Below are positions 1-64,000 of a stretch of DNA of 64,000 bases, piece after piece. A model generated the notes under the pieces. The model was given only the letters and a program-made list of their open reading frames with translations. It searched no databases and was not told the DNA's origin. The stretch lies in contig NZ_CP012981.1 of the NCBI RefSeq assembly GCF_001411495.1, positions 1 to 64,000 on the forward strand. The letters are read 5' to 3'. Source of the stretch: Burkholderia cepacia ATCC 25416. Its GTDB lineage: Bacteria > Pseudomonadota > Gammaproteobacteria > Burkholderiales > Burkholderiaceae. A program made the position numbers and the translations under genes. Each line of letters starts with the position of its first letter. Position 1 is the first letter of the stretch.

Positions 1-32
1 ACGCGATCATCGGCGCACGCACGCGGCGGCCG

Positions 33-569
33 TCAACGGATCACGCCGCAGGCGAGCGCGGGCCCCGCGCCATGCTGCGGAAACGCGGGATCGCTCGAGT
101 CGCGGTGCACCAGCGCCGCGCGGTTCATCGCCGAGCGCACGCCATCGAGGGCCAGATCGGGCGCGACGATGAAGCCGGCCGCGACGCCGTTCGCGTCCGC
201 ATGGATGTTGCCGAGATCGCCGGCGACGCGGGCGCCCGCGCGCAACCGGTCGGCGGCCGGCGCGAACACCTGGCCGGCGCTCGAGCCGTCGCCCGCGTTG
301 CAGTCGCCGCGTTCATGCACCTGTAGCGCGTGATCGCTGTTGGGCGGAAGGCCGGCCAGGTTGTACGTGACCTGAACGCCGTCCGGACGCTCGACGAACG
401 TCACCGCGCCGCGCGCCTGCGAGCCGACCGTCGGCTGCAGTTGTGCGTCGGCCCGTTTTTCGTGCGACGAGGAAAAGGAGGTGCAGCCGGCCAGCAGGCC
501 CAGCGCGGCGGCGGCCAGCAGCGCGTACCGCACGCGGCCGGCGCGCACGCCGTGATGTCGTTGTTTCAT
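33..569 (-). CDS. SodC-like (Cu/Zn superoxide dismutase family) lipoprotein, metal ligands degenerate
   Basis: 178-residue protein with an N-terminal signal ending in the lipobox LAGC, so probably a lipid-anchored envelope protein. The body is recognisable as the Cu/Zn superoxide dismutase fold: VHERGDC, GSSAG, GDLGNIHAD, LVHRDSSD and the terminal ACGVI. Several catalytic metal ligands of the family are missing. The usual H-x-H pair is Q-V-H, the His after SSAG is Val, and the His before GDLGN is Val. Genuine dismutase activity is therefore doubtful, and a structural or other role is an inference. The start at 569 is chosen because GAGG precedes that ATG by about 7 bases; a longer upstream frame lacks a signal peptide at its beginning. 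It lies next to apbC, transcribed the same way. Confidence 0.85.
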   Translation of the reverse strand: MKQRHHGVRAGRVRYALLAAAALGLLAGCTSFSSSHEKRADAQLQPTVGSQARGAVTFVERPDGVQVTYNLAGLPPNSDHALQVHERGDCNAGDGSSAGQVFAPAADRLRAGARVAGDLGNIHADANGVAAGFIVAPDLALDGVRSAMNRAALVHRDSSDPAFPQHGAGPALACGVIR

Positions 570-702
570 TCGATCCTCATGCCGGCTGGCGGCCGTTTGA
601 CACGACGGCCGCGCCGGGCGGGTAAAGGGACCCGGGAAAAGTCGCCATGATACCGCGCCTCGCGGCGCCGTAAACAGCGTGAGGCCCCGCCCCGCAAGGG
701 TT

Positions 703-1797
703 TTACGTATTTTGAACAACGATCGACGGAAACTTCGACGTCATGTCGCGCGATCGCTCGGCAATCGCCAGTGCGACACCGCGCGCGATGTCGCGGTAAC
801 GACGGGCCAGCGCGCCTTCGGGATCGGCCGCGACCGTCGGCGTGCCGCTGTCGGCCCGCTCGCGGATCGCGATGTCGAGCGGCAGGCTGCCGAGCACGTT
901 CACGTCGTAATCCTTAGCCATCCGCTCGGCCCCGCCAGCGCCGAAGATGTGGTTCTTCGTGGCCGCAAGTTCGAACAGATGTGGATGCTCATGTTCTCGA
1001 CGATGCCGAGGATCGGAATCCCGACCTTCTCGAACATCTTCAGGCCCTTCTTCGCGTCGAGCAGCGCGATGTCCTGCGGGCGTCGTGACGATCACCGCGC
1101 CCGTGACCGGCACGCGCTGCGCGAGCGTGAGCTGGATGTCGCCCGTGCCGGGCGGCATGTCGACGATCAGGTAGTCGAGCTCGCGCCAGTTGGTCTGGCG
1201 CAGCAACTGCTCGAGCGCGGAGGTCGCCATCGGGCCGCGCCATACCATCGGGTTGTCTTCCTCGATCAGGAAGCCGATCGAGTTCGCCTGCAGCCCGTGG
1301 CCGACGAGCGGATTCATCGACTGGTTGTCGGGCGACTCGGGGCGCTGGCCGTGGATGCCGAGCATCGTCGGCAGTGACGGGCCGTAGATGTCGGCGTCGA
1401 GGATGCCGACCGACGCACCTTCGGCGGCGAGCGCGAGCGCGAGGTTGACGGCCGTCGTGCTCTTGCCGACACCGCCCTTGCCCGACGCGACCGCCACGAT
1501 GTTCTTCACGTTCGCAGCAGTTTCACGCCGCGCTGCACCGTGTGCGCGACGATCTCCTGCGACACGGCGACGCGCGCGTCGCGTACGCCGGGCACGGCCT
1601 GGAGCGCCGCGGTGACGCGTGCGCGCACGTCGTCGTGCTGGCTGCGCGCGGGATAACCGAGCACCACGTCGAGCGCCACGACGTCCGCCGTCGATCGCGA
1701 CGTTGCGCACGCCCTTGTTCGCCGCATACGGACGGCCGGTATTGGGGTCGACGACAGCCGCCAAAGCGGCGTCGACTTGTGCCCGGTCAATGCTCAT
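703..1797 (-). pseudogene. apbC: apbC/mrp Fe-S cluster carrier ATPase, five single-base frameshifts
   Basis: Mrp/ApbC P-loop NTPase that carries Fe-S clusters to apo-proteins in the cytosol. Intact family features are present but spread over three frames: DUF59-type N-terminus starting MSIDRAQ, Walker A GKGGVGKST, the MPPGTGD motif, the C-S-N-C pair and the C-terminus SKFPSIVV. Comparing frames, I infer an extra base near 1685, a missing base near 1513 and extra bases near 1079, 966 and 951. Each is a change in a short run of identical bases, and the net change is +3. Corrected, the product is about 363 residues, normal for the family. Coding quality is otherwise perfect, so either the assembly is poor here or the gene is very recently broken. 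The start is set by CGGAG upstream of ATG 1797. Confidence 0.85.
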
Positions 1798-2014
1798 CGA
1801 AACTCCGTGAAAACGTTTTTCTCGCGCGCAAACGTCAAAAAATATCAAATTACGCTGCGAAAATCGGGAAAAGTGAAAGAATCTGTTGCACGCCATTGCG
1901 CGAACGCGCGACCCGGCGCACTCTTCGCCTGCGGCATGCTATGGGCCAAATCGGCCACCAACCGCCTATATTGTAGAGGCTGACGCGTCGCACTGCCCGA
2001 ACAGCCACGCTGAC

Positions 2015-2072
2015 GGACAGGGCATGCGGCCACCTCGGCGGCTGCCGCTGGCGCAGGCCTGTCCTCCTTTTT
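2015..2072 (+). promoter_or_regulatory. hairpin in the leader upstream of the OmpA-type lipoprotein
   Basis: GGACAGG at 2015-2021 is complementary to CCTGTCC at 2058-2064 and is followed by TCCTTTTTC. It could be an attenuator-like hairpin in the 5' leader of the gene at 2148, or a fortuitous repeat in G+C-rich DNA. The rest of 1798-2147 between the divergent genes holds an AT-rich patch (1820-1880) suited to promoters, and no gene. Confidence 0.3.
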
Positions 2073-2147
2073 CGGGCGGCCCGCGCGTGGAGCCGTAACT
2101 GTTGTTGTCGTCGTTGTCGACTCGTTCAACCAAGAGAGGAATCCAAG

Positions 2148-2792
2148 ATGAACATGAAAATCGCGACCCGTCTGTCCGTCTTCGCATTGGCCGGCGCACT
2201 GCTGGCAGGCTGCGCCACGCAGCAAGGCAACAATACGGCCGTCGGTACCGGCACGGGTGCGGCGCTGGGCGCAGGCATCGGCGCGCTGGCGGGCGGCGGC
2301 AAGGGCGCGGCGATCGGCGCGGGCGTCGGCGCACTGGTCGGCGGCGTGACGGGTTACAACTGGCAGGCGATCAAGAACAAGCTCGCGCCGTCGGCAGCCA
2401 AGACGGGTACGCAGGTGACCGAGCAGCCGGACGGCTCGCTGAAGCTGAACGTGCCGAGCTCGGTGACGTTCGCGACGAACCAGTACGCGATCACGCCGGC
2501 CTTCACGCCGCTGCTGAACGACCTGGCGACGACGCTGAACCAGAACCCGCAAGTGACGGCATCGATCGTCGGCTACACGGACAGCACGGGTTCGCAGCAG
2601 CTGAACCAGACGCTGTCGCAGAACCGCGCGCAGAGCGTCGTCAACGCGCTCGTGCAGCGCGGCGTTGCCGGCGGCCGCCTGTCGGCACAGGGCATGGGCC
2701 CGTCGAACCCGATCGCGGACAACGCGACGGAAGCCGGCCGCGCACAGAACCGCCGCGTCGAAATCTACCTGCGCGCAGCACAGGCGCAGTAA
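2148..2792 (+). CDS. OmpA-family outer-membrane lipoprotein with glycine zipper (YiaD-like)
   Basis: 214 residues. A signal peptide ends in the lipobox LAGC, so the mature protein starts at a lipidated Cys near residue 22. Next comes a Gly/Ala-rich stretch of about 45 residues with repeated GxGxG spacing (glycine-zipper membrane segment), then a C-terminal OmpA domain from about residue 105. That domain carries the peptidoglycan-binding signature ([26 protein letters not shown]). The family anchors the outer membrane to peptidoglycan. AGAGGA lies about 9 bases before ATG 2148; a second in-frame ATG at 2154 is less well placed. The gene stands alone, with a terminator 180 bases downstream. Confidence 0.93.
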
Positions 2793-2972
2793 GCGCACGA
2801 CGAGGGGAAGGCGCGGGCCCGCCGCCCGCGCAGCCCCGCCGGACAAGACTTCCGGCGGAGCCGGTAACAAATCGAAAAAATTTTCGAACTTCTGTCGCAG
2901 GCCGTGGTCAGTATTTACGGTACGCGGCTGGTGTTGCCGGCGCGTCACCATTCTCCTCTTGTCGTTGTTGCT

Positions 2973-3001
2973 CCGGGGCCGTATCCGCCCCGGTTTTTTT
3001 T
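2973..3001 (+). terminator. rho-independent terminator
   Basis: CCGGGGC (2973-2979) pairs with GCCCCGG (2987-2993), directly followed by eight T. It closes the transcript of the OmpA-type lipoprotein, leaving a 3' region of about 180 bases (2793-2972) with no coding signal. Confidence 0.85.
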
Positions 3002-3169
3002 GCCCGCAGAATTCGTGCTGCGCCGCAGCATGTCACCGCCGGGCACGCCGCTTGCGCGGCCCCGCCCGTTCCGGCGCCCGGTCAGCGGCGCCCTGCCCGC
3101 GTCGCCCGGCGCGCGCCCCTGCTAGAATCGCAGTTTCCCGTCGTTTTCCGCCGTTCCTCTACAGACCCT

Positions 3170-5323
3170 ATGTCCGCATCCGACCTCACTTCCGTGCAGG
3201 CTGCGGCGCCGCAAGGTGACCGCCAGATCCTCGTTACGTCCGCACTGCCCTATGCCAACGGGCAGATCCACATCGGCCACCTGGTCGAGTACATCCAGAC
3301 CGACATCTGGGTGCGGACGCTGCGAATGCATGGCCATGAGGTCTACTACATCGGCGCCGACGACACGCACGGCACGCCGATCATGCTGCGCGCGGAGAAG
3401 GAAGGCCTGACCCCGAAGCAGCTGATCGACCGCGTGTGGACCGAGCACAAGCGCGACTTCGACAGCTTCGGCGTGTCGTTCGACAATTTCTACTCGACCG
3501 ATTCGGACGAGAACCGCGTGCTGAGCGAGAAGATCTACGTCGCGCTGCAGGAAGCCGGTTTCATCGCCGAGCGCGAGATCGAGCAGGCGTACGATCCCGT
3601 CAAGGAAATGTTCCTGCCCGACCGCTTCATCAAGGGCGAGTGCCCGAAGTGCCACGCGAAGGATCAGTACGGCGACAGCTGCGAAGTGTGCGGTTCGACC
3701 TACCTGCCCACCGAACTGCTGAACCCGTATTCGGTCGTATCGGGCGCGACGCCGGTGCGCAAGACGTCGAAGCACTACTTCTTCCGCCTGTCCGACCCGC
3801 GCTGCGAAACGTTCCTGCGCGAATGGGTGAGCGGCCTCGCGCAGCCCGAAGCGACCAACAAGATGCGCGAATGGCTCGGCGACGCCGGCGAGTCCAAGCT
3901 CGCCGACTGGGACATCTCGCGCGACGCGCCGTATTTCGGCTTCGAGATCCCTGGCGCGCCCGGCAAGTATTTCTACGTGTGGCTCGACGCGCCCGTCGGC
4001 TACTACGCGAGCTTCAAGAACCTGTGCGACCGCAACGGCGTCGACTTCGACGCGTGGATCCGCCCGGGCTCGACCACCGAGCAGTATCACTTCATCGGCA
4101 AGGACATCCTGTACTTCCACACGCTGTTCTGGCCCGCGATGCTCGAGTTCTCGGGCCACCGCACGCCGACCAACGTGTTCGCGCACGGCTTCCTGACGGT
4201 CGACGGCGCGAAGATGTCGAAGTCGCGCGGCACGTTCATCACCGCGCAGAGCTACATCGACACGGGCCTGAACCCCGAATGGCTGCGCTACTACTTCGCC
4301 GCGAAGCTGAACGCGACGATGGAAGACATCGACCTGAACCTCGACGATTTCCAGGCGCGCGTGAACAGCGATCTCGTCGGCAAGTACGTGAACATCGCGA
4401 GCCGCGCGGCAGGCTTCCTGATCAAGCGCTTCGACGGCCGCGTGCAGGACAGCGCGATGAACCATCCGCTCGTCGTGAAGCTGCGCGATGCGATTCCCGG
4501 GATCGCCGCGCACTACGAAGCACGCGAGTACGGCCGCGCGCTGCGCCACACGATGGAGCTCGCGGACGAAGTGAACGCGTACGTCGACGGCGCGAAACCG
4601 TGGGATCTCGCGAAGGATCCGGCCAACGCGGTCGCGCTGCACGAAACCTGCAGCGTGAGCCTCGAGTCCTTCCGCCTGCTGTCGCTCGCGCTGAAGCCGG
4701 TGATGCCGCGCGTGGCCGAGGCCGTCGAGTCGTTCTTCGGGATCGCGCCGCTCGCGTGGGCCGATGCCGCGAAGCCGCTGTCGTCGGAACAGCCGATCAA
4801 GGCGTACCAGCACCTGATGACGCGCGTCGACCCGAAGCAGATCGAGGCATTGCTCGCCGCGAACCGCGATTCGCTGCAGGCCGAGGCCACCGGCGCGGCC
4901 GCCGCGAGCGCGAACGCCGCCAAGGAGGCGAAGAACGCCAAGGTGAACGCGAAGCCGGCCGCCGTGAACGGCGCCGACGATGCCCCCATCTCGATCGACG
5001 ATTTCGCGAAGATCGACCTGCGCATCGCGAAGATCGTCGCGTGCCAGGCCGTCGAGGGTTCGGACAAGCTGCTGCAGCTCACGCTCGACGTCGGCGAGGA
5101 AAAGACCCGCAACGTGTTCTCGGGCATCAAGTCGGCGTACCAGCCCGAGCAGCTCGTGGGCAAGCTGACCGTGATGGTCGCGAACCTCGCGCCGCGCAAG
5201 ATGAAGTTCGGCCTGTCCGAAGGGATGGTGCTCGCCGCGTCGGCCACCGACGAGAAGGCGGAACCGGGCCTCTACATCCTCGAGCCGCACAGCGGCGCGA
5301 AGCCCGGCATGCGCGTGAAGTAA
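3170..5323 (+). CDS. metG: methionyl-tRNA synthetase
   Basis: 717 residues, the usual length for the long bacterial form. It charges tRNA-Met in the cytosol. Class I signatures are HIGH at residues 34-37 and KMSKS near residue 348. A four-Cys zinc knuckle (CPKC...CEVC) sits near residues 157-176. The C-terminal 110 residues form the dimerising tRNA-binding domain (KIDLRIAKI...[11 protein letters not shown]), joined by a long Ala/Lys-rich linker (about residues 565-603). The frame is open far upstream through the neighbouring gene, but homology begins at MSASDLTSV, so ATG 3170 is the start. Confidence 0.97.
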
Positions 5324-5351
5324 GCCGAACGCGCTGCCGCTGGCGCCAAAC

Positions 5352-5386
5352 AAAGCCCCGCACGATTCGTTTCGTGCGGGGCTTTT
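5352..5386. terminator. bidirectional terminator between metG and tamB
   Basis: A 14-base stem (AAAGCCCCGCACGA with its complement) around a short loop, with A-run before and T-run after. It can serve both convergent genes, metG on plus and tamB on minus. Confidence 0.9.
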
Positions 5387-5390
5387 TCAT

Positions 5391-8300
5391 TCATGGCTGC
5401 TCGGCACGCCGCGCCCGCGCCGCGTCGCTGCCGAACCACCGGTCGAAACGCCGCGTGTAGTTCAGGTCGACGCCCTGGAACGTGCCGCCGTACGCGGACA
5501 CGGACCAGAAGCGCGTCAGGTTGATCGTCGCCTTGAACGCGTTGCTCGCCGACTGCAGCCCCTGCTCGAAGCCGAGCACGAACCGCTCGTTGATCGCCTT
5601 CGACACCAGCACGACCTGCGGGTCCGTCAGGCCCACTTCGCTGCGGCCGACCGAGACCTCGTCGAGACCGAAGGTCTGCGCGACGCGCTTGCCGGTCACG
5701 CTGCCGAGCAGCCCGAGCGCCGCCGTCATCGTGCCCTGCTGACCGACGTTGTTGCCCTGGTCGGTGCCGTGCCCGAACAGCAGCCACGACAGCTTTTCGT
5801 TGTCCGTGACGTTCGGTTCCGACACCAGCTTGACCGTCAGCGACTGGATCGTGCCCGTGACCTGCACGCCGGCCTCGACTTCCTGGTTGCGCCGCATCGC
5901 GAGGATGTTGACGCCCGGGTTCGACACGGGGCCGTTGAACGTGAAGAAGCCGTTCTCGATCGCGAGCTTGCGGCCGAACGACGTGTACGTCGACCCTTCG
6001 GTCACACGCACGTTGCCAACCGCGCGCAGCGGCACGCCCGGCGCGCTCATCACGGTAATCGTGCCGCGCAGCCCGAGATCCGCGCCGTGCCCCTTGAAGC
6101 GGAAGTTGTTGCCGAGGCCGATGTCGATGTTCGCGCGCGGCGCGAGCGACGGCGCCGGTTTGTCCGCGGCCGGCTTTGGCTTGGCAACGGCGGTGCCGGT
6201 CGGCGTCTCGCCGCGCACCGTGCCGTCGGGTTGCACGATCACCACGTCGTCCGACAGATGCGGCGCCGACTCCTCGGGCAGGTCGAACAGTGCGCGATCG
6301 ACGACGAACTTGCCGTCGATCGACAGCGCGCCGCGCGGCCCGTCGTTCGCGACCGTCGCCTTGCCCGACAGCGACAGCTTCCGGTCCGGCGCCGCGAACA
6401 GCTCGAGCTTGTCCGCGACGATGCTCGCGGTCAGGTCGGGCGCCTCGCCGTCGAGACGCACGCGGCCAAGTGCGCGCAGCGTGCCGTCGCCGCCGTGGAA
6501 CTCGACCTGCTGGAATTCGACGAGGTTTTCCGACAGCTTGATGCGCACGATGCCGTCCTTCAGCTGCACGCCCTGGTCGACGAGCGTCGCGGACAGGTCG
6601 TCGCCCGTCAGCATCCCCGACAGGTTCGGCTTCGCCGGCGTGCCCGCGACGGTCAGCTTCAGCGCCGCGCGCCCGCCGAGCAGATAGCTCGGCCCGAACA
6701 GGTTGCCGGTCGTCTTCAGCGCCGGGACGTCGACGTCGATGCGGCCCGACAGCGGGCCATCGTCGACCACGCCGAACATGCCGTCGCGCAACGCGAACGG
6801 CACGGTGACGTTCGCATCGAGCGTGCCGATCCGGTTCGCCTTCGCGAGCGCCGTCACGTTGAGCCGGTTGCCGGGCGTGAAGTTCGCGCGCGCGGACAGG
6901 TCGGTCAGCCCCAGCGACGCGATGCCGCGCCCGCTCTCGATCGTCACGTCGCCGCCGCGCCGCTTCACCTGCACATGGCCGGTCGAGTTCGCGCCGAGCG
7001 AGAAATCCCAGTCGGCGTCGAGCACGACGTCGGTTCGTACCGGCGGCCGCTGGCCCGTCAGCTCCTGGCGGACCTCGAGGAAACGCGCGACCGACACGCC
7101 GCTCACGGAGCCCGCCGAGCGCATCTGGCCGTGATCGAACACGAACGACTTCAGGTCGATCGCCGCGCCCTCGAGCGTGAGCCGCGTCGCGCCGAGCGTC
7201 ACGCGGCCGGCACCGACCGATACGGTCAGCGGCGCCTGCAGCGCGACGGCCGGCGTGCCGCGGTTCGCGAGCCGCGTCACGGTACCGTCCCAGCGCATCC
7301 CGTCGCGGCTCTCGACCACGCCGCCGTTCGCCGCGAGCGTCAAGTCGATCACGCGGCCGCCGGCCGTCCCGAGTGCCGACGCGTCGAGCGTGTGCTTCGC
7401 GCGCGTACCGTCGAGGTTCGCGCGCAGCGATTTCAGATTCAGCGAACCGAGCGCGAGGTCGGTCGCGTCGGCCGTGAACACGAGGGCGCCGTGCGCGCCG
7501 TCGCGGATGTCCGCGCGACCCTGCGCGGCACCGATCCGGTTCGAGCCGACGACGACGTGCTCGGCCTTGTAGGTGGCCGTCACGTTCGGGTGCGCGAAGC
7601 TGCCGGTCAGGTCGCCCTGCGCCTGCACGAGCCCTTCCACGCCGAAGCCGAGCCGGTCGAGCTGCGGCGCGTCGATGACGAACCGCAGCCGGTCGCCGGG
7701 TGCCCCGAAGCTGCCGCGCAGGTCGACATGATTGCCGGCGATCGACAGGTTCGCGTTGCTCGGCAGGATCCGCGAGCCGGCGAGCTGCACGACGCCGGCG
7801 CCGGTCAGCGGCACGCCGTCGTACAGGCTGTCGCCGAGCTTGAAGGTCGCCTTCGTCGACACCTGCGGCGCGAATGCGCCCGACGCCGTCAGCGTGCCCG
7901 ACACGCGCGTCTCGCCGCGCCTGGGCGGCGCCTTCGCGACCTTGACAGGCGCCTTGCCGCTGCCGGCCTTCGGCGCGCTCTGCGCGGCGAGCAGCAGCGG
8001 ATCGAATCCGGTCAGCGTCGCCTTCGCGTCGTAGCTCGAATGCGCATCGTGGCGGAACACGCCCGTCAGGTCGATGCGGCCCTTGCCCGCCGTCACGCGC
8101 GCGTCGGTCAGCACGGTCTGCTGCGGCGTCAGCGCAACCTTCGCGCGTGCGCCGAGCGCGAGCTTCGGATCGTTCAGGTTGAAGTCGACGGTCGTCACGC
8201 TGGCCGCGAGCGTCACGCCGAGCGGGCCGCCCAGGCGCATCGGCCGCAGCTCGGCGACGAAGGCGTTCAGGTCGAGGTTCGCGACCTTCAGGTCGAAGCG

Positions 8301-9482
8301 GCCCTTGCCGCCCGTCAGCGTGCCGTTGCCCGTCACGCTGCCGTCGCGGATCAGCTTCAGCGCGAGCGCGTCGATCCGCTGCGCGTGCGCGTCGAGATGC
8401 ACGTTCGCGTGCGCGTCGATCACCGGCAACAGGTGATCGCCGAGCGTGCCGGGCTTCGCGTTGACGATCGACACCGGGCCCGTCACCGCGAACCCCTTTG
8501 CGGGCGCCGAGCCGGCCGGCGCGGTCACGGGTGCGAGTTCCGCGCGCACCGCGAGATCGGCGGCCGGCGCGCCGGGCGCGAGCGCCTGCGGGTTCACGTG
8601 ATCGAACGCGAGCGACGCGCGCGTGAGCGGCACCGCGCCGAACGGCGCGGCCTCGACGTGCGCGCGCCCGTTCAGCTTCATCCCGCTCGCGTCGACTTCC
8701 GCGACGAGCGCCTCGAGCGAGCCCGACACGCGAGCGCGCGCATCGACCGGCTCGTCGGCCAGCTTGCCTGAGTAAGTGGCCTCCCCCGTCAGCGCGAACG
8801 GCTTCACGCCGTCGAGTTTCGCGCGCGCGGTCAGCGCACCGTACGGCGTATCGACGCCGTCGAGCACGAGTTCATGGTGACGACCGTCGCTGCGGCCGTT
8901 CAGCGCGAGATGGTCGAGCTGCGTCGTCGAGCCGCCGTCGTGGATCGCGAGGTGATCGACGCGCAGGTCGTCGATCCGCAACTGCAGCGGCAGGCTCAGG
9001 TCCTGCGGCGTCGTACTCGGCGTCGACGGCCCCGGCGGGATCCGCACGTCGATCGTGCCGGCGCGAAGATACGCGATGGACAGACGCCACGGCGCGCGGG
9101 TCAATGCCCAGCGGCCGTCGATCCGGTCGATGCGGATTTCGGTACCGGTGCCGTCGGGGCTCGTCCAGGCGAACCCGCGCAACCGCACGCCGGTCGCGAG
9201 CGAGCCGCCGTCGAGCGTGCCCGCGAGCCGCGCGCCGAGCACGCGCTCCGCCACCTGCCACGCGAGCCGCGTGCCGTGCTCGGTCGTCACCGCGGCCAGC
9301 ACGAGCCCGACGGCCAGCACGACGAGCAGCACGACCGTCGCGAGCGTCCATGCGACGAACCGCCCGATGCGCGCGACGGGCCCGCGGCGCGGCGCGCGCG
9401 GCGGCGCGTCGGGCGCGCCGCCGGGCGTGTCCGGATCGCCAGGCGGCGGCGTGTCGTTCGTATCGTTCGGGTCCTTCGTCAT
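5391..9482 (-). CDS. tamB: TamB, inner-membrane translocation and assembly module protein
   Basis: 1,363 residues. Residues 1-35 are Pro/Asp/Arg-rich and cytoplasmic, followed by one membrane helix (residues about 40-62). A very long beta-rich periplasmic region follows, ending in the TamB/DUF490 domain (GTIQSLTVKLVSEP...DNEKLSWLLFGHG, VSVGRSEVGL, LGFEQGL). The protein ends YTRRFDRWFGSD. The family bridges the periplasm and works with TamA in outer-membrane protein insertion and lipid traffic. Upstream tamA ends 26 bases before it, so the two form one operon. The terminator shared with metG follows directly. Confidence 0.95.
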   Translation of the reverse strand: MTKDPNDTNDTPPPGDPDTPGGAPDAPPRAPRRGPVARIGRFVAWTLATVVLLVVLAVGLVLAAVTTEHGTRLAWQVAERVLGARLAGTLDGGSLATGVRLRGFAWTSPDGTGTEIRIDRIDGRWALTRAPWRLSIAYLRAGTIDVRIPPGPSTPSTTPQDLSLPLQLRIDDLRVDHLAIHDGGSTTQLDHLALNGRSDGRHHELVLDGVDTPYGALTARAKLDGVKPFALTGEATYSGKLADEPVDARARVSGSLEALVAEVDASGMKLNGRAHVEAAPFGAVPLTRASLAFDHVNPQALAPGAPAADLAVRAELAPVTAPAGSAPAKGFAVTGPVSIVNAKPGTLGDHLLPVIDAHANVHLDAHAQRIDALALKLIRDGSVTGNGTLTGGKGRFDLKVANLDLNAFVAELRPMRLGGPLGVTLAASVTTVDFNLNDPKLALGARAKVALTPQQTVLTDARVTAGKGRIDLTGVFRHDAHSSYDAKATLTGFDPLLLAAQSAPKAGSGKAPVKVAKAPPRRGETRVSGTLTASGAFAPQVSTKATFKLGDSLYDGVPLTGAGVVQLAGSRILPSNANLSIAGNHVDLRGSFGAPGDRLRFVIDAPQLDRLGFGVEGLVQAQGDLTGSFAHPNVTATYKAEHVVVGSNRIGAAQGRADIRDGAHGALVFTADATDLALGSLNLKSLRANLDGTRAKHTLDASALGTAGGRVIDLTLAANGGVVESRDGMRWDGTVTRLANRGTPAVALQAPLTVSVGAGRVTLGATRLTLEGAAIDLKSFVFDHGQMRSAGSVSGVSVARFLEVRQELTGQRPPVRTDVVLDADWDFSLGANSTGHVQVKRRGGDVTIESGRGIASLGLTDLSARANFTPGNRLNVTALAKANRIGTLDANVTVPFALRDGMFGVVDDGPLSGRIDVDVPALKTTGNLFGPSYLLGGRAALKLTVAGTPAKPNLSGMLTGDDLSATLVDQGVQLKDGIVRIKLSENLVEFQQVEFHGGDGTLRALGRVRLDGEAPDLTASIVADKLELFAAPDRKLSLSGKATVANDGPRGALSIDGKFVVDRALFDLPEESAPHLSDDVVIVQPDGTVRGETPTGTAVAKPKPAADKPAPSLAPRANIDIGLGNNFRFKGHGADLGLRGTITVMSAPGVPLRAVGNVRVTEGSTYTSFGRKLAIENGFFTFNGPVSNPGVNILAMRRNQEVEAGVQVTGTIQSLTVKLVSEPNVTDNEKLSWLLFGHGTDQGNNVGQQGTMTAALGLLGSVTGKRVAQTFGLDEVSVGRSEVGLTDPQVVLVSKAINERFVLGFEQGLQSASNAFKATINLTRFWSVSAYGGTFQGVDLNYTRRFDRWFGSDAARARRAEQP

Positions 9483-9507
9483 GCGGTTCGTCGATGAAGC
9501 GGTACGT

Positions 9508-11322
9508 TCAGAAAGCGATGCCGAGCGTCAGGTACGGGCGCACGCTATGGTTGCGCAACCCGTACGCGACGTCGACGTTGATCGGGCCGACGGGGCTGCG
9601 CCAGCGCGCGCCGACGCCGACGCCCGGGTAGAACACGCGTTCGCCCCACGCATCGGTGGCCGTGCCGATGTCGAAGAACGTCGCGGCACCCCAGTCGCGG
9701 TTGAACCAGTGCTGGTATTCGGCGGTGCCCGTCATCAGGTACTTGGTCGGCAGGACGGAACCGTCGACGCTGTTGCCGATGCTCTGGTAACCGTAGCCGC
9801 GCACCGAGTTCGAGCCGCCCGCGCGGAACAGCAGCGACGCCGGCACGCCGGTCGAGCTGCCGCTCGTGAACACGCCGCCGAGCTCCGCGCGGAACACGAA
9901 CAGGTCGCGCTTGCCGACCGGCAGGTACTGCTGGCCGCGCGCGTAGCCGCGGATGAAGGTCTGGTCGGTCAGTACGCCCTTGACCGCGAAGCCGGCCTCC
10001 GCGTGGATCAGGTTGCCCGAACGCGGGAACAGCGGATCGTCGACGTTGCGGCGCGTCCATGCCCATTGCGGCACGAGCGCGCGGCTCGTGGTCGGCCCCG
10101 CGCCGTTCTGGTCGAGCCGGTCCTGGTAGTACATCAGCGAATACGAATAGTCGATGAACTGGCCCGTGCGCGTGCGCTGCACGCCGACCCGCGCGCTGTA
10201 GATGCGCGTATCCGACACGTTGGTGTTCGTGTACGACGCGAGCACGCTGTTGGTCCAACCCTTCTCGCCCGGCGGCATCGACAGCTGGACCTGCCCGTAT
10301 TGCTGGATCTGGTCGAGCCGGCCCGACACGGTCAGCGGCCACGCGGCGCCGAACGTGTCGAGATACGTGTAGGAGCCCTGCACATGCGGCCCGGTGTCGG
10401 TCGCGAAGCCGACGCCGCCGCGGATGTTGTTGTACGGGAACTCGCTGACCTTCACGTGCACGGGCGTGCGCTCGGGCTTCGCCGTATCGTCGCCGACGTC
10501 GATCGCGACGCTCGCGTAGTACGGCGTGTTCTGCAACTGCCGCTGCAATTCGGTGATCCGCTGCACGTCGTAGATCTCGCCTTCCGACAGCGGATTGACG
10601 TTCGTGACGATCTTCTCCGGATAGCGCCGCACACCGTCGACGTCGACCTTGCCGATCGTGAACGTCGGACCGCTGTCGAACGTGACCGCGAGCGTCGCGC
10701 GCTGCGTGCGCGGATCGATGCGCGCCTCCGACGACGCGATCTTCGCGCCGAGATAACGACGCGACTGCAGTTGCCTGAGCGCCGCGCCCTTCGCGCCGTC
10801 CCAGTCGGACTGCGTGAACGGGTCGCCCGGCTTCAGCGAAAACGCGAAACGGGTCGCGGCTTCCTGCTTCGGGTCCTCGGTGTCGACGGGCCCCTTGAAG
10901 GTCAGGTCGACGCTCGACACGACGGTCTGCTTGCCCGGATCGACCGCGATGCGCACGTCGCGCTTGCCGTCGCGCGTGCGCACGTCGGTGCGCACGACCG
11001 GCGAGAAATACCCGGCCGTCGCGGTCAGGTCGCGCACCTGCTGCGGGGTGGCCTTCACGAGGAAGTCGAACTGGTCGTCGCTGATGTCGTCGCGCTTCGC
11101 GAAGCGCGCGATGTCGAGGTGCGTCTTGAGCAGCTTGCGAACCGAGCGCGGCGCGTCGATGTCGACGTCGTACTTCGCGTGGGCCGGCAGCGCGAAGCAC
11201 GCGGCCAGGCAACCCGCGAGGGTCGCCCGTGCGGCACGGGCCGCGGCGCCGGCGCGATTGCGTTCCACGCGCGGGCCCGCGTCATGTGCCGGATGTGCTT
11301 GCTGGTTCGACTGCCCCGCCAA
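9508..11322 (-). CDS. tamA: TamA, outer-membrane Omp85-family assembly factor
   Basis: 604 residues: a signal peptide ending PAHA at about residue 49, POTRA repeats (about residues 55-290, e.g. TFTIGKVDVDGVRRYP) and a C-terminal Omp85 beta-barrel. Barrel landmarks are FRAGGSNSVRGYGYQSIG, GVGARWRSPVGPINVDVAYG and a terminal Phe. It partners TamB, encoded just downstream. The start is uncertain: TTG at 11322 has GAGG seven bases upstream and is taken here, while an in-frame GTG at codon 19 would give a shorter leader but lacks a ribosome-binding site. Confidence 0.93.
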   Translation of the reverse strand: MAGQSNQQAHPAHDAGPRVERNRAGAAARAARATLAGCLAACFALPAHAKYDVDIDAPRSVRKLLKTHLDIARFAKRDDISDDQFDFLVKATPQQVRDLTATAGYFSPVVRTDVRTRDGKRDVRIAVDPGKQTVVSSVDLTFKGPVDTEDPKQEAATRFAFSLKPGDPFTQSDWDGAKGAALRQLQSRRYLGAKIASSEARIDPRTQRATLAVTFDSGPTFTIGKVDVDGVRRYPEKIVTNVNPLSEGEIYDVQRITELQRQLQNTPYYASVAIDVGDDTAKPERTPVHVKVSEFPYNNIRGGVGFATDTGPHVQGSYTYLDTFGAAWPLTVSGRLDQIQQYGQVQLSMPPGEKGWTNSVLASYTNTNVSDTRIYSARVGVQRTRTGQFIDYSYSLMYYQDRLDQNGAGPTTSRALVPQWAWTRRNVDDPLFPRSGNLIHAEAGFAVKGVLTDQTFIRGYARGQQYLPVGKRDLFVFRAELGGVFTSGSSTGVPASLLFRAGGSNSVRGYGYQSIGNSVDGSVLPTKYLMTGTAEYQHWFNRDWGAATFFDIGTATDAWGERVFYPGVGVGARWRSPVGPINVDVAYGLRNHSVRPYLTLGIAF

Positions 11323-11588
11323 ATATGACCTCGCCCTCGGTTGTCACGGTTTTGTGGAAAACCCTGTATTTGACCACAGCGTGCCGGCGCCAAAGCTTAA
11401 TGTTTGTAAACCGCCGCGCGAGCGCGCGTGGCCGCGGCGTCATGCCCGGCGGTGCGCTTGCGGCCGCCGGCTGCGCGCCAACCCGCGGATTCGACGCGCG
11501 ATTGCCGCCGGCCGTTCCCGCGATGCGGTAAAATCCCGCCATCGTGAATCCGGCGCATCGTGCGCCGCCCGAAACGGAAAATCCAGCC

Positions 11589-11777
11589 ATGCCGTACCAG
11601 TCCGATGTCACGCAGTTCCTGAACCAGCTCAAGCAACAGAAGCCGACGCTCGAGGAAGAGCAGCGCAAGGGCCGTTCCCTGCTGTGGGACAAGCAGCCGA
11701 TCGACCTCGAAGAGCGCGCCGAGCAGCAGGAATCGCGCGTGAAGCAAACGTCGTACGTCTACTACCAGAACTTCTGA
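11589..11777 (+). CDS. DUF3460 family protein
   Basis: 62 residues, mostly charged and helical, starting MPYQSDVTQFL and ending YVYYQNF, matching the conserved short DUF3460 proteins of Burkholderiales. No function is known. ATG 11589 begins the conserved part; an in-frame ATG 45 bases earlier is probably not used. scpA begins five bases after the stop, so the genes are co-transcribed. The space between here and tamA (11323-11588) is a divergent promoter region with no gene. Confidence 0.88.
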   Translation: MPYQSDVTQFLNQLKQQKPTLEEEQRKGRSLLWDKQPIDLEERAEQQESRVKQTSYVYYQNF

Positions 11778-11781
11778 CGAC

Positions 11782-12654
11782 GTGAGCGCCGCCGACGAGG
11801 CCAGCGCCGCCCGCCAGGACGACGCGATCGCCGCGCCCGCGGGCGCCGATTCGACGCCCGACACGGTCGACGGTGTCGCGGCATTCGCTCGCCTGTACGG
11901 CGAGCCGCTGTTCAAGCTGCCGCAGGATCTCTACATCCCGCCCGATGCGCTCGAGGTGTTCCTCGAGACCTTCGAAGGCCCGCTCGACCTGCTGCTCTAC
12001 CTGATCCGCAAGCAGAACTTCAACGTGCTCGACATCCCGATGGCGCAGGTCACCGCGCAATATCTGGGCTACGTCGACCAGATCCGCACGTCGAACCTGG
12101 AGCTCGCGGCCGAGTACCTGCTGATGGCCGCGATGCTGATCGAGATCAAGTCGCGGATGCTGCTGCCGGTCAAGAAGGCCGACACCGGCGAGGAAGCCGA
12201 GGATCCGCGCGCCGAACTCGTGCGCCGCCTGCTCGAATACGAGCAGATGAAGCTCGCCGCGCAGCGGCTCGACCAGTTGCCGCAGCTCGGCCGCGACTTC
12301 CTGCGCGCCGAGGTCTACATCGAGCAGAGCGTCACGCCGCGCTTCCCCGACGTGAATTCGGACGACCTGCGCGCCGCGTGGGCCGACGTGCTCAAGCGCG
12401 CGAAGCTCGTCCAGCACCACAAGATCTCCCGCGAGGAGCTGTCGGTGCGGGAGCACATGAGCCTGATCCTGCGCCGGCTGCAGAACGCGCGCTTCATGGA
12501 ATTCGCCGAGCTGTTCGACACGTCGCGCGGCGTGCCGGTCGTCGTCGTGAATTTCATCGCGATGCTCGAACTCGCGCGCGAATCGCTCCTCGAGATCACG
12601 CAGGCCGAGCCGTTCGCGCCGATCTACGTGCGCCTCGCGTACCTGCCCGCGTAA
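11782..12654 (+). CDS. scpA: segregation and condensation protein A (kleisin)
   Basis: 290 residues. The conserved ScpA core starts near residue 45 (VFLETFEGPLDLLLYLIRKQ, NVLDIPMAQVTAQYL) and ends with a winged-helix segment (VVVNFIAMLELARE). ScpA links SMC heads in the chromosome condensation complex. It starts with GTG four bases after the DUF3460 stop, so translation is probably coupled. The first 40 residues are a variable Ala/Asp-rich extension. Confidence 0.93.
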   Translation: MSAADEASAARQDDAIAAPAGADSTPDTVDGVAAFARLYGEPLFKLPQDLYIPPDALEVFLETFEGPLDLLLYLIRKQNFNVLDIPMAQVTAQYLGYVDQIRTSNLELAAEYLLMAAMLIEIKSRMLLPVKKADTGEEAEDPRAELVRRLLEYEQMKLAAQRLDQLPQLGRDFLRAEVYIEQSVTPRFPDVNSDDLRAAWADVLKRAKLVQHHKISREELSVREHMSLILRRLQNARFMEFAELFDTSRGVPVVVVNFIAMLELARESLLEITQAEPFAPIYVRLAYLPA

Positions 12655-13767
<1,113 letters not shown>

Positions 13768-13811
13768 CGAGCCGCCCGCCCGCGCCTCTCACGACGCATC
13801 ACGGAGACACC

Positions 13812-14198
13812 ATGCAGCGCCACATGCTCAAATCGAAGATCCACCGCGCGGCCGTCACGCACTGCGAGCTGCACTACGAAGGCTCGTGCGCGATCGACGA
13901 AGACCTGCTCGAAGCGGCCGGCCTCATCGAAAACGAACGGATCGACATCTGGAACATCAACAACGGCGAGCGTTTCTCGACGTACGCGATCAAGGGCGAG
14001 CGCGGCAGCGGGATGATCTCGCTGAACGGCTCGGCCGCGCGTCGCGCGCAGCTCGGCGACCTCGTGATCATCGCGGCATTCGCGATGGTCGACGAAGCCG
14101 AGATTCAGGCCGGCTGGAAGCCGAAGCTCGTGTTCATCGACGACGGCAACAAGATCAAGGGCCACCGCGATCACGTGCCGACGCAGAACTGGACCTGA
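13812..14198 (+). CDS. panD: aspartate 1-decarboxylase (pyruvoyl enzyme)
   Basis: 128 residues. It produces beta-alanine from aspartate. The self-cleavage site Gly24-Ser25 is present in HYEGSC; Ser25 becomes the pyruvoyl group. GGAGAC lies just before ATG 13812. It forms an operon with panC and is closed by the hairpin at 14268. Confidence 0.96.
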
Positions 14199-14267
14199 CC
14201 TGACTGACCGGCCGCCCGCGTGCCGCTGCGCGCGGGAGCGGCTGTGCCGCTTGCGGTCGAAGGGTCG

Positions 14268-14306
14268 AAGGGCCGGATGCCGTGTGCCACGGGATCCGGC
14301 CCTTTC
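14268..14306. terminator. terminator after panD, shared with the convergent ParA gene
   Basis: AAGGGCCGGAT pairs with ATCCGGCCCTT across a 16-base loop, ending in TTTCTC. It lies between two convergent genes. Confidence 0.65.
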
Positions 14307-14341
14307 TCATTTCCCCGCGTACCGGCCCTGCGGCCGCGCGA

Positions 14342-15010
14342 TCAGGACGCCTTGGCGGCCCTCTCCGTCTTCTCGGCCTTCGGCGCGCGGCGTTCGGCCC
14401 ATTCGACGATCGGCCGCCACTGCTCGAGATCCTTCTCGACCCGGCTCTTCGCGACGTCCCACAGCGTGAGGCCGTGCGCGGCGATCTGCACGTAGTTCTG
14501 CGTGTCGCGCACGTAGCCGAGCACCGGCAGGCCGAGCCCTTCGACGAACCGGTGAAGCTGGTCCGACGAGCGCGTGCGCGCATCGACCCGCATCCCGACG
14601 ATCCCGACCTCGACGCTGCCCTTGCGCACGGCCTTCTCGCCGGCGAGGCGCTCCAGAAACTGCTGCGTGGCCAGAATATCGAACATCGACGGCTGCAGCG
14701 GCACGATCACCTTGTCGGCCAGTTGCAGCGCGACGTTGAGCCGGTTGCCGTGCAGCCCGGCCGGCGTATCGATCACCGCATATTCGAGGCCGCGCGGCGG
14801 CTTCGTCGGCGCGTCCGGATCGAGTTCCCATGCCTCGATTGCCGGCAGTCCGGCCGGCCGCAGCTCGAGCCACGCATGCGCGGACTGCTGCCGGTCCAGG
14901 TCGGCAAGCGCGACCCACGCGCCCTGCGCCGCGAAATAGCCGGCAAGATTGGTGGACAGCGTGCTCTTCCCCACGCCGCCCTTCGGATTCGCCACCACGA
15001 TCACCGTCAT
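14342..15010 (-). CDS. ParA-family ATPase (orphan)
   Basis: 222 residues. A deviant Walker A motif KGGVGKST near residue 10, LADLDRQQSA and VIDTPAG mark a MinD/ParA-type P-loop ATPase. No ParB partner or parS-like repeat lies beside it, so it is probably not the chromosome-partition ParA; its cargo is unknown. ATG 15010 has GGGGGA upstream, and the longer frame to 15106 lacks homology. The C-terminus is Lys/Ala-rich. Confidence 0.88.
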   Translation of the reverse strand: MTVIVVANPKGGVGKSTLSTNLAGYFAAQGAWVALADLDRQQSAHAWLELRPAGLPAIEAWELDPDAPTKPPRGLEYAVIDTPAGLHGNRLNVALQLADKVIVPLQPSMFDILATQQFLERLAGEKAVRKGSVEVGIVGMRVDARTRSSDQLHRFVEGLGLPVLGYVRDTQNYVQIAAHGLTLWDVAKSRVEKDLEQWRPIVEWAERRAPKAEKTERAAKAS

Positions 15011-15146
15011 GAATTCCCCCGAAAAAGCCGCGCGGCCCCTGCCGCAGGGCAGGCGCCGCTCGATTGCGTATACAGGGAGCGATGATATCGGCAAACGGGG
15101 TGTCACCGGAACGGGTTGCGCCGCGCCGTGTACGCCGATTTACCCA

Positions 15147-15560
15147 TTACGCACGCTGGACCGCGGCTTCCCGTGCGCCGAGCGCGAACGCGCCGCCGCC
15201 CAGCAGCGCCTGCACGGCGAGCGTGACGGCCCAGAACGCCGGGTATTCCCAGCCGCCGTTCGGCGACGCGAAGCTCCAGCCGTTCGGCAGATGCGCGGCG
15301 GTCGCGCCGAGCATGAACGGCAGCAGCACCAGCGCGGCGACGCGCACGCGGAAGCCCGCGAGCAGCGCCAGGCCGCCCGCCAGTTCGACGAACGTCGTCA
15401 GGTACGCGAGCCAGCCCGGCAGGCCGATCGACGCGAAGAACTGCGCGGTGCCGGGCAGCGTGAAGACGAACACCTTCTGCGCGACGTGCGCGAGGTACAG
15501 TACGCCGAGCGCGACGCGCAGCAGGGTCGCGGCGAAATCGTTGAGGCGATTGGGGTTCAT
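15147..15560 (-). CDS. DoxX-family membrane protein
   Basis: 137 residues with four hydrophobic segments typical of DoxX (TLLRVALGVLYLAHVAQK, LTTFVELAGGLALLAGF, LVLLPFMLGATAAH, VTLAVQALLGGGAFAL). Family members are small quinone- or redox-associated inner-membrane proteins; the exact substrate is unknown. AAGGA precedes ATG 15560 by about 8 bases. Confidence 0.88.
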   Translation of the reverse strand: MNPNRLNDFAATLLRVALGVLYLAHVAQKVFVFTLPGTAQFFASIGLPGWLAYLTTFVELAGGLALLAGFRVRVAALVLLPFMLGATAAHLPNGWSFASPNGGWEYPAFWAVTLAVQALLGGGAFALGAREAAVQRA

Positions 15561-15672
15561 GGCGAATTCCTTCGTGAGTGGTGTGAATGGATCGCACTCT
15601 ATTCGAATCGATTCAACCGATAAACGCGCCAATTCGCTTTAACTGATTCCCGGATGGAATCAATCGGGACAT

Positions 15673-15699
15673 AAAAAGGGGCATGACCGATCATGCCCC
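15673..15699 (-). terminator. rho-independent terminator of the small exported-protein gene
   Basis: A nine-base perfect stem (GGGGCATGA with its complement, loop of 4) is followed on the minus strand by five T. It lies 11 bases after the stop codon at 15710. Confidence 0.85.
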
Positions 15700-15709
15700 G
15701 CGACCTGCT

Positions 15710-15850
15710 TCAGTAACCGCTCTTGCCTTGTGTGGCGTCGCCGGAACCGGACTGGCCGCCGCCCGGTGCGTACGAATCGCACGCGTGCGCAACCGCCGAC
15801 ACGCCCAGCAGCGCCGCGAGCAGCACGCTCCACCACCATCGAGCCTTCAT
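15710..15850 (-). CDS. small exported protein of 46 residues
   Basis: The reading frame begins MKARWWWSVLLAALLGVS, a classic signal sequence, and is cut after AHA just before a Cys. This leaves a mature peptide of about 23 residues rich in Gly/Ser with one Cys. A strong ribosome-binding site (GGAGGAG) lies eight bases upstream of ATG 15850 and a perfect terminator follows, so it is a complete one-gene unit. The Cys right after the cleavage site could be lipidated, but the preceding residues do not match a good lipobox. Function unknown. Confidence 0.7.
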   Translation of the reverse strand: MKARWWWSVLLAALLGVSAVAHACDSYAPGGGQSGSGDATQGKSGY

Positions 15851-15931
15851 CGTCGCACTCCTCCAGGCGGACATCCGCCCTCCTGTGTTGTATGCGATCC
15901 GGCGGAAAAAGCGAGCACGGCCCGGCCCGCG

Positions 15932-17443
15932 TCAACGAAACTCGGCGTACAGCGCGTCGAGATCGAGATGGTCGGCGAACGAGTCGGCCAGCCGCTCGAG
16001 CGATGCCTCGCGCAACGCCGGATAGTCGATGCGCGCCGCGCCGTCGAGCCCGGCCCACGCGAGCAGCGCCGCGCATGCGTCGGGCGAGTCGAACAGCCCG
16101 TGCACGTAGGTCGCGAGGATCTGGCCATCGGCGGACACCGCGCCGTCCGGGCGCGTGGCGTCGGAGGCGGCGGGTGCGGCGTCGGCTGCCAGCGTCAGCG
16201 CGGGCGACGCGAGCGCGGGCCCGTGCGTATCGCCCATGTGGATCTCGTAGCCGCGCACGGCCGCCCCGCCCGGCAGCGCGAGATGCCCGGTCACGTTCTT
16301 CAGCGTCTTGTCGCGCTGCAGGGTCGTGTCGAAATCGAGCAGCCCGAGCCCCGGCACGCTGCCGGGCGCCCCTTCGAGGCCGAGCGGATCGTCGAGCGTG
16401 CGGCCGAGCATCTGCATCCCGCCGCAGATGCCGATCACCTTGCCGCCGTAGCGCAGATGGCGACGGATCAGCGAGTCCCAGCCCGCGTCGCGCAGCCATG
16501 CGAGATCGCGCTGCACGCTCTTCGAACCGGGCAGGATCAGGAGGTCGGCGTCCGGGACGGGGCCGCTCTTCCAGTACGTGAATTCGACCTGCGGATGCGC
16601 GCGCAGCGGGTCGAAATCGGTGTGGTTGCTGATGCGCGGCAGCGCCGGCACGACGACGCGCAGCAGGCCGGCATCGCCGCGTGCGGCGGCGCTGCGCGCC
16701 TGTGCCGGCAGCATGTCCTCGGCGTCGAGCAGCAGGCCGTGCAGGTACGGCAGCACGCCGAACACGGGCTTGCCCGTCTGCGCACGCAGCCAGTCGAGCC
16801 CCGGCTCGAGCAGCTTGACGTCGCCGCGGAAGCGGTTGATCACGAAGCCGCGCACGCGTGCGCGCTCGCTGTCCGACAGGCACGCGAGCGTGCCGACCAG
16901 GTGCGCGAACACGCCGCCGCGGTCGATGTCGGCGACGAGCACGACCGGGCAGTCGACGCGTTCGGCAAACCCCATGTTCGCGATGTCGCCTTCGCGCAGG
17001 TTGATCTCGGCCGGGCTCCCCGCGCCCTCGACGATCACCGTGTCGTAGCCGGCGCGCAGGCGCGCGTACGACTCGAGCACCGCTTCGAACGCGACCGGCT
17101 TGTAGCCGTGATACGCGCGTGCATCGAGGTTCATGCGCGCCTTGCCGTGAATGATCACCTGCGCGCCGCGGTCGCTCGTCGGCTTCAGCAGCACGGGGTT
17201 GAAATCCGTATGCGGCGCAACGCCCGCGGCCAGCGCCTGCAGTGCCTGCGCGCGGCCGATTTCGCCGCCGTCGGCCGTCACCGCGCTGTTGAGCGCCATG
17301 TTCTGCGGCTTGAACGGCGCAACGCGCGCGCCGCCGCGGCGCGCCAGCCGGCACAGGCCCGCGACCAGCGTGCTCTTGCCCGCGTCGGACGTCGTGCCCT
17401 GGATCATCAGCGTGCCGCGCGGCCGCGGCTCGGGTGCATTCAT
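15932..17443 (-). CDS. cobQ: cobyric acid synthase
   Basis: 503 residues. It amidates four side chains of adenosylcobyrinic acid diamide, using glutamine and ATP. The N-terminal P-loop domain has [13 protein letters not shown]; the C-terminal class I glutamine amidotransferase domain has the nucleophile Cys in GICGGMQML and the catalytic His in [11 protein letters not shown] 17443 starts at the conserved N-terminus; an ATG 33 bases upstream is also in frame, with GGGGGA too close to it. It is divergent from cobU. Confidence 0.93.
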
Positions 17444-17517
17444 CGTGTAAAGGTCGTCGCGAAGCAAAGGCCGCATTATCCCCCGCGCCGGTATGCCCGC
17501 GCCGTTACAATCACGCG

Positions 17518-18072
17518 ATGATTCCGCACGACCTCACCTTCGTCCTCGGCGGCGCACGCTCGGGCAAGAGCGCGCACGCCGAGCGCCTCGCCGCCGACAG
17601 CGGCCGCCCCGTCACCTACATCGCCACCGCAACCGCCGCCGATGCCGAATTCGCGCAGCGCATCGCGCACCATCGCGCGCGCCGGCCGGCCGCCTGGGGC
17701 TTCGCCGACGCACCCGTCGACCTCGCCGGCACGCTCGCGCGGCTCGACGATCCGCACGCGTGCCTGCTCGTCGACTGCCTGACGCTGTGGCTCACGAACC
17801 TGCTGTGCCCGGCCGACGGCGAACCGCTCGACGATGCGCAGTACGCGGCACAGGTCGACCGGCTCGAGCACGCGTTGCGCGGCGCGCGCGCGAAGGTGAT
17901 CGTCGTCAGCAACGAGATCGGGCTCGGCGTCGTGCCGCTCGGGTCGGTCACGCGCCGCTACGTCGACGAACTCGGGCGCCTGAACCAGCGTGTCGCCGCG
18001 CTCGCGACGCGCGTGACGCTGCTCGTCGCCGGGCTGCCGCTCGACCTCAAGACGGGAGCGCCGTCATGCTGA
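17518..18072 (+). CDS. cobU: adenosylcobinamide kinase / guanylyltransferase
   Basis: 184 residues. It phosphorylates adenosylcobinamide and transfers GMP to it. The P-loop is [12 protein letters not shown] near residue 13, the guanylylated His lies in [10 protein letters not shown], and [11 protein letters not shown] and [10 protein letters not shown] are family motifs. It is the first gene of a four-gene plus-strand run; its stop overlaps the next start by seven bases. Confidence 0.95.
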
Positions 18073-19010
18073 TGCTGTCGCTGCCCGTAGTCGCGATGTT
18101 TGCGGTCGCGGCCGCGATCATCGACCGCGCGATCGGCGAACCGGCCGGCTGGCATCCGCTCGTCGCGTTCGGCCGCCTCGCCGCGCGCATCGAAGGCGCG
18201 CTGAACACGGGCCGGCGCGGCCGCGTGATCGGCGTCGCCGCATGGATCGCGGCGGTCGTGCCGCCGGTCGCCGTCGCGGCATGGCTCGCGGCCGTGCTGC
18301 CATGGCCGCTCGCGGCCGCGCTGCACATCGCCCTGCTGTGGTTCGCACTCGGCGCGAAAAGCCTCGCCGACCACGTCGCGCCGATCGCCGCGGCGCTGCT
18401 GCGGCGCGACCTCGGCGCCGCCCGCATGCTCACCGCGCGCATCGTGTCGCGCGACACGAGCGACGCGGACGAAGGCGCGCTGTCGCGTGCGGCCGTCGAA
18501 TCCGCACTCGAGAACGGCAACGACGCGATCTTCGGCGCGCTGTTCTGGTTCGTCGTCGCAGGCGGCCCCGGCGCGCTGCTGTTCCGGCTCGCGAACACGC
18601 TCGACGCGATGTGGGGCTACCGCACGCCGCGCTTCCTGACCTTCGGCTGGGCCGCCGCGCGCCTCGACGACGCGCTCAACTGGATTCCCGCGCGCCTGAC
18701 GGCCGCGAGCTACGCGCTGCTCGGCGACACGGCCGCCGCATGGCGCTGCTGGCGCACGCAGGCACGCCACTGGGACAGCCCGAACGCGGGCCCGGTGATG
18801 GCCGCCGGCGCCGGCAGCCTGAACGTGCAGCTGGGCGGCCCGGCCGTCTATCACGGCGAGATCGAGGATCGCCCCGCGCTCGGCACCGGCGCGACGGCGA
18901 GCGCCGTCCATATCGTCGCCGCGTTGTCGCTCGTCACGCGCACGCTTGCCCTGTGGCTCGCGCTGCTGGTCGCGAGCGGCGCACTCGTCATGGCCACCCA
19001 TCATGTCTGA
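18066..19010 (+). CDS. cbiB: adenosylcobinamide-phosphate synthase (CbiB/CobD)
   Basis: 314 residues with several membrane segments. It attaches aminopropanol phosphate to cobyric acid. Family motifs include GEPAGWHPLVAFGRL, RDTSDADEG, ESALENGNDAIFGALFW and NTLDAMWGYRT. It overlaps cobU upstream and the decarboxylase gene downstream, so the block is translationally coupled. The name CobD is used for this enzyme in the Pseudomonas nomenclature. Confidence 0.94.
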   Translation: MLMLSLPVVAMFAVAAAIIDRAIGEPAGWHPLVAFGRLAARIEGALNTGRRGRVIGVAAWIAAVVPPVAVAAWLAAVLPWPLAAALHIALLWFALGAKSLADHVAPIAAALLRRDLGAARMLTARIVSRDTSDADEGALSRAAVESALENGNDAIFGALFWFVVAGGPGALLFRLANTLDAMWGYRTPRFLTFGWAAARLDDALNWIPARLTAASYALLGDTAAAWRCWRTQARHWDSPNAGPVMAAGAGSLNVQLGGPAVYHGEIEDRPALGTGATASAVHIVAALSLVTRTLALWLALLVASGALVMATHHV

Positions 19011-20022
19011 CACCCGCATCACGCACGGCGGCAACCTGCACGAAGCCGCACGCCGCCACGGCATTCCGTACGACACGTGGCTCGACCTGTCGACCGGCAT
19101 CAATCCGGTCGGCTATCCGGTGCCGCCCGTCCCGGCCGACGCGTGGCGCCGGCTGCCCGACGACGGCGACGGCCTCGCGGCCTGCGCCGCGCAGTACTAC
19201 CACGTGCCCGATCCCGCGCACGTACTGCCGGTGGCCGGCAGCCAGGCTGCGATCCGCGCATTGCCCGCGCTGCTGCCGGCCGGCGACGCCGGCGTCGCGA
19301 CGCTCGCGTACGGCGAATACGCACCCGCTTTCGCGCGACACGGCCATCGCGTCGTCGCGCTCGACGTCGGCACCGATACGCTGCCTGCGACGCTGCGCCA
19401 CGTCATCGTCGGGAATCCGAATAATCCGACCGCCGAATTCGTGCCGGTCGAACGCCTGCTCGGCTGGCATGCGCAACTGGCGGCGCGCGGCGGCACGCTG
19501 ATCGTCGACGAGGCGTTCGCCGATACGGGTGCAACGCAGTCGCTCGCGCCGCAGGTCGATCGCCCGGGGCTCGTCGTGCTGCGTTCGGTCGGCAAGTTCT
19601 TCGGGCTCGCCGGCATCCGCGCAGGCTTCGTGCTCGCGTGCCCCGGCCAGATCGTCGCGCTGCGCGACATGCTCGGCGCCTGGACGGTCGGCGGCCCCGC
19701 GCGCCATGCAGTCGCCGCGGCGTTCGCCGATCGCGCATGGCAGGCCGCCGCCCGCGAGCGGCTCGCGGCCGACGGCGAGCGGCTGGCCGCACTGCTGCGC
19801 GCGCACGGCTTCGCGGCCCGCACGACGCCGCTCTTCAGCTGGACCGACGACCCGCGGGCAGCGGCACTGCATGCGGCACTCGCGGCACGCGGAATCTGGA
19901 CGCGGTACTTCCCGACTCCGTCGAGCGTACGCGTCGGCCTGCCGGGCAGCGAAGCCGAATGGCAGCGCCTCGGCGACGCACTCGCGCACTGCGTGCCGCT
20001 GCTGCAACGGGAATCCGCATGA
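19003..20022 (+). CDS. cobC: threonine-phosphate decarboxylase-type PLP enzyme
   Basis: 339 residues, class I/II aminotransferase fold. The PLP-binding Lys is in SVGKFFGLAGIRAGF; GNPNNPT and IVDEAFAD are the other cofactor motifs. In the cobalamin pathway this family yields aminopropanol phosphate, the substrate of CbiB encoded immediately upstream. It overlaps cbiB by eight bases and btuF by four. Confidence 0.92.
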   Translation: MSDTRITHGGNLHEAARRHGIPYDTWLDLSTGINPVGYPVPPVPADAWRRLPDDGDGLAACAAQYYHVPDPAHVLPVAGSQAAIRALPALLPAGDAGVATLAYGEYAPAFARHGHRVVALDVGTDTLPATLRHVIVGNPNNPTAEFVPVERLLGWHAQLAARGGTLIVDEAFADTGATQSLAPQVDRPGLVVLRSVGKFFGLAGIRAGFVLACPGQIVALRDMLGAWTVGGPARHAVAAAFADRAWQAAARERLAADGERLAALLRAHGFAARTTPLFSWTDDPRAAALHAALAARGIWTRYFPTPSSVRVGLPGSEAEWQRLGDALAHCVPLLQRESA

Positions 20023-20936
20023 TTCCGCACCTGTTGCGCCGGCTGACACCGGTCGCGATGCTGACCGCACTCGCTCACGCACCGCTCGTCCACGCCGACG
20101 TCACGACGCGCGACGACGCCGGCAACACCGTCACGCTGCCTGCGCCCGCGCAGCGCGTGATCAGCCTCGCGCCGCACGCGACCGAGCTCATCTACGCAGC
20201 CGGCGGCGGTGCGAAGCTCGTCGGCACGGTCACATACAGCGACTATCCGCCCGCCGCGCAAGCCATACCGCGCGTCGGCGACAACAAGGCGCTCGACCTC
20301 GAGCGGATCGCCGCGCTGAAGCCCGACCTGATCGTCGTCTGGCGGCACGGCAACGCCGCGCGGCAGACCGACGCGCTGCGCGCATTGCATATCCCGCTGT
20401 TCTTCAGCGAACCGAAGCACCTCGACGACGTATCGTCGTCGCTGCGCCGGCTCGGCACGCTGCTCGGCACGCAACCGGCTGCCGATGCGGCCGCGGCCGC
20501 CTATACGCGCGACATCGCGGCGCTGCGCGCACGTTATGCCGCGCGGGCGCCCGTCACGATGTTCTTCCAGGTCTGGGACCGGCCGCTGATGACGCTCAAT
20601 GGCGCGCACCTGATCAACGACGTGATCGAGCTGTGCGGCGGCCGCAACGTGTTCGCCTCGCTCAGGCCGCTCGTGCCGACCGTCACCGACGAGGCCGTGC
20701 TCGCGGCCAATCCGGAAGCGATCGTCACGACGAGCGCGGGTGCGTCGCGTACGGACGAACCGTTGCCGAGCCTCGCGCGCTGGCGCACGTGGCCCGCGCT
20801 GACGGCGGTGGTGCGCAACAACCTGTTCGCGATCGACGGCGATCTGCTGACGCGGCCGTCGCCGCGGATCGCGCAGGGCGCGGCCGCGCTGTGCGAGGAT
20901 CTCGAAGCCGCGCGTGGGCGGCGGCCGGCGCGCTGA
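20019..20936 (+). CDS. btuF: cobalamin-type periplasmic binding protein (BtuF-like)
   Basis: 305 residues with a signal peptide ending near VHA. The helical-backbone metal-receptor fold shows QRVISLAPHATELIYAAG, DYPPAA and LKPDLIVVW. It would deliver corrinoids to BtuC/BtuD, encoded on the other strand at 23.5-25.3 kb. The start is fused to the preceding stop as ATGA. Ligand identity rests on the locus: all neighbours are cobalamin genes. Confidence 0.88.
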   Translation: MIPHLLRRLTPVAMLTALAHAPLVHADVTTRDDAGNTVTLPAPAQRVISLAPHATELIYAAGGGAKLVGTVTYSDYPPAAQAIPRVGDNKALDLERIAALKPDLIVVWRHGNAARQTDALRALHIPLFFSEPKHLDDVSSSLRRLGTLLGTQPAADAAAAAYTRDIAALRARYAARAPVTMFFQVWDRPLMTLNGAHLINDVIELCGGRNVFASLRPLVPTVTDEAVLAANPEAIVTTSAGASRTDEPLPSLARWRTWPALTAVVRNNLFAIDGDLLTRPSPRIAQGAAALCEDLEAARGRRPAR

Positions 20937-21028
20937 GTTCCGGCGGCTTGAGCGCCCGTCGCGCACCTGTCGGTGTTTGAGACAGATCGACCGCGCGCCG
21001 CGTCGTCCAGATGCGGACGCCGGTGCGC

Positions 21029-21613
21029 CTATTCGTCCCAGTGCACCACTTCCCACGTTCCCGTGGCGGCATCCGCGCGCAGCCAGACGACACCACCGGC
21101 CGGCACCGGCCGCGACAACAGCGTATCGAGCGGCACGCACAGTACATGCGCCGCGAACACGCGGATCACGCCCGCATGCGTGACCGCCCATTGCGGCCGG
21201 TCGAACCGCGCGACGGCATCGGCCTGCCGGGCGACCCGGGCAGCGAACCGCGCGACGCTTTCGCCGCCATGCGCGCACGCATGCATCAGGTCGGCCGCCC
21301 ACGCATCGAGTGCCGCGCGATCGATATCGTCCCAGCGCCGCATTTCCCACGCGCCGAAATCCATTTCCTGCCAGTCCGCCTCGCGTTGCAGCGGCACGCC
21401 GCATGCCTGCGCGAGCCGCTCGGCAACCGACGCGCAGCGCGTCAGCGGGCTCGTCCAGACCTGTTCGGGAAGCGGCGCGCCGAGTACCGACAGATGCGCG
21501 CGCACGGCCTGGGCGCCGGCGTCGGCCGGCGCGGCGAGCGGCACGTCGCTGCGTCCGTAGCAGATGCCCGGCTCGACACCGACGGCCGGATGACGGATCA
21601 GGACGACGTCCAT
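21029..21613 (-). CDS. cobC: alpha-ribazole phosphatase (histidine phosphatase family)
   Basis: 194 residues. The phosphohistidine motif LIRHP is at residues 5-9 and a second His is in AVTHAGVIR. Its role is dephosphorylation of alpha-ribazole phosphate in lower-ligand synthesis. It overlaps the end of cobS by 16 bases and is the last gene of the minus-strand cobalamin run. The short gap to btuF (20937-21028) holds nothing recognisable. Confidence 0.88.
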   Translation of the reverse strand: MDVVLIRHPAVGVEPGICYGRSDVPLAAPADAGAQAVRAHLSVLGAPLPEQVWTSPLTRCASVAERLAQACGVPLQREADWQEMDFGAWEMRRWDDIDRAALDAWAADLMHACAHGGESVARFAARVARQADAVARFDRPQWAVTHAGVIRVFAAHVLCVPLDTLLSRPVPAGGVVWLRADAATGTWEVVHWDE

Positions 21614-22374
21614 CCGAGCACCACGAGATAGATCGCCAGTTCGCACAGTTGTTGCGTGAAGCCGAGACAGTCGCCGGTATAACCGCCGATCCGCTTCACG
21701 AAATAGCGGGCTGCCCACGCGCGCACGAGCACGAGCGCCACGCAGGCGGCGACGCCCATGCGCCAGTCGGGCCAGAACAGCCACGGTAATCCGAACAGCG
21801 CGGCGACACACGCCGCGCGTGCCCCCATCCGTTGCGCGACCGGTTTCGCCTTGCCTTCGGGCCGCACGTAGTCGAGCGTCATCAGCAGGCTCACGGCCGC
21901 CGCGCGGCTCGCCGCGTGCGCGGCGATCATCGTCCACGCGGCACGCAACGGCAGCATCGACGCAAGCGCCTGCCATTTCACGCCGAGCGCGATCACGAGC
22001 GCGACCGCACCGAACGTGCCGATCCGCGAGTCGTGCATGATGCGCAGCACGTCGTCGCGCGTATAGCCGCCGCCGAACGCATCGCAGCTGTCGGCGAGGC
22101 CGTCCTCGTGGAAGGCCCCCGTCGCGAGCAGCGTGGCGGCCATCGACAGCCCGACCGCGATCGACACGGGCAGCGCGCGCAGCGCGACCAGATACACGAG
22201 CGCGCCCCACGCGCCGACGCATGCGCCGACGAGCGGGAAATATCGCGCGGCCTGGTCGAGATCGCCGGCCGCGTAGCCGATCGCGTGCGGCACGGGCACG
22301 CGCGTGAAGTAGCCGAGCGCGACGAAGAAGTAGCGCAGTTCGGCCCGCACGCCGCGCGCGCGATCAGGCGTCAC
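21598..22374 (-). CDS. cobS: adenosylcobinamide-GDP ribazoletransferase (cobalamin synthase)
   Basis: 258 residues, polytopic membrane protein joining adenosylcobinamide-GDP with alpha-ribazole. Family signatures are FTRVPVP near residue 20 and the acidic metal site GAFHEDGLADSCDAFGGG; LMHDSRIGTFG-like residues and GYTGDCLGF follow. The GTG at 22374 overlaps the cobT stop by 11 bases and starts just before the conserved TPDRARGV. An upstream in-frame GTG at 22434 would add 20 residues that read as cobT shadow. Confidence 0.9.
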   Translation of the reverse strand: MTPDRARGVRAELRYFFVALGYFTRVPVPHAIGYAAGDLDQAARYFPLVGACVGAWGALVYLVALRALPVSIAVGLSMAATLLATGAFHEDGLADSCDAFGGGYTRDDVLRIMHDSRIGTFGAVALVIALGVKWQALASMLPLRAAWTMIAAHAASRAAAVSLLMTLDYVRPEGKAKPVAQRMGARAACVAALFGLPWLFWPDWRMGVAACVALVLVRAWAARYFVKRIGGYTGDCLGFTQQLCELAIYLVVLGWTSS

Positions 22375-23419
22375 GATCGTCGACACCGGCGGATTCGAAG
22401 CTCGCCATTTCCGTGAGGAACGCAGCAGCCGCACGCACGAGCGGCAGCGCGAGCGCCGCGCCCGTGCCTTCGCCGAGCCGCAGGTCGAGCGCGAGCAGCG
22501 GCTTCGCGCCGAAATGCTCGAGCATGCGCCGGTGCCCGGCTTCGTGCGACGTATGCGAGAACACGCAGTAGTCGCGCACGCCGGGCGCGATGCGCTCGGC
22601 GACGAGCAATGCGGCCGTCGCGATGAAGCCGTCGACGAGGATCGTCATCCGTTCGCTCGCGGCTGCGAGATACGCGCCCGTCATCATCGCGATCTCGAAG
22701 CCGCCGAACGTCGCGAGCACGTCGAGCGGCGCGATCGCGTGCGAGTGCTTGACGAGCGCACGGCCGAGCACCGCGCGCTTGTGCGCGAGGCCCTGGTCGT
22801 CGAGGCCCGTGCCGCGCCCGACGCACGCGTCGATCGGCACGCCGAGCAGGCGGCTCATCAGGCACGCGGCCGACGACGTGTTCGCGATCCCCATCTCGCC
22901 GAAGCCGATCACGTTCGTGCCGAGCGATGCGTGCAGGCGCACGCGCGCCGCGCCGGCCGCGAGCGCCGTCATCGCCTCGTCGCGCGTCATCGCAGGTTCC
23001 GTCGCGAAGTTGCGCGTGCCGCGCGCGACCGGCAGCGACACCAGGCGGTCGGACAGCGGCAGCGGCGACGCGACGCCCGCATCGACGATCTCGAGCGTGC
23101 TCTGCGAGACGCCCGAGAACGCGTTGATTGCCGCGCCGCCGGCGAGGAAGTTCGCGACCATCTGCGCGGTCACCGCTTGCGGATAGGGGCTCACGCCTTC
23201 GGCGGCAATCCCGTGATCGCCGGCGAACACGATCATCACGGGACGCTGCACGACCGGCCGCTCGGTGTGCTGGATCAGGCCGACCTGCAGCGCGACTGCC
23301 TCGAGCTGGCCGAGGCTGCCGGGCGGCTTGGTCTTGTGGTCGATCACATGCTGCAGGCGCTTGCGCAGCGCATCGTCGAGCGGTGCGATCGCGGGCGGGA
23401 AGTGGGTCGGGGTCGTCAT
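22364..23419 (-). CDS. cobT: nicotinate-nucleotide-dimethylbenzimidazole phosphoribosyltransferase
   Basis: 351 residues. It makes alpha-ribazole phosphate from the lower-ligand base. Family motifs: KTKPPGSLGQLE, VFAGDHGIAAEGVSPYP, GFGEMGIANTSSAA, GRGTGLDDQGLAHK and a C-terminal GEGTGAALALPL with the catalytic Glu. ATG 23419 begins the conserved region. It is followed by the overlapping cobS. Confidence 0.95.
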   Translation of the reverse strand: MTTPTHFPPAIAPLDDALRKRLQHVIDHKTKPPGSLGQLEAVALQVGLIQHTERPVVQRPVMIVFAGDHGIAAEGVSPYPQAVTAQMVANFLAGGAAINAFSGVSQSTLEIVDAGVASPLPLSDRLVSLPVARGTRNFATEPAMTRDEAMTALAAGAARVRLHASLGTNVIGFGEMGIANTSSAACLMSRLLGVPIDACVGRGTGLDDQGLAHKRAVLGRALVKHSHAIAPLDVLATFGGFEIAMMTGAYLAAASERMTILVDGFIATAALLVAERIAPGVRDYCVFSHTSHEAGHRRMLEHFGAKPLLALDLRLGEGTGAALALPLVRAAAAFLTEMASFESAGVDDRDA

Positions 23420-23471
23420 CGGGAAACCGTGTCGTGGGCGCGGCGTGCACCGCGCATCGGAAAAGGAAACG

Positions 23472-24287
23472 TCATTGTCGCTCGGGCCACGCCGGCAGCA
23501 GCGCATCGCGGCCGTTCTCGCGGATCAGCACGAGCGGATAACCGAACGCGTCGCTCGCGCGCTCGGGTGTCAGCACGTCGTGCACGGGGCCGGCCCACGC
23601 GTGGCCACGGCCGTCGAGCAACAGCGCATGCGTCGCGAAACGCCGCGCGAGGTTCAGATCATGGCACGAGAACAGCACCGCGCGCGGGCCCGCGTCGAGC
23701 CAGGCGGCCAGCGCGGTCAGGCAATCGATCTGGTGATGGAGGTCGAGATGCGCGAGCGGTTCGTCGAGCAGCATCAACGGCGCGTCCTGACACAGCGTCG
23801 CGGCCAGCGCGACGCGCTGCCGCTCGCCGCCCGACAGCGACAGCACGTCGCGCGACGCAAGCGCGGTCAGGTCGAAGGTCGCCAGCGCGTCGCGCGCGGC
23901 CGCGCGGTCGCCGTCGCGCTCCCAGCCCCAGCCGCCGAGATACGGAAAGCGGTTGAGCAAGACCGTATCGAACACGGTCGCGCTGAATGCGTCGTGCAGT
24001 TGCTGCGGCATCAGCGCGCGGCGCTGCGCGAGCTGCGCGGGCGGCCATGCGGAAAGCGGCCGGCCGTCGATCGCGACGTGTCCGCCGGCCGGCGGCTGCA
24101 GCCCCGCGAGGGTCGCCAGCAGCGTCGTCTTGCCCGCGCCGTTCGGCCCCGCGACGCACCAGATCTCGCCCGGACGGAACGCCTGCGTGAAGCCGTCGAG
24201 CAGCGTGCGCGCGCCAGCCTTCAGCGTCAGGCCGACGGCCGCGCAGCTCATCTCGTCGCCGCTGGCGCGCAATGCGGCACGGGTCAT
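23472..24287 (-). CDS. btuD: cobalamin/metal-chelate ABC transporter ATPase (BtuD-like)
   Basis: 271 residues. ABC ATPase with Walker A GPNGAGKTT, signature LSGGERQR, Walker B LMLLDEPLAHLD and the switch His in SCHDLNLARR. It pairs with the BtuC permease, whose stop overlaps this ATG by four bases. It powers corrinoid import, assigned from context and family. Confidence 0.92.
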   Translation of the reverse strand: MTRAALRASGDEMSCAAVGLTLKAGARTLLDGFTQAFRPGEIWCVAGPNGAGKTTLLATLAGLQPPAGGHVAIDGRPLSAWPPAQLAQRRALMPQQLHDAFSATVFDTVLLNRFPYLGGWGWERDGDRAAARDALATFDLTALASRDVLSLSGGERQRVALAATLCQDAPLMLLDEPLAHLDLHHQIDCLTALAAWLDAGPRAVLFSCHDLNLARRFATHALLLDGRGHAWAGPVHDVLTPERASDAFGYPLVLIRENGRDALLPAWPERQ

Positions 24288-25282
24288 CGCATCGGCCTCC
24301 TGAGCAACATCCACAGGAACACCGGCACGCCGATCAACGCGGTCATCACGCCGACCGGCAGTTGCGCGGGCGCGATCGCGGTGCGTGCGAGCAGGTCGGC
24401 GGCCATCACGCCACCGCCGCCCGCGAGCATCGCGGCCGGCAGCAACATCCGCTGGTCGTTGCCGAATGCGAGCCGCAGCGCGTGCGGCACGACGAGGCCG
24501 ACGAAGCCGATCGTGCCGGCGGTCGTCACTGCGGCCGCGGCGGCCAGCGACGCGACGAGATAGATCCGCACACGCAGGCGCGCGACGGGCACGCCGAGCG
24601 CGAGCGCCGTCGCATCGCCGCGCAGCAGCACGTTCAGTTGCGGCGCGGCCGGCAGTGCGATGCACGCGGCCAGCAGCAGCGCGCCCCACGCGAACCACGG
24701 TGTGCTCACGCCGTTCAGGTCGCCCGTCAGCCAGAAGATGATGCCGCGCAGCCGCGCATCGGGCGCGAGCGACAGCAGCAGCGTGACGAGCGCGCCCCAC
24801 CCCGCCGCGATCACGACGCCCGTGAGCAGCAGCCGCGGCGACGCATCGCGCGCCTCGCCGCGCCCCAACTCGCGGCGCGCGAGTCCGAGCACGAGCGCGA
24901 CCGACACGAGCGAGCCGGCGAACGCCGACACATCGACGAGCCACCATGCGCCGCCCGCGATCATCGCGACGAGCGCGAAGCCGGCCGCACCGCCGGACAC
25001 GCCGAGCACGTACGGATCGGCGAGCGGGTTGCGCAGCAGCACCTGCAACAACGAGCCGGCCAGCGCGAGCAGCGCACCGCACGCGAAGCCCGCGAGCGCG
25101 CGCGGCAGGCGCAGCGTGCGGACGATGTCGGCGAACAGCGCGTCGCCGCCATGCGGCACGAGCGACGCGAGCGCCTGCCACGGCGACATCGGCACGCTGC
25201 CGATCGACAGCGACGCGACGAACAGCAACGCGACCGCCGCGGCCAATGCGGCCCAGATCGCGGTGGCGCGCGCGGCGCTCAT
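24284..25282 (-). CDS. btuC: cobalamin-type ABC transporter permease (FecCD/BtuC family)
   Basis: 332 residues with about ten membrane segments. FecCD/BtuC signatures are RLPRALAGFACGALLALAGS, NPLADPYVLGVSGGA and GTIGFVGLVVPHALRL. It is the first recognised gene downstream of the cobalamin riboswitch. No outer-membrane receptor gene (btuB) accompanies it in this window. Confidence 0.94.
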   Translation of the reverse strand: MSAARATAIWAALAAAVALLFVASLSIGSVPMSPWQALASLVPHGGDALFADIVRTLRLPRALAGFACGALLALAGSLLQVLLRNPLADPYVLGVSGGAAGFALVAMIAGGAWWLVDVSAFAGSLVSVALVLGLARRELGRGEARDASPRLLLTGVVIAAGWGALVTLLLSLAPDARLRGIIFWLTGDLNGVSTPWFAWGALLLAACIALPAAPQLNVLLRGDATALALGVPVARLRVRIYLVASLAAAAAVTTAGTIGFVGLVVPHALRLAFGNDQRMLLPAAMLAGGGGVMAADLLARTAIAPAQLPVGVMTALIGVPVFLWMLLRRPMR

Positions 25283-25577
25283 GCGGCCCTCCGCGCGACG
25301 GACGACACTGCGCGCATCGGTGCGCTACCGCTGCGGGCCGGGCGCGACATCGGCGCAGTGCAGCGTGTTGCAGGCATACCCAAGCTCGTGGTCCTTGCGG
25401 TCAGGTGATCGACGCGCGCGGCGACCTCCCGGCGGTCGCCCGGTTCGAGAACGTCATCAAGATGGCAGAAATCGGCGCCGCCGACGATTGGGGTCAGCAT
25501 CGAAGATCAATCCCGTGAAGCACTGCGCGCCCCGCTTCCCCGCAGGCCGCGCGTCACGAAGCCCGTGCGGGCTCCCC

Positions 25578-25812
25578 GCCTCGGCCGGTATCCGGGCTGG
25601 CGGCGGTCCGGCTCGCCTTCCCGCGCGAAAACGCGCAGTGGCCCGCGTCCGCATGCGAAACGTGCATGCGGAACGCGCCCGAGCCGGCCTGCGTCATGCA
25701 ACGCGGCCGCTTACCGTTGCGGGGGCAGCGCAGGTTGGCGGCTTCCTGGCGGAGCCCGCGCCCTGCTTCCCGTTTAACCGCGCGTTGCACGCGCGAGCAC
25801 CGAGGCGGCGCC
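25578..25812 (-). promoter_or_regulatory. cobalamin riboswitch
   Basis: On the minus strand the conserved class elements occur in order: GGTGC near 25801, GGGAAGCAGG-type segment, GCTGCCCCCGCAACGGTAAG (25713-25732 region), CACTGCG, CGGGAAGG and the B12-box core AGCCCGGATACCGGCC ending near 25583. It precedes btuC-btuD-cobT-cobS-phosphatase, which it should switch off when adenosylcobalamin binds. The stretch from here to btuC (25283-25577) holds only a weak 73-codon frame (25279-25500) whose TGA overlaps the btuC ATG. Confidence 0.93.
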
Positions 25813-25973
25813 AGTTTAGGAGCGGGTCGCACGAGCGTCAAGGAAGCATCCGGACACGCACGTGACGCGCCGATTCGCGGCAAGAAGCAGGGGTGTTACG
25901 ACTGGAAACGTTACAGATGTCGGTTTGCGCGTTATTCCGCGCTAAAATGCTGGGTCTTTAGAGGACGCAGCAA

Positions 25974-26324
25974 ATGCTCAACGAACTCGAAACCCTATCT
26001 CAAAATATTGGCCGTCTGATTTCGCTGAACAAGCGCTATCACTCGGAACGGCTCGCGCTCGAGGAGCAGGTCGCGCAATTGCGCGCGGACGCGGACACGG
26101 TCCGCGCGGAACTCGCGCAACTGCGCGACGAACGCAATGCGCTCGCGGCCGAGCGCGACACGCTGTCGGCAAAGATCGACGACGCCCAGGTGAAACTGAA
26201 CGCGATTCTCGAAAAGCTGCCGCGCTCGAAAAGTGCGGAGCAAGCCGACAACCAGCTCGACCTGCTGGATGCGCAGGCGCGTACGGATGGCGATGACGCG
26301 GCCAGCCACGGAGAACATGCATGA
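25974..26324 (+). CDS. ZapB-like coiled-coil protein
   Basis: 116 residues, almost entirely heptad-patterned coiled coil (ERLALEEQVAQLRADADTV..., residues about 25-80), with an acidic tail. It is the small coiled-coil protein that commonly precedes zapA in Betaproteobacteria, and probably acts at the division septum with ZapA. Its stop overlaps the zapA start as ATGA. Confidence 0.75.
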   Translation: MLNELETLSQNIGRLISLNKRYHSERLALEEQVAQLRADADTVRAELAQLRDERNALAAERDTLSAKIDDAQVKLNAILEKLPRSKSAEQADNQLDLLDAQARTDGDDAASHGEHA

Positions 26325-26635
26325 GCACCAAGCAGATCGAAGTCTCGATTCTCGGTCAGGCCTATCGGCTCGCCTGCTCGGCCGAGACCGAAGCGGCACT
26401 GCTCGAAGCGGTCGCGCGCGTCGACGCCGAAATGTCGAAAATCCGCTCGAACAGCTCGGTACGCGGCACCGATCGCATCGCCGTGATGGCGGCGCTGTCG
26501 CTCGCTTCCGAATTGCTGCGGCTGCAAACGAGCGTGCGGCACGGTGAAGCATTTCCGGCGGAGGAAATCCGTCGTACAATGCACCAGATGAACGAACAGC
26601 TCGGCGCGGTGCTCGCACAGCACGAGACGCAGTAA
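26321..26635 (+). CDS. zapA: cell-division protein ZapA
   Basis: 104 residues. The conserved start KQIEVSILGQAYRLAC and the helical C-terminus identify ZapA, which crosslinks FtsZ protofilaments at the ring. It is translationally coupled to the preceding coiled-coil gene. 6S RNA follows downstream, as in many proteobacteria, which supports both calls. Confidence 0.93.
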   Translation: MSTKQIEVSILGQAYRLACSAETEAALLEAVARVDAEMSKIRSNSSVRGTDRIAVMAALSLASELLRLQTSVRHGEAFPAEEIRRTMHQMNEQLGAVLAQHETQ

Positions 26636-26718
26636 CGTTTTAATCGATGCGTCGATTCCCCTTGATCTCGGCGATCAACGGTGGTCAAATTGGCGCATCG
26701 AATCACAGTTCAGTCAGC

Positions 26719-26897
26719 TTCCCTGCCTGGTTCGCCAAGGTCATATATTCCTTGAACCAATGCCATGTGCACGGTTGCGGAAATTTGTAGCACGGGCGCG
26801 CGCGTCACTCTGTCTGATGTACCCGAAGTGCTGCTAACTGCGACCAATTCTGAACCTCAGGTTCAGGATGCCGGCCTAGCGGCCAAGGCGGGGGCCT
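26719..26897 (+). ncRNA. ssrS: 6S RNA
   Basis: About 180 bases that can close on themselves: CCCTGCC near 26721 pairs with GGCGGGG near 26888, and TTCTGAACC / GGTTCAGGATGC near the 3' side form the conserved 6S stem. The sequence between fits the long duplex with central bubble that mimics an open promoter and binds RNA polymerase. The location directly after zapA is the classical one. Ends are estimated from the pairing. Confidence 0.88.
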
Positions 26898-26902
26898 ATC
26901 CA

Positions 26903-26937
26903 ACGGCATCGGGCGAAGCCCGGTGCCGTTTTCTTTT
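26903..26937 (+). terminator. terminator downstream of 6S RNA
   Basis: A 12-base stem (ACGGCATCGGGC with its complement, one G-T pair, GAA loop) followed by TTTTCTTTT. Confidence 0.85.
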
Positions 26938-26969
26938 GTAGCAGCCTCTTTCTGCGTCGATCACGATCC

Positions 26970-27431
26970 ATGCAATACTGGCTGATGAAGTCCGAACCGG
27001 ACGAAGCAAGCATCGACGATCTCGCCAACGCACCGCAGCGCTCGCTGCCGTGGACCGGCGTGCGCAATTATCAGGCGCGCAATTTCATGCGCGACACGAT
27101 GAAGATCGGCGACGGTGTGCTGTTCTATCACTCGAGCTGCCCCGAGCCGGGCATCGCGGGCCTCGCCGAAGTATCGTCGACGCCCTACCCCGACCCCACG
27201 CAGTTCGATCCGAAAAGCCCCTATTACGATCCGAAGTCGACCCGGGAAGCGCCGCGCTGGCTGCTCGTCGACGTGCGCTACGTGAAAAAATCGCCGCTCG
27301 TGCCGCTCGCCGCGCTGCGCGAACACGACGAACTCGCCGACATGCGCGTGCTCGCACGCGGCAACCGGCTGTCGATCACGCCCGTCACGCGTGCCGAATG
27401 GCGGTTCATCACCGAAAAGCTGATGAAGTAG
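26970..27431 (+). CDS. EVE domain-containing protein
   Basis: 153 residues, single EVE (PUA-like) domain from the first residue: YWLMKSEPDE, VRNYQARNFM, MKIGDGVLFYHSS, YFDPKS-like segment. The fold is related to modified-base readers, and members are thought to bind RNA or modified nucleotides; the target is not known. It stands alone after the 6S terminator. Between it and the next gene (27432-27611) I see nothing recognisable. Confidence 0.9.
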   Translation: MQYWLMKSEPDEASIDDLANAPQRSLPWTGVRNYQARNFMRDTMKIGDGVLFYHSSCPEPGIAGLAEVSSTPYPDPTQFDPKSPYYDPKSTREAPRWLLVDVRYVKKSPLVPLAALREHDELADMRVLARGNRLSITPVTRAEWRFITEKLMK

Positions 27432-27611
27432 GCGCACGCCAAACGTCAAATCTGGTCAGTACGCGCCGCCGCCACGGAACTCGCGGCACTTTCGCGCGGC
27501 CTAAGCAACCGCTGCCGGCCGATCGAGCCGGCCGTCGTTTTTTCGTCGCGCGGTACGCCCGCGTCGCGCACGCGTGATCCGCGTGCGCGCCCTCGCACAA
27601 GGAGTCCAACA

Positions 27612-28352
27612 ATGACCAAGAAATCCGCACTCGCGCTGTCGCTCGCCCTTGCCGCCGCCGTTCCCGTCGCGCTGACGCTCGCGTCACCCGCCGCGCACGC
27701 GCAGGCCGCGAACCCGCACTTTCCGGAGCCGGCAGGCGTGCTGTCGCTGTCATCGCAAGCCAGCGCCGACGTGCCGCAGGACATCATCCACATCACGCTG
27801 TTCTACGAGCAGCAGGCCAAGGATCCGGGCAGCCTCACCGCGCAGTTGAACCAGCGCGCCGATGCCGCCCTGTCGCAAGCGAAAAGCGTATCGGGCGTCA
27901 CGGCACACACGGGCGCATTCTCCGTCTATCCGAGCACCGATCGCGACGGCAAGATTTCCGCATGGCGCGGCCGCACCGAGGTCGCGCTCGAATCGCGCGA
28001 TTTCGCCGCGGCGTCGAAGCTGGCCGGCCAGTTGTCGAACCTGATGCAGGTCGCGAACGTCGAGTTCTCGCTGTCGCCCGAAGCGCAGCGCGCAGCCGAG
28101 CAGAAGCTGACGACCGAAGCGATCAAGTCGTTCCGCGCCCGCGCGGACGAAGCCGCGAAGGCATTCGGCTACAGCAGCTACACGATCCGCGACGTGAACG
28201 TCGGCAGCGGCCGCAACGTGCAGCCGTATCCGCGCATGATGGCGATGGCCGCGGCACCGATGGACAGCGCAAAGATGAGCGCACCGATCGCGGTCGAAGG
28301 CGGCAAGGCCACCGTGTCGGTCACCGTCAACGGTTCCGTGCAGATGAAGTAA
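27612..28352 (+). CDS. SIMPL domain (DUF541) periplasmic protein
   Basis: 246 residues. Signal peptide with cleavage after AHA (about residue 30). SIMPL/DUF541 body: VLSLSSQASADVPQDII, AKSVSGVTAHTGAFSVYPST, AAEQKLTTEAIKSFRARADEAAKAFGY. The family forms periplasmic or outer-membrane rings of unclear function, linked to stress tolerance in some bacteria. AAGGAG lies before the ATG. Confidence 0.9.
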   Translation: MTKKSALALSLALAAAVPVALTLASPAAHAQAANPHFPEPAGVLSLSSQASADVPQDIIHITLFYEQQAKDPGSLTAQLNQRADAALSQAKSVSGVTAHTGAFSVYPSTDRDGKISAWRGRTEVALESRDFAAASKLAGQLSNLMQVANVEFSLSPEAQRAAEQKLTTEAIKSFRARADEAAKAFGYSSYTIRDVNVGSGRNVQPYPRMMAMAAAPMDSAKMSAPIAVEGGKATVSVTVNGSVQMK

Positions 28353-28372
28353 CGCGCAGCGCGCGGCAGTCC

Positions 28373-28414
28373 GAAATGAAAAACGCCGGCCCGAAGGCCG
28401 GCGTTTTTCATTTC
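28373..28414. terminator. bidirectional terminator
   Basis: A nearly perfect 19-base stem (GAAATGAAAAACGCCGGCC with its complement around CGAA) bearing A- and T-runs on the two sides, between the SIMPL gene and the convergent lgt. Confidence 0.92.
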
Positions 28415-28462
28415 AATGCGTGGGCCGATGCACGCGTCGATCGCGCGTGCATCGCCATCACA

Positions 28463-29353
28463 TCACGCAACGGCATTCGCCGCGCGGCGGCGATACGCCC
28501 AGACCATCAACGCGATACCCGCGATGATCATCGGCAGCGACAGCCACTGCCCCATCGACAGGCCGAGCGCGAGCAGGCCGAGGAAGTCGTCGGGCTCGCG
28601 CGCGAACTCGACCGTGAAGCGTGCGAGGCCGTAGCCGATCAGGAACAGCGCGGACACGGCGCCCATCGGCCGCGACTTGCGCGCAAAGAAGAACAGCGCG
28701 AAGAACAGCACGATGCCTTCGAGCGCAATTTCATAGAGCTGCGAAGGATGACGCGGCAGCATCTGGTATTGCATGAACACGTCGGCGAGATGCCACTTCT
28801 CGACGAGTTCCGGATGCTTCGGCAACCATGCCGCATCGTCGCGCATCGCACCCGGGAACAGCATCGCCCACGGTGCGGACGGATCGGTCACGCGGCCCCA
28901 CAGTTCACCGTTGATGAAGTTGCCGAGCCGCCCGGCCGCGAGCCCCGTCGGCACCATCGGCGCGACGAAATCGGTGACCTGCAGCCAATGGCGCTTGCGC
29001 TGCCACGCGAACAGCGCCATCGCGAGCGTCACACCGAGGAAGCCGCCGTGAAACGACATGCCGCCCTCCCACACCTTGAACACGTCGAGCGGATGCGAGA
29101 AGTAGAAATCGGCCTTGTAGAACAGCACGTAGCCGAGGCGGCCGCCGAGCACGGTGCCGAGCACGCCGTAGAACATCATGTCGTCGATGTCCTTCACGGT
29201 CCAGCCCTGCGCCGCGACGTGCGGCAGCTTCAGGCGGATCCGGCCGACGACGATCGCCGCGATGAAGCCGACGAGATACATGAGCCCGTACCAGCGCACG
29301 GCCAGCGGCCCGAGATGGATCGCAACGGGGTCGAAATTCGGGTGAATGATCAT
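28463..29353 (-). CDS. lgt: prolipoprotein diacylglyceryl transferase
   Basis: 296 residues with about seven membrane helices. It transfers diacylglycerol to the Cys of lipoproteins in the inner membrane. The signature [14 protein letters not shown] is near residue 142; MSFHGGFLG and [13 protein letters not shown] are further conserved residues. The start [11 protein letters not shown] is typical. It serves, among others, the lipoproteins encoded at 0.03-2.8 kb. Confidence 0.96.
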
Positions 29354-29442
29354 GGGTTAGCGAAGAAGTTTTCGAATGCGGTGCGGCCGTCGCACACGCG
29401 CAGCACCGCGCGTTGGACGGCACCGGCGCGCCATCGTTCACG

Positions 29443-30357
29443 TCACGGGGCGAGCCCCTGCGCGCGCACGACGTCGAGGAAGCCGGCCAGCACGGGGCTC
29501 ACGTCGCCGGAACGCCACACGAGGCCCGTCTCGACGACCGGCGCGTGACCGGCGAGCGGCCGGTAGACCACGCCGGTGCGCCGCAGGTTACGCAGCGATT
29601 GCGGCACCAGTGCGACGCCCATGCCGGCCGACACGAGGCTGACGATCGTCTGCATCTGGATCGCCTCCTGGCCGATGCACGGGGTTTCCCCCGCCGCGCC
29701 GTAGCAGCCCGTAATGATGTCATAAAAGCCGGGCGCCAAACGACGCGGAAAGATCACGAGCGGCAACGCGGCGACTTCCGCGAGATGGACGGGCTCGTCT
29801 TCAGGCGCGTCGCTCGCGGCCGCCGGCATCGCGATCACCAGCGGCTCGCGCAGGACGGGCAGGTACGACAGCCCGGCCGCGTGGCGCGGCGGCACGGGCG
29901 GAATGACGAGCCCCGCGTCGATGCGGCCAGCGACGAGTTCGTCGATCTGCACGTCGCTCGTCGCCTCCGCGAGTTGCAGGCGCACCTGCGGATAACGCGC
30001 GCCGAACGCACGCAGCAGCGAAGGCAGCAGCCCGTAATCGGCGGTCGACACGAACGCGAGCGACAACGAGCCGGCCTCGCCGCGCGCGAGCCGTCGCGCC
30101 AACGGCGGCAACGCATCGGCCGACGCAAGCAGCCGGCGCACATCGGGCAACAGCGCGGCCCCGACCGCCGTCAGCGCCACCGAACGCTTGCTGCGCACGA
30201 ACAGCGCGACGCCGAGCGTGTCCTCGAGCGCGCGGATCGCCTGCGACAGCGGCGGCTGCGTCATCGACAGGCGTTCGGCCGCGCGGCCGAAATGGCGCTC
30301 GTCCGCAACGGTCGCGAAATAGCGCCACTGGCGCAGGTCGGGAGTCGGATCAGCCAT
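29443..30357 (-). CDS. LysR-family transcriptional regulator, divergent from ilvD
   Basis: 304 residues. N-terminal winged helix-turn-helix (FATVADERHFGRAAERLSMT, QAIRALEDTLGVALFVR) and C-terminal periplasmic-binding-like effector domain (SLAFVSTADYGLLP...). It is transcribed away from ilvD across a 135-base gap, so ilvD and itself are the likely targets; the effector is unknown. The open frame extends far upstream antisense to ilvD, but homology starts at MADPTPDLRQW, so ATG 30357 is the start. Confidence 0.92.
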   Translation of the reverse strand: MADPTPDLRQWRYFATVADERHFGRAAERLSMTQPPLSQAIRALEDTLGVALFVRSKRSVALTAVGAALLPDVRRLLASADALPPLARRLARGEAGSLSLAFVSTADYGLLPSLLRAFGARYPQVRLQLAEATSDVQIDELVAGRIDAGLVIPPVPPRHAAGLSYLPVLREPLVIAMPAAASDAPEDEPVHLAEVAALPLVIFPRRLAPGFYDIITGCYGAAGETPCIGQEAIQMQTIVSLVSAGMGVALVPQSLRNLRRTGVVYRPLAGHAPVVETGLVWRSGDVSPVLAGFLDVVRAQGLAP

Positions 30358-30492
30358 GCGTCTTTCATTCAGGAAACGACTTAATAGGCGACAAATAATA
30401 TATTGGACATCCCAATCCGGAAACTCCATGCTTGACTGATCCGAACCGGCGCGCCGTTCACCGGCGCCGCCCAGACAACGATGGAGTCCCCC
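30358..30492. promoter_or_regulatory. divergent promoter region between the LysR gene and ilvD
   Basis: The interval has an AT-rich core (TAATAGGCGACAAATAATAT, about 30383-30402) suited to overlapping promoters and LysR operators. No individual site can be fixed by eye. Confidence 0.4.
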
Positions 30493-32166
30493 ATGGCTTA
30501 CAACCGCCGCTCGAGGCACATCACGCAAGGCGTGGCCCGATCGCCGAATCGCTCGATGTATTACGCGCTCGGTTACCAGAAGGACGATTTCGACAAGCCG
30601 ATGATCGGCATCGCGAACGGCCATTCGACGATCACGCCGTGCAATTCGGGCCTGCAGCGCCTGTCGGATGCAGCCGTCGCGGCCGTGAAGGCCTCCGATG
30701 CGAACCCGCAGATCTTCGGCACGCCGACGATTTCGGACGGCATGTCGATGGGCACCGAAGGCATGAAGTACTCGCTCGTGTCGCGCGAGGTGATCGCCGA
30801 CTGCATCGAGACCTGCGTGCAGGGGCAATGGATGGATGGCGTGGTCGTCGTCGGCGGTTGCGACAAGAACATGCCGGGCGGGATGATCGCGCTCGCGCGC
30901 CTGAACGTGCCGGGCATCTACGTGTACGGCGGCACGATCCGCCCCGGCAACTGGAAAGGCCGGGACCTGACGATCGTCTCGTCGTTCGAGGCCGTCGGCG
31001 AATTCACCGCGGGCCGGATGTCGCAGGAGGATTTCGAAGGGGTCGAGCAGAACGCATGCCCGACGTCGGGTTCGTGCGGCGGGATGTACACCGCGAACAC
31101 GATGAGTTCGTCGTTCGAGGCGCTCGGGATGTCGCTGCTGTACTCGTCGACGATGGCCAACCCCGACCAGGAGAAAGTCGATTCGGCCGCCGAGTCGGCG
31201 CGCGTGCTGGTCGAGGCCGTGAAGCGCGACCTGAAGCCGCGCGACATCATCACGAAGGAATCGATCGAGAACGCGGTGTCGGTAATCATGGCGACGGGCG
31301 GTTCGACCAATGCAGTGCTGCACTATCTCGCGATTGCGCACGCGGCCGAGGTCGACTGGACGATCGACGACTTCGAGCGCATCCGCAAGCGCGTGCCCGT
31401 GATCTGCGACCTCAAGCCGTCGGGGAAGTACGTCGCGACCGACCTGCACCGGGCCGGCGGGATTCCGCAGGTGCTGAAGATCCTGCTCGACGCGGGGCTG
31501 CTGCACGGCGACTGCATGACGATCACCGGCCGCACGATCGCCGACGAACTGAAGGACGTGCCCGCCGTGCCGCGCGCGGACCAGGACGTGATCTTCCCGA
31601 TCGACCGCGCGCTGTACAAGGAAGGCCATCTTGCGATCCTGAAAGGCAATCTCGCGGAAGACGGCGCGGTCGCGAAGATCACCGGCCTGAAGAACCCCGT
31701 GATCACGGGCCCGGCGCGCGTGTTCGACGACGAGCAGAGCGCGATGGATGCGATTCTCGGCGACCGGATCCAGGCAGGCGACATCCTCGTGCTGCGTTAT
31801 CTCGGCCCGAAGGGTGGCCCCGGCATGCCCGAAATGCTCGCACCGACGTCCGCGATCATCGGCAAGGGGCTCGGCGAATCGGTCGGCTTCATCACCGACG
31901 GCCGCTTCTCGGGCGGCACCTGGGGCATGGTGGTCGGCCATGTCGCACCGGAGGCGTTCGTCGGCGGCACGATCGCGCTCGTGCAGGAAGGCGACTCGAT
32001 CACGATCGACGCGCACCGGCTGCTGCTGCAGTTGAACGTGGACGACACGGAACTCACGCGCCGCCGCGCCGCGTGGCAACAGCCGGCACCGCGCTACACG
32101 CGAGGCGTGCTCGCGAAATTCGCGGCCCTCGCCCGGCCCGCGAACCAGGGTGCCGTCACGGGTTGA
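30493..32166 (+). CDS. ilvD: dihydroxy-acid dehydratase
   Basis: 557 residues. Fe-S enzyme of branched-chain amino-acid synthesis that dehydrates dihydroxy acids to 2-keto acids. Cluster and active-site motifs: [42 protein letters not shown]. Of two in-frame ATGs, the second (30493) is chosen because GGAG sits six bases upstream and the family begins MAYNRRS; the first is at 30481. Confidence 0.96.
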
Positions 32167-32221
32167 CACGGGTGCATCGCCGCATGCGACCCCGTTAAGC
32201 AGGGCCGCCGGGGGAACGCGC

Positions 32222-32250
32222 AAAACGCGCTTTCCCTTTGCTTTTATAAT
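32222..32250 (+). promoter_or_regulatory. promoter of the cytochrome c gene
   Basis: A perfect -10 TATAAT lies at 32245-32250, 44 bases before the cytochrome ATG. The -35 is poor. It separates this gene from ilvD. Confidence 0.5.
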
Positions 32251-32293
32251 GCGCGGGTCATGAAGCCGGCCGTCCCCGCCGGCGGAGAACCGC

Positions 32294-32620
32294 ATGAAAC
32301 ACTCGATATTGCGCGTCCTGCTCGCCACGCTGCTGATCGGCAGCGGGGCGGCGGCGCGCGCCGACCAGGCCGACGGGCTCGCGCTTGCCCAGCGCAAGAA
32401 CTGCATGGCCTGCCACGCGATCGGCAAGCCGCTGATGGGCCCGTCGTTCCGCGACATCGCCGGCAAGTATGCGGCGCGCGGCGACGCCGTCGATTACCTC
32501 GCCCAATCGATCGTGAAAGGCAGCGTCGGCGTATGGGGCAGTGTGCCGATGCCCGCCAATACGCAACTGACGAGCGCCGAAGCCCACACGCTCGCGCAAT
32601 GGGCGCTGTCGGTGCGCTGA
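32294..32620 (+). CDS. class I c-type cytochrome (c551/c552-like)
   Basis: 108 residues with a signal peptide ending near ARA (residue 22). The haem-binding motif CMACH starts near residue 37 and the axial Met is probably in VWGSVPMP near residue 86. A soluble periplasmic electron carrier. Neighbours give no specific partner. The space after it (32621-32761) holds no gene. Confidence 0.92.
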   Translation: MKHSILRVLLATLLIGSGAAARADQADGLALAQRKNCMACHAIGKPLMGPSFRDIAGKYAARGDAVDYLAQSIVKGSVGVWGSVPMPANTQLTSAEAHTLAQWALSVR

Positions 32621-32761
32621 TCCGGGCGCAACGGGCGTAAACCGCCGTCGCGCGGGGTTCCGCCGGCAGGCGGGCCCGCCGAGGCTGATCCGCACCTCGC
32701 CGGCCGCTTGGCCGGCCCTTACTGGAATCGCACCCTGTTTTTCACCTGAACGGTCGCGCAC

Positions 32762-33556
32762 TCAACCGGCATGACCGGCGCGGCGGCGTGCGATTTCTTC
32801 GTCGACCGCGTCGCGAACCCAGTCCATCACCTCGGTTTCCAGCGCCAGCGCCACTTCGCGCGTGATCTGGCCGACCAGCCAGGCCGAATGCTCATGCAGC
32901 GCGTCGCGACAACGGGCCTCGATGGCGTCGCGCCCTTCCCCGGTCAGATAGTTCGTCAGGCGATTGCGCAGGCGCTCGGCGATGTGCTGGGCATCTTCCG
33001 GCGTCAGCCCGGCCACGGCCTGCGCATCCTGCTGCGGCGCAGCGGCCGCTGCGGCCACTGCGGCGGCCGGTGCGACGGCCTCCGGCATGTGCGCTTCACG
33101 CGCGTGCCCGACAGCCTCACGCGCCACCGCGGCGAACGCATGCGGCAGCACATCGTCGTCGGCCAGCGACGAGCGCAGCGGCGCACTCATCGCCGCCGAG
33201 TCTTCGGCAACCACGTGCTCCGCGGCGCCGGGCTCCGCCGGCGCATCGGTCTCGCCAAGCGCGGCGGCGACGACAGTCGCAGTCACCACCGCCTCGTCTC
33301 CGGGCAGTTCGACCGCCGGCACGTGCGGCGTCGGCACGGGTTCGACCACGACGGAATCGGGGTCGAGTGCGGCGGGCATGGAATCGGCCGGCGCCGCACC
33401 CGTGGTGCGTGGCGCGACCACGTCGGTCAGCACCGGAATCGCCGCGCCGGCGGGCGGCTGCGGAGCGTCGGGCGCGGGCGCGCGCGCCGGCACCGGCTTG
33501 CCCGGCACCAGCACGTCGGTCAGCGTCGGGATCGAGGATGAATCGGCTTCTGTCAC
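32762..33556 (-). CDS. DUF2486 family protein
   Basis: 264 residues. A long Ala/Pro/Val-rich low-complexity N-terminal part carries two copies of IPxLTDVxxP (residues about 9-18 and 40-49). A folded helical C-terminus from about residue 180 follows (GLTPEDAQHIAERLRNRLTNYL). The family is confined to Burkholderiales and has no known function. It follows holC by 25 bases, so it is probably in the pepA-holC transcript. Confidence 0.88.
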   Translation of the reverse strand: MTEADSSSIPTLTDVLVPGKPVPARAPAPDAPQPPAGAAIPVLTDVVAPRTTGAAPADSMPAALDPDSVVVEPVPTPHVPAVELPGDEAVVTATVVAAALGETDAPAEPGAAEHVVAEDSAAMSAPLRSSLADDDVLPHAFAAVAREAVGHAREAHMPEAVAPAAAVAAAAAAPQQDAQAVAGLTPEDAQHIAERLRNRLTNYLTGEGRDAIEARCRDALHEHSAWLVGQITREVALALETEVMDWVRDAVDEEIARRRAGHAG

Positions 33557-33581
33557 GGGAACACTCCGTCGACGGTTGCGG

Positions 33582-33998
33582 CTAGCTGCCCTGCTTGTAG
33601 TTGTTCAGCGCGTATCCGCGGTCGCGGTAGAACCGGTAGCGGTCGCGGCCCGCGGCCAGCTCGTCCGGCGCGTTGCCGACCACTTCGAGCAGGCGCTCGA
33701 AGCGGGCGAACTGCGCAGGCACGGCCGCGCCGAGGTTCAGCAGCACGTGATGATGCGGTGCGCGGTCGAGATCCGCGGCCAGCACGATCGGCGTGCCGGC
33801 TGCGTGCTCGCTGTCGACACCGCAATGCGGGATGAAATCGAGCGGCGAGAACGTCCAGAGCCGCTCGTCGAGCGCGCGCAGGCGCGCGGGCTCGGCGAGC
33901 ACGACGACCGGCTGCCCGGCCTGGTAGGCCTTGCGCAGCAGCCGGCACGCGTATGCGAGCGAATCGCCGACGTTCGAGTGGAAATCGATCCGCGTCAT
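33582..33998 (-). CDS. holC: DNA polymerase III chi subunit
   Basis: 138 residues: MTRIDFHSNVGDSLAYACRLL at the start and YRFYRDRGYALNNYKQ at the end identify HolC. Chi links the clamp loader to SSB by binding the SSB C-terminal tip. pepA lies 34 bases upstream, the common pepA-holC order. Confidence 0.92.
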   Translation of the reverse strand: MTRIDFHSNVGDSLAYACRLLRKAYQAGQPVVVLAEPARLRALDERLWTFSPLDFIPHCGVDSEHAAGTPIVLAADLDRAPHHHVLLNLGAAVPAQFARFERLLEVVGNAPDELAAGRDRYRFYRDRGYALNNYKQGS

Positions 33999-34032
33999 TG
34001 CCCGCCTACCCGCAGCGTCGTCAACACCGCCA

Positions 34033-35544
34033 TCACTGGCCGGCGCGGTCGATCAGGAACTGCGCGAGCAACGGCACCGGACGGCCCGTCGCCCCCTTCG
34101 CCGCACCGCCCTTCCACGCGGTGCCCGCGATGTCGAGGTGGGCCCACGGATAGCTGTCGGTGAAGCGCGACAGGAAGCACGCGGCGGTCACGGCGCCGGC
34201 CGGGCGCCCGCCGATGTTCGCGAGATCCGCGAAGTTCGACTTCAGCTGATCCTGGTACTCGTCGTCGAGCGGCATGCGCCATGCCGGGTCGTTCGCCTCG
34301 CGCGACGCGTCGAGCAGTTCGCCCGCGAGCGCGTCGTTCGTCGAGAACAGGCCGCTGTTGTGGCCGCCCAGCGCGATCACGCACGCGCCCGTCAGCGTTG
34401 CGACGTCGATCACGGCGGCCGGCTTGAAGCGCTCGGCATACGTGAGCGCGTCGCACAGGATCAGGCGCCCTTCGGCGTCGGTGTTCAGCACCTCGATCGT
34501 CAGGCCCTTCATGCTGGTGACGATGTCGCCCGGCTTCGTCGCGTTGCCGCCCGGCATGTTCTCGCAGGTCGGCACGATCGCGACGACGTTGATCTTCAGG
34601 CCCATCTCGGCGACCGCACGCATCGTACCGAGCACCGAACCGGCGCCGCACATGTCGTACTTCATCTCGTCCATGCCCTCGCCCGGCTTCAGCGAGATGC
34701 CGCCCGTGTCGAACGTGATGCCCTTGCCGACCAGCACGACCGGCGCGGCCTTCGCGGCGGCGCCCTGGTAGTGCAGCACGATGAACTGCGGCGGCTCGAC
34801 CGACGCGCGCGCGACCGACAGGAACGAGCCCATCTTCAGCGCCTGGATCTGCTTTAGCCCGAGCACTTCCGCCTTCAGGCCCCAATCCTTCGCGATCTTC
34901 TTCGCGGTGTTGCCGAGGTAGGTCGGCGTGCAGACGTTACCCGGCAGGTTGCCGAGGTCGCGGGTGAGATCCATCCCGTTCGCGAGCGCGACGGCCTGCT
35001 TGACCGCGACCTTCGCGGCCTTTTCGTCGGACGGATCGACGCTGAACACGACGCGCTTGAGCGTGTGCGACGCCGGTTCCGCCTTGCTCTTCATCTGCGT
35101 GAAGCGGTAGGTCTCGTTGCGCAGCGCGAGAATCGCCGCACGCACGCCCCAGTCGGAGCTGCGCTCGTCGACCGGCAGTTGCGCGAGCGTGAACGTGACC
35201 TGGACGACCTTGGTCGCCAGCAGCGCGCGCCACGCGGCCGTCGCTGCGTCGTTATAGGCTTTCTGGTTGAAAGCATCCTGCTTGCCGAGGCCGACGAGCA
35301 GCACGCGCGACGCGCCGATGCCCGACACTTCGTGCAGGAACAGCGTCTTGCCGCGCTTGCCGTCCATGTCGCCGGCCTTCACCACGCGCGAAATCAGTCC
35401 CTTGGTGGCCGTGTCGATGTCGAGCGCCGCGCCCGAGAGGGTCTGCGCCTCGAAGATGCCGAGCACGATGCAATCGGACTTCCCGGTCAGGAACCCCTTC
35501 GCCTCGCCTTTGCTCCAATCACAGCCTTTTATGCTAAAGTCCAT
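34033..35544 (-). CDS. pepA: leucyl aminopeptidase (cytosol aminopeptidase)
   Basis: 503 residues. M17 metallopeptidase removing N-terminal residues. Motifs: KGITFDTGG with the metal-binding Lys/Asp, MKYDMCGAG, and the signature NTDAEGRL; the variable N-terminal domain occupies residues 1-170. GAGGA lies eight bases before ATG 35544. It is divergent from lptF. Confidence 0.96.
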
Positions 35545-35666
35545 CGCGCTTGTCCTCGGATAAAATCTGGGCTAAGGATGAAAGCCGCAATTATCCGCTA
35601 TTTTTCCCGTGGCGGCGCGAGCGCTCCGCTACGCGTGCGCAGCCTCCCGCCCTCTTCTCATCAAGA

Positions 35667-36758
35667 ATGATCTTCGAACGCTCCCTCCAGCGCGAGCTTG
35701 CGTATACGGCTGGCGCCGTGTTCATGGTGCTGCTCACGATCATGCTCACGACGATGATGATCCGCATCGTCGGTTACGCCGCGTCCGGTGAAATCGATCC
35801 GCGGGACGTCCTCGTGCTGATCGGCCTCACCGTGATCGGCTACCTCGCCGTGATGCTCGTCGTCACGCTGTTCGTGTCGATCCTGTTCGTGCTGACCCGG
35901 TGGTACCGGGACTCCGAAATGGTCGTGTGGCTCGCGTCGGGCGTAAGCCTCACGCGCCTCATCAAGCCGATCGGCGTGTTCGCCACGCCGATCATCCTGC
36001 TGATCGCCTTCTTCGCGTTCGTCGGCTGGCCGTGGTCGAACCAGCAAAGCAAGATGATCAAGGCACGCTTCCAGCAACGCGACGAGATCTCGCTGCTCGC
36101 GCCGGGCCAGTTCCGCGAGTCGGCCACGAACCACCGCGTGTTCTTCATCGAGAAGATGACGCCCGACCAGAGCAAGGTGCAGAACGTGTTCGTCACGTCG
36201 ACCGAGAACGGCAAGGTCAACGTGGTCGTATCGCAGACGGGTCACACGGAAACGCGCGACGGCAGCCGCTTCGTCGTCCTGGAAGACGGCCGCCGCTACG
36301 ACGGCACGCCCGGCCAGCCGAACTTCAAGATCATGGAGTTCGAGCGCTACGGCGTGAAGATCACGAGCACGCCGGTCACCAACGTGCCGACCACGAACAG
36401 CACGCCGACGCCGGACCTGCTGCGCAACCCGACGCGCGACAACCTCGCGGAATTCGCGTGGCGCGCGGGGCTGCCGCTGATCGCGATCAACCTGCTGGTG
36501 CTCGGCATTCCGCTGTCGTACCAGAACCCGCGCCGCAGCCGCACGATCAACCTCGTGATGGCCGTGCTGATCTACCTCACGTACTCGAACCTGCTGAACG
36601 TCGTGCAGGCGCAGATCGAGCAGGGCAAGATGTCGTTCGGCGTCGGCCTGGTCGGCCTGCACCTCGTCGTCGCCGCGATCGTCGCGTTCATCTTCTGGTT
36701 GCGCGTGCGCAATCGTCCGCTGTTTACACGCGCGCTGTTCGGCCGCTCGGGAGCATGA
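35667..36758 (+). CDS. lptF: LptF, LPS export ABC transporter permease
   Basis: 363 residues: three N-terminal membrane helices, a periplasmic jellyroll domain (about residues 130-270) and three C-terminal helices. With LptG and the ATPase LptB it extracts LPS from the inner membrane. The start MIFERSLQREL fits the family; the frame is open further upstream but that part is not conserved. lptG follows after three bases. Confidence 0.95.
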   Translation: MIFERSLQRELAYTAGAVFMVLLTIMLTTMMIRIVGYAASGEIDPRDVLVLIGLTVIGYLAVMLVVTLFVSILFVLTRWYRDSEMVVWLASGVSLTRLIKPIGVFATPIILLIAFFAFVGWPWSNQQSKMIKARFQQRDEISLLAPGQFRESATNHRVFFIEKMTPDQSKVQNVFVTSTENGKVNVVVSQTGHTETRDGSRFVVLEDGRRYDGTPGQPNFKIMEFERYGVKITSTPVTNVPTTNSTPTPDLLRNPTRDNLAEFAWRAGLPLIAINLLVLGIPLSYQNPRRSRTINLVMAVLIYLTYSNLLNVVQAQIEQGKMSFGVGLVGLHLVVAAIVAFIFWLRVRNRPLFTRALFGRSGA

Positions 36759-36761
36759 TCG

Positions 36762-37910
36762 ATGCGGCTCTATGAAAAGTACTTCGCGCGACAGATCTAC
36801 GTCACGTTCGTCTTCATCCTGTTCGCGTTCTCGGGCCTGTTCTTCTTCTTCGACCTGATCAGCGAACTGAACTCGGTCGGGCACGGCAACTACAAGTTCG
36901 GCTACGCAGTGCTGCGCGTCGCGCTGCAGACCCCGTCGCGCTTCTACGAGATCATCCCGGTCGCCGCGCTGATCAGCGCGATCTACGTGTTCGCGCAGAT
37001 GGCCGCGAACTCGGAATTCACGATCTTCCGCGTGTCGGGTCTCGCGACCAACCAGGCGCTGCGCTCGCTGCTGAAGATCGGCATTCCGCTCGTGATCGTC
37101 ACCTACCTGATCGGCGAATTCGTCGGCCCGTACGCCGATCAGCTGTCCGAGCGCGTGCGGCTGCAGGCGCTCGGCGCATCGGTATCGTCGAACTTCCAGT
37201 CGGGCGTGTGGGTGAAGGACACGCTCGCGGCCCGCGAAAACGGCGAGCAGGTCACGCGTTTCGTCAACGTCGGCAGCCTGTCGCCCGACTCGACGATCAG
37301 CAACGTGCGCATCTACGAATTCGACTCGAAATTCCAGCTGCAGAACGTGCGGATCGCGCAGACGGGGCGCTACGAGCCGCCCGGCCACTGGCTGCTGAAA
37401 GGCGTCTCCGAGACCGAGCTGACGCCGATCAAGCCGATCAGCGGCCAGCCGGCCGACGCGCTCAACCCGGTGTACCGGTCGCAGCAGGTATCGCTGCCCG
37501 AATACCGGCTGCGTTCGGACCTGACGCCGCAGATCCTGTCGGTGCTGCTCGTGTCGCCGGAGCGCATGTCGCTCATCAACCTGTTCCGCTACATCCAGCA
37601 CTTGCGCGAGAACCAGCAGGACACCCAGCGCTACGACATCGCACTGTGGCGCAAGCTGCTGTATCCGTTCGCCGTGTTCGTGATGCTCGTGCTGTCGCTG
37701 CCGTTCGCTTACCTGCACACGCGGGCTGGCGTGGTCGGCGTGAAGGTGTTCGGCGGCATCATGCTCGGCATGAGCTTCCAGCTCCTCAACACGCTGTTCT
37801 CGCACATCGGCACGCTGAACACGTGGCCCGCGCCGCTCACTGCCGCAACGCCGGGCCTGATCTATCTCGCGCTCGGCCTGTTCGCGCTCAAGTGGGTCGA
37901 CCGGCACTGA
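36762..37910 (+). CDS. lptG: LptG, LPS export ABC transporter permease
   Basis: 382 residues with the same layout as LptF: helices near residues 12-35 and 60-120, a periplasmic domain in the middle, and helices at 300-375. Begins MRLYEKYFARQIYVTF. It partners LptF in the inner-membrane LptB2FG complex. Confidence 0.95.
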   Translation: MRLYEKYFARQIYVTFVFILFAFSGLFFFFDLISELNSVGHGNYKFGYAVLRVALQTPSRFYEIIPVAALISAIYVFAQMAANSEFTIFRVSGLATNQALRSLLKIGIPLVIVTYLIGEFVGPYADQLSERVRLQALGASVSSNFQSGVWVKDTLAARENGEQVTRFVNVGSLSPDSTISNVRIYEFDSKFQLQNVRIAQTGRYEPPGHWLLKGVSETELTPIKPISGQPADALNPVYRSQQVSLPEYRLRSDLTPQILSVLLVSPERMSLINLFRYIQHLRENQQDTQRYDIALWRKLLYPFAVFVMLVLSLPFAYLHTRAGVVGVKVFGGIMLGMSFQLLNTLFSHIGTLNTWPAPLTAATPGLIYLALGLFALKWVDRH

Positions 37911-37937
37911 GCGCCGCGTCACGACGGAGGCTTCGAC

Positions 37938-38321
37938 ATGAGTTCGCACGGCATCGTCCTGTTTGGTCACGGCGCCCGCGACCCGCGCTGGGCCGAGCCG
38001 TTCGAGCGGCTCGCCACGCGGCTGCGCGGCGCCGCCTCCCCCGCGGCCCACGTGTCGCTCGCGTTCCTAGAATTGATGACGCCGACGCTCGGTGACGCGG
38101 TCGCCGCGCAGGTCGCGGCCGGCTGCTCGCACATCACCGTGGTGCCCGTGTTCTTCGGCCAGGGCGGCCATGTCCGCCGCGATCTGCCGCAACTCGTCGA
38201 TGCGTGCCGCGCCGCGCATCCGGGCATCGAGATCCGTTGCGCGACGGCCGTCGGCGAAGACGACGGCGTGCTCGACGCGATCGCGCGCTACTGTATCGAC
38301 CAGATCGACGGCAACGCGTAA
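37938..38321 (+). CDS. cbiX: CbiX-type sirohydrochlorin chelatase
   Basis: 127 residues, the short single-domain CbiX form. LFGHGARDPRW at residues 8-18 holds one metal-binding His, and VVPVFFGQGGHVRRDLP holds the second. It inserts a metal into sirohydrochlorin. Beside cobA and the sulfite reductase genes, iron insertion for sirohaem is the likely job; cobalt for cobalamin is an alternative. Confidence 0.88.
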   Translation: MSSHGIVLFGHGARDPRWAEPFERLATRLRGAASPAAHVSLAFLELMTPTLGDAVAAQVAAGCSHITVVPVFFGQGGHVRRDLPQLVDACRAAHPGIEIRCATAVGEDDGVLDAIARYCIDQIDGNA

Positions 38322-38352
38322 GCCGCGCGGTTAGCGGTTAGCGTGCACAAAG

Positions 38353-38388
38353 AAAAAGCGCCGGCTTGATGAAGCCGGCGCTTTTTTT
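38353..38388. terminator. bidirectional terminator between cbiX and cobA
   Basis: A 15-base stem (AAAAAGCGCCGGCTT with its complement, loop GATG) followed by seven T, between convergent genes. Confidence 0.92.
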
Positions 38389-38427
38389 GTTTCGGACTGC
38401 GGCGGGATCCCGCTCAGGCCGCCCCGC

Positions 38428-39177
38428 TCAGGCCGCATTTCGCAGCGAATCGCCCTCTTTCGCCTGTCCGGCGCGCTCGGCGAACGCATCGCCGATCATC
38501 AGCAGGCTCGGTTCCGCGGGATCGAGCCACGCCTGCGCGTCGCCCGCCGCCATCTGCGCGAGCGTCAGCGTCAGCGTGCGCTCGCGCGCGGTGCTGCACG
38601 CCTCGACGATCGCCACGGGCGTCGCCGGCGCTCGGCCTGCGTCGATCAGCTCCTGCGCGATGCCGGGCGCGCTGTCGCGGCCCATGTAGTACACGATCGA
38701 ATCGGCGCGCGCGGCTTCGCGGATCTCGTCGCTGCCCGGCGCGCGGCTGTGCGTCGCGAACGCGACGCTGCGCGACACGCCGCGCAGCGTCAACGAACGC
38801 TTCAGCGTCGCCGCGCCGGCCAGTGCCGCGGTGATGCCCGGCACGACCTCGTAGTCGATGCCGGCCGCTTCCAGCGCGCGCATCTCCTCTTCGGCACGAC
38901 CGAACAGCATCGGGTCACCGCCCTTGAGCCGCACGACGCACGCGTGCTCGCGCGCCGCATCGACGATCTGCTTGTTGATGAAGTGCTGCGCGGTCGAGCG
39001 CTGCCCGCAGCGCTTGCCGACCGCGATCCGGTGCGCGTTCGGCGCATAGTCGAGCATCGCGGGCTCGACGAGCGCGTCGTGCAGCACGACGTCCGCCTGC
39101 GCGAGCAGCCGCGCGCCGCGCACCGTGATGAGGTCCGCCGCGCCCGGCCCTGCTCCGATCAGATACACCTTGCCCAT
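38428..39177 (-). CDS. cobA: uroporphyrinogen-III C-methyltransferase
   Basis: 249 residues. SAM-dependent double methylation that makes precorrin-2, the precursor of both sirohaem and cobalamin. Motifs: VYLIGAGPGAADLITVRGA at the start, VVRLKGGDPMLFGR and the PGITAA loop. ATG 39177 begins the conserved region. Last gene of the sulfate-assimilation run, supplying sirohaem to the CysI reductase. Confidence 0.93.
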   Translation of the reverse strand: MGKVYLIGAGPGAADLITVRGARLLAQADVVLHDALVEPAMLDYAPNAHRIAVGKRCGQRSTAQHFINKQIVDAAREHACVVRLKGGDPMLFGRAEEEMRALEAAGIDYEVVPGITAALAGAATLKRSLTLRGVSRSVAFATHSRAPGSDEIREAARADSIVYYMGRDSAPGIAQELIDAGRAPATPVAIVEACSTARERTLTLTLAQMAAGDAQAWLDPAEPSLLMIGDAFAERAGQAKEGDSLRNAA

Positions 39178-39263
39178 GTTTGTCGCTTCGCTTCGTCCGT
39201 GCGGACGTTTGCATACGGCCCGCGCCGCCGTGTGGCAGCGCGGTTTGCCGCGCAGATTGACGA

Positions 39264-40580
39264 TTACGCCGAGAACGCCCGGATCATGCCCGCGGCGACC
39301 GTGTGATGCGTCGCCTCGTCGATCAGCACGAACGCCCCGGTACCCGGATGCGCGTCGTACGTGTCGCAGACGATCGGCTTCTGCAGCGTCAGCGCGACAC
39401 GGCCGATGTCGTTCATCTTCAGGTCGTGACGGTCGGTCGCATGCGACAGCGTGTGCACGTCGAGCACCTGCTTGACGCCACCGATCTTCGCGAACACCGT
39501 GCTGGTGGTCTGCTTCAGCAGGTACTTGCGCTGCGGCGACAGCGGCGTCTCGTCGAACCAGCACAGATCGGCTTCGAGCTTCTTCGCCGGTGCAACCGGC
39601 TCGCCGGAGGTGACGAACATGTCGCCGCGCGACACGTCGACGTCTTCCGCGAGGCGGATCGTCACGGTCTGGCCCGCGAACGCGTGCGCGACCGACGCGG
39701 TGCCGCCCGGCACCGGCGCGACGATCTCGGCGACCGTTGCCGTGCGGTTCGACGGCAACACGGCGATCTCGTCACCGACCTTCACTTCGCCCGACTCGAT
39801 ACGGCCCATGTAGCCGCGGAAATCGTCGGCCGAGCTGCCGTCCTGGCGCGCAACCCACTGCACCGGGAAGCGCAGCGCGTCATGCGCCTGCGTCTCGACC
39901 GACAGCGATTCGAGCACGTCGAGCAGCGGTTCGCCCGCGTACCACGGCATGCGTTCGCTCGCGCCGACGATGTTGTCGCCCTTCAGCGCCGACACCGGCA
40001 CGAAACGCACGTCGGTGAGGCCGAGCTGCTTCGCCAGCGTGACGTACGCGTCGCGGATCTCGTTGAAGCGCGCTTCGCTGTAGTCGACGAGGTCCATCTT
40101 GTTGATCGCGACGATCACGTGCTGCAGCGCGAGCAGCTTGACGATCGCGCTGTGACGCTTGGTCTGCGGCAGCAGGTCGGCGACACCGTTCTCGACCGTC
40201 ACGCGCGTCGCGTCGATCAGGATGATCGCCGCGTGCGCGGTCGATGCGCCCGTCACCATGTTGCGCGTGTACTGCTCGTGGCCCGGCGTATCGGCGATGA
40301 TGAACTTGCGCTTCGCGGTCGCGAAGTAGCGGTACGCGACGTCGATCGTGATGCCCTGCTCGCGCTCGGCTTCGAGACCGTCGGTCAGGAGCGCGAGGTC
40401 GAGCTCGTCGCCGACCGTGCGCTTGTTCTTCGCGCGCGACAGCGCGGACAGCTGGTCGGACAGCACGGCCTTGCTGTCGTACAGCAGGCGGCCGATCAGC
40501 GTGCTCTTGCCGTCGTCGACGCTGCCTGCGGTGATGAAGCGCAACACGCCGAGGTCTTCGGTGTTCTCGATGATGCTCAT
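39264..40580 (-). CDS. cysN: sulfate adenylyltransferase large (GTPase) subunit
   Basis: 438 residues. EF-Tu-like GTPase driving sulfate activation with CysD. G motifs: GSVDDGKST near residue 19, DTPGHEQY near residue 97 and NKMD. There is no C-terminal APS kinase (CysC) domain, which fits the APS-reductase type of CysH in this operon. Confidence 0.95.
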   Translation of the reverse strand: MSIIENTEDLGVLRFITAGSVDDGKSTLIGRLLYDSKAVLSDQLSALSRAKNKRTVGDELDLALLTDGLEAEREQGITIDVAYRYFATAKRKFIIADTPGHEQYTRNMVTGASTAHAAIILIDATRVTVENGVADLLPQTKRHSAIVKLLALQHVIVAINKMDLVDYSEARFNEIRDAYVTLAKQLGLTDVRFVPVSALKGDNIVGASERMPWYAGEPLLDVLESLSVETQAHDALRFPVQWVARQDGSSADDFRGYMGRIESGEVKVGDEIAVLPSNRTATVAEIVAPVPGGTASVAHAFAGQTVTIRLAEDVDVSRGDMFVTSGEPVAPAKKLEADLCWFDETPLSPQRKYLLKQTTSTVFAKIGGVKQVLDVHTLSHATDRHDLKMNDIGRVALTLQKPIVCDTYDAHPGTGAFVLIDEATHHTVAAGMIRAFSA

Positions 40581-40602
40581 GATGTGAATGTCCTCGTGTG
40601 CT

Positions 40603-41565
40603 TCAGAAATAACCTTGCTTCTTGCGCTGTTCCATCGCGGCTTCGGAGGCCTGGTCGTCCATCCGGGTCGCGCCGCGCTCGGTGATCTCGGTCACCGCCG
40701 TCTCGGCGATGATCTTCTCGACGTCGTCCGCGTCGCTCTCGACCGGGCACGTGCAGCTGATGTCGCCCACGGTACGGAAGCGCACCTGCGCGAGCTCGCT
40801 CGTCTCGCCGTCACGCATCGGCGTGAGCGGCGTGACCGGCACGAGCAGGCCGTTGCGGCGCACGATCTCGCGCTGGTGCGCGTAGTAGATCGACGGCAGT
40901 TCGAGGTTCTCGCGCGCGATGTACTGCCACACGTCGAGTTCCGTCCAGTTCGAGATCGGGAACACGCGCAGGTGCTCGCCGTTGTGCAGGCGGGCGTTGT
41001 ACAGGCTCCACAGTTCCGGGCGCTGCGCCTTCGGGTCCCACTGGCCGAATTCGTCGCGGAACGAGAAGATCCGCTCCTTCGCGCGCGCCTTCTCTTCGTC
41101 GCGGCGCGCACCGCCGATCAGCGCCGTGTAGCCGTGCTGTTCGATCGTCTCGAGCAGCGTGACGGCCTGTGCGGCGTTGCGCGAATCGGTTTCGCGGCGC
41201 AGCACGACCGTGCCGCGCTTGATCGAATCCTCGACGTGACCGACGACCAGCTCGGCGCCGAGTTCTTTCGCGCGGCGATCGCGGAAGTCGATCACTTCTT
41301 CGTAGTTGTGGCCCGTGTCGATGTGCACGAGCGGGAACGGCAGCGTCGTCTTGCGGTTCGCGCCGAGGCCGAACGCCTTCAGTGCCAGATGCAGCACGAC
41401 GACCGAATCCTTGCCGCCCGAGAACAACAGCGCCGGCTTGCTGCATTCGGCGACCAGTTCGCGCAGGATGTGGATCGACTCGGCTTCGAGCCAGTCGAGG
41501 TGGCCCATGCGCTTGTCGGCACCGGCGGGCGGGGCAAAGGCGGATTGCTCGAGCGTCGTGCTCAT
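40603..41565 (-). CDS. cysD: sulfate adenylyltransferase subunit 2
   Basis: 320 residues. ATP pyrophosphatase-type enzyme making APS: LLFSGGKDSVVVLHLALKAF is the PP-loop near residue 48, HIDTGHNYEEVIDFRD follows, and it ends MEQRKKQGYF. ATG 41565 matches the family start MSTTLEQ. It overlaps neither neighbour; cysN follows after 22 bases. Confidence 0.95.
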   Translation of the reverse strand: MSTTLEQSAFAPPAGADKRMGHLDWLEAESIHILRELVAECSKPALLFSGGKDSVVVLHLALKAFGLGANRKTTLPFPLVHIDTGHNYEEVIDFRDRRAKELGAELVVGHVEDSIKRGTVVLRRETDSRNAAQAVTLLETIEQHGYTALIGGARRDEEKARAKERIFSFRDEFGQWDPKAQRPELWSLYNARLHNGEHLRVFPISNWTELDVWQYIARENLELPSIYYAHQREIVRRNGLLVPVTPLTPMRDGETSELAQVRFRTVGDISCTCPVESDADDVEKIIAETAVTEITERGATRMDDQASEAAMEQRKKQGYF

Positions 41566-41641
41566 GATTTCAGTCCTTCTCTTCTGGGTTCGTGCCGCCC
41601 GCTGTCGCGGGCGGCGCAATATTCAGTTTCTTGTCAGGCTT

Positions 41642-42391
41642 TCAGTGCGTGGCGCCGGCAACGGCGTCCGCGGGAATCGGCGTGATCGTGATGTGCAGGC
41701 CGCATTCCTTCGTGTCGCGCGACTCCCACCACCAGCGGCCCGCGCGGCTGTCCTCGCCGGGGCGGATCGCCCGCGTACAGGGCTCGCAGCCGATGCTCGG
41801 ATAGCCGCGCGCATGCAGCGGGTTCACCGGCACGTCAAACGCGTTAAGGTACGCCCACACGTCGCTTTCCGTCCAGTCGGCGAGCGGGTTGTACTTCGCG
41901 ATCCCGCGCGCTTCGTCCTGCTCTTCCTCGTGCAGCTCGGCACGCGTGACCGACTGCTCGCGGCGCTGGCCCGTGACCCATGCCCCGACGTCGGCCAGCG
42001 CGCGATTCAGCGGCTCGACCTTGCGGATGTGGCAGCACGACTTGCGCAGCTCGACGCTTTCGTAGAACGCGTTCAGGCCGTGCTCGGCGACGTACTGGTC
42101 GACCGCGTCCTGCTGCGGGTGAAACTGCTCGATCTCGTAGCCGTAGCGCTCGCGCACGCGGTCGATCATGCCGAGCGTTTCCGCGTGCAGGCGGCCCGTG
42201 TTCAGCGAGAAGATGCCGATCCGGACGCCCTTCGACAGGATCGCGTGCGTCAGCAGCATGTCTTCCGCCGCGAGACTGCTCGCGAACTTCACCTTCTCGT
42301 GACGCGCACCGATCTGCGCGAGCAGCGCGTCGAGGCGCTCGACCTTCGCGGCGAGTTCCGGGCTCAGCGCGGTGGCGGCGGCGGTGCTCAT
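41642..42391 (-). CDS. cysH: assimilatory adenylyl-sulfate (APS) reductase
   Basis: 249 residues. It reduces APS to sulfite. Two Cys pairs, KSCCHIRK and GCEPCTRA, are the [4Fe-4S] ligands that mark the APS-using type as opposed to the PAPS-using one. The enterobacterial C-terminal ECGIH-like element appears as ECGLH. The start is fused with the DUF934 stop (ATGA). Confidence 0.94.
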   Translation of the reverse strand: MSTAAATALSPELAAKVERLDALLAQIGARHEKVKFASSLAAEDMLLTHAILSKGVRIGIFSLNTGRLHAETLGMIDRVRERYGYEIEQFHPQQDAVDQYVAEHGLNAFYESVELRKSCCHIRKVEPLNRALADVGAWVTGQRREQSVTRAELHEEEQDEARGIAKYNPLADWTESDVWAYLNAFDVPVNPLHARGYPSIGCEPCTRAIRPGEDSRAGRWWWESRDTKECGLHITITPIPADAVAGATH

Positions 42392-42939
42392 GCGCCCACC
42401 TTCGCTTGCGCCACGCCGGCCGCCGCGGCACGGCGGCGGAACAGCGGTTCGGGCTGGTCGAACGCGCCCTGATAACGCTGCGTGAATTCCGTGAACGCGT
42501 TCAGCGCGTCGTGGATGTCCTTGTCGGCGCGCACCGCGAATGCGTCGAAGCCGCAACGCGACATGTACAGCAACTGGTCGCGCAGCACGTCGCCGATCGC
42601 GCGCAGTTCGCCCGTCCAGCCGTGGCGCTCGCGCAGCAGGCGCGCGATGCTGTAGCCGCGACCGTCCGCGAAGCGCGGGAAGTCGACGGCGACCAGCGAA
42701 ATCGCGCCGAAGTCGGCCACGAGATCGGCCGGCTCGCTGTCCGGTGCGAGCCACACGCCGAGCTCGTCCTTCGTCTTCGCGGCGACGAGCGCCGCGCGCT
42801 CGGCTTGCCACAACGCGAACGGCACCAGCACCTTGCCGGCCGGCAACGCGTCGACCGCGGGCAGTGCACCGTCTTCCGCCGCGCGCACGACCTGCCATGC
42901 ATCGTCGATCACTGCGCGGTTCTTGATAATCGAAGCCAT
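42388..42939 (-). CDS. DUF934 family protein of the sulfite-reduction operon
   Basis: 183 residues. The conserved DUF934 part includes VLVPFALW, LVAVDFPRFADGRGYSIARLLRER and LYMSRCGFDAF. It regularly lies between sulfite reductase and cysH genes and is suspected to be an accessory redox partner; no activity is established. Overlaps cysH by four bases. Confidence 0.9.
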   Translation of the reverse strand: MASIIKNRAVIDDAWQVVRAAEDGALPAVDALPAGKVLVPFALWQAERAALVAAKTKDELGVWLAPDSEPADLVADFGAISLVAVDFPRFADGRGYSIARLLRERHGWTGELRAIGDVLRDQLLYMSRCGFDAFAVRADKDIHDALNAFTEFTQRYQGAFDQPEPLFRRRAAAAGVAQAKVGA

Positions 42940-42964
42940 CTGCTAATTCCTTCTACCCGGTTGG

Positions 42965-44644
42965 TTACGCGTTCACTGCCTGGCGCGCCGCATACACGCG
43001 CTCCTTGAACGGCGCGATGCCGATGCGGTCGTACGTGTCGACGAAGCGCTCGCCGTCGACGCGCGATTCGACGAACGTGTCGATCAGCTTCGCGATCACG
43101 TCGGGCACTTCCTCCGCCGAGAACGACGGCCCGATCACGCGGCCGAGGCGCGCGCCGTTGCGGCCCGTGCCCTGCTCGCCGCCGAGCGACACCTGGTACC
43201 ACTCGGCGCCGTCCTTGTCGACGCCGAGGATGCCGATGTTGCCGACGTGGTGGTGACCGCACGAGTTCATGCAACCGGAAATGTTCAGCGACAGGTCGCC
43301 GAGGTCGTACACGTAGTCCAGATCGTCGAAACGCTGCTGGATCGCCAGCGCGATCGGGATCGACTTCGCGTTCGCGAGCGAGCAGAAGTCGCCGCCCGGG
43401 CACGCGATGATGTCGGTCAGCAGGCCGATGTTCGGCGTCGCGAAACCGGCCGCCTTCGCCTTTTCCCAGACCTCGAACAGGTCGCGCTTCTTCACGTTCG
43501 CGAGAATCAGGTTCTGCTCGTGCGACACGCGCAGCTCGCCGAACGAGTAGGCGTCGGCCCAGTCGGCCACCAGGTCCATCTGCTGGTCGGTCGCATCGCC
43601 CGGCGCGATGCGGTGATCCTTCAGCGACAGCGTGACGGCCGCATAGCCGGCCACCTTGTGCGGTGCGACGTTACGCTCGACCCAGCGCGCGAACGCCTTG
43701 TTCTCGAGCAGGTGCTGTTCGAACGATGCATCGGTATCGGCCAGCTTCTCGTAGACGGGCGGCTGGAAGTACTGCGACACGCGATCGACTTCCGCCTGCG
43801 TGAGCGTCGACGGGCCGTCCTTCAGGTGCTGCCACTCTTCCTCGACCTGCTGCGCGAACTTCGCGGGCGACAGCGCCTTCACGAGGATCTTGATGCGCGC
43901 CTTGTACAGGTTGTCGCGGCGGCCGTAGCGGTTGTACACGCGCAGCACGGCTTCGCAGTAGGTCAGCAGGTGCTGCCACGGCAGGTCTTCCTTGATCACC
44001 GCGCCGATGATCGGCGTACGGCCGAGGCCGCCGCCCGCGAGGATGCTCGCGACCACTTCGCCCTGCGCGTTCTTCTTCAGGTACACGCCGAGGTCGTGAA
44101 TCTGCACGGCCGCGCGGTCGTCCTTCGAGCCCGACACCGCGATCTTGAACTTGCGCGGCAGCCACGCGAATTCGGGATGGAACGTCGACCACTGGCGCAG
44201 GATTTCCGACCACGGGCGCGGATCGATCTCTTCGTCCTGGGCGACGCCGGCGAACTGGTCGGCCGTGATGTTGCGGATGCAGTTGCCCGACGTCTGGATG
44301 CCGTGCATCTGCACCGACGCGAGCTTCGCGAGGATCTCGGGCGTTTCCTCGAGCTGGATCCAGTTGAACTGGATGTTCGAGCGGGTCGAGAAGTGGCCGT
44401 AGCCGCGGTCGTGTTCGCGGGCGATGCGCGCCAGCATCCGGAGCTGGTCGCTGCGCAGGTTGCCGTACGGAATCGCGATGCGGTGCATGTACGCGTGGCG
44501 CTGCATGTACAGGCCGTTCTGCAGGCGCAGCGGACGGAATTCTTCTTCGCTCAACTCGCCCGACAGCCGGCGGCGCACCTGATCGCGGTACTGCGCGACA
44601 CGCTCGTCGACGATCGTCTGGTCGTATTGGTCGTACTGATACAT
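42965..44644 (-). CDS. cysI: sulfite reductase hemoprotein subunit (NirA/CysI type)
   Basis: 559 residues. Six-electron reduction of sulfite to sulfide. The sirohaem/[4Fe-4S] Cys motifs are CPGGDFC and CMNSCGHH near residues 417 and 460; the N-terminal repeat holds GHFSTRSNIQFNWI and GIQTSGNCIRN. No CysJ flavoprotein gene is in the operon, so the electron donor is probably a ferredoxin or other carrier. First gene of the operon, divergent from cysB. Confidence 0.94.
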   Translation of the reverse strand: MYQYDQYDQTIVDERVAQYRDQVRRRLSGELSEEEFRPLRLQNGLYMQRHAYMHRIAIPYGNLRSDQLRMLARIAREHDRGYGHFSTRSNIQFNWIQLEETPEILAKLASVQMHGIQTSGNCIRNITADQFAGVAQDEEIDPRPWSEILRQWSTFHPEFAWLPRKFKIAVSGSKDDRAAVQIHDLGVYLKKNAQGEVVASILAGGGLGRTPIIGAVIKEDLPWQHLLTYCEAVLRVYNRYGRRDNLYKARIKILVKALSPAKFAQQVEEEWQHLKDGPSTLTQAEVDRVSQYFQPPVYEKLADTDASFEQHLLENKAFARWVERNVAPHKVAGYAAVTLSLKDHRIAPGDATDQQMDLVADWADAYSFGELRVSHEQNLILANVKKRDLFEVWEKAKAAGFATPNIGLLTDIIACPGGDFCSLANAKSIPIALAIQQRFDDLDYVYDLGDLSLNISGCMNSCGHHHVGNIGILGVDKDGAEWYQVSLGGEQGTGRNGARLGRVIGPSFSAEEVPDVIAKLIDTFVESRVDGERFVDTYDRIGIAPFKERVYAARQAVNA

Positions 44645-44744
44645 TCGGGGACCCCAGGGTTTTCGTGGTGACCGCGCGACGTCCTAGCCACGTCGCGCCC
44701 GAATCTCCGTTCCGCCGTCACCGCCCCCAACCGCTGGCGGCTGG

Positions 44745-44858
44745 ATTGCTAATGACGAAAACAGATATCCATATTTGAAAAACTCCGGTGAATCGTAATA
44801 AACTCGCCTTATATTTCAAACGACTAAAAAATTCTGTTGATATGCGGAAGGGTTATAA
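44745..44858. promoter_or_regulatory. divergent cysI / cysB promoter region
   Basis: An AT-rich block (about 44750-44840) in an otherwise G+C-rich 214-base gap. On the minus strand TATAAG lies at about 44808-44813 in a stretch suited to a CysB-type operator; cysB has GGAAGGG at 44846-44852 before its ATG. LysR regulators such as CysB normally bind here. The half of the gap nearest cysI (44645-44744) shows nothing. Confidence 0.5.
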
Positions 44859-45800
44859 ATGAACCTGCACCAATTTCGCTTCGTGCGCGAGGCCGTCCGG
44901 CAGAATTTCAACCTCACCGAGGCCGCCAAGGCGCTCTACACGTCGCAACCGGGGGTATCGAAGGCGATCATCGAGCTCGAGGACGAGCTCGGCGTGGAGA
45001 TCTTCACGCGGCACGGCAAGCGCGTGCGCTCGCTCACCGAGCCGGGCAGGATCATCCTCGCGTCGGTCGAGCGGATTCTTCAGGAGGTTGAAAGCCTTAA
45101 AAGGGTCGGGAAAGATTACGCAGCACAGGATCAGGGCAACCTGACCATCGCCGCGACCCACACGCAGGCCCGCTACTCGCTGCCGGCCGCGATCGCCGAA
45201 TTCAAGAAGCGCTTTCCGAAGGTGCACCTGTCGATCCTGCAAGGCAGCCCGACGCAGGTAGCCGAGATGGTGATCCACGACCAGGCCGATCTCGCGATCG
45301 CGACCGAGGCGATCTCCGACTACAAGGAGCTCGTGTCGCTGCCCTGCTTCCAGTGGCATCACGCGGCCGTCGTGCCGGCCGACCACCCGTTGCTCGAACG
45401 CAAGCCGGTCACGCTCGACGATCTCGCCCAGTACCCGCTGATCACGTACGACGACGCGTTCGCGGGCCGCAAGAAGATCAACCATGCGTTCGCGCTGCGC
45501 GGGCTGTCGCCGGACATCGTGCTCGAGGCGATCGACGCCGACGTGATCAAGACCTACGTCGAGCTCGGCCTGGGCGTCGGGATCATGGCCGACATCGCGT
45601 TCAATCCCGAGCGCGACCGCAACCTGCGGCTGATCCCGGTCGGCCACCTGTTCGGCAGCAACGTGACGCGTGTCGCGCTCAAGCAGGGCGCCTACCTGCG
45701 CAGCTATGTGTATACGCTCGTCGAACTGCTGTCGCCGACGCTGAACCGCAAGCTGATCGAACAGGCGCTCAAGGGCGAATCCGAATCGTACGAGCTTTGA
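44859..45800 (+). CDS. cysB: CysB-type LysR regulator of sulfur assimilation
   Basis: 313 residues. Begins MNLHQFRFVREAVRQNFNLT, the CysB-like helix-turn-helix (ALYTSQPGVSKAIIELEDEL), with an effector domain containing ATHTQARYSLPAAI and QGSPTQVAEMV. It activates sulfate assimilation under sulfur limitation with O-acetylserine-type inducers. Divergent from cysI, which it most likely controls. Confidence 0.94.
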   Translation: MNLHQFRFVREAVRQNFNLTEAAKALYTSQPGVSKAIIELEDELGVEIFTRHGKRVRSLTEPGRIILASVERILQEVESLKRVGKDYAAQDQGNLTIAATHTQARYSLPAAIAEFKKRFPKVHLSILQGSPTQVAEMVIHDQADLAIATEAISDYKELVSLPCFQWHHAAVVPADHPLLERKPVTLDDLAQYPLITYDDAFAGRKKINHAFALRGLSPDIVLEAIDADVIKTYVELGLGVGIMADIAFNPERDRNLRLIPVGHLFGSNVTRVALKQGAYLRSYVYTLVELLSPTLNRKLIEQALKGESESYEL

Positions 45801-45817
45801 CCGGCCTGTATAAACAC

Positions 45818-45848
45818 AGGGGCGCGAATCTGAACCGCGCCCCTTTTC
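45818..45848 (+). terminator. terminator after cysB
   Basis: AGGGGCGCG (45818-45826) pairs with CGCGCCCCT, running into TTTT. Confidence 0.85.
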
Positions 45849-45870
45849 GTTGCCCGACGGAGAATCCCGC

Positions 45871-47028
45871 ATGACGCTTCCCGCCCTGTTGCGCCGCGCC
45901 GCCGCCGGCGCGCTCGCGCTCGCCTGTGCCGCCGCCCATGCCGACCTGAAGGTCGGCGTCGACCTGTCGTCGACCGGCCCGGCCGCCGCGATCGGCATCA
46001 CGAGCAAGAACGCCATCCTGATGTGGCCGAAGACGATCGCCGGGCAGCCGGTGCAGGTGACGGTGCTCGACGATGCATCCGACCCGGGCACCGCGGTGCG
46101 CAACATCCGCAAGCTGGTCGACGAGGATCACGTCGACGTCGTGGTCGGGCCGAACATCACGCCGGCCGCGCTCGCGGCGCTCGACGCGGTCGCGGCCGGG
46201 CAGACGCCGATGATCACGCTGGTCGGCTCCGGCGCGATCGTCGAGCCGCAGGAAGGCGCGCGGACCTGGGCGTTCAAGATGGCGCAGAGCGACCGCGCGA
46301 TGGCCGACGTGATGACGCGCTACATGGCCAACCACGGCGTGAGGACGGTCGGTTTCATCGGCTTCGCGGACAGCTACGGCGACAGCTGGCTGAACGAGTT
46401 CACGCGCTTCGCGGACCTGCGCAAGATCCGCGTCGTCGCGACCGAGCGCTACAACCGCACCGACGCGAGCGTCACGGGTCAGGCATTAAAGCTGATCGCG
46501 GCGAAACCCGACGCGATCCTGATCGCGGGCTCGGGCACGCCGGCCGTGCTGCCGCAGCGCACGCTGATCGAGCGCGGCTACAAGGGCCCGGTCTACCAGA
46601 CGCACGGGATCGCGACGCCGGAATTCATCAAGCTCGGCGGCAAGGACGTCGACGGGACGCTGTTCCCGACCCAGCCGGTGGTCGTCGCGCGCACGCTGCC
46701 GGCCGATCATCCGGCCCGCAAGGCCGCGCTCGCGTTCGTCGACGCGTACGAGGCGAAATACGGCGCCGGCACGGTCACGCAGTTCGCGGGCGACGCGGCG
46801 GGCGTGTACCCGCGCCTTGCCGATGCGGTCGGCCGCGCGCTGAAGGCCGCTCAGCCCGGCACGCCCGCGTTCCGCACGGCGCTGCGGCGCGAACTGGAAC
46901 GCGCGCACGAGCTCGTCGTGCCGAACGGCGTCGTCAATACCAGCGACAAGGATCATGTGGGGCTCGATCAGCGCGCGAGCGTGATGGGGATCGTCAAGCA
47001 GGGCCGGTTCGTCTATCTGAGCCAGTGA
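45871..47028 (+). CDS. periplasmic substrate-binding protein (branched-chain amino-acid ABC type)
   Basis: 385 residues. Signal peptide ending AAHA (residue about 21). Type I periplasmic-binding fold: VGVDLSSTGPAAAIGI, VVVGPNITPAALAALDAV, VGFIGFADSYGDSWLNEF. It would feed a LivFGHM-like transporter, but no permease or ATPase gene adjoins, so the ligand is open. GACGGAG lies before ATG 45871, the reason to prefer it over an ATG 21 bases upstream. Confidence 0.9.
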   Translation: MTLPALLRRAAAGALALACAAAHADLKVGVDLSSTGPAAAIGITSKNAILMWPKTIAGQPVQVTVLDDASDPGTAVRNIRKLVDEDHVDVVVGPNITPAALAALDAVAAGQTPMITLVGSGAIVEPQEGARTWAFKMAQSDRAMADVMTRYMANHGVRTVGFIGFADSYGDSWLNEFTRFADLRKIRVVATERYNRTDASVTGQALKLIAAKPDAILIAGSGTPAVLPQRTLIERGYKGPVYQTHGIATPEFIKLGGKDVDGTLFPTQPVVVARTLPADHPARKAALAFVDAYEAKYGAGTVTQFAGDAAGVYPRLADAVGRALKAAQPGTPAFRTALRRELERAHELVVPNGVVNTSDKDHVGLDQRASVMGIVKQGRFVYLSQ

Positions 47029-47124
47029 CGTGCACGACCGGCACCGGGGCAGCTTGCCCGGCGCCGGGATTTCAGACATAATCCGCGTTTCGCCGCGCAC
47101 AATCGCATGCGCGGCCAGGATCAA

Positions 47125-47209
47125 GCCCAGGTGGTGAAATTGGTAGACGCAGGGGACTCAAAATCCCCCGCCGCAAGGCGTGCCGGTTCGATTCCGGCCC
47201 TGGGCACCA
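47125..47209 (+). tRNA. tRNA-Leu (anticodon CAA)
   Basis: An 85-base cloverleaf: acceptor GCCCAGG with CCTGGGC, anticodon stem GGGGA/TCCCC around CTCAAAA giving anticodon CAA, a variable arm CCGCAAGGCG-like, T-arm GGTTCGATTCC, and encoded CCA. The integrase gene 170 bases downstream makes its 3' end the likely integration site of the element. Confidence 0.97.
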
Positions 47210-47217
47210 TGACATAG

Positions 47218-47236
47218 TTCCGGGAAATTCCCGGAA
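47218..47236. repeat. 19-bp perfect palindrome after tRNA-Leu
   Basis: TTCCGGGAAATTCCCGGAA, symmetric around one A, nine bases past the tRNA CCA. Its place between the tRNA end and the integrase suggests a recombination or Xis-type protein site; it may instead be a chance hairpin. Confidence 0.6.
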
Positions 47237-47241
47237 GTCCC

Positions 47242-47277
47242 AAAACCCGCGACAGCACAAGGCTTCGCGGGTTTTTT
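47242..47277 (+). terminator. terminator after tRNA-Leu
   Basis: ACCCGCGA pairs with TCGCGGGT across a 12-base loop, followed by TTTTTT. Confidence 0.85.
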
Positions 47278-47313
47278 CATTCCGGCAAAGTGCCGTGTGG
47301 TGCGTAGACAGCC

Positions 47314-47381
47314 GGGGGCAAGCGGGGGCAACATTGGGGGCAACCCATCCGAAATTGCCTTACCTGTCAGGAGTTGCCCCC
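47314..47381 (+). repeat. GGGGGCAA repeats before the integrase gene
   Basis: Three direct copies start at 47314, 47324 and 47336. An inverted copy, GTTGCCCCC, lies at 47373-47381 between the integrase ribosome-binding site and its start codon. The layout fits integrase arm-type sites or an autoregulatory operator. Confidence 0.5.
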
Positions 47382-48596
47382 GTGCCATTAACCGATACAG
47401 CCATCCGGAACGCCAAGCCTGCCGACAAGCCCGTGCGCCTGTTCGACGGAGGCGGCCTCTATCTGGAAATCGCCCCGAGCGGGGGCAAGTGGTGGCGCCT
47501 CAAATACCGATTTGGGGGCAAGGAAAAGCGCTACTCGCTCGGCGTCTACCCGGAAGTTACATTGGCGACCGCACGGAAGAAGCGCGACGAAGCCCGCGAA
47601 AAGCTCGCTGCCGGCATCGATCCGGGTGAAGCGAAGAAGGCGGAAAAAAGAGCCAGCCTGCTCGCAGCCGCCCATTCGTTTGAGGTTGTCGCTCGCGGCT
47701 GGATGGACGAGCGCAAGACGACCGTGGAACCAGCGCAGCATGCCAAGACGCTCGCCCGCATGGAGAACGATGTATTCCCATGGCTCGGCAAGCGCCCTAT
47801 CGCTGAAATCGACGCCCCGGAAATACTGGTCGTGCTGAAGCGCGTAGACGGGCGTGGAGCCAGATTTACCGCCCATCGCATCCGCAGCGAGATTAGCCGG
47901 GTATTCCGCTACGGCATCAAAGAGGGGCACTGCAAGGCCGATCCGGCCCGCGATCTGGTAGATGCAATCCCGCCCGCGCAGACAACACACTTTGCCTCAA
48001 TCACTGAGCCGGAGAAAGTGGGCGAGATGCTTCGCGCGTTCGACGGCTTCACAGGCACGTTCCCGGTTCTCTGCGCGCTCAAGCTAGCCCCCATGCTGTT
48101 CGTTAGGCCGGGCGAGTTGCGGAAGGCAGAATGGGCGCAATTCGACCTCGACAAAGGCGAATGGCGCTATTTCGTCAACAAAACGAAAACGGATCACCTT
48201 GTTCCGCTGGCCGCGCAGGCTGTCACGATTTTGCGCGAGCTTCACGCCCTGACTGGCGAAGGCGTCTACGTGTTCCCCGGTGCTCGCGACCGAAATCGGC
48301 CGATGAGCGAGGCCGCTATCAATGCAGCCCTTCGTCGGCTCGGCTACGACACTCGCACCGAGATTACCGGTCACGGCTTCCGGGCAATGGCACGGACGAT
48401 CCTGCATGAAGAGTTGGAGGAAAAGCCGGAAGTGATCGAGCACCAACTAGCGCATACGGTCCCTGACAGCCTTGGGCGGGCGTACAACCGAACAAAGTTC
48501 ATCAAGGCACGACGCTCGATGATGCAACAGTGGGCGGACTACCTCGACAAGATCAAAGCCGGGGTGGAAATCATTCCGATCGCGGCGGCAAGATAG
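47382..48596 (+). CDS. int: P4-type tyrosine integrase
   Basis: 404 residues. N-terminal DUF4102 arm-binding domain (PLTDTAIRNAKPADKPVRLFD), SAM-like core-binding part, and a C-terminal catalytic domain with Arg in VRPGELRKAEW, Lys in NKTKTDHLV, HGFR, HQLAH and the nucleophile Tyr in RAYNR. The family integrates satellites and islands at tRNA 3' ends, matching the adjacent tRNA-Leu. GTG 47382 is chosen because AGGAG lies eight bases upstream and the conserved PLTDTAI begins there; an upstream ATG would add 29 non-conserved residues. Confidence 0.93.
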   Translation: MPLTDTAIRNAKPADKPVRLFDGGGLYLEIAPSGGKWWRLKYRFGGKEKRYSLGVYPEVTLATARKKRDEAREKLAAGIDPGEAKKAEKRASLLAAAHSFEVVARGWMDERKTTVEPAQHAKTLARMENDVFPWLGKRPIAEIDAPEILVVLKRVDGRGARFTAHRIRSEISRVFRYGIKEGHCKADPARDLVDAIPPAQTTHFASITEPEKVGEMLRAFDGFTGTFPVLCALKLAPMLFVRPGELRKAEWAQFDLDKGEWRYFVNKTKTDHLVPLAAQAVTILRELHALTGEGVYVFPGARDRNRPMSEAAINAALRRLGYDTRTEITGHGFRAMARTILHEELEEKPEVIEHQLAHTVPDSLGRAYNRTKFIKARRSMMQQWADYLDKIKAGVEIIPIAAAR

Positions 48597-48724
48597 ACCC
48601 GTGCCCCCACCCGTATGACCCCCTTGCCGCCCACCTCCCACCGATTTTTCAGAGTTGGCACCGCACTGTCGGTCCCCTGCATGTCGGTATGAATATGACC
48701 CCCCTTAGGCGCGCCGGGAGTAGG

Positions 48725-48752
48725 AAAAACACGCGGGTGTGAGCCCCCGCGT
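48725..48752 (-). terminator. hairpin terminator, probably for the primase operon
   Basis: ACGCGGG pairs with CCCGCGT; on the minus strand GTTTTTCC follows. It lies between the convergent integrase and primase genes. The wider gap 48597-49212 has no gene but holds the repeats at 48954-49055. Confidence 0.55.
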
Positions 48753-48953
48753 CTTTGCCCTAGACGCAGGGTCCCCCGCTTTCCGGCCACCCCGACACTT
48801 GCGGCCGGCGCAACAATGCCGGATCGGGGCGCATCGCGGACACCCCCCTCGAAAACACGTCGCCGACGCCTCTCGAATCCCGGAGAGCCGCGCCCCGCAT
48901 AGCTTCACGGTCGCTACGGTCGGTCGACGTCTGTCCGCTCAGTGCAAAACGAG

Positions 48954-49055
48954 TTGGAGATTTGGAGATAAACGCCTGAATCGGCCGCAAAGCCTTATGG
49001 GGTAAGGCTTCGTGTGTCTCCAAACGATTTGGAGAACGCTGGAGATACTGGAGAT
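48954..49055. repeat. cluster of TGGAGA repeats with a central hairpin (iteron-like)
   Basis: Copies of YTGGAGAW start at 48954, 48962, 49029, 49039 and 49048, with an inverted copy TCTCCAAA at 49017. Two of them extend to TGGAGATAAAC. Between them AAGCCTTA (48990-48997) and TAAGGCTT (49003-49010) form a perfect hairpin. The cluster lies just beyond the 3' end of the primase/helicase gene and is a candidate replication origin or protein-binding array of the element. Confidence 0.55.
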
Positions 49056-49131
49056 AAACCGGGCTGGATTGTTACGGCTGCGGCAAGATTCACGGCAGCC
49101 GCCGGCCCGGTTCCATCTGGAGCGGATCGCT

Positions 49132-49144
49132 CAAAGTAACTTTG
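49132..49144. promoter_or_regulatory. CAAAG-N3-CTTTG palindromic site (copy 1)
   Basis: CAAAGTAACTTTG, symmetric apart from the central base. It is the reverse complement of copy 3 at 54712. Lies between the TGGAGA cluster and the primase gene end. Confidence 0.5.
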
Positions 49145-49212
49145 ACGCACGGGCCCAAAATGCTGCGCAAAGGAATGCCCGCCACCGCCCTACCGGACGG
49201 CGGCGGCGTCTT

Positions 49213-52089
49213 TCACAGCTCAAGCGTGAAGATGGACGGCAGTACGCGATAGACCATGAACTTGCCGTGACCGGGAATGTACTCCTGCCGGTACGGATAG
49301 CCGTCGCTACGCGGCATCAGCACACCCCGCTTCATCAGTGCCTTGGCTACGATCTTGTGATCGAAGCCGGCGCACACGTCTTTGCGGAACACGGCTGCTT
49401 CGATCAGGTACTCCGTCTCGACGCTTTCGGCATCGTCGGCGCTCATCTTGCCGCCGAACTCGGCGTAATACTCCCGATCGGAGGCGATGGGCGTGCGGCG
49501 CTCGTCGCGCTTCACGTGCTGCTTGAAGCCCGCTCGATGCGGCACGTTCGGCCGATGGTCGTCCTGCGCCCGGTTCATCCACACGAAACGGTTGTCGCCG
49601 TGCGCGGCGAGGAAATGCTGTACCTGCCGGACAGCTTCGGCCTCGTCCGAGTTGCCCGTGCCGCCGCGCAGTTCGAGCCAGCCTTCGAAGCAACGACGTG
49701 CGGCCTCGACCGCTTCGCCCTGCGGCCAGCCGGTCAGCCCGTGCGCCGTCGCCAGCTCGCCGGCCACCGCGACGAGGCAGAACCGCTTAGCGACGCGCGC
49801 GACCTGCGAATGGGAGCCGTCCGGCACCCACTGCCCGACCAGCTCGTCGACGCGCATGCGCAGATGCTCGGCCAGCTCGCCGGCCTGCGACGACGCCCAC
49901 TCGATAAACGCGGGGCCGGCCGTGCCGTAGTGCATGCCTGCGTGCCGCTCTAGATGCTCGATCAGCGCGGCCGGCGTCGGGAAGCCGTGCAATCTCTCCA
50001 CGACACCCATTTCGCCAACCTCGGCCGGGATCGCGGGCAGGCGCACCTCGATACCGCCTTTCATGGGCTTATTGCCCTCGGCCATCAGCGCGGACACGCT
50101 CTTTTCGCCGTTTGACAGGAACAGCAGTCGCCACGTGAGCACGGGCTTGGCCGAGCCGCTACGCGACGCGCGCGCCTTGCCCGACTCGTTCGCGAGCATG
50201 TAGATCACGTCTCCAACCAAGCGCGGCTCGACCTGCCCGATTTCATCAAGGATCAGCAGCGCGTCGCTATGCTGCGTGGCGACGGCTTCGAGCGCATTGT
50301 CGGTTGCCTTCCAGCTCCGCACGTAGTCCGGCGAGCCGAACACGGATGCGGCGATGACGCCGCCCGTCGACTTGCCCTTGGACGTCGTGCCGAGCAGGTG
50401 GAAGCCGCCCGACTGAAGCCCGGAGAAGTGCAGCAACGGACCAGCGAAGGCGGTAGCGACGCAGAACAGCAGCCGGCTATTGCCCACGCAGTAGGCAGCA
50501 ACCTCGCGTTGCCAGTCGTCCAGCGTGCCGCGCTCCTTGAACTGGCTCTGAATCGGCGTGTCGGCCTGATAGATCAGCGCCTCTTTGCCGGTGCCGATGA
50601 CGCGATCGGGCAGCACGAACGCGCCGTGATGCCAGCCGACGCGCGGCACGCAGCGCACGCGCTCGTCCGGCTGCGCCATCTGCACATAGTTCGCGATCTG
50701 CGTGCGGGCGATCTGCGTCACGCCAAGCTTCACGCCCATATCGAGCAGCATGCGGCGCAGTTCCGTACCGTCGCCGGCAAACAACCCGGCCGGCACCGCC
50801 CACCGTTTCAGGATGCCGTCACGGTCCGTGAATTCGAGCAGGTAGCCCCACTCGCTGTTCATCTCGTTTCGCGTCTCCGCGATCACGTCGATCCGCGTGC
50901 TGACCCAATGCGGCGGGAGCGGATCGCCCTGATTGTTGAAGCCGTGAAACCACACGCCCTTGTCGTCGACGACGAACCGCGACTTGCCGTCCTGCGCGCG
51001 GGCCGTTTTCGGACGCTTGGCGGGCTTCGCGGCGGGCAGTGCTGCCTTGGCCTTGCCGGGATCTGCCGAGCCGGCCGGCGCGAGCGCAGCGCGCACGGCG
51101 GCGGCCACCGCATCCGGGCCGAGGTGCGCAGCCAGGTCGTTGAAGTCGGTGCCGGCCGCTGGACGATTCGAGCCGAAGTCGGGCACGGCGACGATGCCGG
51201 CGACGGCCTCCGCCGCCGCGCGGGCCCTCGTCACGCCCGGATTGCCCTTCGTCGTGTGGTCGTCATCGGCGCAAACGACGATCCGGGCGTCCGGATACTG
51301 GCCGCGCAGCGTCGTCGCGACAGCGTGCAGGTTGCCGGCGTCGAACGCGACGGCGGCCGGATAGCCGGTCGCGGCCGCGATCGTCGCGCACGTGGCGTAA
51401 CCCTCGCCAATCAGTACCGTCGACGGCGCGGAAGATAGCGGGCCGCTGATCAACGAGAAGCAGCCGGCCTTGCGGCCGTTCGGCAGATAGCGTTTCTGGC
51501 CGTCCGTGAGGATGAATTCCAGCGTCCACAGCTTGCCGTCCGCGTCACGTGCCGGGATGACCAGTGCGCCGTCGCACGCGGCCGTGCCGATACACAAGCC
51601 GCCGCGATAGACGCGCAGCGCGTCGACCGGAATGCGCTTGCGAACGAGATAGGGGTGATCGGCCGGCGCAGGCTCGGCCGCCGACCAGATCGATTCAGCG
51701 AGCGCAGACGCGGCTTGCTGTTTCTCGATCAGCTCGGCCAGCTCGGCCGCTTCGCGGGCCGCACGTTCGGCCTTCTGCCGCTCGCGCTCCGCTGGATCGA
51801 CCGGCTTGGCCCGATGCGCGCGCGGATCGAAGCCGCCAAGCTTGGCGAGGTGGAACAGCGTGTTGATGGTGATCTTGCCGCCCTTGAACGACTTCCACAC
51901 ATCGCGCGCGTCCTTGCCGTTGTAGTTCTGCGCGCCTTGGCTCCATTCGTTCCAGAGGGCGAAGCCCTCCTCGTCAAACTCGGCCTTGAGCGCCATCCCC
52001 ACCTGACGCCATGTGTCGCGGTCGTCAGGCGGGACATAGCCGAGCGCGACTCTCGCCCGCTCGAATTCGGACATGGGTGCGTTACTCAT
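49213..52089 (-). CDS. primase/helicase of the integrated element (PriCT-Toprim-DUF927)
   Basis: 958 residues. Residues about 8-75 match a PriCT-2-like segment (WRQVGMALKAEFDEEGFALW). A Toprim-like primase region spans about 215-310 (VLIGEGYATCATIAAATG, VVCADDD). A DUF927 helicase region spans about 380-660 with Walker A TTSKGKST near residue 566 and Walker B LLILDEIGQ near 609. This is the replication protein type of P4-like satellites and islands. The C-terminal 250 residues carry a winged-helix-like part. ATG 52089 or ATG 52074 could be the start; neither has a strong ribosome-binding site. Last gene of a minus-strand operon. Confidence 0.9.
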   Translation of the reverse strand: MSNAPMSEFERARVALGYVPPDDRDTWRQVGMALKAEFDEEGFALWNEWSQGAQNYNGKDARDVWKSFKGGKITINTLFHLAKLGGFDPRAHRAKPVDPAERERQKAERAAREAAELAELIEKQQAASALAESIWSAAEPAPADHPYLVRKRIPVDALRVYRGGLCIGTAACDGALVIPARDADGKLWTLEFILTDGQKRYLPNGRKAGCFSLISGPLSSAPSTVLIGEGYATCATIAAATGYPAAVAFDAGNLHAVATTLRGQYPDARIVVCADDDHTTKGNPGVTRARAAAEAVAGIVAVPDFGSNRPAAGTDFNDLAAHLGPDAVAAAVRAALAPAGSADPGKAKAALPAAKPAKRPKTARAQDGKSRFVVDDKGVWFHGFNNQGDPLPPHWVSTRIDVIAETRNEMNSEWGYLLEFTDRDGILKRWAVPAGLFAGDGTELRRMLLDMGVKLGVTQIARTQIANYVQMAQPDERVRCVPRVGWHHGAFVLPDRVIGTGKEALIYQADTPIQSQFKERGTLDDWQREVAAYCVGNSRLLFCVATAFAGPLLHFSGLQSGGFHLLGTTSKGKSTGGVIAASVFGSPDYVRSWKATDNALEAVATQHSDALLILDEIGQVEPRLVGDVIYMLANESGKARASRSGSAKPVLTWRLLFLSNGEKSVSALMAEGNKPMKGGIEVRLPAIPAEVGEMGVVERLHGFPTPAALIEHLERHAGMHYGTAGPAFIEWASSQAGELAEHLRMRVDELVGQWVPDGSHSQVARVAKRFCLVAVAGELATAHGLTGWPQGEAVEAARRCFEGWLELRGGTGNSDEAEAVRQVQHFLAAHGDNRFVWMNRAQDDHRPNVPHRAGFKQHVKRDERRTPIASDREYYAEFGGKMSADDAESVETEYLIEAAVFRKDVCAGFDHKIVAKALMKRGVLMPRSDGYPYRQEYIPGHGKFMVYRVLPSIFTLEL

Positions 52090-52201
52090 AGGTTCCCACT
52101 GGACGCGCGTCGGCCGGCTTCCGATTAGTAGTCCATATCGGGCAAGCAGCTACCCGACGCGCGAAGAATTGAATGATGCGGCGATGCCTAGCGGCGGGAC
52201 G

Positions 52202-52528
52202 TTAGCCGGCCGCGCGAGGCACCGACAGAACCGCCCCGCCGGCCGTGACGTCGTTGCTGTAGACGTAGCGGCCGAGCCGCGACTCGCCAAGGGCGTCGTT
52301 GGCTGCCTCCAGCGCTGCGCCGATCGACGGCAGGGACGCGCGGAACAGGCTTAGCACAAGCCAGTAGTCGTCATCGGACATGGCCTTGTCGGCCGCCCAA
52401 TGCAGGCTGTCCAGCAGCTCCATGGCGTCACTGATCCGTGTGCCGATGCGGTTGCGGTCAGGACGGTTCACCTCAGCCACGAAGTGCGGCGCGAGCGGTT
52501 GCACGGCGTTCTTGTTCGTCTTTGCCAT
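52202..52528 (-). CDS. small element protein, function unknown
   Basis: 108 residues, soluble, mostly helical: DAMELLDSLHWAADKAMSDDD and LFRASLPSIGAALEAANDAL. GAGGGAC sits before ATG 52528. It lies nine bases after the previous gene and 112 before the primase, hence same operon. I do not recognise a family beyond similarity to small proteins of such elements. Confidence 0.7.
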   Translation of the reverse strand: MAKTNKNAVQPLAPHFVAEVNRPDRNRIGTRISDAMELLDSLHWAADKAMSDDDYWLVLSLFRASLPSIGAALEAANDALGESRLGRYVYSNDVTAGGAVLSVPRAAG

Positions 52529-52537
52529 GACCGTCCC

Positions 52538-52885
52538 TCAGTGCGTCGTGCGCGGTTCGCGCGTGACGAGGCCGAGCGCCGCGAACAGGTGTTGCTGTAC
52601 TCGCCCCATCAGGCCGGCCGCGAACGCTTGGCGGCTGATCGTCACGCGGTGCGCGTCGACGTCGCCCGCGTCCTGCATGGCGGATTCCATGCCGCGCGCA
52701 AACGCAGCGGCTTGATGCGCCGCGTAGTCGTGCAGGCGCACGTCGCCTTTCAGGTCGAGCCATGCGTCGGCGCAGATCGCGCCCAGGTCGACGGCGAATT
52801 GCAGCTCGATCGGAGCGCCGGTATCGAGCGGCGGTGCGTTGTCGAATCCGTTGATAACCGCGGTTCGGATGCGCTGATCAGTCAT
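52538..52885 (-). CDS. small element protein, function unknown
   Basis: 115 residues starting MTDQRIRTAVINGFDN, with an acidic helical middle (FAVDLGAICADAWLDLKGDV). A strong GGAGGT ribosome-binding site lies seven bases before ATG 52885, which selects this start in a longer frame. It overlaps the stop of the upstream gene by eight bases. No family recognised. Confidence 0.72.
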   Translation of the reverse strand: MTDQRIRTAVINGFDNAPPLDTGAPIELQFAVDLGAICADAWLDLKGDVRLHDYAAHQAAAFARGMESAMQDAGDVDAHRVTISRQAFAAGLMGRVQQHLFAALGLVTREPRTTH

Positions 52886-53090
52886 GGCACACCTCCGGTT
52901 GCGCAGTGCGGCGCATTTCGGCCGAATACCGGCTTGCGACGCCTTGCCCCATGTCGACGAGCGCGCGCTCGTAGGTGCCCTCCGCAAGATGCGAACGGAC
53001 AGCATCGAACAGGGCTTCGAGCTGGGCGAACTGATGGGCCGCACACATGGCGATCATCGTGACTTCGTTCGGCAGGCGGTATTTAGACAT
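52878..53090 (-). CDS. small element protein, function unknown
   Basis: 70 residues beginning MSKYRLPNEVTMIAMCAAHQF, helical, one Cys. GGAGGTG lies before ATG 53090. It overlaps its neighbours on both sides by eight bases, so the cluster is translationally coupled. No family recognised. Confidence 0.68.
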   Translation of the reverse strand: MSKYRLPNEVTMIAMCAAHQFAQLEALFDAVRSHLAEGTYERALVDMGQGVASRYSAEMRRTAQPEVCHD

Positions 53091-53385
53091 GGCGCACCTC
53101 CAGAATCGACGCGAGGAGTTGCCCGACATCGATCGTGCAATCCAGCTCCGCTTCGCCGCGAATCGGCGTGAGGTTCCAGTCATAGACGGCCGCGTGCTTG
53201 AAGTCGCCAGACCGGCGACCGCAGACGCTGCGCCCCGAGACGGGGCCGCCCAAGATCCGCACGCGCCAATCGTGATCGGGCGTCGGACGAGCCGATGCCA
53301 CCTCAACCAGCATACCGATGCGAGCGCGAGCGTCGCACTTCGTGACGATCGCCAGATCGCCAATCTTGCAGCGCAGCTCAGCCAT
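53083..53385 (-). CDS. small beta-rich element protein, function unknown
   Basis: 100 residues: CKIGDLAIVTKCDARARIGMLVEV and WRVRILGGPVSG suggest a small barrel (SH3-like) fold, seen in many phage and satellite genomes. GGGGGTG lies before ATG 53385. It overlaps both neighbours. The function is not known. Confidence 0.7.
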   Translation of the reverse strand: MAELRCKIGDLAIVTKCDARARIGMLVEVASARPTPDHDWRVRILGGPVSGRSVCGRRSGDFKHAAVYDWNLTPIRGEAELDCTIDVGQLLASILEVRHV

Positions 53386-53554
53386 GGCGCACCCCCGCAC
53401 GTACGAGCGCCGCGATTGCGGCCAGTGCCGCACCGGTTGCGTCGAGCGCGTCTTGATACGTGCTGGCGGTTGCTGCGTCGCGCAGTGCTGCGCGGACGAT
53501 GGATTGAATGAGGTGGGATTGCTGCCCGGTATGGGCGTGCGTGGACTGGCGCAT
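53378..53554 (-). CDS. small element protein, first gene after the folded leader
   Basis: 58 residues (MRQSTHAHTGQQSHLIQSIV...), helical. A perfect AAGGAGGT ribosome-binding site lies eight bases before ATG 53554. Part of that site falls in the closing stem of the leader RNA at 53567-53649, so its translation, and by coupling that of the cluster, may depend on RNA folding. Confidence 0.7.
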   Translation of the reverse strand: MRQSTHAHTGQQSHLIQSIVRAALRDAATASTYQDALDATGAALAAIAALVRAGVRHG

Positions 53555-53566
53555 TGAATGCGACCT

Positions 53567-53649
53567 CCTTGGACGGGTTGACGAACCCGGCCCCATCGCC
53601 AAATGGGGTGGCCGGGCACAAGGCAGGGTTGGCGAACCGGCGTCCAAGG
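53567..53649 (-). ncRNA. structured leader RNA, C4-antisense-RNA-like
   Basis: On the minus strand CCTTGGACG (from 53649) and CGTCCAAGG (to 53567) form a nine-base closing stem. Inside it three hairpins follow: GGTT-CGCC-AACC, a long one joining CCCGGCC/CCCCAT with ATGGGG/CCGGG, and GGGTT-CGTC-AACCC. This closed stem with three arms fits the C4-type antisense RNAs of phage and satellite immunity regions. The 3' strand of the closing stem contains the AAGG of the downstream ribosome-binding site. Frames open across this stretch are probably spurious 'Ash-like' ORFs. Confidence 0.6.
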
Positions 53650-53715
53650 GAACCGGCGTGCGCGAACGCACCCCCACCAAGGCCCGACCATAGAAGGCGC
53701 AAGGTGTACGGACGT

Positions 53716-53738
53716 AAAAAAACCGCGCGAAGGCGGTT
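53716..53738 (-). terminator. terminator in the leader of the small-gene operon
   Basis: AACCGC pairs with GCGGTT across six bases; on the minus strand five further T follow. It lies between the promoter at 53799-53827 and the folded RNA at 53567-53649, so it may act as an attenuator. Confidence 0.6.
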
Positions 53739-53798
53739 GTCCGCCTTGGAGCATCTCCGGTCGCCAAACCGGGTCACTGTTGTCTCAGCGACGCGCAC

Positions 53799-53827
53799 AG
53801 AATACCGCGCGATGCTGGACGACGCAA
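53799..53827 (-). promoter_or_regulatory. possible promoter of the primase operon leader
   Basis: On the minus strand TTGCGT (53827-53822) and TATTCT (53804-53799) are separated by 17 bases. The match to sigma-70 consensus is moderate. A CAAAG-N3-CTTTG site lies 34 bases upstream. It fits the P4 pattern of a promoter followed by a terminated immunity leader. Confidence 0.4.
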
Positions 53828-53860
53828 ATCGCGACGCCCCTCGTCGTGTATTGCCTAGTG

Positions 53861-53873
53861 CAAAGCGACTTTG
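53861..53873. promoter_or_regulatory. CAAAG-N3-CTTTG palindromic site (copy 2)
   Basis: CAAAGCGACTTTG, sharing the ten outer bases with copies at 49132 and 54712. Placed between the gene at 53882 and the operon leader. Confidence 0.5.
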
Positions 53874-53881
53874 GGGAAGCA

Positions 53882-54406
53882 TCAGGCGGCCTCCCCCTTG
53901 AGCACGGCGGTCGCCAGCTTGAGCTGTTCGATATCCAGTCGCGAGCTGCCCTGCGCCAGTGATTGGCCGAGCGCGACGCCCCGCAGCAGGGCGCTAACTT
54001 GCAAGCGGCGCGTCCCGTCCGTGCACTGCGCATCGATGTCGTTGTAAAGCGCACGATAGGCTTTCCGCAGCTGTCGATACTGCCGACGACGATAGTTCGC
54101 GGAATCCTGTTCAGCAGCGGCGATCGCCCGGACGAACTTCTCGCAGGCGGTGCCAAGTTGCTTTGTCGTCAGGCGCGGGGCTTCGAGCGCGAGCGTCGAG
54201 GCGAGCGTGACGGCGATCGCTACGAGTTTCCCGGTGTCGTCGCCACGGTTCCAGAAGCAACCCTCGATGTCATCGAGGATTCCTGCGAGCTTGCGGAGTC
54301 GGGCGTCGCGGCAACGCACGAACGCGGCGTCGCGCGCCGTGACGGCCGCGCCCATCGCGCGACCATACGGGCCGCCTCGATCGATCATAAGGGAGGGCGC
54401 GCTCAT
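53882..54406 (-). CDS. element protein of unknown function
   Basis: 174 residues, largely helical and basic in the middle (SANYRRRQYRQLRKAYRALYNDID). ATG 54406 has GGGAG upstream and is fused to the AlpA-type gene stop (ATGA). No family recognised. Directly downstream of the regulator, so probably an early gene of the element. Confidence 0.72.
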   Translation of the reverse strand: MSAPSLMIDRGGPYGRAMGAAVTARDAAFVRCRDARLRKLAGILDDIEGCFWNRGDDTGKLVAIAVTLASTLALEAPRLTTKQLGTACEKFVRAIAAAEQDSANYRRRQYRQLRKAYRALYNDIDAQCTDGTRRLQVSALLRGVALGQSLAQGSSRLDIEQLKLATAVLKGEAA

Positions 54407-54594
54407 GCCTGCTCCCGTGTGGACTGACGGGATTCGAGCCATTGCTGGACGTCGGTCGCGCGCCAGCCGACGCTCCTGGCCCCTAACTGGACCGGTGCTG
54501 GAAACTTGCCTTCGCGAATCCAGCGATACAGCGTTGTTTTCTTGACGCCGACGCAATCCAGCACACCAATAAGTCGAAGAATCTTAAGAGCCAT
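54403..54594 (-). CDS. AlpA-family DNA-binding regulator
   Basis: 63 residues with a MerR/AlpA-type helix-turn-helix: VKKTTLYRWIREGKFPAPVQLG followed by VGWRATDVQQWLESR. Such proteins control excision or replication genes of P4-type islands. The start at 54594 begins the conserved part; the longer frame is not conserved. Copy 3 of the palindromic site lies about 120 bases upstream and an inverted repeat (CCGTAC...GTACGG) at 54654-54672. Confidence 0.85.
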   Translation of the reverse strand: MALKILRLIGVLDCVGVKKTTLYRWIREGKFPAPVQLGARSVGWRATDVQQWLESRQSTREQA

Positions 54595-54711
54595 TTTCCG
54601 TTCAGAAATGGCCTGTTCCGCAAGAAGGAGGAAAGCGGCAGCAATAAACCACGCCGTACTATCAAAGTACGGGCGCAATAAAGTTTGCGGAAGACGCACA
54701 AAGTAATCTTG

Positions 54712-54724
54712 CAAAGTTACTTTG
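54712..54724. promoter_or_regulatory. CAAAG-N3-CTTTG palindromic site (copy 3) upstream of the AlpA gene
   Basis: CAAAGTTACTTTG, exact reverse complement of copy 1. An imperfect copy, CAAAGTAATCTTG, abuts it at 54699-54711, giving a tandem pair typical of a repressor operator. Confidence 0.55.
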
Positions 54725-54828
54725 CACGGCGCGCCGTGCGCGGTATCATTCGTCCTAACAAGAGCTATGCGTTTCCTAGGCGCGGTGGCTCTTGTTGTTC
54801 CTCCAATTATGGAACAGGCAGCCAAGCC

Positions 54829-54870
54829 AAAAAATCGCCGGCGGGATGTGTTGGTAGCACATCCCCCGGC
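54829..54870 (-). terminator. strong minus-strand terminator with no adjacent gene
   Basis: GCCGGGGGATGTG pairs with CACATCCCGCCGGC (one bulge) and on the minus strand TTTTTT follows. Nothing coding on that strand lies between here and the HEPN gene end at 55412. It may end a long 3' region of that gene or a small RNA. Confidence 0.6.
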
Positions 54871-55142
54871 ACCCTCTCGTCAGCTCGACGAAATATGCTC
54901 AGCGACTGAGCATTCCCCGCCTTTTCCCTTGCATCGCCCACTGATTCCTAGAGCCGTGTTCGATTAGGTGCCAACAAGTACCGTCATTATATCGAAAGGT
55001 CTGCCCCCATAAAAGATTTGTCTCGGATTATCTAAGATCGCAATACATGGTGTCACTGTTCGGCCATTAAGAGTCGTTCGGTCACTTTAAAACCCGTAGT
55101 TCGAATGGCGGCCCTCCTCCCGAGAAACGGCGTAGCAACGAT

Positions 55143-55256
55143 GCGCAGCATCTGCCGGAGCGGCATCGCATGATGCAATGGTGGAGGGACTTCCTCGACC
55201 AGCAGAGTGGAGCGAACGTTAAACCGATAGACGCCGGCACACCTCGCGCTGCCTGA
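55143..55256 (+). pseudogene. relic C-terminus of a second P4-type integrase
   Basis: The plus-strand frame reads ...HLPERHRMMQWWRDFLDQQS... and stops at 55254-55256. It matches the tail of P4-type integrases, compare SMMQQWADYLDKIKAG in the intact integrase at 48.5 kb. Upstream the similarity ends at about 55143 with no catalytic domain, so only about 37 codons survive. It marks a former integration or recombination junction. The rest of 54871-55411 holds no gene I can support. Confidence 0.65.
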
Positions 55257-55411
55257 CTATTTGCAGGGTGCCAGGAACTGAGTCGTCGGCCACTTCGGTG
55301 CAGGCGACTTTTTTGGGAATGTACGTCGATTTCCGTGGATGTCGCTCACCGATCCACAAGAGACGGCGCATGAAATTTCGCCCTCCGCCCGAAGGAAAAA
55401 ATCACCCATCG

Positions 55412-56542
55412 CTAGAACGGAATATCGTCATCCATCTCGTCGAAGTCAGGTGAAGCCTTAAATTCATCAACAGATTTAATAAGATCCTTACTCCACACCC
55501 CCTTTTCCCATGGAGAATAGACGGTGAGTGCCGCATGGAATCTTTCGCTTCCATTTCGAATTCTCGTCTTAAAGACAATATCGAGCGTAGCTGGAATCGA
55601 ACTATGCAAATCCCCTATGGCCGGGAACAAATACTGAAATACATAATCTTCCTCCGCCCGATTTCCGGAGCGAAGTTTATCCGTGATCGCACCGAGCATC
55701 TCGCGCTTGAGAGTGAAATGAGGGAACAAATTTCTCGCCCAAGTACCTAGACCACCGCTGCGACAGACCTTTTGTTTCGAGTCGAAACGCCCCTCCTGAA
55801 CAGATCGCACAAGTTTATGTTCTATTCTCAGACGCGATACCTCCGCGAGTCGTGGCCAGATATCACCTCCCAAAGAACCAATCACCGCACGAACCGTCGC
55901 ATCATCGTCGGTTGTCTTTAGTTCATCAGAGATAATCTGATCGACTTGGATCCGCTCATCGACAGTAAGCGTGGGCAACAATGCGTTAAAAAAATGACGC
56001 AAATGATCCCCTTTGACCGTCTCCTTTTCTCTATACGCATCCAAAAACACCTCAAGGCGCTGCCCAACTGGCACATCTTCCACCAAGAGTTCTGCATATC
56101 GCGAATTTGGAACGAAATCAGGATCTAGGACGCGTCGAATAAAATCATGCCTCGAAAATTGCGACTTGGCTTTGTCGATCTGCCGGACAAGATATCCGGT
56201 AAAAAGAATCAAAATACGCGCATCGTTCTCCGTGTCAGATATTTTTTCATGACTGCGAGGATTACGGAATGCTTGATAGAAACCACGAAGTAGTTGTTCT
56301 ACACCCTTCTGTACATTCCATTCAGATTCGCTTTGCAACCTGTTGAGCTTGATTTTAGGTGCCGCCCCACCCAGAGCCTGCCCCACCAGCGACGCACCGT
56401 CTCCCTCTGCGCCCGACTTTTGACGAAGCAATTCGCTGAGAAAATAGAAGGCATCTAAAATCGACCCAGTAAAATTTCCTCTCTCGTAATTGGCCCTTAC
56501 CGCTTCCCACAAATCCTCCGGTACATTGGTCTCAAGGTTCAT
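55412..56542 (-). CDS. HEPN/Ymh (TIGR02391-like) protein with an SSB-type C-terminal tip
   Basis: 376 residues, A+T-richer than the core genes. Residues 1-110 match the Ymh/TIGR02391 family: NYERGNFTGSILDAF, GDGASLVGQALGG, and RNPRSHE, which is the R-x4-H motif of HEPN ribonuclease domains. Residues 110-365 are a domain I do not recognise. The last residues are DFDEMDDDIPF before a TAG stop, almost identical to the SSB tail peptide DFDDDIPF that docks chi, RecO, RecQ, PriA and exonuclease I. HEPN proteins are frequent toxins in abortive infection; a defence role here is inference supported by the mobile context and the neighbouring dGTPase. The start ATG 56542 is unambiguous in the frame. Confidence 0.82.
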   Translation of the reverse strand: MNLETNVPEDLWEAVRANYERGNFTGSILDAFYFLSELLRQKSGAEGDGASLVGQALGGAAPKIKLNRLQSESEWNVQKGVEQLLRGFYQAFRNPRSHEKISDTENDARILILFTGYLVRQIDKAKSQFSRHDFIRRVLDPDFVPNSRYAELLVEDVPVGQRLEVFLDAYREKETVKGDHLRHFFNALLPTLTVDERIQVDQIISDELKTTDDDATVRAVIGSLGGDIWPRLAEVSRLRIEHKLVRSVQEGRFDSKQKVCRSGGLGTWARNLFPHFTLKREMLGAITDKLRSGNRAEEDYVFQYLFPAIGDLHSSIPATLDIVFKTRIRNGSERFHAALTVYSPWEKGVWSKDLIKSVDEFKASPDFDEMDDDIPF

Positions 56543-56813
56543 TTTCGCGCTTCCACTCGTTGTTTTAGGGAATTTTCGTTATGCAGTTTTATGCGCCTTG
56601 GTCATGCGGTCTCGAAACCGCGACGCTGATATGGCACCCTCTTTGCCTGCCGTTTCGCTTGATAGGCGGGTTTAAAGCGCGCTTGGCGGCCCTAGCTCTC
56701 CGGCCCTTGGAGGTTAGATCCAATGTATCTTGCAGCGCGCGGGAATTATGAGCTTCGGGGCGGAGATATCTATTGGGCACGCACATCACCCTGAAACGCA
56801 TTTCAGTGGCCAG
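56543..56813. other. gap between the HEPN and dGTPase genes
   Basis: 271 bases without a gene. CTGAAACGCATTTCAG (56791-56806), a six-base inverted repeat just after the dGTPase stop, could end that transcript. The HEPN gene therefore probably has its own promoter in this AT-rich stretch, although none is clear. Confidence 0.4.
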
Positions 56814-58211
56814 CTAAAGCGGTTTGAACATCGATGCTCCTCGACCGAATAGGCGATCGTGCACTTCCGCAGCATATGCATCGGTCATGCACGCGACATA
56901 GTCGCAAATCAAGCGCGCGCGATTGGGCTTGCTGGAACCGACGGAATCGTACCTTTCTTTCCAATCATCTGGGAGGAGCGCACCTTTGGATTTCCATAGG
57001 GCGTTAAATATATCCGTTACGAGATCGCGGCCGCGATGTTCCACTACCGCAAGGCGAGAGGAGCGAATAACCAACTCGTAGTTCAAGTGCTTGAGGATTT
57101 CAACCTTGATCAATCCGTCTCGCGTTAATCGCACTGAGGATAATTGCGGATACTCCTGATTCAGAATCAGCTCAACCGAGTCGAGAAGCTTTCCTATTCT
57201 TTCAGCAGTGAATCTGGTGCGCATCAAACCACTCTCGTTGAGCATGCGGTTTGCCGCCCAAAAATGCAGTTCGCGCTGCTCAGATTGAGCTGTTGCCAAG
57301 TCAGTGTTAGCGAGGTCTTCGAAGATGTGCTCCAGCGTCGAAATTGCTTCAGCAGCTCCATCCAGTTCTTCGTGCCCTGATTTTTCTAGTGCTTTGTTGC
57401 ACTTTCGGAGTACTTCAGCTTGAAGAGCGTTATTGGTCCGAAGCGCATATTGCAAGCTGAACGGTGAAACAAAACTCGCGTGAAGCGAATCTTCCAAGTC
57501 GTAAGTCGAATATGCGATATCGTCGGCTAAATCCATGATCGAGCATTCGACGGTCTTGAAGTCGCGGCCCTTATAGCCGGGAGCAACAGCTCCTTTGACA
57601 CGCCTGACTATGTCTCCTTCCGTGTAATAGTAGCCCTTTTGCAATTCATCGTTCTTCGGACGTTGGGCCTCGATCGGGTGATCGTACTTAATGACTGCGG
57701 CCAATGCCCGATTCGTGATGTCCAGCCCGAATTCCGAGCTGAATCCTTCCGGGGTGCGCACGAGCTTTCTCTCGACAGACGTAAGGATCCTCAGCGTTTG
57801 GGCGTTTCCTTCGAAGCCTCCATGCTTCAGCATCAGGACATCTAGCGCCTTTTCGCCGTTGTGCCCAAACGGCGGATGCCCGAGATCGTGTGCTATCGCA
57901 GCAAACTGCACTAAATCGGTATCTATTTTTTCGCCACCGAGTTCATTGGCAAACTTGGCGTTGATTGTTGCAGCGATTCCACATGCGATCTGCGCGACTT
58001 CCAAGGAGTGAGTCAGACGATTCCGGAAAAAGTCCGACTCCATTCCAGGGAAGAGCTGGGTTTTGCCCTGGAGTCGCCGGAACGACGGAGCATGGAGTAA
58101 GCGGGCATAGTCTTTCCTAAAGGGGCTCCAGCCGTGCTCCCTCTCGGAATCCATACCATTGGCGCCACTCAGGCGCATATAGTCCCCGTCGCTGTATAGT
58201 TTTTTTCGCAT
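56814..58211 (-). CDS. dgt: deoxyguanosinetriphosphate triphosphohydrolase (dGTPase, HD superfamily)
   Basis: 465 residues. HD-domain dNTP triphosphohydrolase releasing tripolyphosphate: FRRLQGKTQLFPG, NRLTHSLEVAQIACGI, the metal-binding HDLGHPPFGHNGE and DLADDIAYSTYDLEDS are all intact. Dgt homologues can deplete dNTPs and block phage replication; in this mobile cargo a defence role is plausible but could also be housekeeping. ATG 58211 fits the family N-terminus (MRKKLYSDGDY) but lacks a ribosome-binding site; ATG 58178 has GGGGA upstream and is the alternative. A+T-richer than the core genes. Confidence 0.9.
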   Translation of the reverse strand: MRKKLYSDGDYMRLSGANGMDSEREHGWSPFRKDYARLLHAPSFRRLQGKTQLFPGMESDFFRNRLTHSLEVAQIACGIAATINAKFANELGGEKIDTDLVQFAAIAHDLGHPPFGHNGEKALDVLMLKHGGFEGNAQTLRILTSVERKLVRTPEGFSSEFGLDITNRALAAVIKYDHPIEAQRPKNDELQKGYYYTEGDIVRRVKGAVAPGYKGRDFKTVECSIMDLADDIAYSTYDLEDSLHASFVSPFSLQYALRTNNALQAEVLRKCNKALEKSGHEELDGAAEAISTLEHIFEDLANTDLATAQSEQRELHFWAANRMLNESGLMRTRFTAERIGKLLDSVELILNQEYPQLSSVRLTRDGLIKVEILKHLNYELVIRSSRLAVVEHRGRDLVTDIFNALWKSKGALLPDDWKERYDSVGSSKPNRARLICDYVACMTDAYAAEVHDRLFGRGASMFKPL

Positions 58212-58238
58212 AAAAAAAGCCAAGCGATAGCTTGGCTT
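58212..58238 (-). terminator. terminator between the small basic gene and dgt
   Basis: AAGCCAAGC pairs with GCTTGGCTT (loop of 4); seven T follow on the minus strand and run to the ATG at 58211. Partial read-through would be needed for co-transcription with dgt. Confidence 0.75.
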
Positions 58239-58255
58239 CCTACGTCGGTTAATCC

Positions 58256-58447
58256 TTAGCGCAAAGGCTTGCTCTTTTTCGTTTGCGCAGCCACGGCTTG
58301 CTTCGTTCCGCTTGTCGCGGTTCGCTTTCCATGTGTCGACTGTGCTTGATTGCTACCACTCAAGCGTTGCGCCACGAGCGTATGTGCATACTGAAAGGCT
58401 AGCGAGCCACCGTTGCCAGCCATTGTGGTGGCGGGTTTCTTCGTCAT
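58256..58447 (-). CDS. small basic protein upstream of dgt, function unknown
   Basis: 63 residues, Lys/Thr/Ser/Gln-rich with a basic tail (TKKSKPLR), middle segment GNGGSLAFQYAHTLVAQRL. GGGGA lies before ATG 58447. No family recognised. It is immediately upstream of dgt on the same strand and could be a partner or independent. Confidence 0.6.
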   Translation of the reverse strand: MTKKPATTMAGNGGSLAFQYAHTLVAQRLSGSNQAQSTHGKRTATSGTKQAVAAQTKKSKPLR

Positions 58448-59024
58448 GTCAATCCCCGGTTGTTGCGCTGCAAGTATACGCGCAGACACGGTCTCGTGCG
58501 ATCGGTTCAATCTGCTCTTAAAAAATACTTCCGTCAATCGGATGCTAGCCCGAGCGTCTCGGCCAATGGTGAAATTAGGGGCAAATCTGGTACGTCAGAA
58601 ATAGGGGTTGATACCCCATGAATGCAGTGCACGAAGGGGACTATGCCGGACCAATACCGTCAACCCTCGGCATTCGTGACCGACTTTCTCCTTGGAGGTC
58701 GTTGGAACAAGAGGCTCGAACGGCAGTTCATTGGCCAGCATCGGAAGTCCAGTGAAGAAGTTCCCGACCGCGATCGCTGCAAAGCGGCTGAGGTGTCACA
58801 CCTCGAACGACCGCAACGAGTCGGTTGTTGTCGTTCGAATAGTGGCACCTTCCTGTCCATCCCAGCGACCGACCAGAAGGCAATCGACCTCCAATCCAAC
58901 GAGCCTGTCCAAAACCGATCCCTTGCGGACAGGGGCATTTTGCCCTGTCCGGAAATAAGGGTTGAAATGTTTTGGACATTGCCTTACATTCGGACATCTA
59001 TTTCGTACAGATTGAGTGCCCGAT
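58448..59024. other. gap with palindromes and a candidate resolvase site
   Basis: 577 bases with no supported gene. It holds GAGGTGTCACACCTC at 58790-58804 (perfect palindrome around C) and, at 58926-58951, a near-perfect inverted repeat CGGACAGGGGCA / TGCCCTGTCCG. Several further TGTCC/GGACA elements lie up to the resolvase start, as expected for a res recombination site of a serine resolvase. Confidence 0.45.
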
Positions 59025-59600
59025 ATGTCCCGAACCTTTGCCTATGCCCGCGTCAGTACGTCCGACCAGACCCCCGCGAACCAGTTACGAGAGATCGAGG
59101 CGGCCGGCTTCTCGGTCGACAAGCGCCGCGTTGTGTCGGAAAGCATTTCGGGGAGCGTAAGCGCCGATCAGCGGCCGGGGTTTGCGCAGTTGCTCGTCAA
59201 GATGGAAGAAGGCGACGTGTTGATCGTGACGAAGCTCGATCGACTCGGCCGCAATGCGATGGACGTGCGGGCCACGGTCGAGGGATTGGCCGAACGCGGT
59301 ATCCGGGTTCATTGTCTCGCCCTGGGCGGCGTAGATCTGACGAGCGCGGCCGGCCGGATGACGATGCAGGTATTGAACGCGGTGGCCGAATTCGAGCGGG
59401 ATCTGTTGATTGAGCGCACGCACGCTGGTATCGCTCGCGCGAAGGCGGAAGGCAAGGCGATGGGGCGGCCGTCCGCCCTGTCGGACGAGCAGCGGGCGGA
59501 CGTGCTGCGCGAGTTGGACGCGGGGACAAGCGTGGCCGCGCTTGCTCGGCGATTTGGCACGAGCCGCCAGACGATCATGCGGGTACGCGACGCAGTCTAA
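59025..59600 (+). CDS. serine recombinase / Tn3-type resolvase
   Basis: 191 residues. Catalytic domain: [15 protein letters not shown] with the nucleophile Ser near residue 10, [13 protein letters not shown] and [16 protein letters not shown]-terminal helix-turn-helix [21 protein letters not shown]. No transposase gene accompanies it, so it may be a resolvase or invertase left by a transposon, or part of the island. ATG 59025 starts the conserved region; a GTG nine bases upstream is less likely. Confidence 0.92.
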
Positions 59601-60015
59601 GCGGCGCGCGCCGTTCAACTCACGCCCTGCTAGAGCCCGGCTCACTGGGTGGTGGAGCGAGCAGCTTATAGGGCGCGAGGCGGTGCATGCGCGGTTCCGG
59701 GTTGGATATCGGTCCGCATTGCCCAAATGGCAGCACTCAGAGATGCGTCATGTCTCTCATCTGTATAAGACTGGACCAGACCAAGCAAACAGTGTCGGGT
59801 TGTCTGGCTCGGTTCGGCCAGAACCCGCCATTCGACACGGACACCAAGATCGCCGACGATCGCATCACCGACAAGGGCGATACCCTGGTGGACGCCTCTG
59901 GAGACAAGGGAAATGCTGCGCAGATTGCGCTCGGCATATCCCAAGCCTTTCGAGCTCGGCCTCCGCGAGCGCACGCCCGCTTTTTCGTTCGCCTGATTGC
60001 AGAGCTCGTCTGCTT
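59601..60015. other. gap after the resolvase, nothing convincing
   Basis: 415 bases. A 110-codon plus-strand frame (59687-60019) overlaps the next gene and has no recognisable protein or ribosome-binding site. It may be decayed sequence. Confidence 0.4.
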
Positions 60016-61335
60016 TTAGGGCGTAAGCGTCCGGGTGACTGCACGGAATACGCCCGGCTCCAGCGCAATGTCGCTCTCGTGGCTTGCTGGTGCGGCGGCG
60101 AAGACACGCCAAAATCCTCCGTTTGCCGCGAGAACATGCGCGCGAACGGTTATGGCTTCCGTGGAATCTGACGCCACACCTGCGCCGCTTCCAGTCCAGA
60201 CCTGACCAGCGTCATCCGCAACGACGCTGCCGTTCCGGATTACTGCGAGCGTGGGATTTCCCTTCAGCAGTGCGTCGGCATACTCATCCAGACCGACGTT
60301 CGCAGCCTCAAAGCCTACGCCAACAACCACCTGATTCGTCGCGTCGGCATACAGCCATGTGTTCGGTGGGAGGTTGCTGCTCTGAGGCAACAGCCGCCAG
60401 CCTGCTGGCAAAATGGTTGCCGTTTGACGGGTCAGGGGATTCTGCCAACTGACTGGCGGGAGGTTCTGAGTGTCTTTCTGGCGCTGCTCTTCCATCCTCC
60501 CGTAGCCCAACGCCGCAATGAAAGCCAAAAACAACGCTAAAGCGGTGAGATAGTGGCCAAACTTGCGAGGCGCCCGAGAAACACGGCAACCGTACTTAAT
60601 GTCCCAACTGGTGCGCTTGCCGCCCAATAGGGCCCGATAGCTCGCGAGTTCGGTGAAAAGTGCCACGATTGGGATACCCAATCCGATGCCTCGAATCCAG
60701 ACGTCGACGCTGCGCGCGGCGTACGTGCGCGCAGGCAGCGGAGCACAATCGAGCATCTGCACCTTAACGCCAAGCAAGCCCTTGCCTATCGAGTTGCCAA
60801 AAGCGGCGTAGACCAGAACGTCGCACACGATGGCAATCGGGATAATCAGGATTCCACTGAGCATGTCCTGAGACGACGACGGCATGTCTGCGAACGCGAG
60901 CAGAGACCACCCGAATCTTGCGTTCAGGATTCCGACCACGAACCCCACCACTAGTGACCAGATGTACAGGTCTAGCGTACGGGCAAAAAACCGACGCCAT
61001 GGACCTGCAAGCGGCGACGCAACCGTCGAAGGCGCCCAATCCTGCGCCAACTCGTCCGGAGCACCCTTCATCACGGTCATCGCGATTGCTCCAGCGGGCT
61101 CTGGACCTGTCGGGGCTGCGATCGGGGTTGCGGCCTCTACCCGCCCTGCCCGCTGCCGAAACACTCCCGCCAGAACCCAACCAATGCCCCAAAAGACACA
61201 CAGCGGAATTAGCCCCAGCACCGCGAAGGCCGCGCCCGAAAAGCTGCTGTCTCCGTAGGAAAGGGCGTATGCGACAACTGCCCACACTACAGATATCACG
61301 ACTGCCAGCCGAAGCGGCCACTTGGTTTCTCTCAT
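60016..61335 (-). CDS. RDD-family membrane protein
   Basis: 439 residues. Two N-terminal membrane helices (residues about 8-60), an RDD domain at about 110-225 (RRFFARTLDLYIWSL, GNSIGKGLLGVKVQ), another helix near 265-285, and a C-terminal extracytoplasmic part of about 150 residues without a recognised family (NPLTRQTATILPAGWRLLP...). RDD proteins are membrane proteins of varied, mostly unproved transport or stress roles. Its G+C and codon use are closer to the core than the HEPN gene. Confidence 0.82.
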   Translation of the reverse strand: MRETKWPLRLAVVISVVWAVVAYALSYGDSSFSGAAFAVLGLIPLCVFWGIGWVLAGVFRQRAGRVEAATPIAAPTGPEPAGAIAMTVMKGAPDELAQDWAPSTVASPLAGPWRRFFARTLDLYIWSLVVGFVVGILNARFGWSLLAFADMPSSSQDMLSGILIIPIAIVCDVLVYAAFGNSIGKGLLGVKVQMLDCAPLPARTYAARSVDVWIRGIGLGIPIVALFTELASYRALLGGKRTSWDIKYGCRVSRAPRKFGHYLTALALFLAFIAALGYGRMEEQRQKDTQNLPPVSWQNPLTRQTATILPAGWRLLPQSSNLPPNTWLYADATNQVVVGVGFEAANVGLDEYADALLKGNPTLAVIRNGSVVADDAGQVWTGSGAGVASDSTEAITVRAHVLAANGGFWRVFAAAPASHESDIALEPGVFRAVTRTLTP

Positions 61336-61695
61336 GCGGTCCCCCAGAGTGGTTTGCTTATTGTTGTGACCACCAATCTACTGGCTCGCCTCTGCGAAGT
61401 AAATCGTCTGAAAAACGTATACGGGCCGGCTGCCGAATGGCCGCTTCGTGGAGTCACGAGTGGCCGCCCTGGGTCGATCTGCGCCGGGCGGCGGCCAGCC
61501 GAGTTCGGCCATGAGGCGTCAGTCGCCGGTACAGTCACTCGGACGCGTGGACGTCCGTTCCTCACTTGCAAGCGGCCATTTGGATGGCGATCCGATCGTC
61601 TCAGTCGCCGGGAGTCCTTCGCTAGCGCGCAGGAGCCGTCCTTTCAAACGGAAAGCCGATCGCCGGCGCCCTCTACATACCGCTCAGAACTTGCC
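61336..61695. other. 360-base gap, no gene seen
   Basis: G+C-rich sequence with repeated GCGGCCATT-like words but no supported coding frame, terminator or repeat array. It could contain the right end of the integrated element, but no copy of the tRNA-Leu 3' end is visible here. Confidence 0.4.
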
Positions 61696-62553
61696 CTAGC
61701 TTTGTCGGTCTCGACAGCGCTCGAGCTCACGCATCAACTGATGCATTTCATGTTGTCGCCCGAGATGCCAGTCGGTCACGATGTTGAACAACCCTCGCGT
61801 CCACGAAAACGGTGCCCACCGGAACGGGACGACGATGCGCGGTTGGCGGGCTCGCAGCCCTTTTATGACGGCCTTAGCGACGTCATCCGGTTGTATCGGT
61901 CGTCGCAACGGTGCAGGAAACCCTTTTTCAATCAATTTCGTCGCTAGCGCATTTCCGCCAAAGCCGACCTTGGCAATGGCTGTCGCCACCCATCCCGGAT
62001 AAAGCACGCTCGCCGTGGACCCGGTGCCGCCCAGTTCGGCGCGCAGTGAACGCCCGAGCATCTCGACTGCGGCTTTGGACGCTGCGTAAGGCGCATTCAC
62101 CATGCCGTTCACGAATGCGTAGGCCGATGAGGTGACCAGGACCTGGCCTCGATTGCGCAGAATCTCCGGCAATGCGGCCTTGACCGTGCGCCAAACCCCG
62201 AGCAGATCGACCTCGACGATTCGCTCGAACTCCTGTTCATCGCAGCTGTACATGGTGGCGGGTAGATCGTGCCACGAGATGCCAGCATTGGCGAACGCAA
62301 TGTCGAGGCGACCGAATCTATCGACGGCGCGTTGCACGACCGCCTTGGTGGCGGCAGCATCGGTGACATCGAGCGCCAAGGCGAGCGTGCGCTCGGAGTC
62401 AAACTCCGCGGCGAGGCGGTCCACTGAAGCCTGCGTCACATCGGTTAGAACAAGTCGTGTTCCACATGCATGCAACGCACGCGCGGTCGCAGCGCCAATG
62501 CCGCCTGCAGCACCCGTGATAAGCACGACTTTTTCCTGAAGATCGTAAGCCAC
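61696..62553 (-). CDS. short-chain dehydrogenase/reductase
   Basis: 285 residues. Classical SDR: cofactor loop TGAAGGIGAATARAL near residue 14, NAGIS, Ser in VTSSAYAF, and catalytic YAASK. Substrate unknown. GTG 62553 is preferred because GAGGAG lies eight bases upstream and the SDR fold starts right after; the longer frame adds non-conserved residues. Last gene of a run with a second SDR and a hydrolase. Confidence 0.88.
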   Translation of the reverse strand: MAYDLQEKVVLITGAAGGIGAATARALHACGTRLVLTDVTQASVDRLAAEFDSERTLALALDVTDAAATKAVVQRAVDRFGRLDIAFANAGISWHDLPATMYSCDEQEFERIVEVDLLGVWRTVKAALPEILRNRGQVLVTSSAYAFVNGMVNAPYAASKAAVEMLGRSLRAELGGTGSTASVLYPGWVATAIAKVGFGGNALATKLIEKGFPAPLRRPIQPDDVAKAVIKGLRARQPRIVVPFRWAPFSWTRGLFNIVTDWHLGRQHEMHQLMRELERCRDRQS

Positions 62554-62674
62554 TTTGTACTGCTCCTCTGCTATTGGTTTTCCATTGCTGCGCAAACAAG
62601 GGGCGATGGATGCCGGGTCATCGGCTCCGCAGATCATGCGAAGCCGATCGGTTCCCGCGGCCACCGATTGCCAT

Positions 62675-63544
62675 TCATTTCGCCGGAGCGTTCGCGGCCG
62701 AATCGTTCCAGCCAGTTGCCGATGCCAGACTGATGGCGCGTTCAATGTCCCCGCCGCGAAAGCCGGCGCGTTCGACGAAGCGCCTGAAGAAGCCGGGCGC
62801 CTTGGCCACGATCGTGTTGATCTTGGGTACGACGATCATGTCCGCGCGGCGCTCGATGCCTGCCACGATGTCCCGCACGACCTGCTCGCGCGGGATCATC
62901 TTCCAGAAGCCTCGATCGTTGCCTCCCCACAATGCACGGCCGGCCGGATCGGCGACGACATCGTCCATCAGCGGCGTCGGGAAGAACGTCGGATGCGCGC
63001 TGCCGACCCCGATACCCAGATGACGAAGCTCCAGACGGATGCTGTCGCACATCGCCCACACGCCCGCCTTGCTGGCCGTATAGGACGCCTGTAGCGGCGA
63101 ATGTACAAACGCGGCCATTGACGAAATCGCCAGCATGTACCCGCGCTGTTGCTGGACGAATGGCAAGCCGGCACGGAACGTACGCCACACGCCGTTGAGG
63201 TTGATGTCGATGACACGATCAAACGCGGCCGGGTCGAGGGTGGCCATGGGGGCCATGGTGTCGATGCCCGCGTTGGCGATGACGACGTCAACCTGACCGA
63301 AGTGATGCGCCGCATTGGCCATTGCGGCTTCGAGGCTTTCGAAATCGCGGACGTCGGCAGTCCAGCCAAGAACGTCAGAAGGGCGGCCGAAGCTGCGAGT
63401 TTGCGCCGCGAGCCTGTCTGCCTCCAGGTCGAAAAGTGCGAGGCGCGCACCCCGTGCGTGCAGCGCTTCGGCCAAGGCCGATCCCAGGCCTCCGGTGGAA
63501 CCGGTAATGGCCACCACCTTGTTCGCCAGCTTATAAGTCGACAT
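62675..63544 (-). CDS. short-chain dehydrogenase/reductase
   Basis: 289 residues. Cofactor loop TGSTGGLGSALAEAL near residue 15, NAGID, ISSMAAF and catalytic YTASK. The C-terminal part (RRADMIVVPKINTIVAKAPGFF) is typical of SDRs found in operons with flavin monooxygenases and hydrolases. Overlaps the hydrolase gene upstream by 14 bases. Confidence 0.9.
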   Translation of the reverse strand: MSTYKLANKVVAITGSTGGLGSALAEALHARGARLALFDLEADRLAAQTRSFGRPSDVLGWTADVRDFESLEAAMANAAHHFGQVDVVIANAGIDTMAPMATLDPAAFDRVIDINLNGVWRTFRAGLPFVQQQRGYMLAISSMAAFVHSPLQASYTASKAGVWAMCDSIRLELRHLGIGVGSAHPTFFPTPLMDDVVADPAGRALWGGNDRGFWKMIPREQVVRDIVAGIERRADMIVVPKINTIVAKAPGFFRRFVERAGFRGGDIERAISLASATGWNDSAANAPAK

Positions 63545-64000
63545 GCGCGCCTCCTTGCTTCGTTGGAACGTGACGGCGGAGAAACGCCAGCTGGTCGGCG
63601 ATCACCTGTTCGAAGTCCTTGCCCACATAGATGTCGAAGTGGCCTGCCCGATACGCGCGCACTTCGCCTTTGGGTGCGCGGCTGGCATACCGTTTCGTCG
63701 GCTCCGCCGGAGCGACGGAGTCGGCTTCGCAAATGCAAAATAGAATCGGGCAGGAAATGTCGGCTGCCTTGCGACCGGGGCGGTACCGAACGATGTTCAG
63801 GCCGAAGCGTGCTGCGACCTGATTGCGAAATGCAGTACCGTCAGGTACGAGCGCGAGATAGCCATCCAGGGCATCCGGTGCGGTCATCAACGCGCCGGAA
63901 CCGGGCGGACCCGCCGTCGGCACCATCACCGGCGCCCTGCCGACGAGGGATAGCAGCACATCCAATAGCGCGAGCGCGGTAACCTTGAGCGCGCTACGCC
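63531..64000 (-). CDS. alpha/beta hydrolase, C-terminal part (gene runs off the window)
   Basis: At least 155 codons remain; the frame continues to the window edge, so the start is missing. The acid and His of the catalytic triad are visible in CEADSVAP and GHFDIYVGKDFE. The nucleophile region lies outside. Together with two SDR genes it resembles a degradation operon for hydroxylated or ester substrates; the substrate is unknown. Confidence 0.8.
   Translation of the reverse strand, partial: RSALKVTALALLDVLLSLVGRAPVMVPTAGPPGSGALMTAPDALDGYLALVPDGTAFRNQVAARFGLNIVRYRPGRKAADISCPILFCICEADSVAPAEPTKRYASRAPKGEVRAYRAGHFDIYVGKDFEQVIADQLAFLRRHVPTKQGGAHVDL

Follow-up and report, generated by a model that had tools for sequence, protein, structure and literature searches.

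The window analysed here is a 64,000-nucleotide stretch of the Burkholderia cepacia ATCC 25416 genome. On its minus strand, at 55412..56542, it carries an ATG-initiated coding sequence for a 376-residue protein formed of a Ymh/HEPN domain, a helical repeat and an SSB-type tail, and ending ...FKASPDFDEMDDDIPF immediately before a TAG stop codon. The preliminary description of this DNA had reported the reading frame with an SSB-like end directly before the stop, as well as a Ymh/HEPN N-terminus bearing RNPRSH, and both were recovered here. The Ymh domain (PF09509, Hypoth_Ymh) covers residues 8-122 (56177..56521, minus strand) and scores 93.4 bits against a Pfam cut-off of 25, with TIGR02391 also matching at 65.5 bits (cut-off 39.45); PF09509 is the sole Pfam match at E ≤ 0.1, and the OB-fold PF00436 is absent. 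Catalytic-type motifs of HEPN domains follow the pattern R-X4-6-H, and RNPRSH at residues 93-98 (56249..56266, minus strand) is of the R-X4-H type, with R93 and H98 at the two defining positions; it is a predicted RNase motif. R93-NPRS-H98 is unchanged in all 98 rows of our main homologue alignment (A1), and R93, N94, P95, R96 and H98 are also invariant across a smaller alignment of 11 rows (A3). The domain is followed by an α-helical repeat body at residues about 127-360 (55463..56164, minus strand), a variable linker at residues 361-370 (55433..55462, minus strand) and, overlapping the end of the linker, the tail FDEMDDDIPF at residues 367-376 (55415..55444, minus strand). In the structure model residues 370-374 have a pLDDT below 50, and the C-terminal tail is predicted to be disordered. 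The same genome encodes a second Ymh/HEPN protein (L021; G000:C1:3231748-3232083, minus strand), which has a different N-terminal part and lacks an SSB tail.

A tRNA-Leu gene (47125..47209, plus strand) forms the edge of an island and is followed by the tyrosine integrase of the island (47295..48596, plus strand), a DUF927/PriCT_2/Toprim primase-like gene (49213-52089), an AlpA-like regulator (54403-54825), the HEPN gene, an adjoining dGTPase-like gene for an HD phosphohydrolase (56814..58223, minus strand) and a resolvase (59016-59600). The dGTPase-like gene matches the PADLOC dGTPase at 391 bits, TIGR01353 above its cut-off, and NF041026 (antiphage_dGTPase, NCBIfam) at 359 bits, which is below the cut-off of 400. 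GC content is 0.50-0.54 in four 1-kb bins at 55-59 kb versus 0.59-0.70 in the other bins between 44 and 64 kb, and the HEPN gene and its neighbours resemble cargo carried by an integrative element. The right end of the island was not located, as a search of 47100-64000 for direct repeats of the tRNA end, 16 bases or longer, gave none. Elsewhere in the window, the gene for DNA polymerase III chi (HolC) that the preliminary description had placed at 33582-33998 (minus strand) was confirmed at 136.8 bits.

We also considered a two-gene system with the dGTPase, or another conserved operon partner, and rejected it, as the dGTPase gene does not recur beside relatives elsewhere. Across 21 regions (open reading frames of at least 80 residues; some loci of 3-5 kb) no gene apart from the query's own family was present in more than three, and the dGTPase-like neighbour was therefore treated as island co-cargo, which it probably is. 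The 112 neighbour genes at the other loci included, among the matches listed, some that match MADS, DISARM, PD-T4-6 and type II methyltransferase models, together with many housekeeping genes, a survey made without a control set.

Comparison of the tail with the SSB of the host showed a close match. The genome (8.6 Mb, four contigs) contains one SSB match, this SSB ends GGGFDEMDDDIPF, and its last ten residues, FDEMDDDIPF, are identical to those of the 376-residue protein. Codons for DDIPF followed by a stop occur at two places in the whole 8.6 Mb, the gene at 55412-56542 and ssb, with 0 places for the reversed control pattern in the same scan. Between the two genes, three of the ten codons for these residues are different (counted by eye), each by a synonymous change, which makes selection on the peptide a simpler reading than recent copying of DNA. 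The likeness to an SSB tip seen in the preliminary description is thereby borne out over ten residues, although its comparison with the E. coli-type end DFDDDIPF was too loose, the match being to the tip of this host's own SSB.

A homologue search returned 347 proteins, and C-terminal ends were counted on the 120 listed of these, or on the 104 listed that have at least 369 residues. Alignment A1 was built from the window's protein with 97 of the listed homologues; the other 23 of the 120 are mostly fragments or of odd length, and include P0001, which is nearly identical, and P0068 (377 residues). A C-terminal Phe is present in 113 of the 120 and Pro-Phe in 108. The preliminary description had proposed to see whether the acidic end is conserved while other parts vary, and had named homologues lacking the tail as evidence against its reading; all 104 of the longer listed homologues end in Phe, 100 of them in PF (the remaining four each retaining the terminal Phe), 95 in [DE][ILV]PF and 69 in DDIPF. 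Of the regions compared in A1 (98 rows), the tail (371-376) has the lowest mean column entropy, 0.66 bits; the HEPN domain (8-122) follows with 0.95, the repeat body (127-345) with 1.74, the linker (361-370) with 2.33 and residues 346-360 with 2.46. As a control, [DE]xPF was found within the last 12 residues of 0 of 35 open reading frames matching only in the HEPN part, a set that includes L021. Single listed homologues have other ends, namely DDDIVF or DDDIIF instead of PF in P0044, P0047 and P0051, and SSLF in P0068. The nearest named homologue, P0083, is 85% identical over 59% of the query.

According to the portion of PMC10711431 available to us, Pseudomonas SSBs end in the nine residues DSFDDDIPF, and four of the five Pseudomonas-named listed homologues have a Phe at position -7 as in that SSB: P0063 (P. 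orientalis; YDPFDDDIPF), P0045 (YDPFVDDIPF), P0037 (YEPFIDDIPF) and P0087 (YDPFDDDVPF), the fifth, P0052, being 332 residues long and without such an end. This Phe is absent from the SSB of the window's genome. However, position -7 is most often Phe across A1 as well (38 of 98 rows), so the likeness of the Pseudomonas tails says little.

We next compared tails and SSBs genome by genome. Relatives were present at 16 loci in 15 genomes of our collection, and the SSB genes of each genome were retrieved; both ends could be read in 14 genomes, spread over about ten phyla; four of these genomes are Chloroflexi and two (L003 and L006) come from one phylum. Outside this set were L002, where the SSB is cut off, L016, where the protein is cut off, L012, which shares the genome of L010, and G315 and G352, whose relatives belong to another subfamily and whose SSB tip is that of the window's genome. 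Each tail was scored, with no shift allowed, against the SSB tip of its own genome (the best-matching SSB paralogue) and against the tips of the other genomes, using a statistic devised once some of these genomes had already shown the pattern. Over the last ten residues there were 74 identities versus 48.0 by shuffling (sd 4.8; P about 1e-5), a value reached in 0 of 200,000 shuffles in one run and 2 of 200,000 in another. The last six residues taken alone gave 56 versus 40.7 (P 6e-4) and the ten positions preceding them 25 versus 14.5 (P 0.004). Leaving out the window's genome gave 64 versus 42.9 for the last ten residues (P 6e-5) and 20 versus 13.7 for the positions preceding the last six (P 0.04). 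Confining the shuffles to two main gene-tree clades (13 genomes, without L006) gave 69 versus 44.2 (P 1e-5), and to four smaller clades of the same 13 genomes 69 versus 47.3 (P 4e-4), while exclusion of L006 by itself gave 69 versus 43.7 (P 1.5e-5). With one SSB per genome, chosen by best SSB-family score instead of best-matching paralogue, the result was weaker (63 versus 42.2, P 2.5e-4), and addition of L012, G315 and G352 gave 82 versus 58.6 (P 1e-4).

Of 13 genomes, nine had a tail nearer to the SSB tip of the host than to the tail of the nearest relative in the set; in two the distances were equal, and in two the tail was further from the SSB tip. The own-host SSB was the sole best match in five of the 14 genomes and tied for best in three, and the SSB of another host scored higher in six (L004, L005, L006, L007, L010 and L015), the scores of 0 for L010 and L015 being due to the unshifted count, as both tails run past PF. 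Examples of tail and SSB ends are ...HEEDDIPF and ...HEEDDIPF at L011, FNPDDEIPF and FNPDDDIPF at L003, and ...EEVPF and ...EEEEVPF at L007. This pattern indicates that the tail mimics the SSB of its host, not SSB in general.

An SSB a few residues longer than its PF end is unusual. Two of the 14 hosts have one (not counting paralogues without PF), ending ...DLPFDLK in the genome of L010 and ...GDIPFGE in that of L015, and the relatives that extend beyond PF are found in exactly the same two hosts (...DIPFEN and ...DIPFGTS, respectively), a coincidence noticed after the fact that by our own arithmetic has a probability of 1 in 91. These two cases, in which SSB and Ymh protein both run past PF, come from a Chloroflexi genome (L010/L029) and a Clostridia genome (L015/L031). 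In the metagenome-assembled genome of L006 the gene (L006:1366-2511) is interrupted by one in-frame TAA, and the tail beyond the stop is intact.

A host-matched acidic tip with a Phe end was thus a feature of the window's protein and of the 14-genome set overall, and was not found in two relatives of another subfamily from the window's own genus, which do not copy the SSB tip of their hosts. The G315 relative (L047:1501-2667) is full length and ends NENDIAF, perhaps a degenerate, decaying tail, and the G352 relative (L048:1468-2328) has no HEPN domain and consists of the repeat body with a NEEDDIPF end; in both genomes the SSB ends FDEMDDDIPF.

The full-length family is rare. Among 65 genomes of the genus a full-length match was found only in the window's genome and G315, with the HEPN-less match in G352, and the only such full-length match among 274 genomes of the class was the window's own. 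No new full-length pair came from samples of the phylum (398 genomes) or of the phyla of L011 (400), L009 (132) and L003 (395), and beyond the genomes already known all samples together added only G315 and the partial G352. In viral contigs there were 14 pattern matches, with no relative among them, and 91 plasmid records had a match, one covering at least 80% of the query with a protein ending VDLPF.

Phage records gave two matches, both tail-less. This relative, present in two P2-like phage records, shares 30% identity with the query over 89% of its length (tblastn) and ends LLGQIS, whereas the window's protein has the tip. Of 5426 E. coli genomes, 52 contain it at an identity of at least 99%. 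In the P2-like phages, including the one E. coli genome inspected, it has gpA (replication) on one side and the portal gene on the other (L045:7974-9125 and L090:5001-6152, in P2-like prophages). The accessible part of PMC9122126 describes the same gpA-gpQ position as a hotspot for anti-phage cargo, occupied in P2 by old and tin. The body therefore does not always need the tail and, as its tail-less form occurs in a defence setting, the tail resembles an add-on for targeting or sensing.

Considered together, these observations make it very likely that the tail imitates the tip of the host SSB and that selection has maintained this likeness. The reading that we favour, with moderate confidence, is that the gene encodes a stand-alone HEPN effector which imitates the host SSB tip, probably against phage, and uses it either as a dock on SSB partners or as phage bait. 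A ribonuclease-type effector carried by a mobile island would, on its helical-repeat body, present a flexible C-terminal peptide resembling the tip of the host's own SSB, and through this peptide would engage the readers of that tip. According to the available text of PMC10018359, the C-terminal end of SSB, a nine-residue tip, is where its partners bind, and phage annealing proteins of the RecT type show host-specific recognition of the seven C-terminal residues of host SSB (PMC10711431, as far as accessible), so a copy of the tip on a HEPN protein can meet either. The protein could be stationed on SSB partners of the host where single-stranded DNA is exposed; alternatively, the tip could lure phage proteins that have adapted to the tip of the host SSB, such as RecT/Red-beta annealing recombinases. 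Engagement of the tip would then bring or trigger the RNase domain, most likely in anti-phage defence of the abortive-infection type. Here the binding, the RNase activity, the defence and the trigger are all inferred. We consider it likely that the tail docks on SSB-reading proteins, and somewhat less firmly that the protein is an anti-phage effector; that the tail is bait specifically for phage proteins is a tentative suggestion. Tracking of the host is expected under both docking and bait, and while bait best explains a match that reaches beyond the core residues, sequence alone cannot separate the two. SSB tips on their own also do not explain the performance of annealing proteins across strains, according to the part of PMC10714826 available.

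Other explanations were weighed against this reading. The SSB likeness could be accidental or derive from recent copying of the 3' end of ssb, as SSB tips are alike in many bacteria and mismatched pairs in our shuffles share on average 48 of 140 positions. However, the shuffling tests, including those within gene-tree clades, the two DDIPF-stop sites in the genome and the synonymous differences in 3 of 10 shared codons all argue against this, and chance or shared descent is disfavoured as very improbable. It is also improbable, if less extremely so, that an acidic tail covers the RNA-binding surface of the protein by folding back onto it, with its SSB likeness incidental; the tail is acidic and predicted to be disordered, and Hfq is autoregulated by acidic C-terminal domains (PMC5606850, in the part accessible), yet such self-inhibition predicts neither a fixed Pro-Phe end nor tracking of the host SSB.

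The tail itself could be the weapon, titrating SSB partners and halting host or phage replication, and with ten residues identical to the host SSB tip it should compete well, but this would require protein levels like those of SSB, and the invariant HEPN motif suggests that catalysis is needed; we regard competition as rather unlikely. A housekeeping role, in which the tail takes a HEPN RNase to forks or repair sites via SSB partners, for example to clear RNA at stalled forks, with no part in defence, is the least improbable of the four, although still unlikely. Both the matching of the tip to the host and the binding of the nine-residue SSB tip by SSB partners (PMC10018359, available text) agree with it, whereas the patchy distribution (full length in 2 of 65 genus genomes plus the HEPN-less G352, and the window's own only among 274 of the class), the low-GC island setting and the location of a relative in a phage defence hotspot do not. 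The interpretation in the preliminary description holds in part, its HEPN domain, SSB-type tail and tail conservation (Phe end in all 104 listed homologues of at least 369 residues) being retained, and to it we add that the tail tracks the host's own SSB.

For members of the Ymh HEPN family (PF09509/TIGR02391), Anantharaman et al. 2013 (PMC3710099, accessible part) describe links with restriction-modification operons as well as fusions to paraMORC, AbiJ-NTD1 and AbiTii. The window's protein shares with them a HEPN domain scoring above cut-off and a predicted RNase motif, and differs in its architecture, with the HEPN domain at the N-terminus ahead of a helical repeat and an SSB tip; "SSB" occurs 0 times in the main text of PMC3710099 as available. 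With bacterial SSB C-termini it has in common the last ten residues (those of the host SSB), the Phe end and disorder in the model, but it has no SSB domain. Nhi, Hachiman and retron Eco8 likewise tie defence to SSB biology, although they are thought to sense phage SSB, whereas the window's protein copies the tip of the host SSB (PMC12904381, accessible part). AbiK and Stl2 target phage recombinases, and phage annealing proteins are a possible trigger in the bait model as well; they are nevertheless different proteins, compared here by description only, and no SSB tail is described for them in the available part of PMC11846896. The P2 hotspot cargo old and tin (PMC9122126, accessible part) shares its position with the tail-less relative. 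The preliminary description knew of no system combining a HEPN protein with an SSB tip, and our literature search, mostly of freely accessible papers, likewise found no description of one.

Phage SSB is the presumed cue, or phage recombinases the presumed target, of several defence systems, and a protein that wears the tip of the host SSB would follow a different logic. We raise, as a tentative proposal, a single-gene immune class in which a host-specific SSB tip baits phage annealing and replication proteins, whose use of host SSB depends on adapting to its tip, and so fires a HEPN ribonuclease, the tail being re-tuned whenever the gene moves into a new host. Under the bait model such a sensor would be hard to escape, since phages cannot alter their contact with the tip without losing the host SSB. 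If true, this would be mimicry of a host hub that phages must engage, re-tuned for each host, and would explain how a single gene could watch DNA replication. It would also provide a search rule, namely to look for defence genes whose last residues are those of the host SSB tip.
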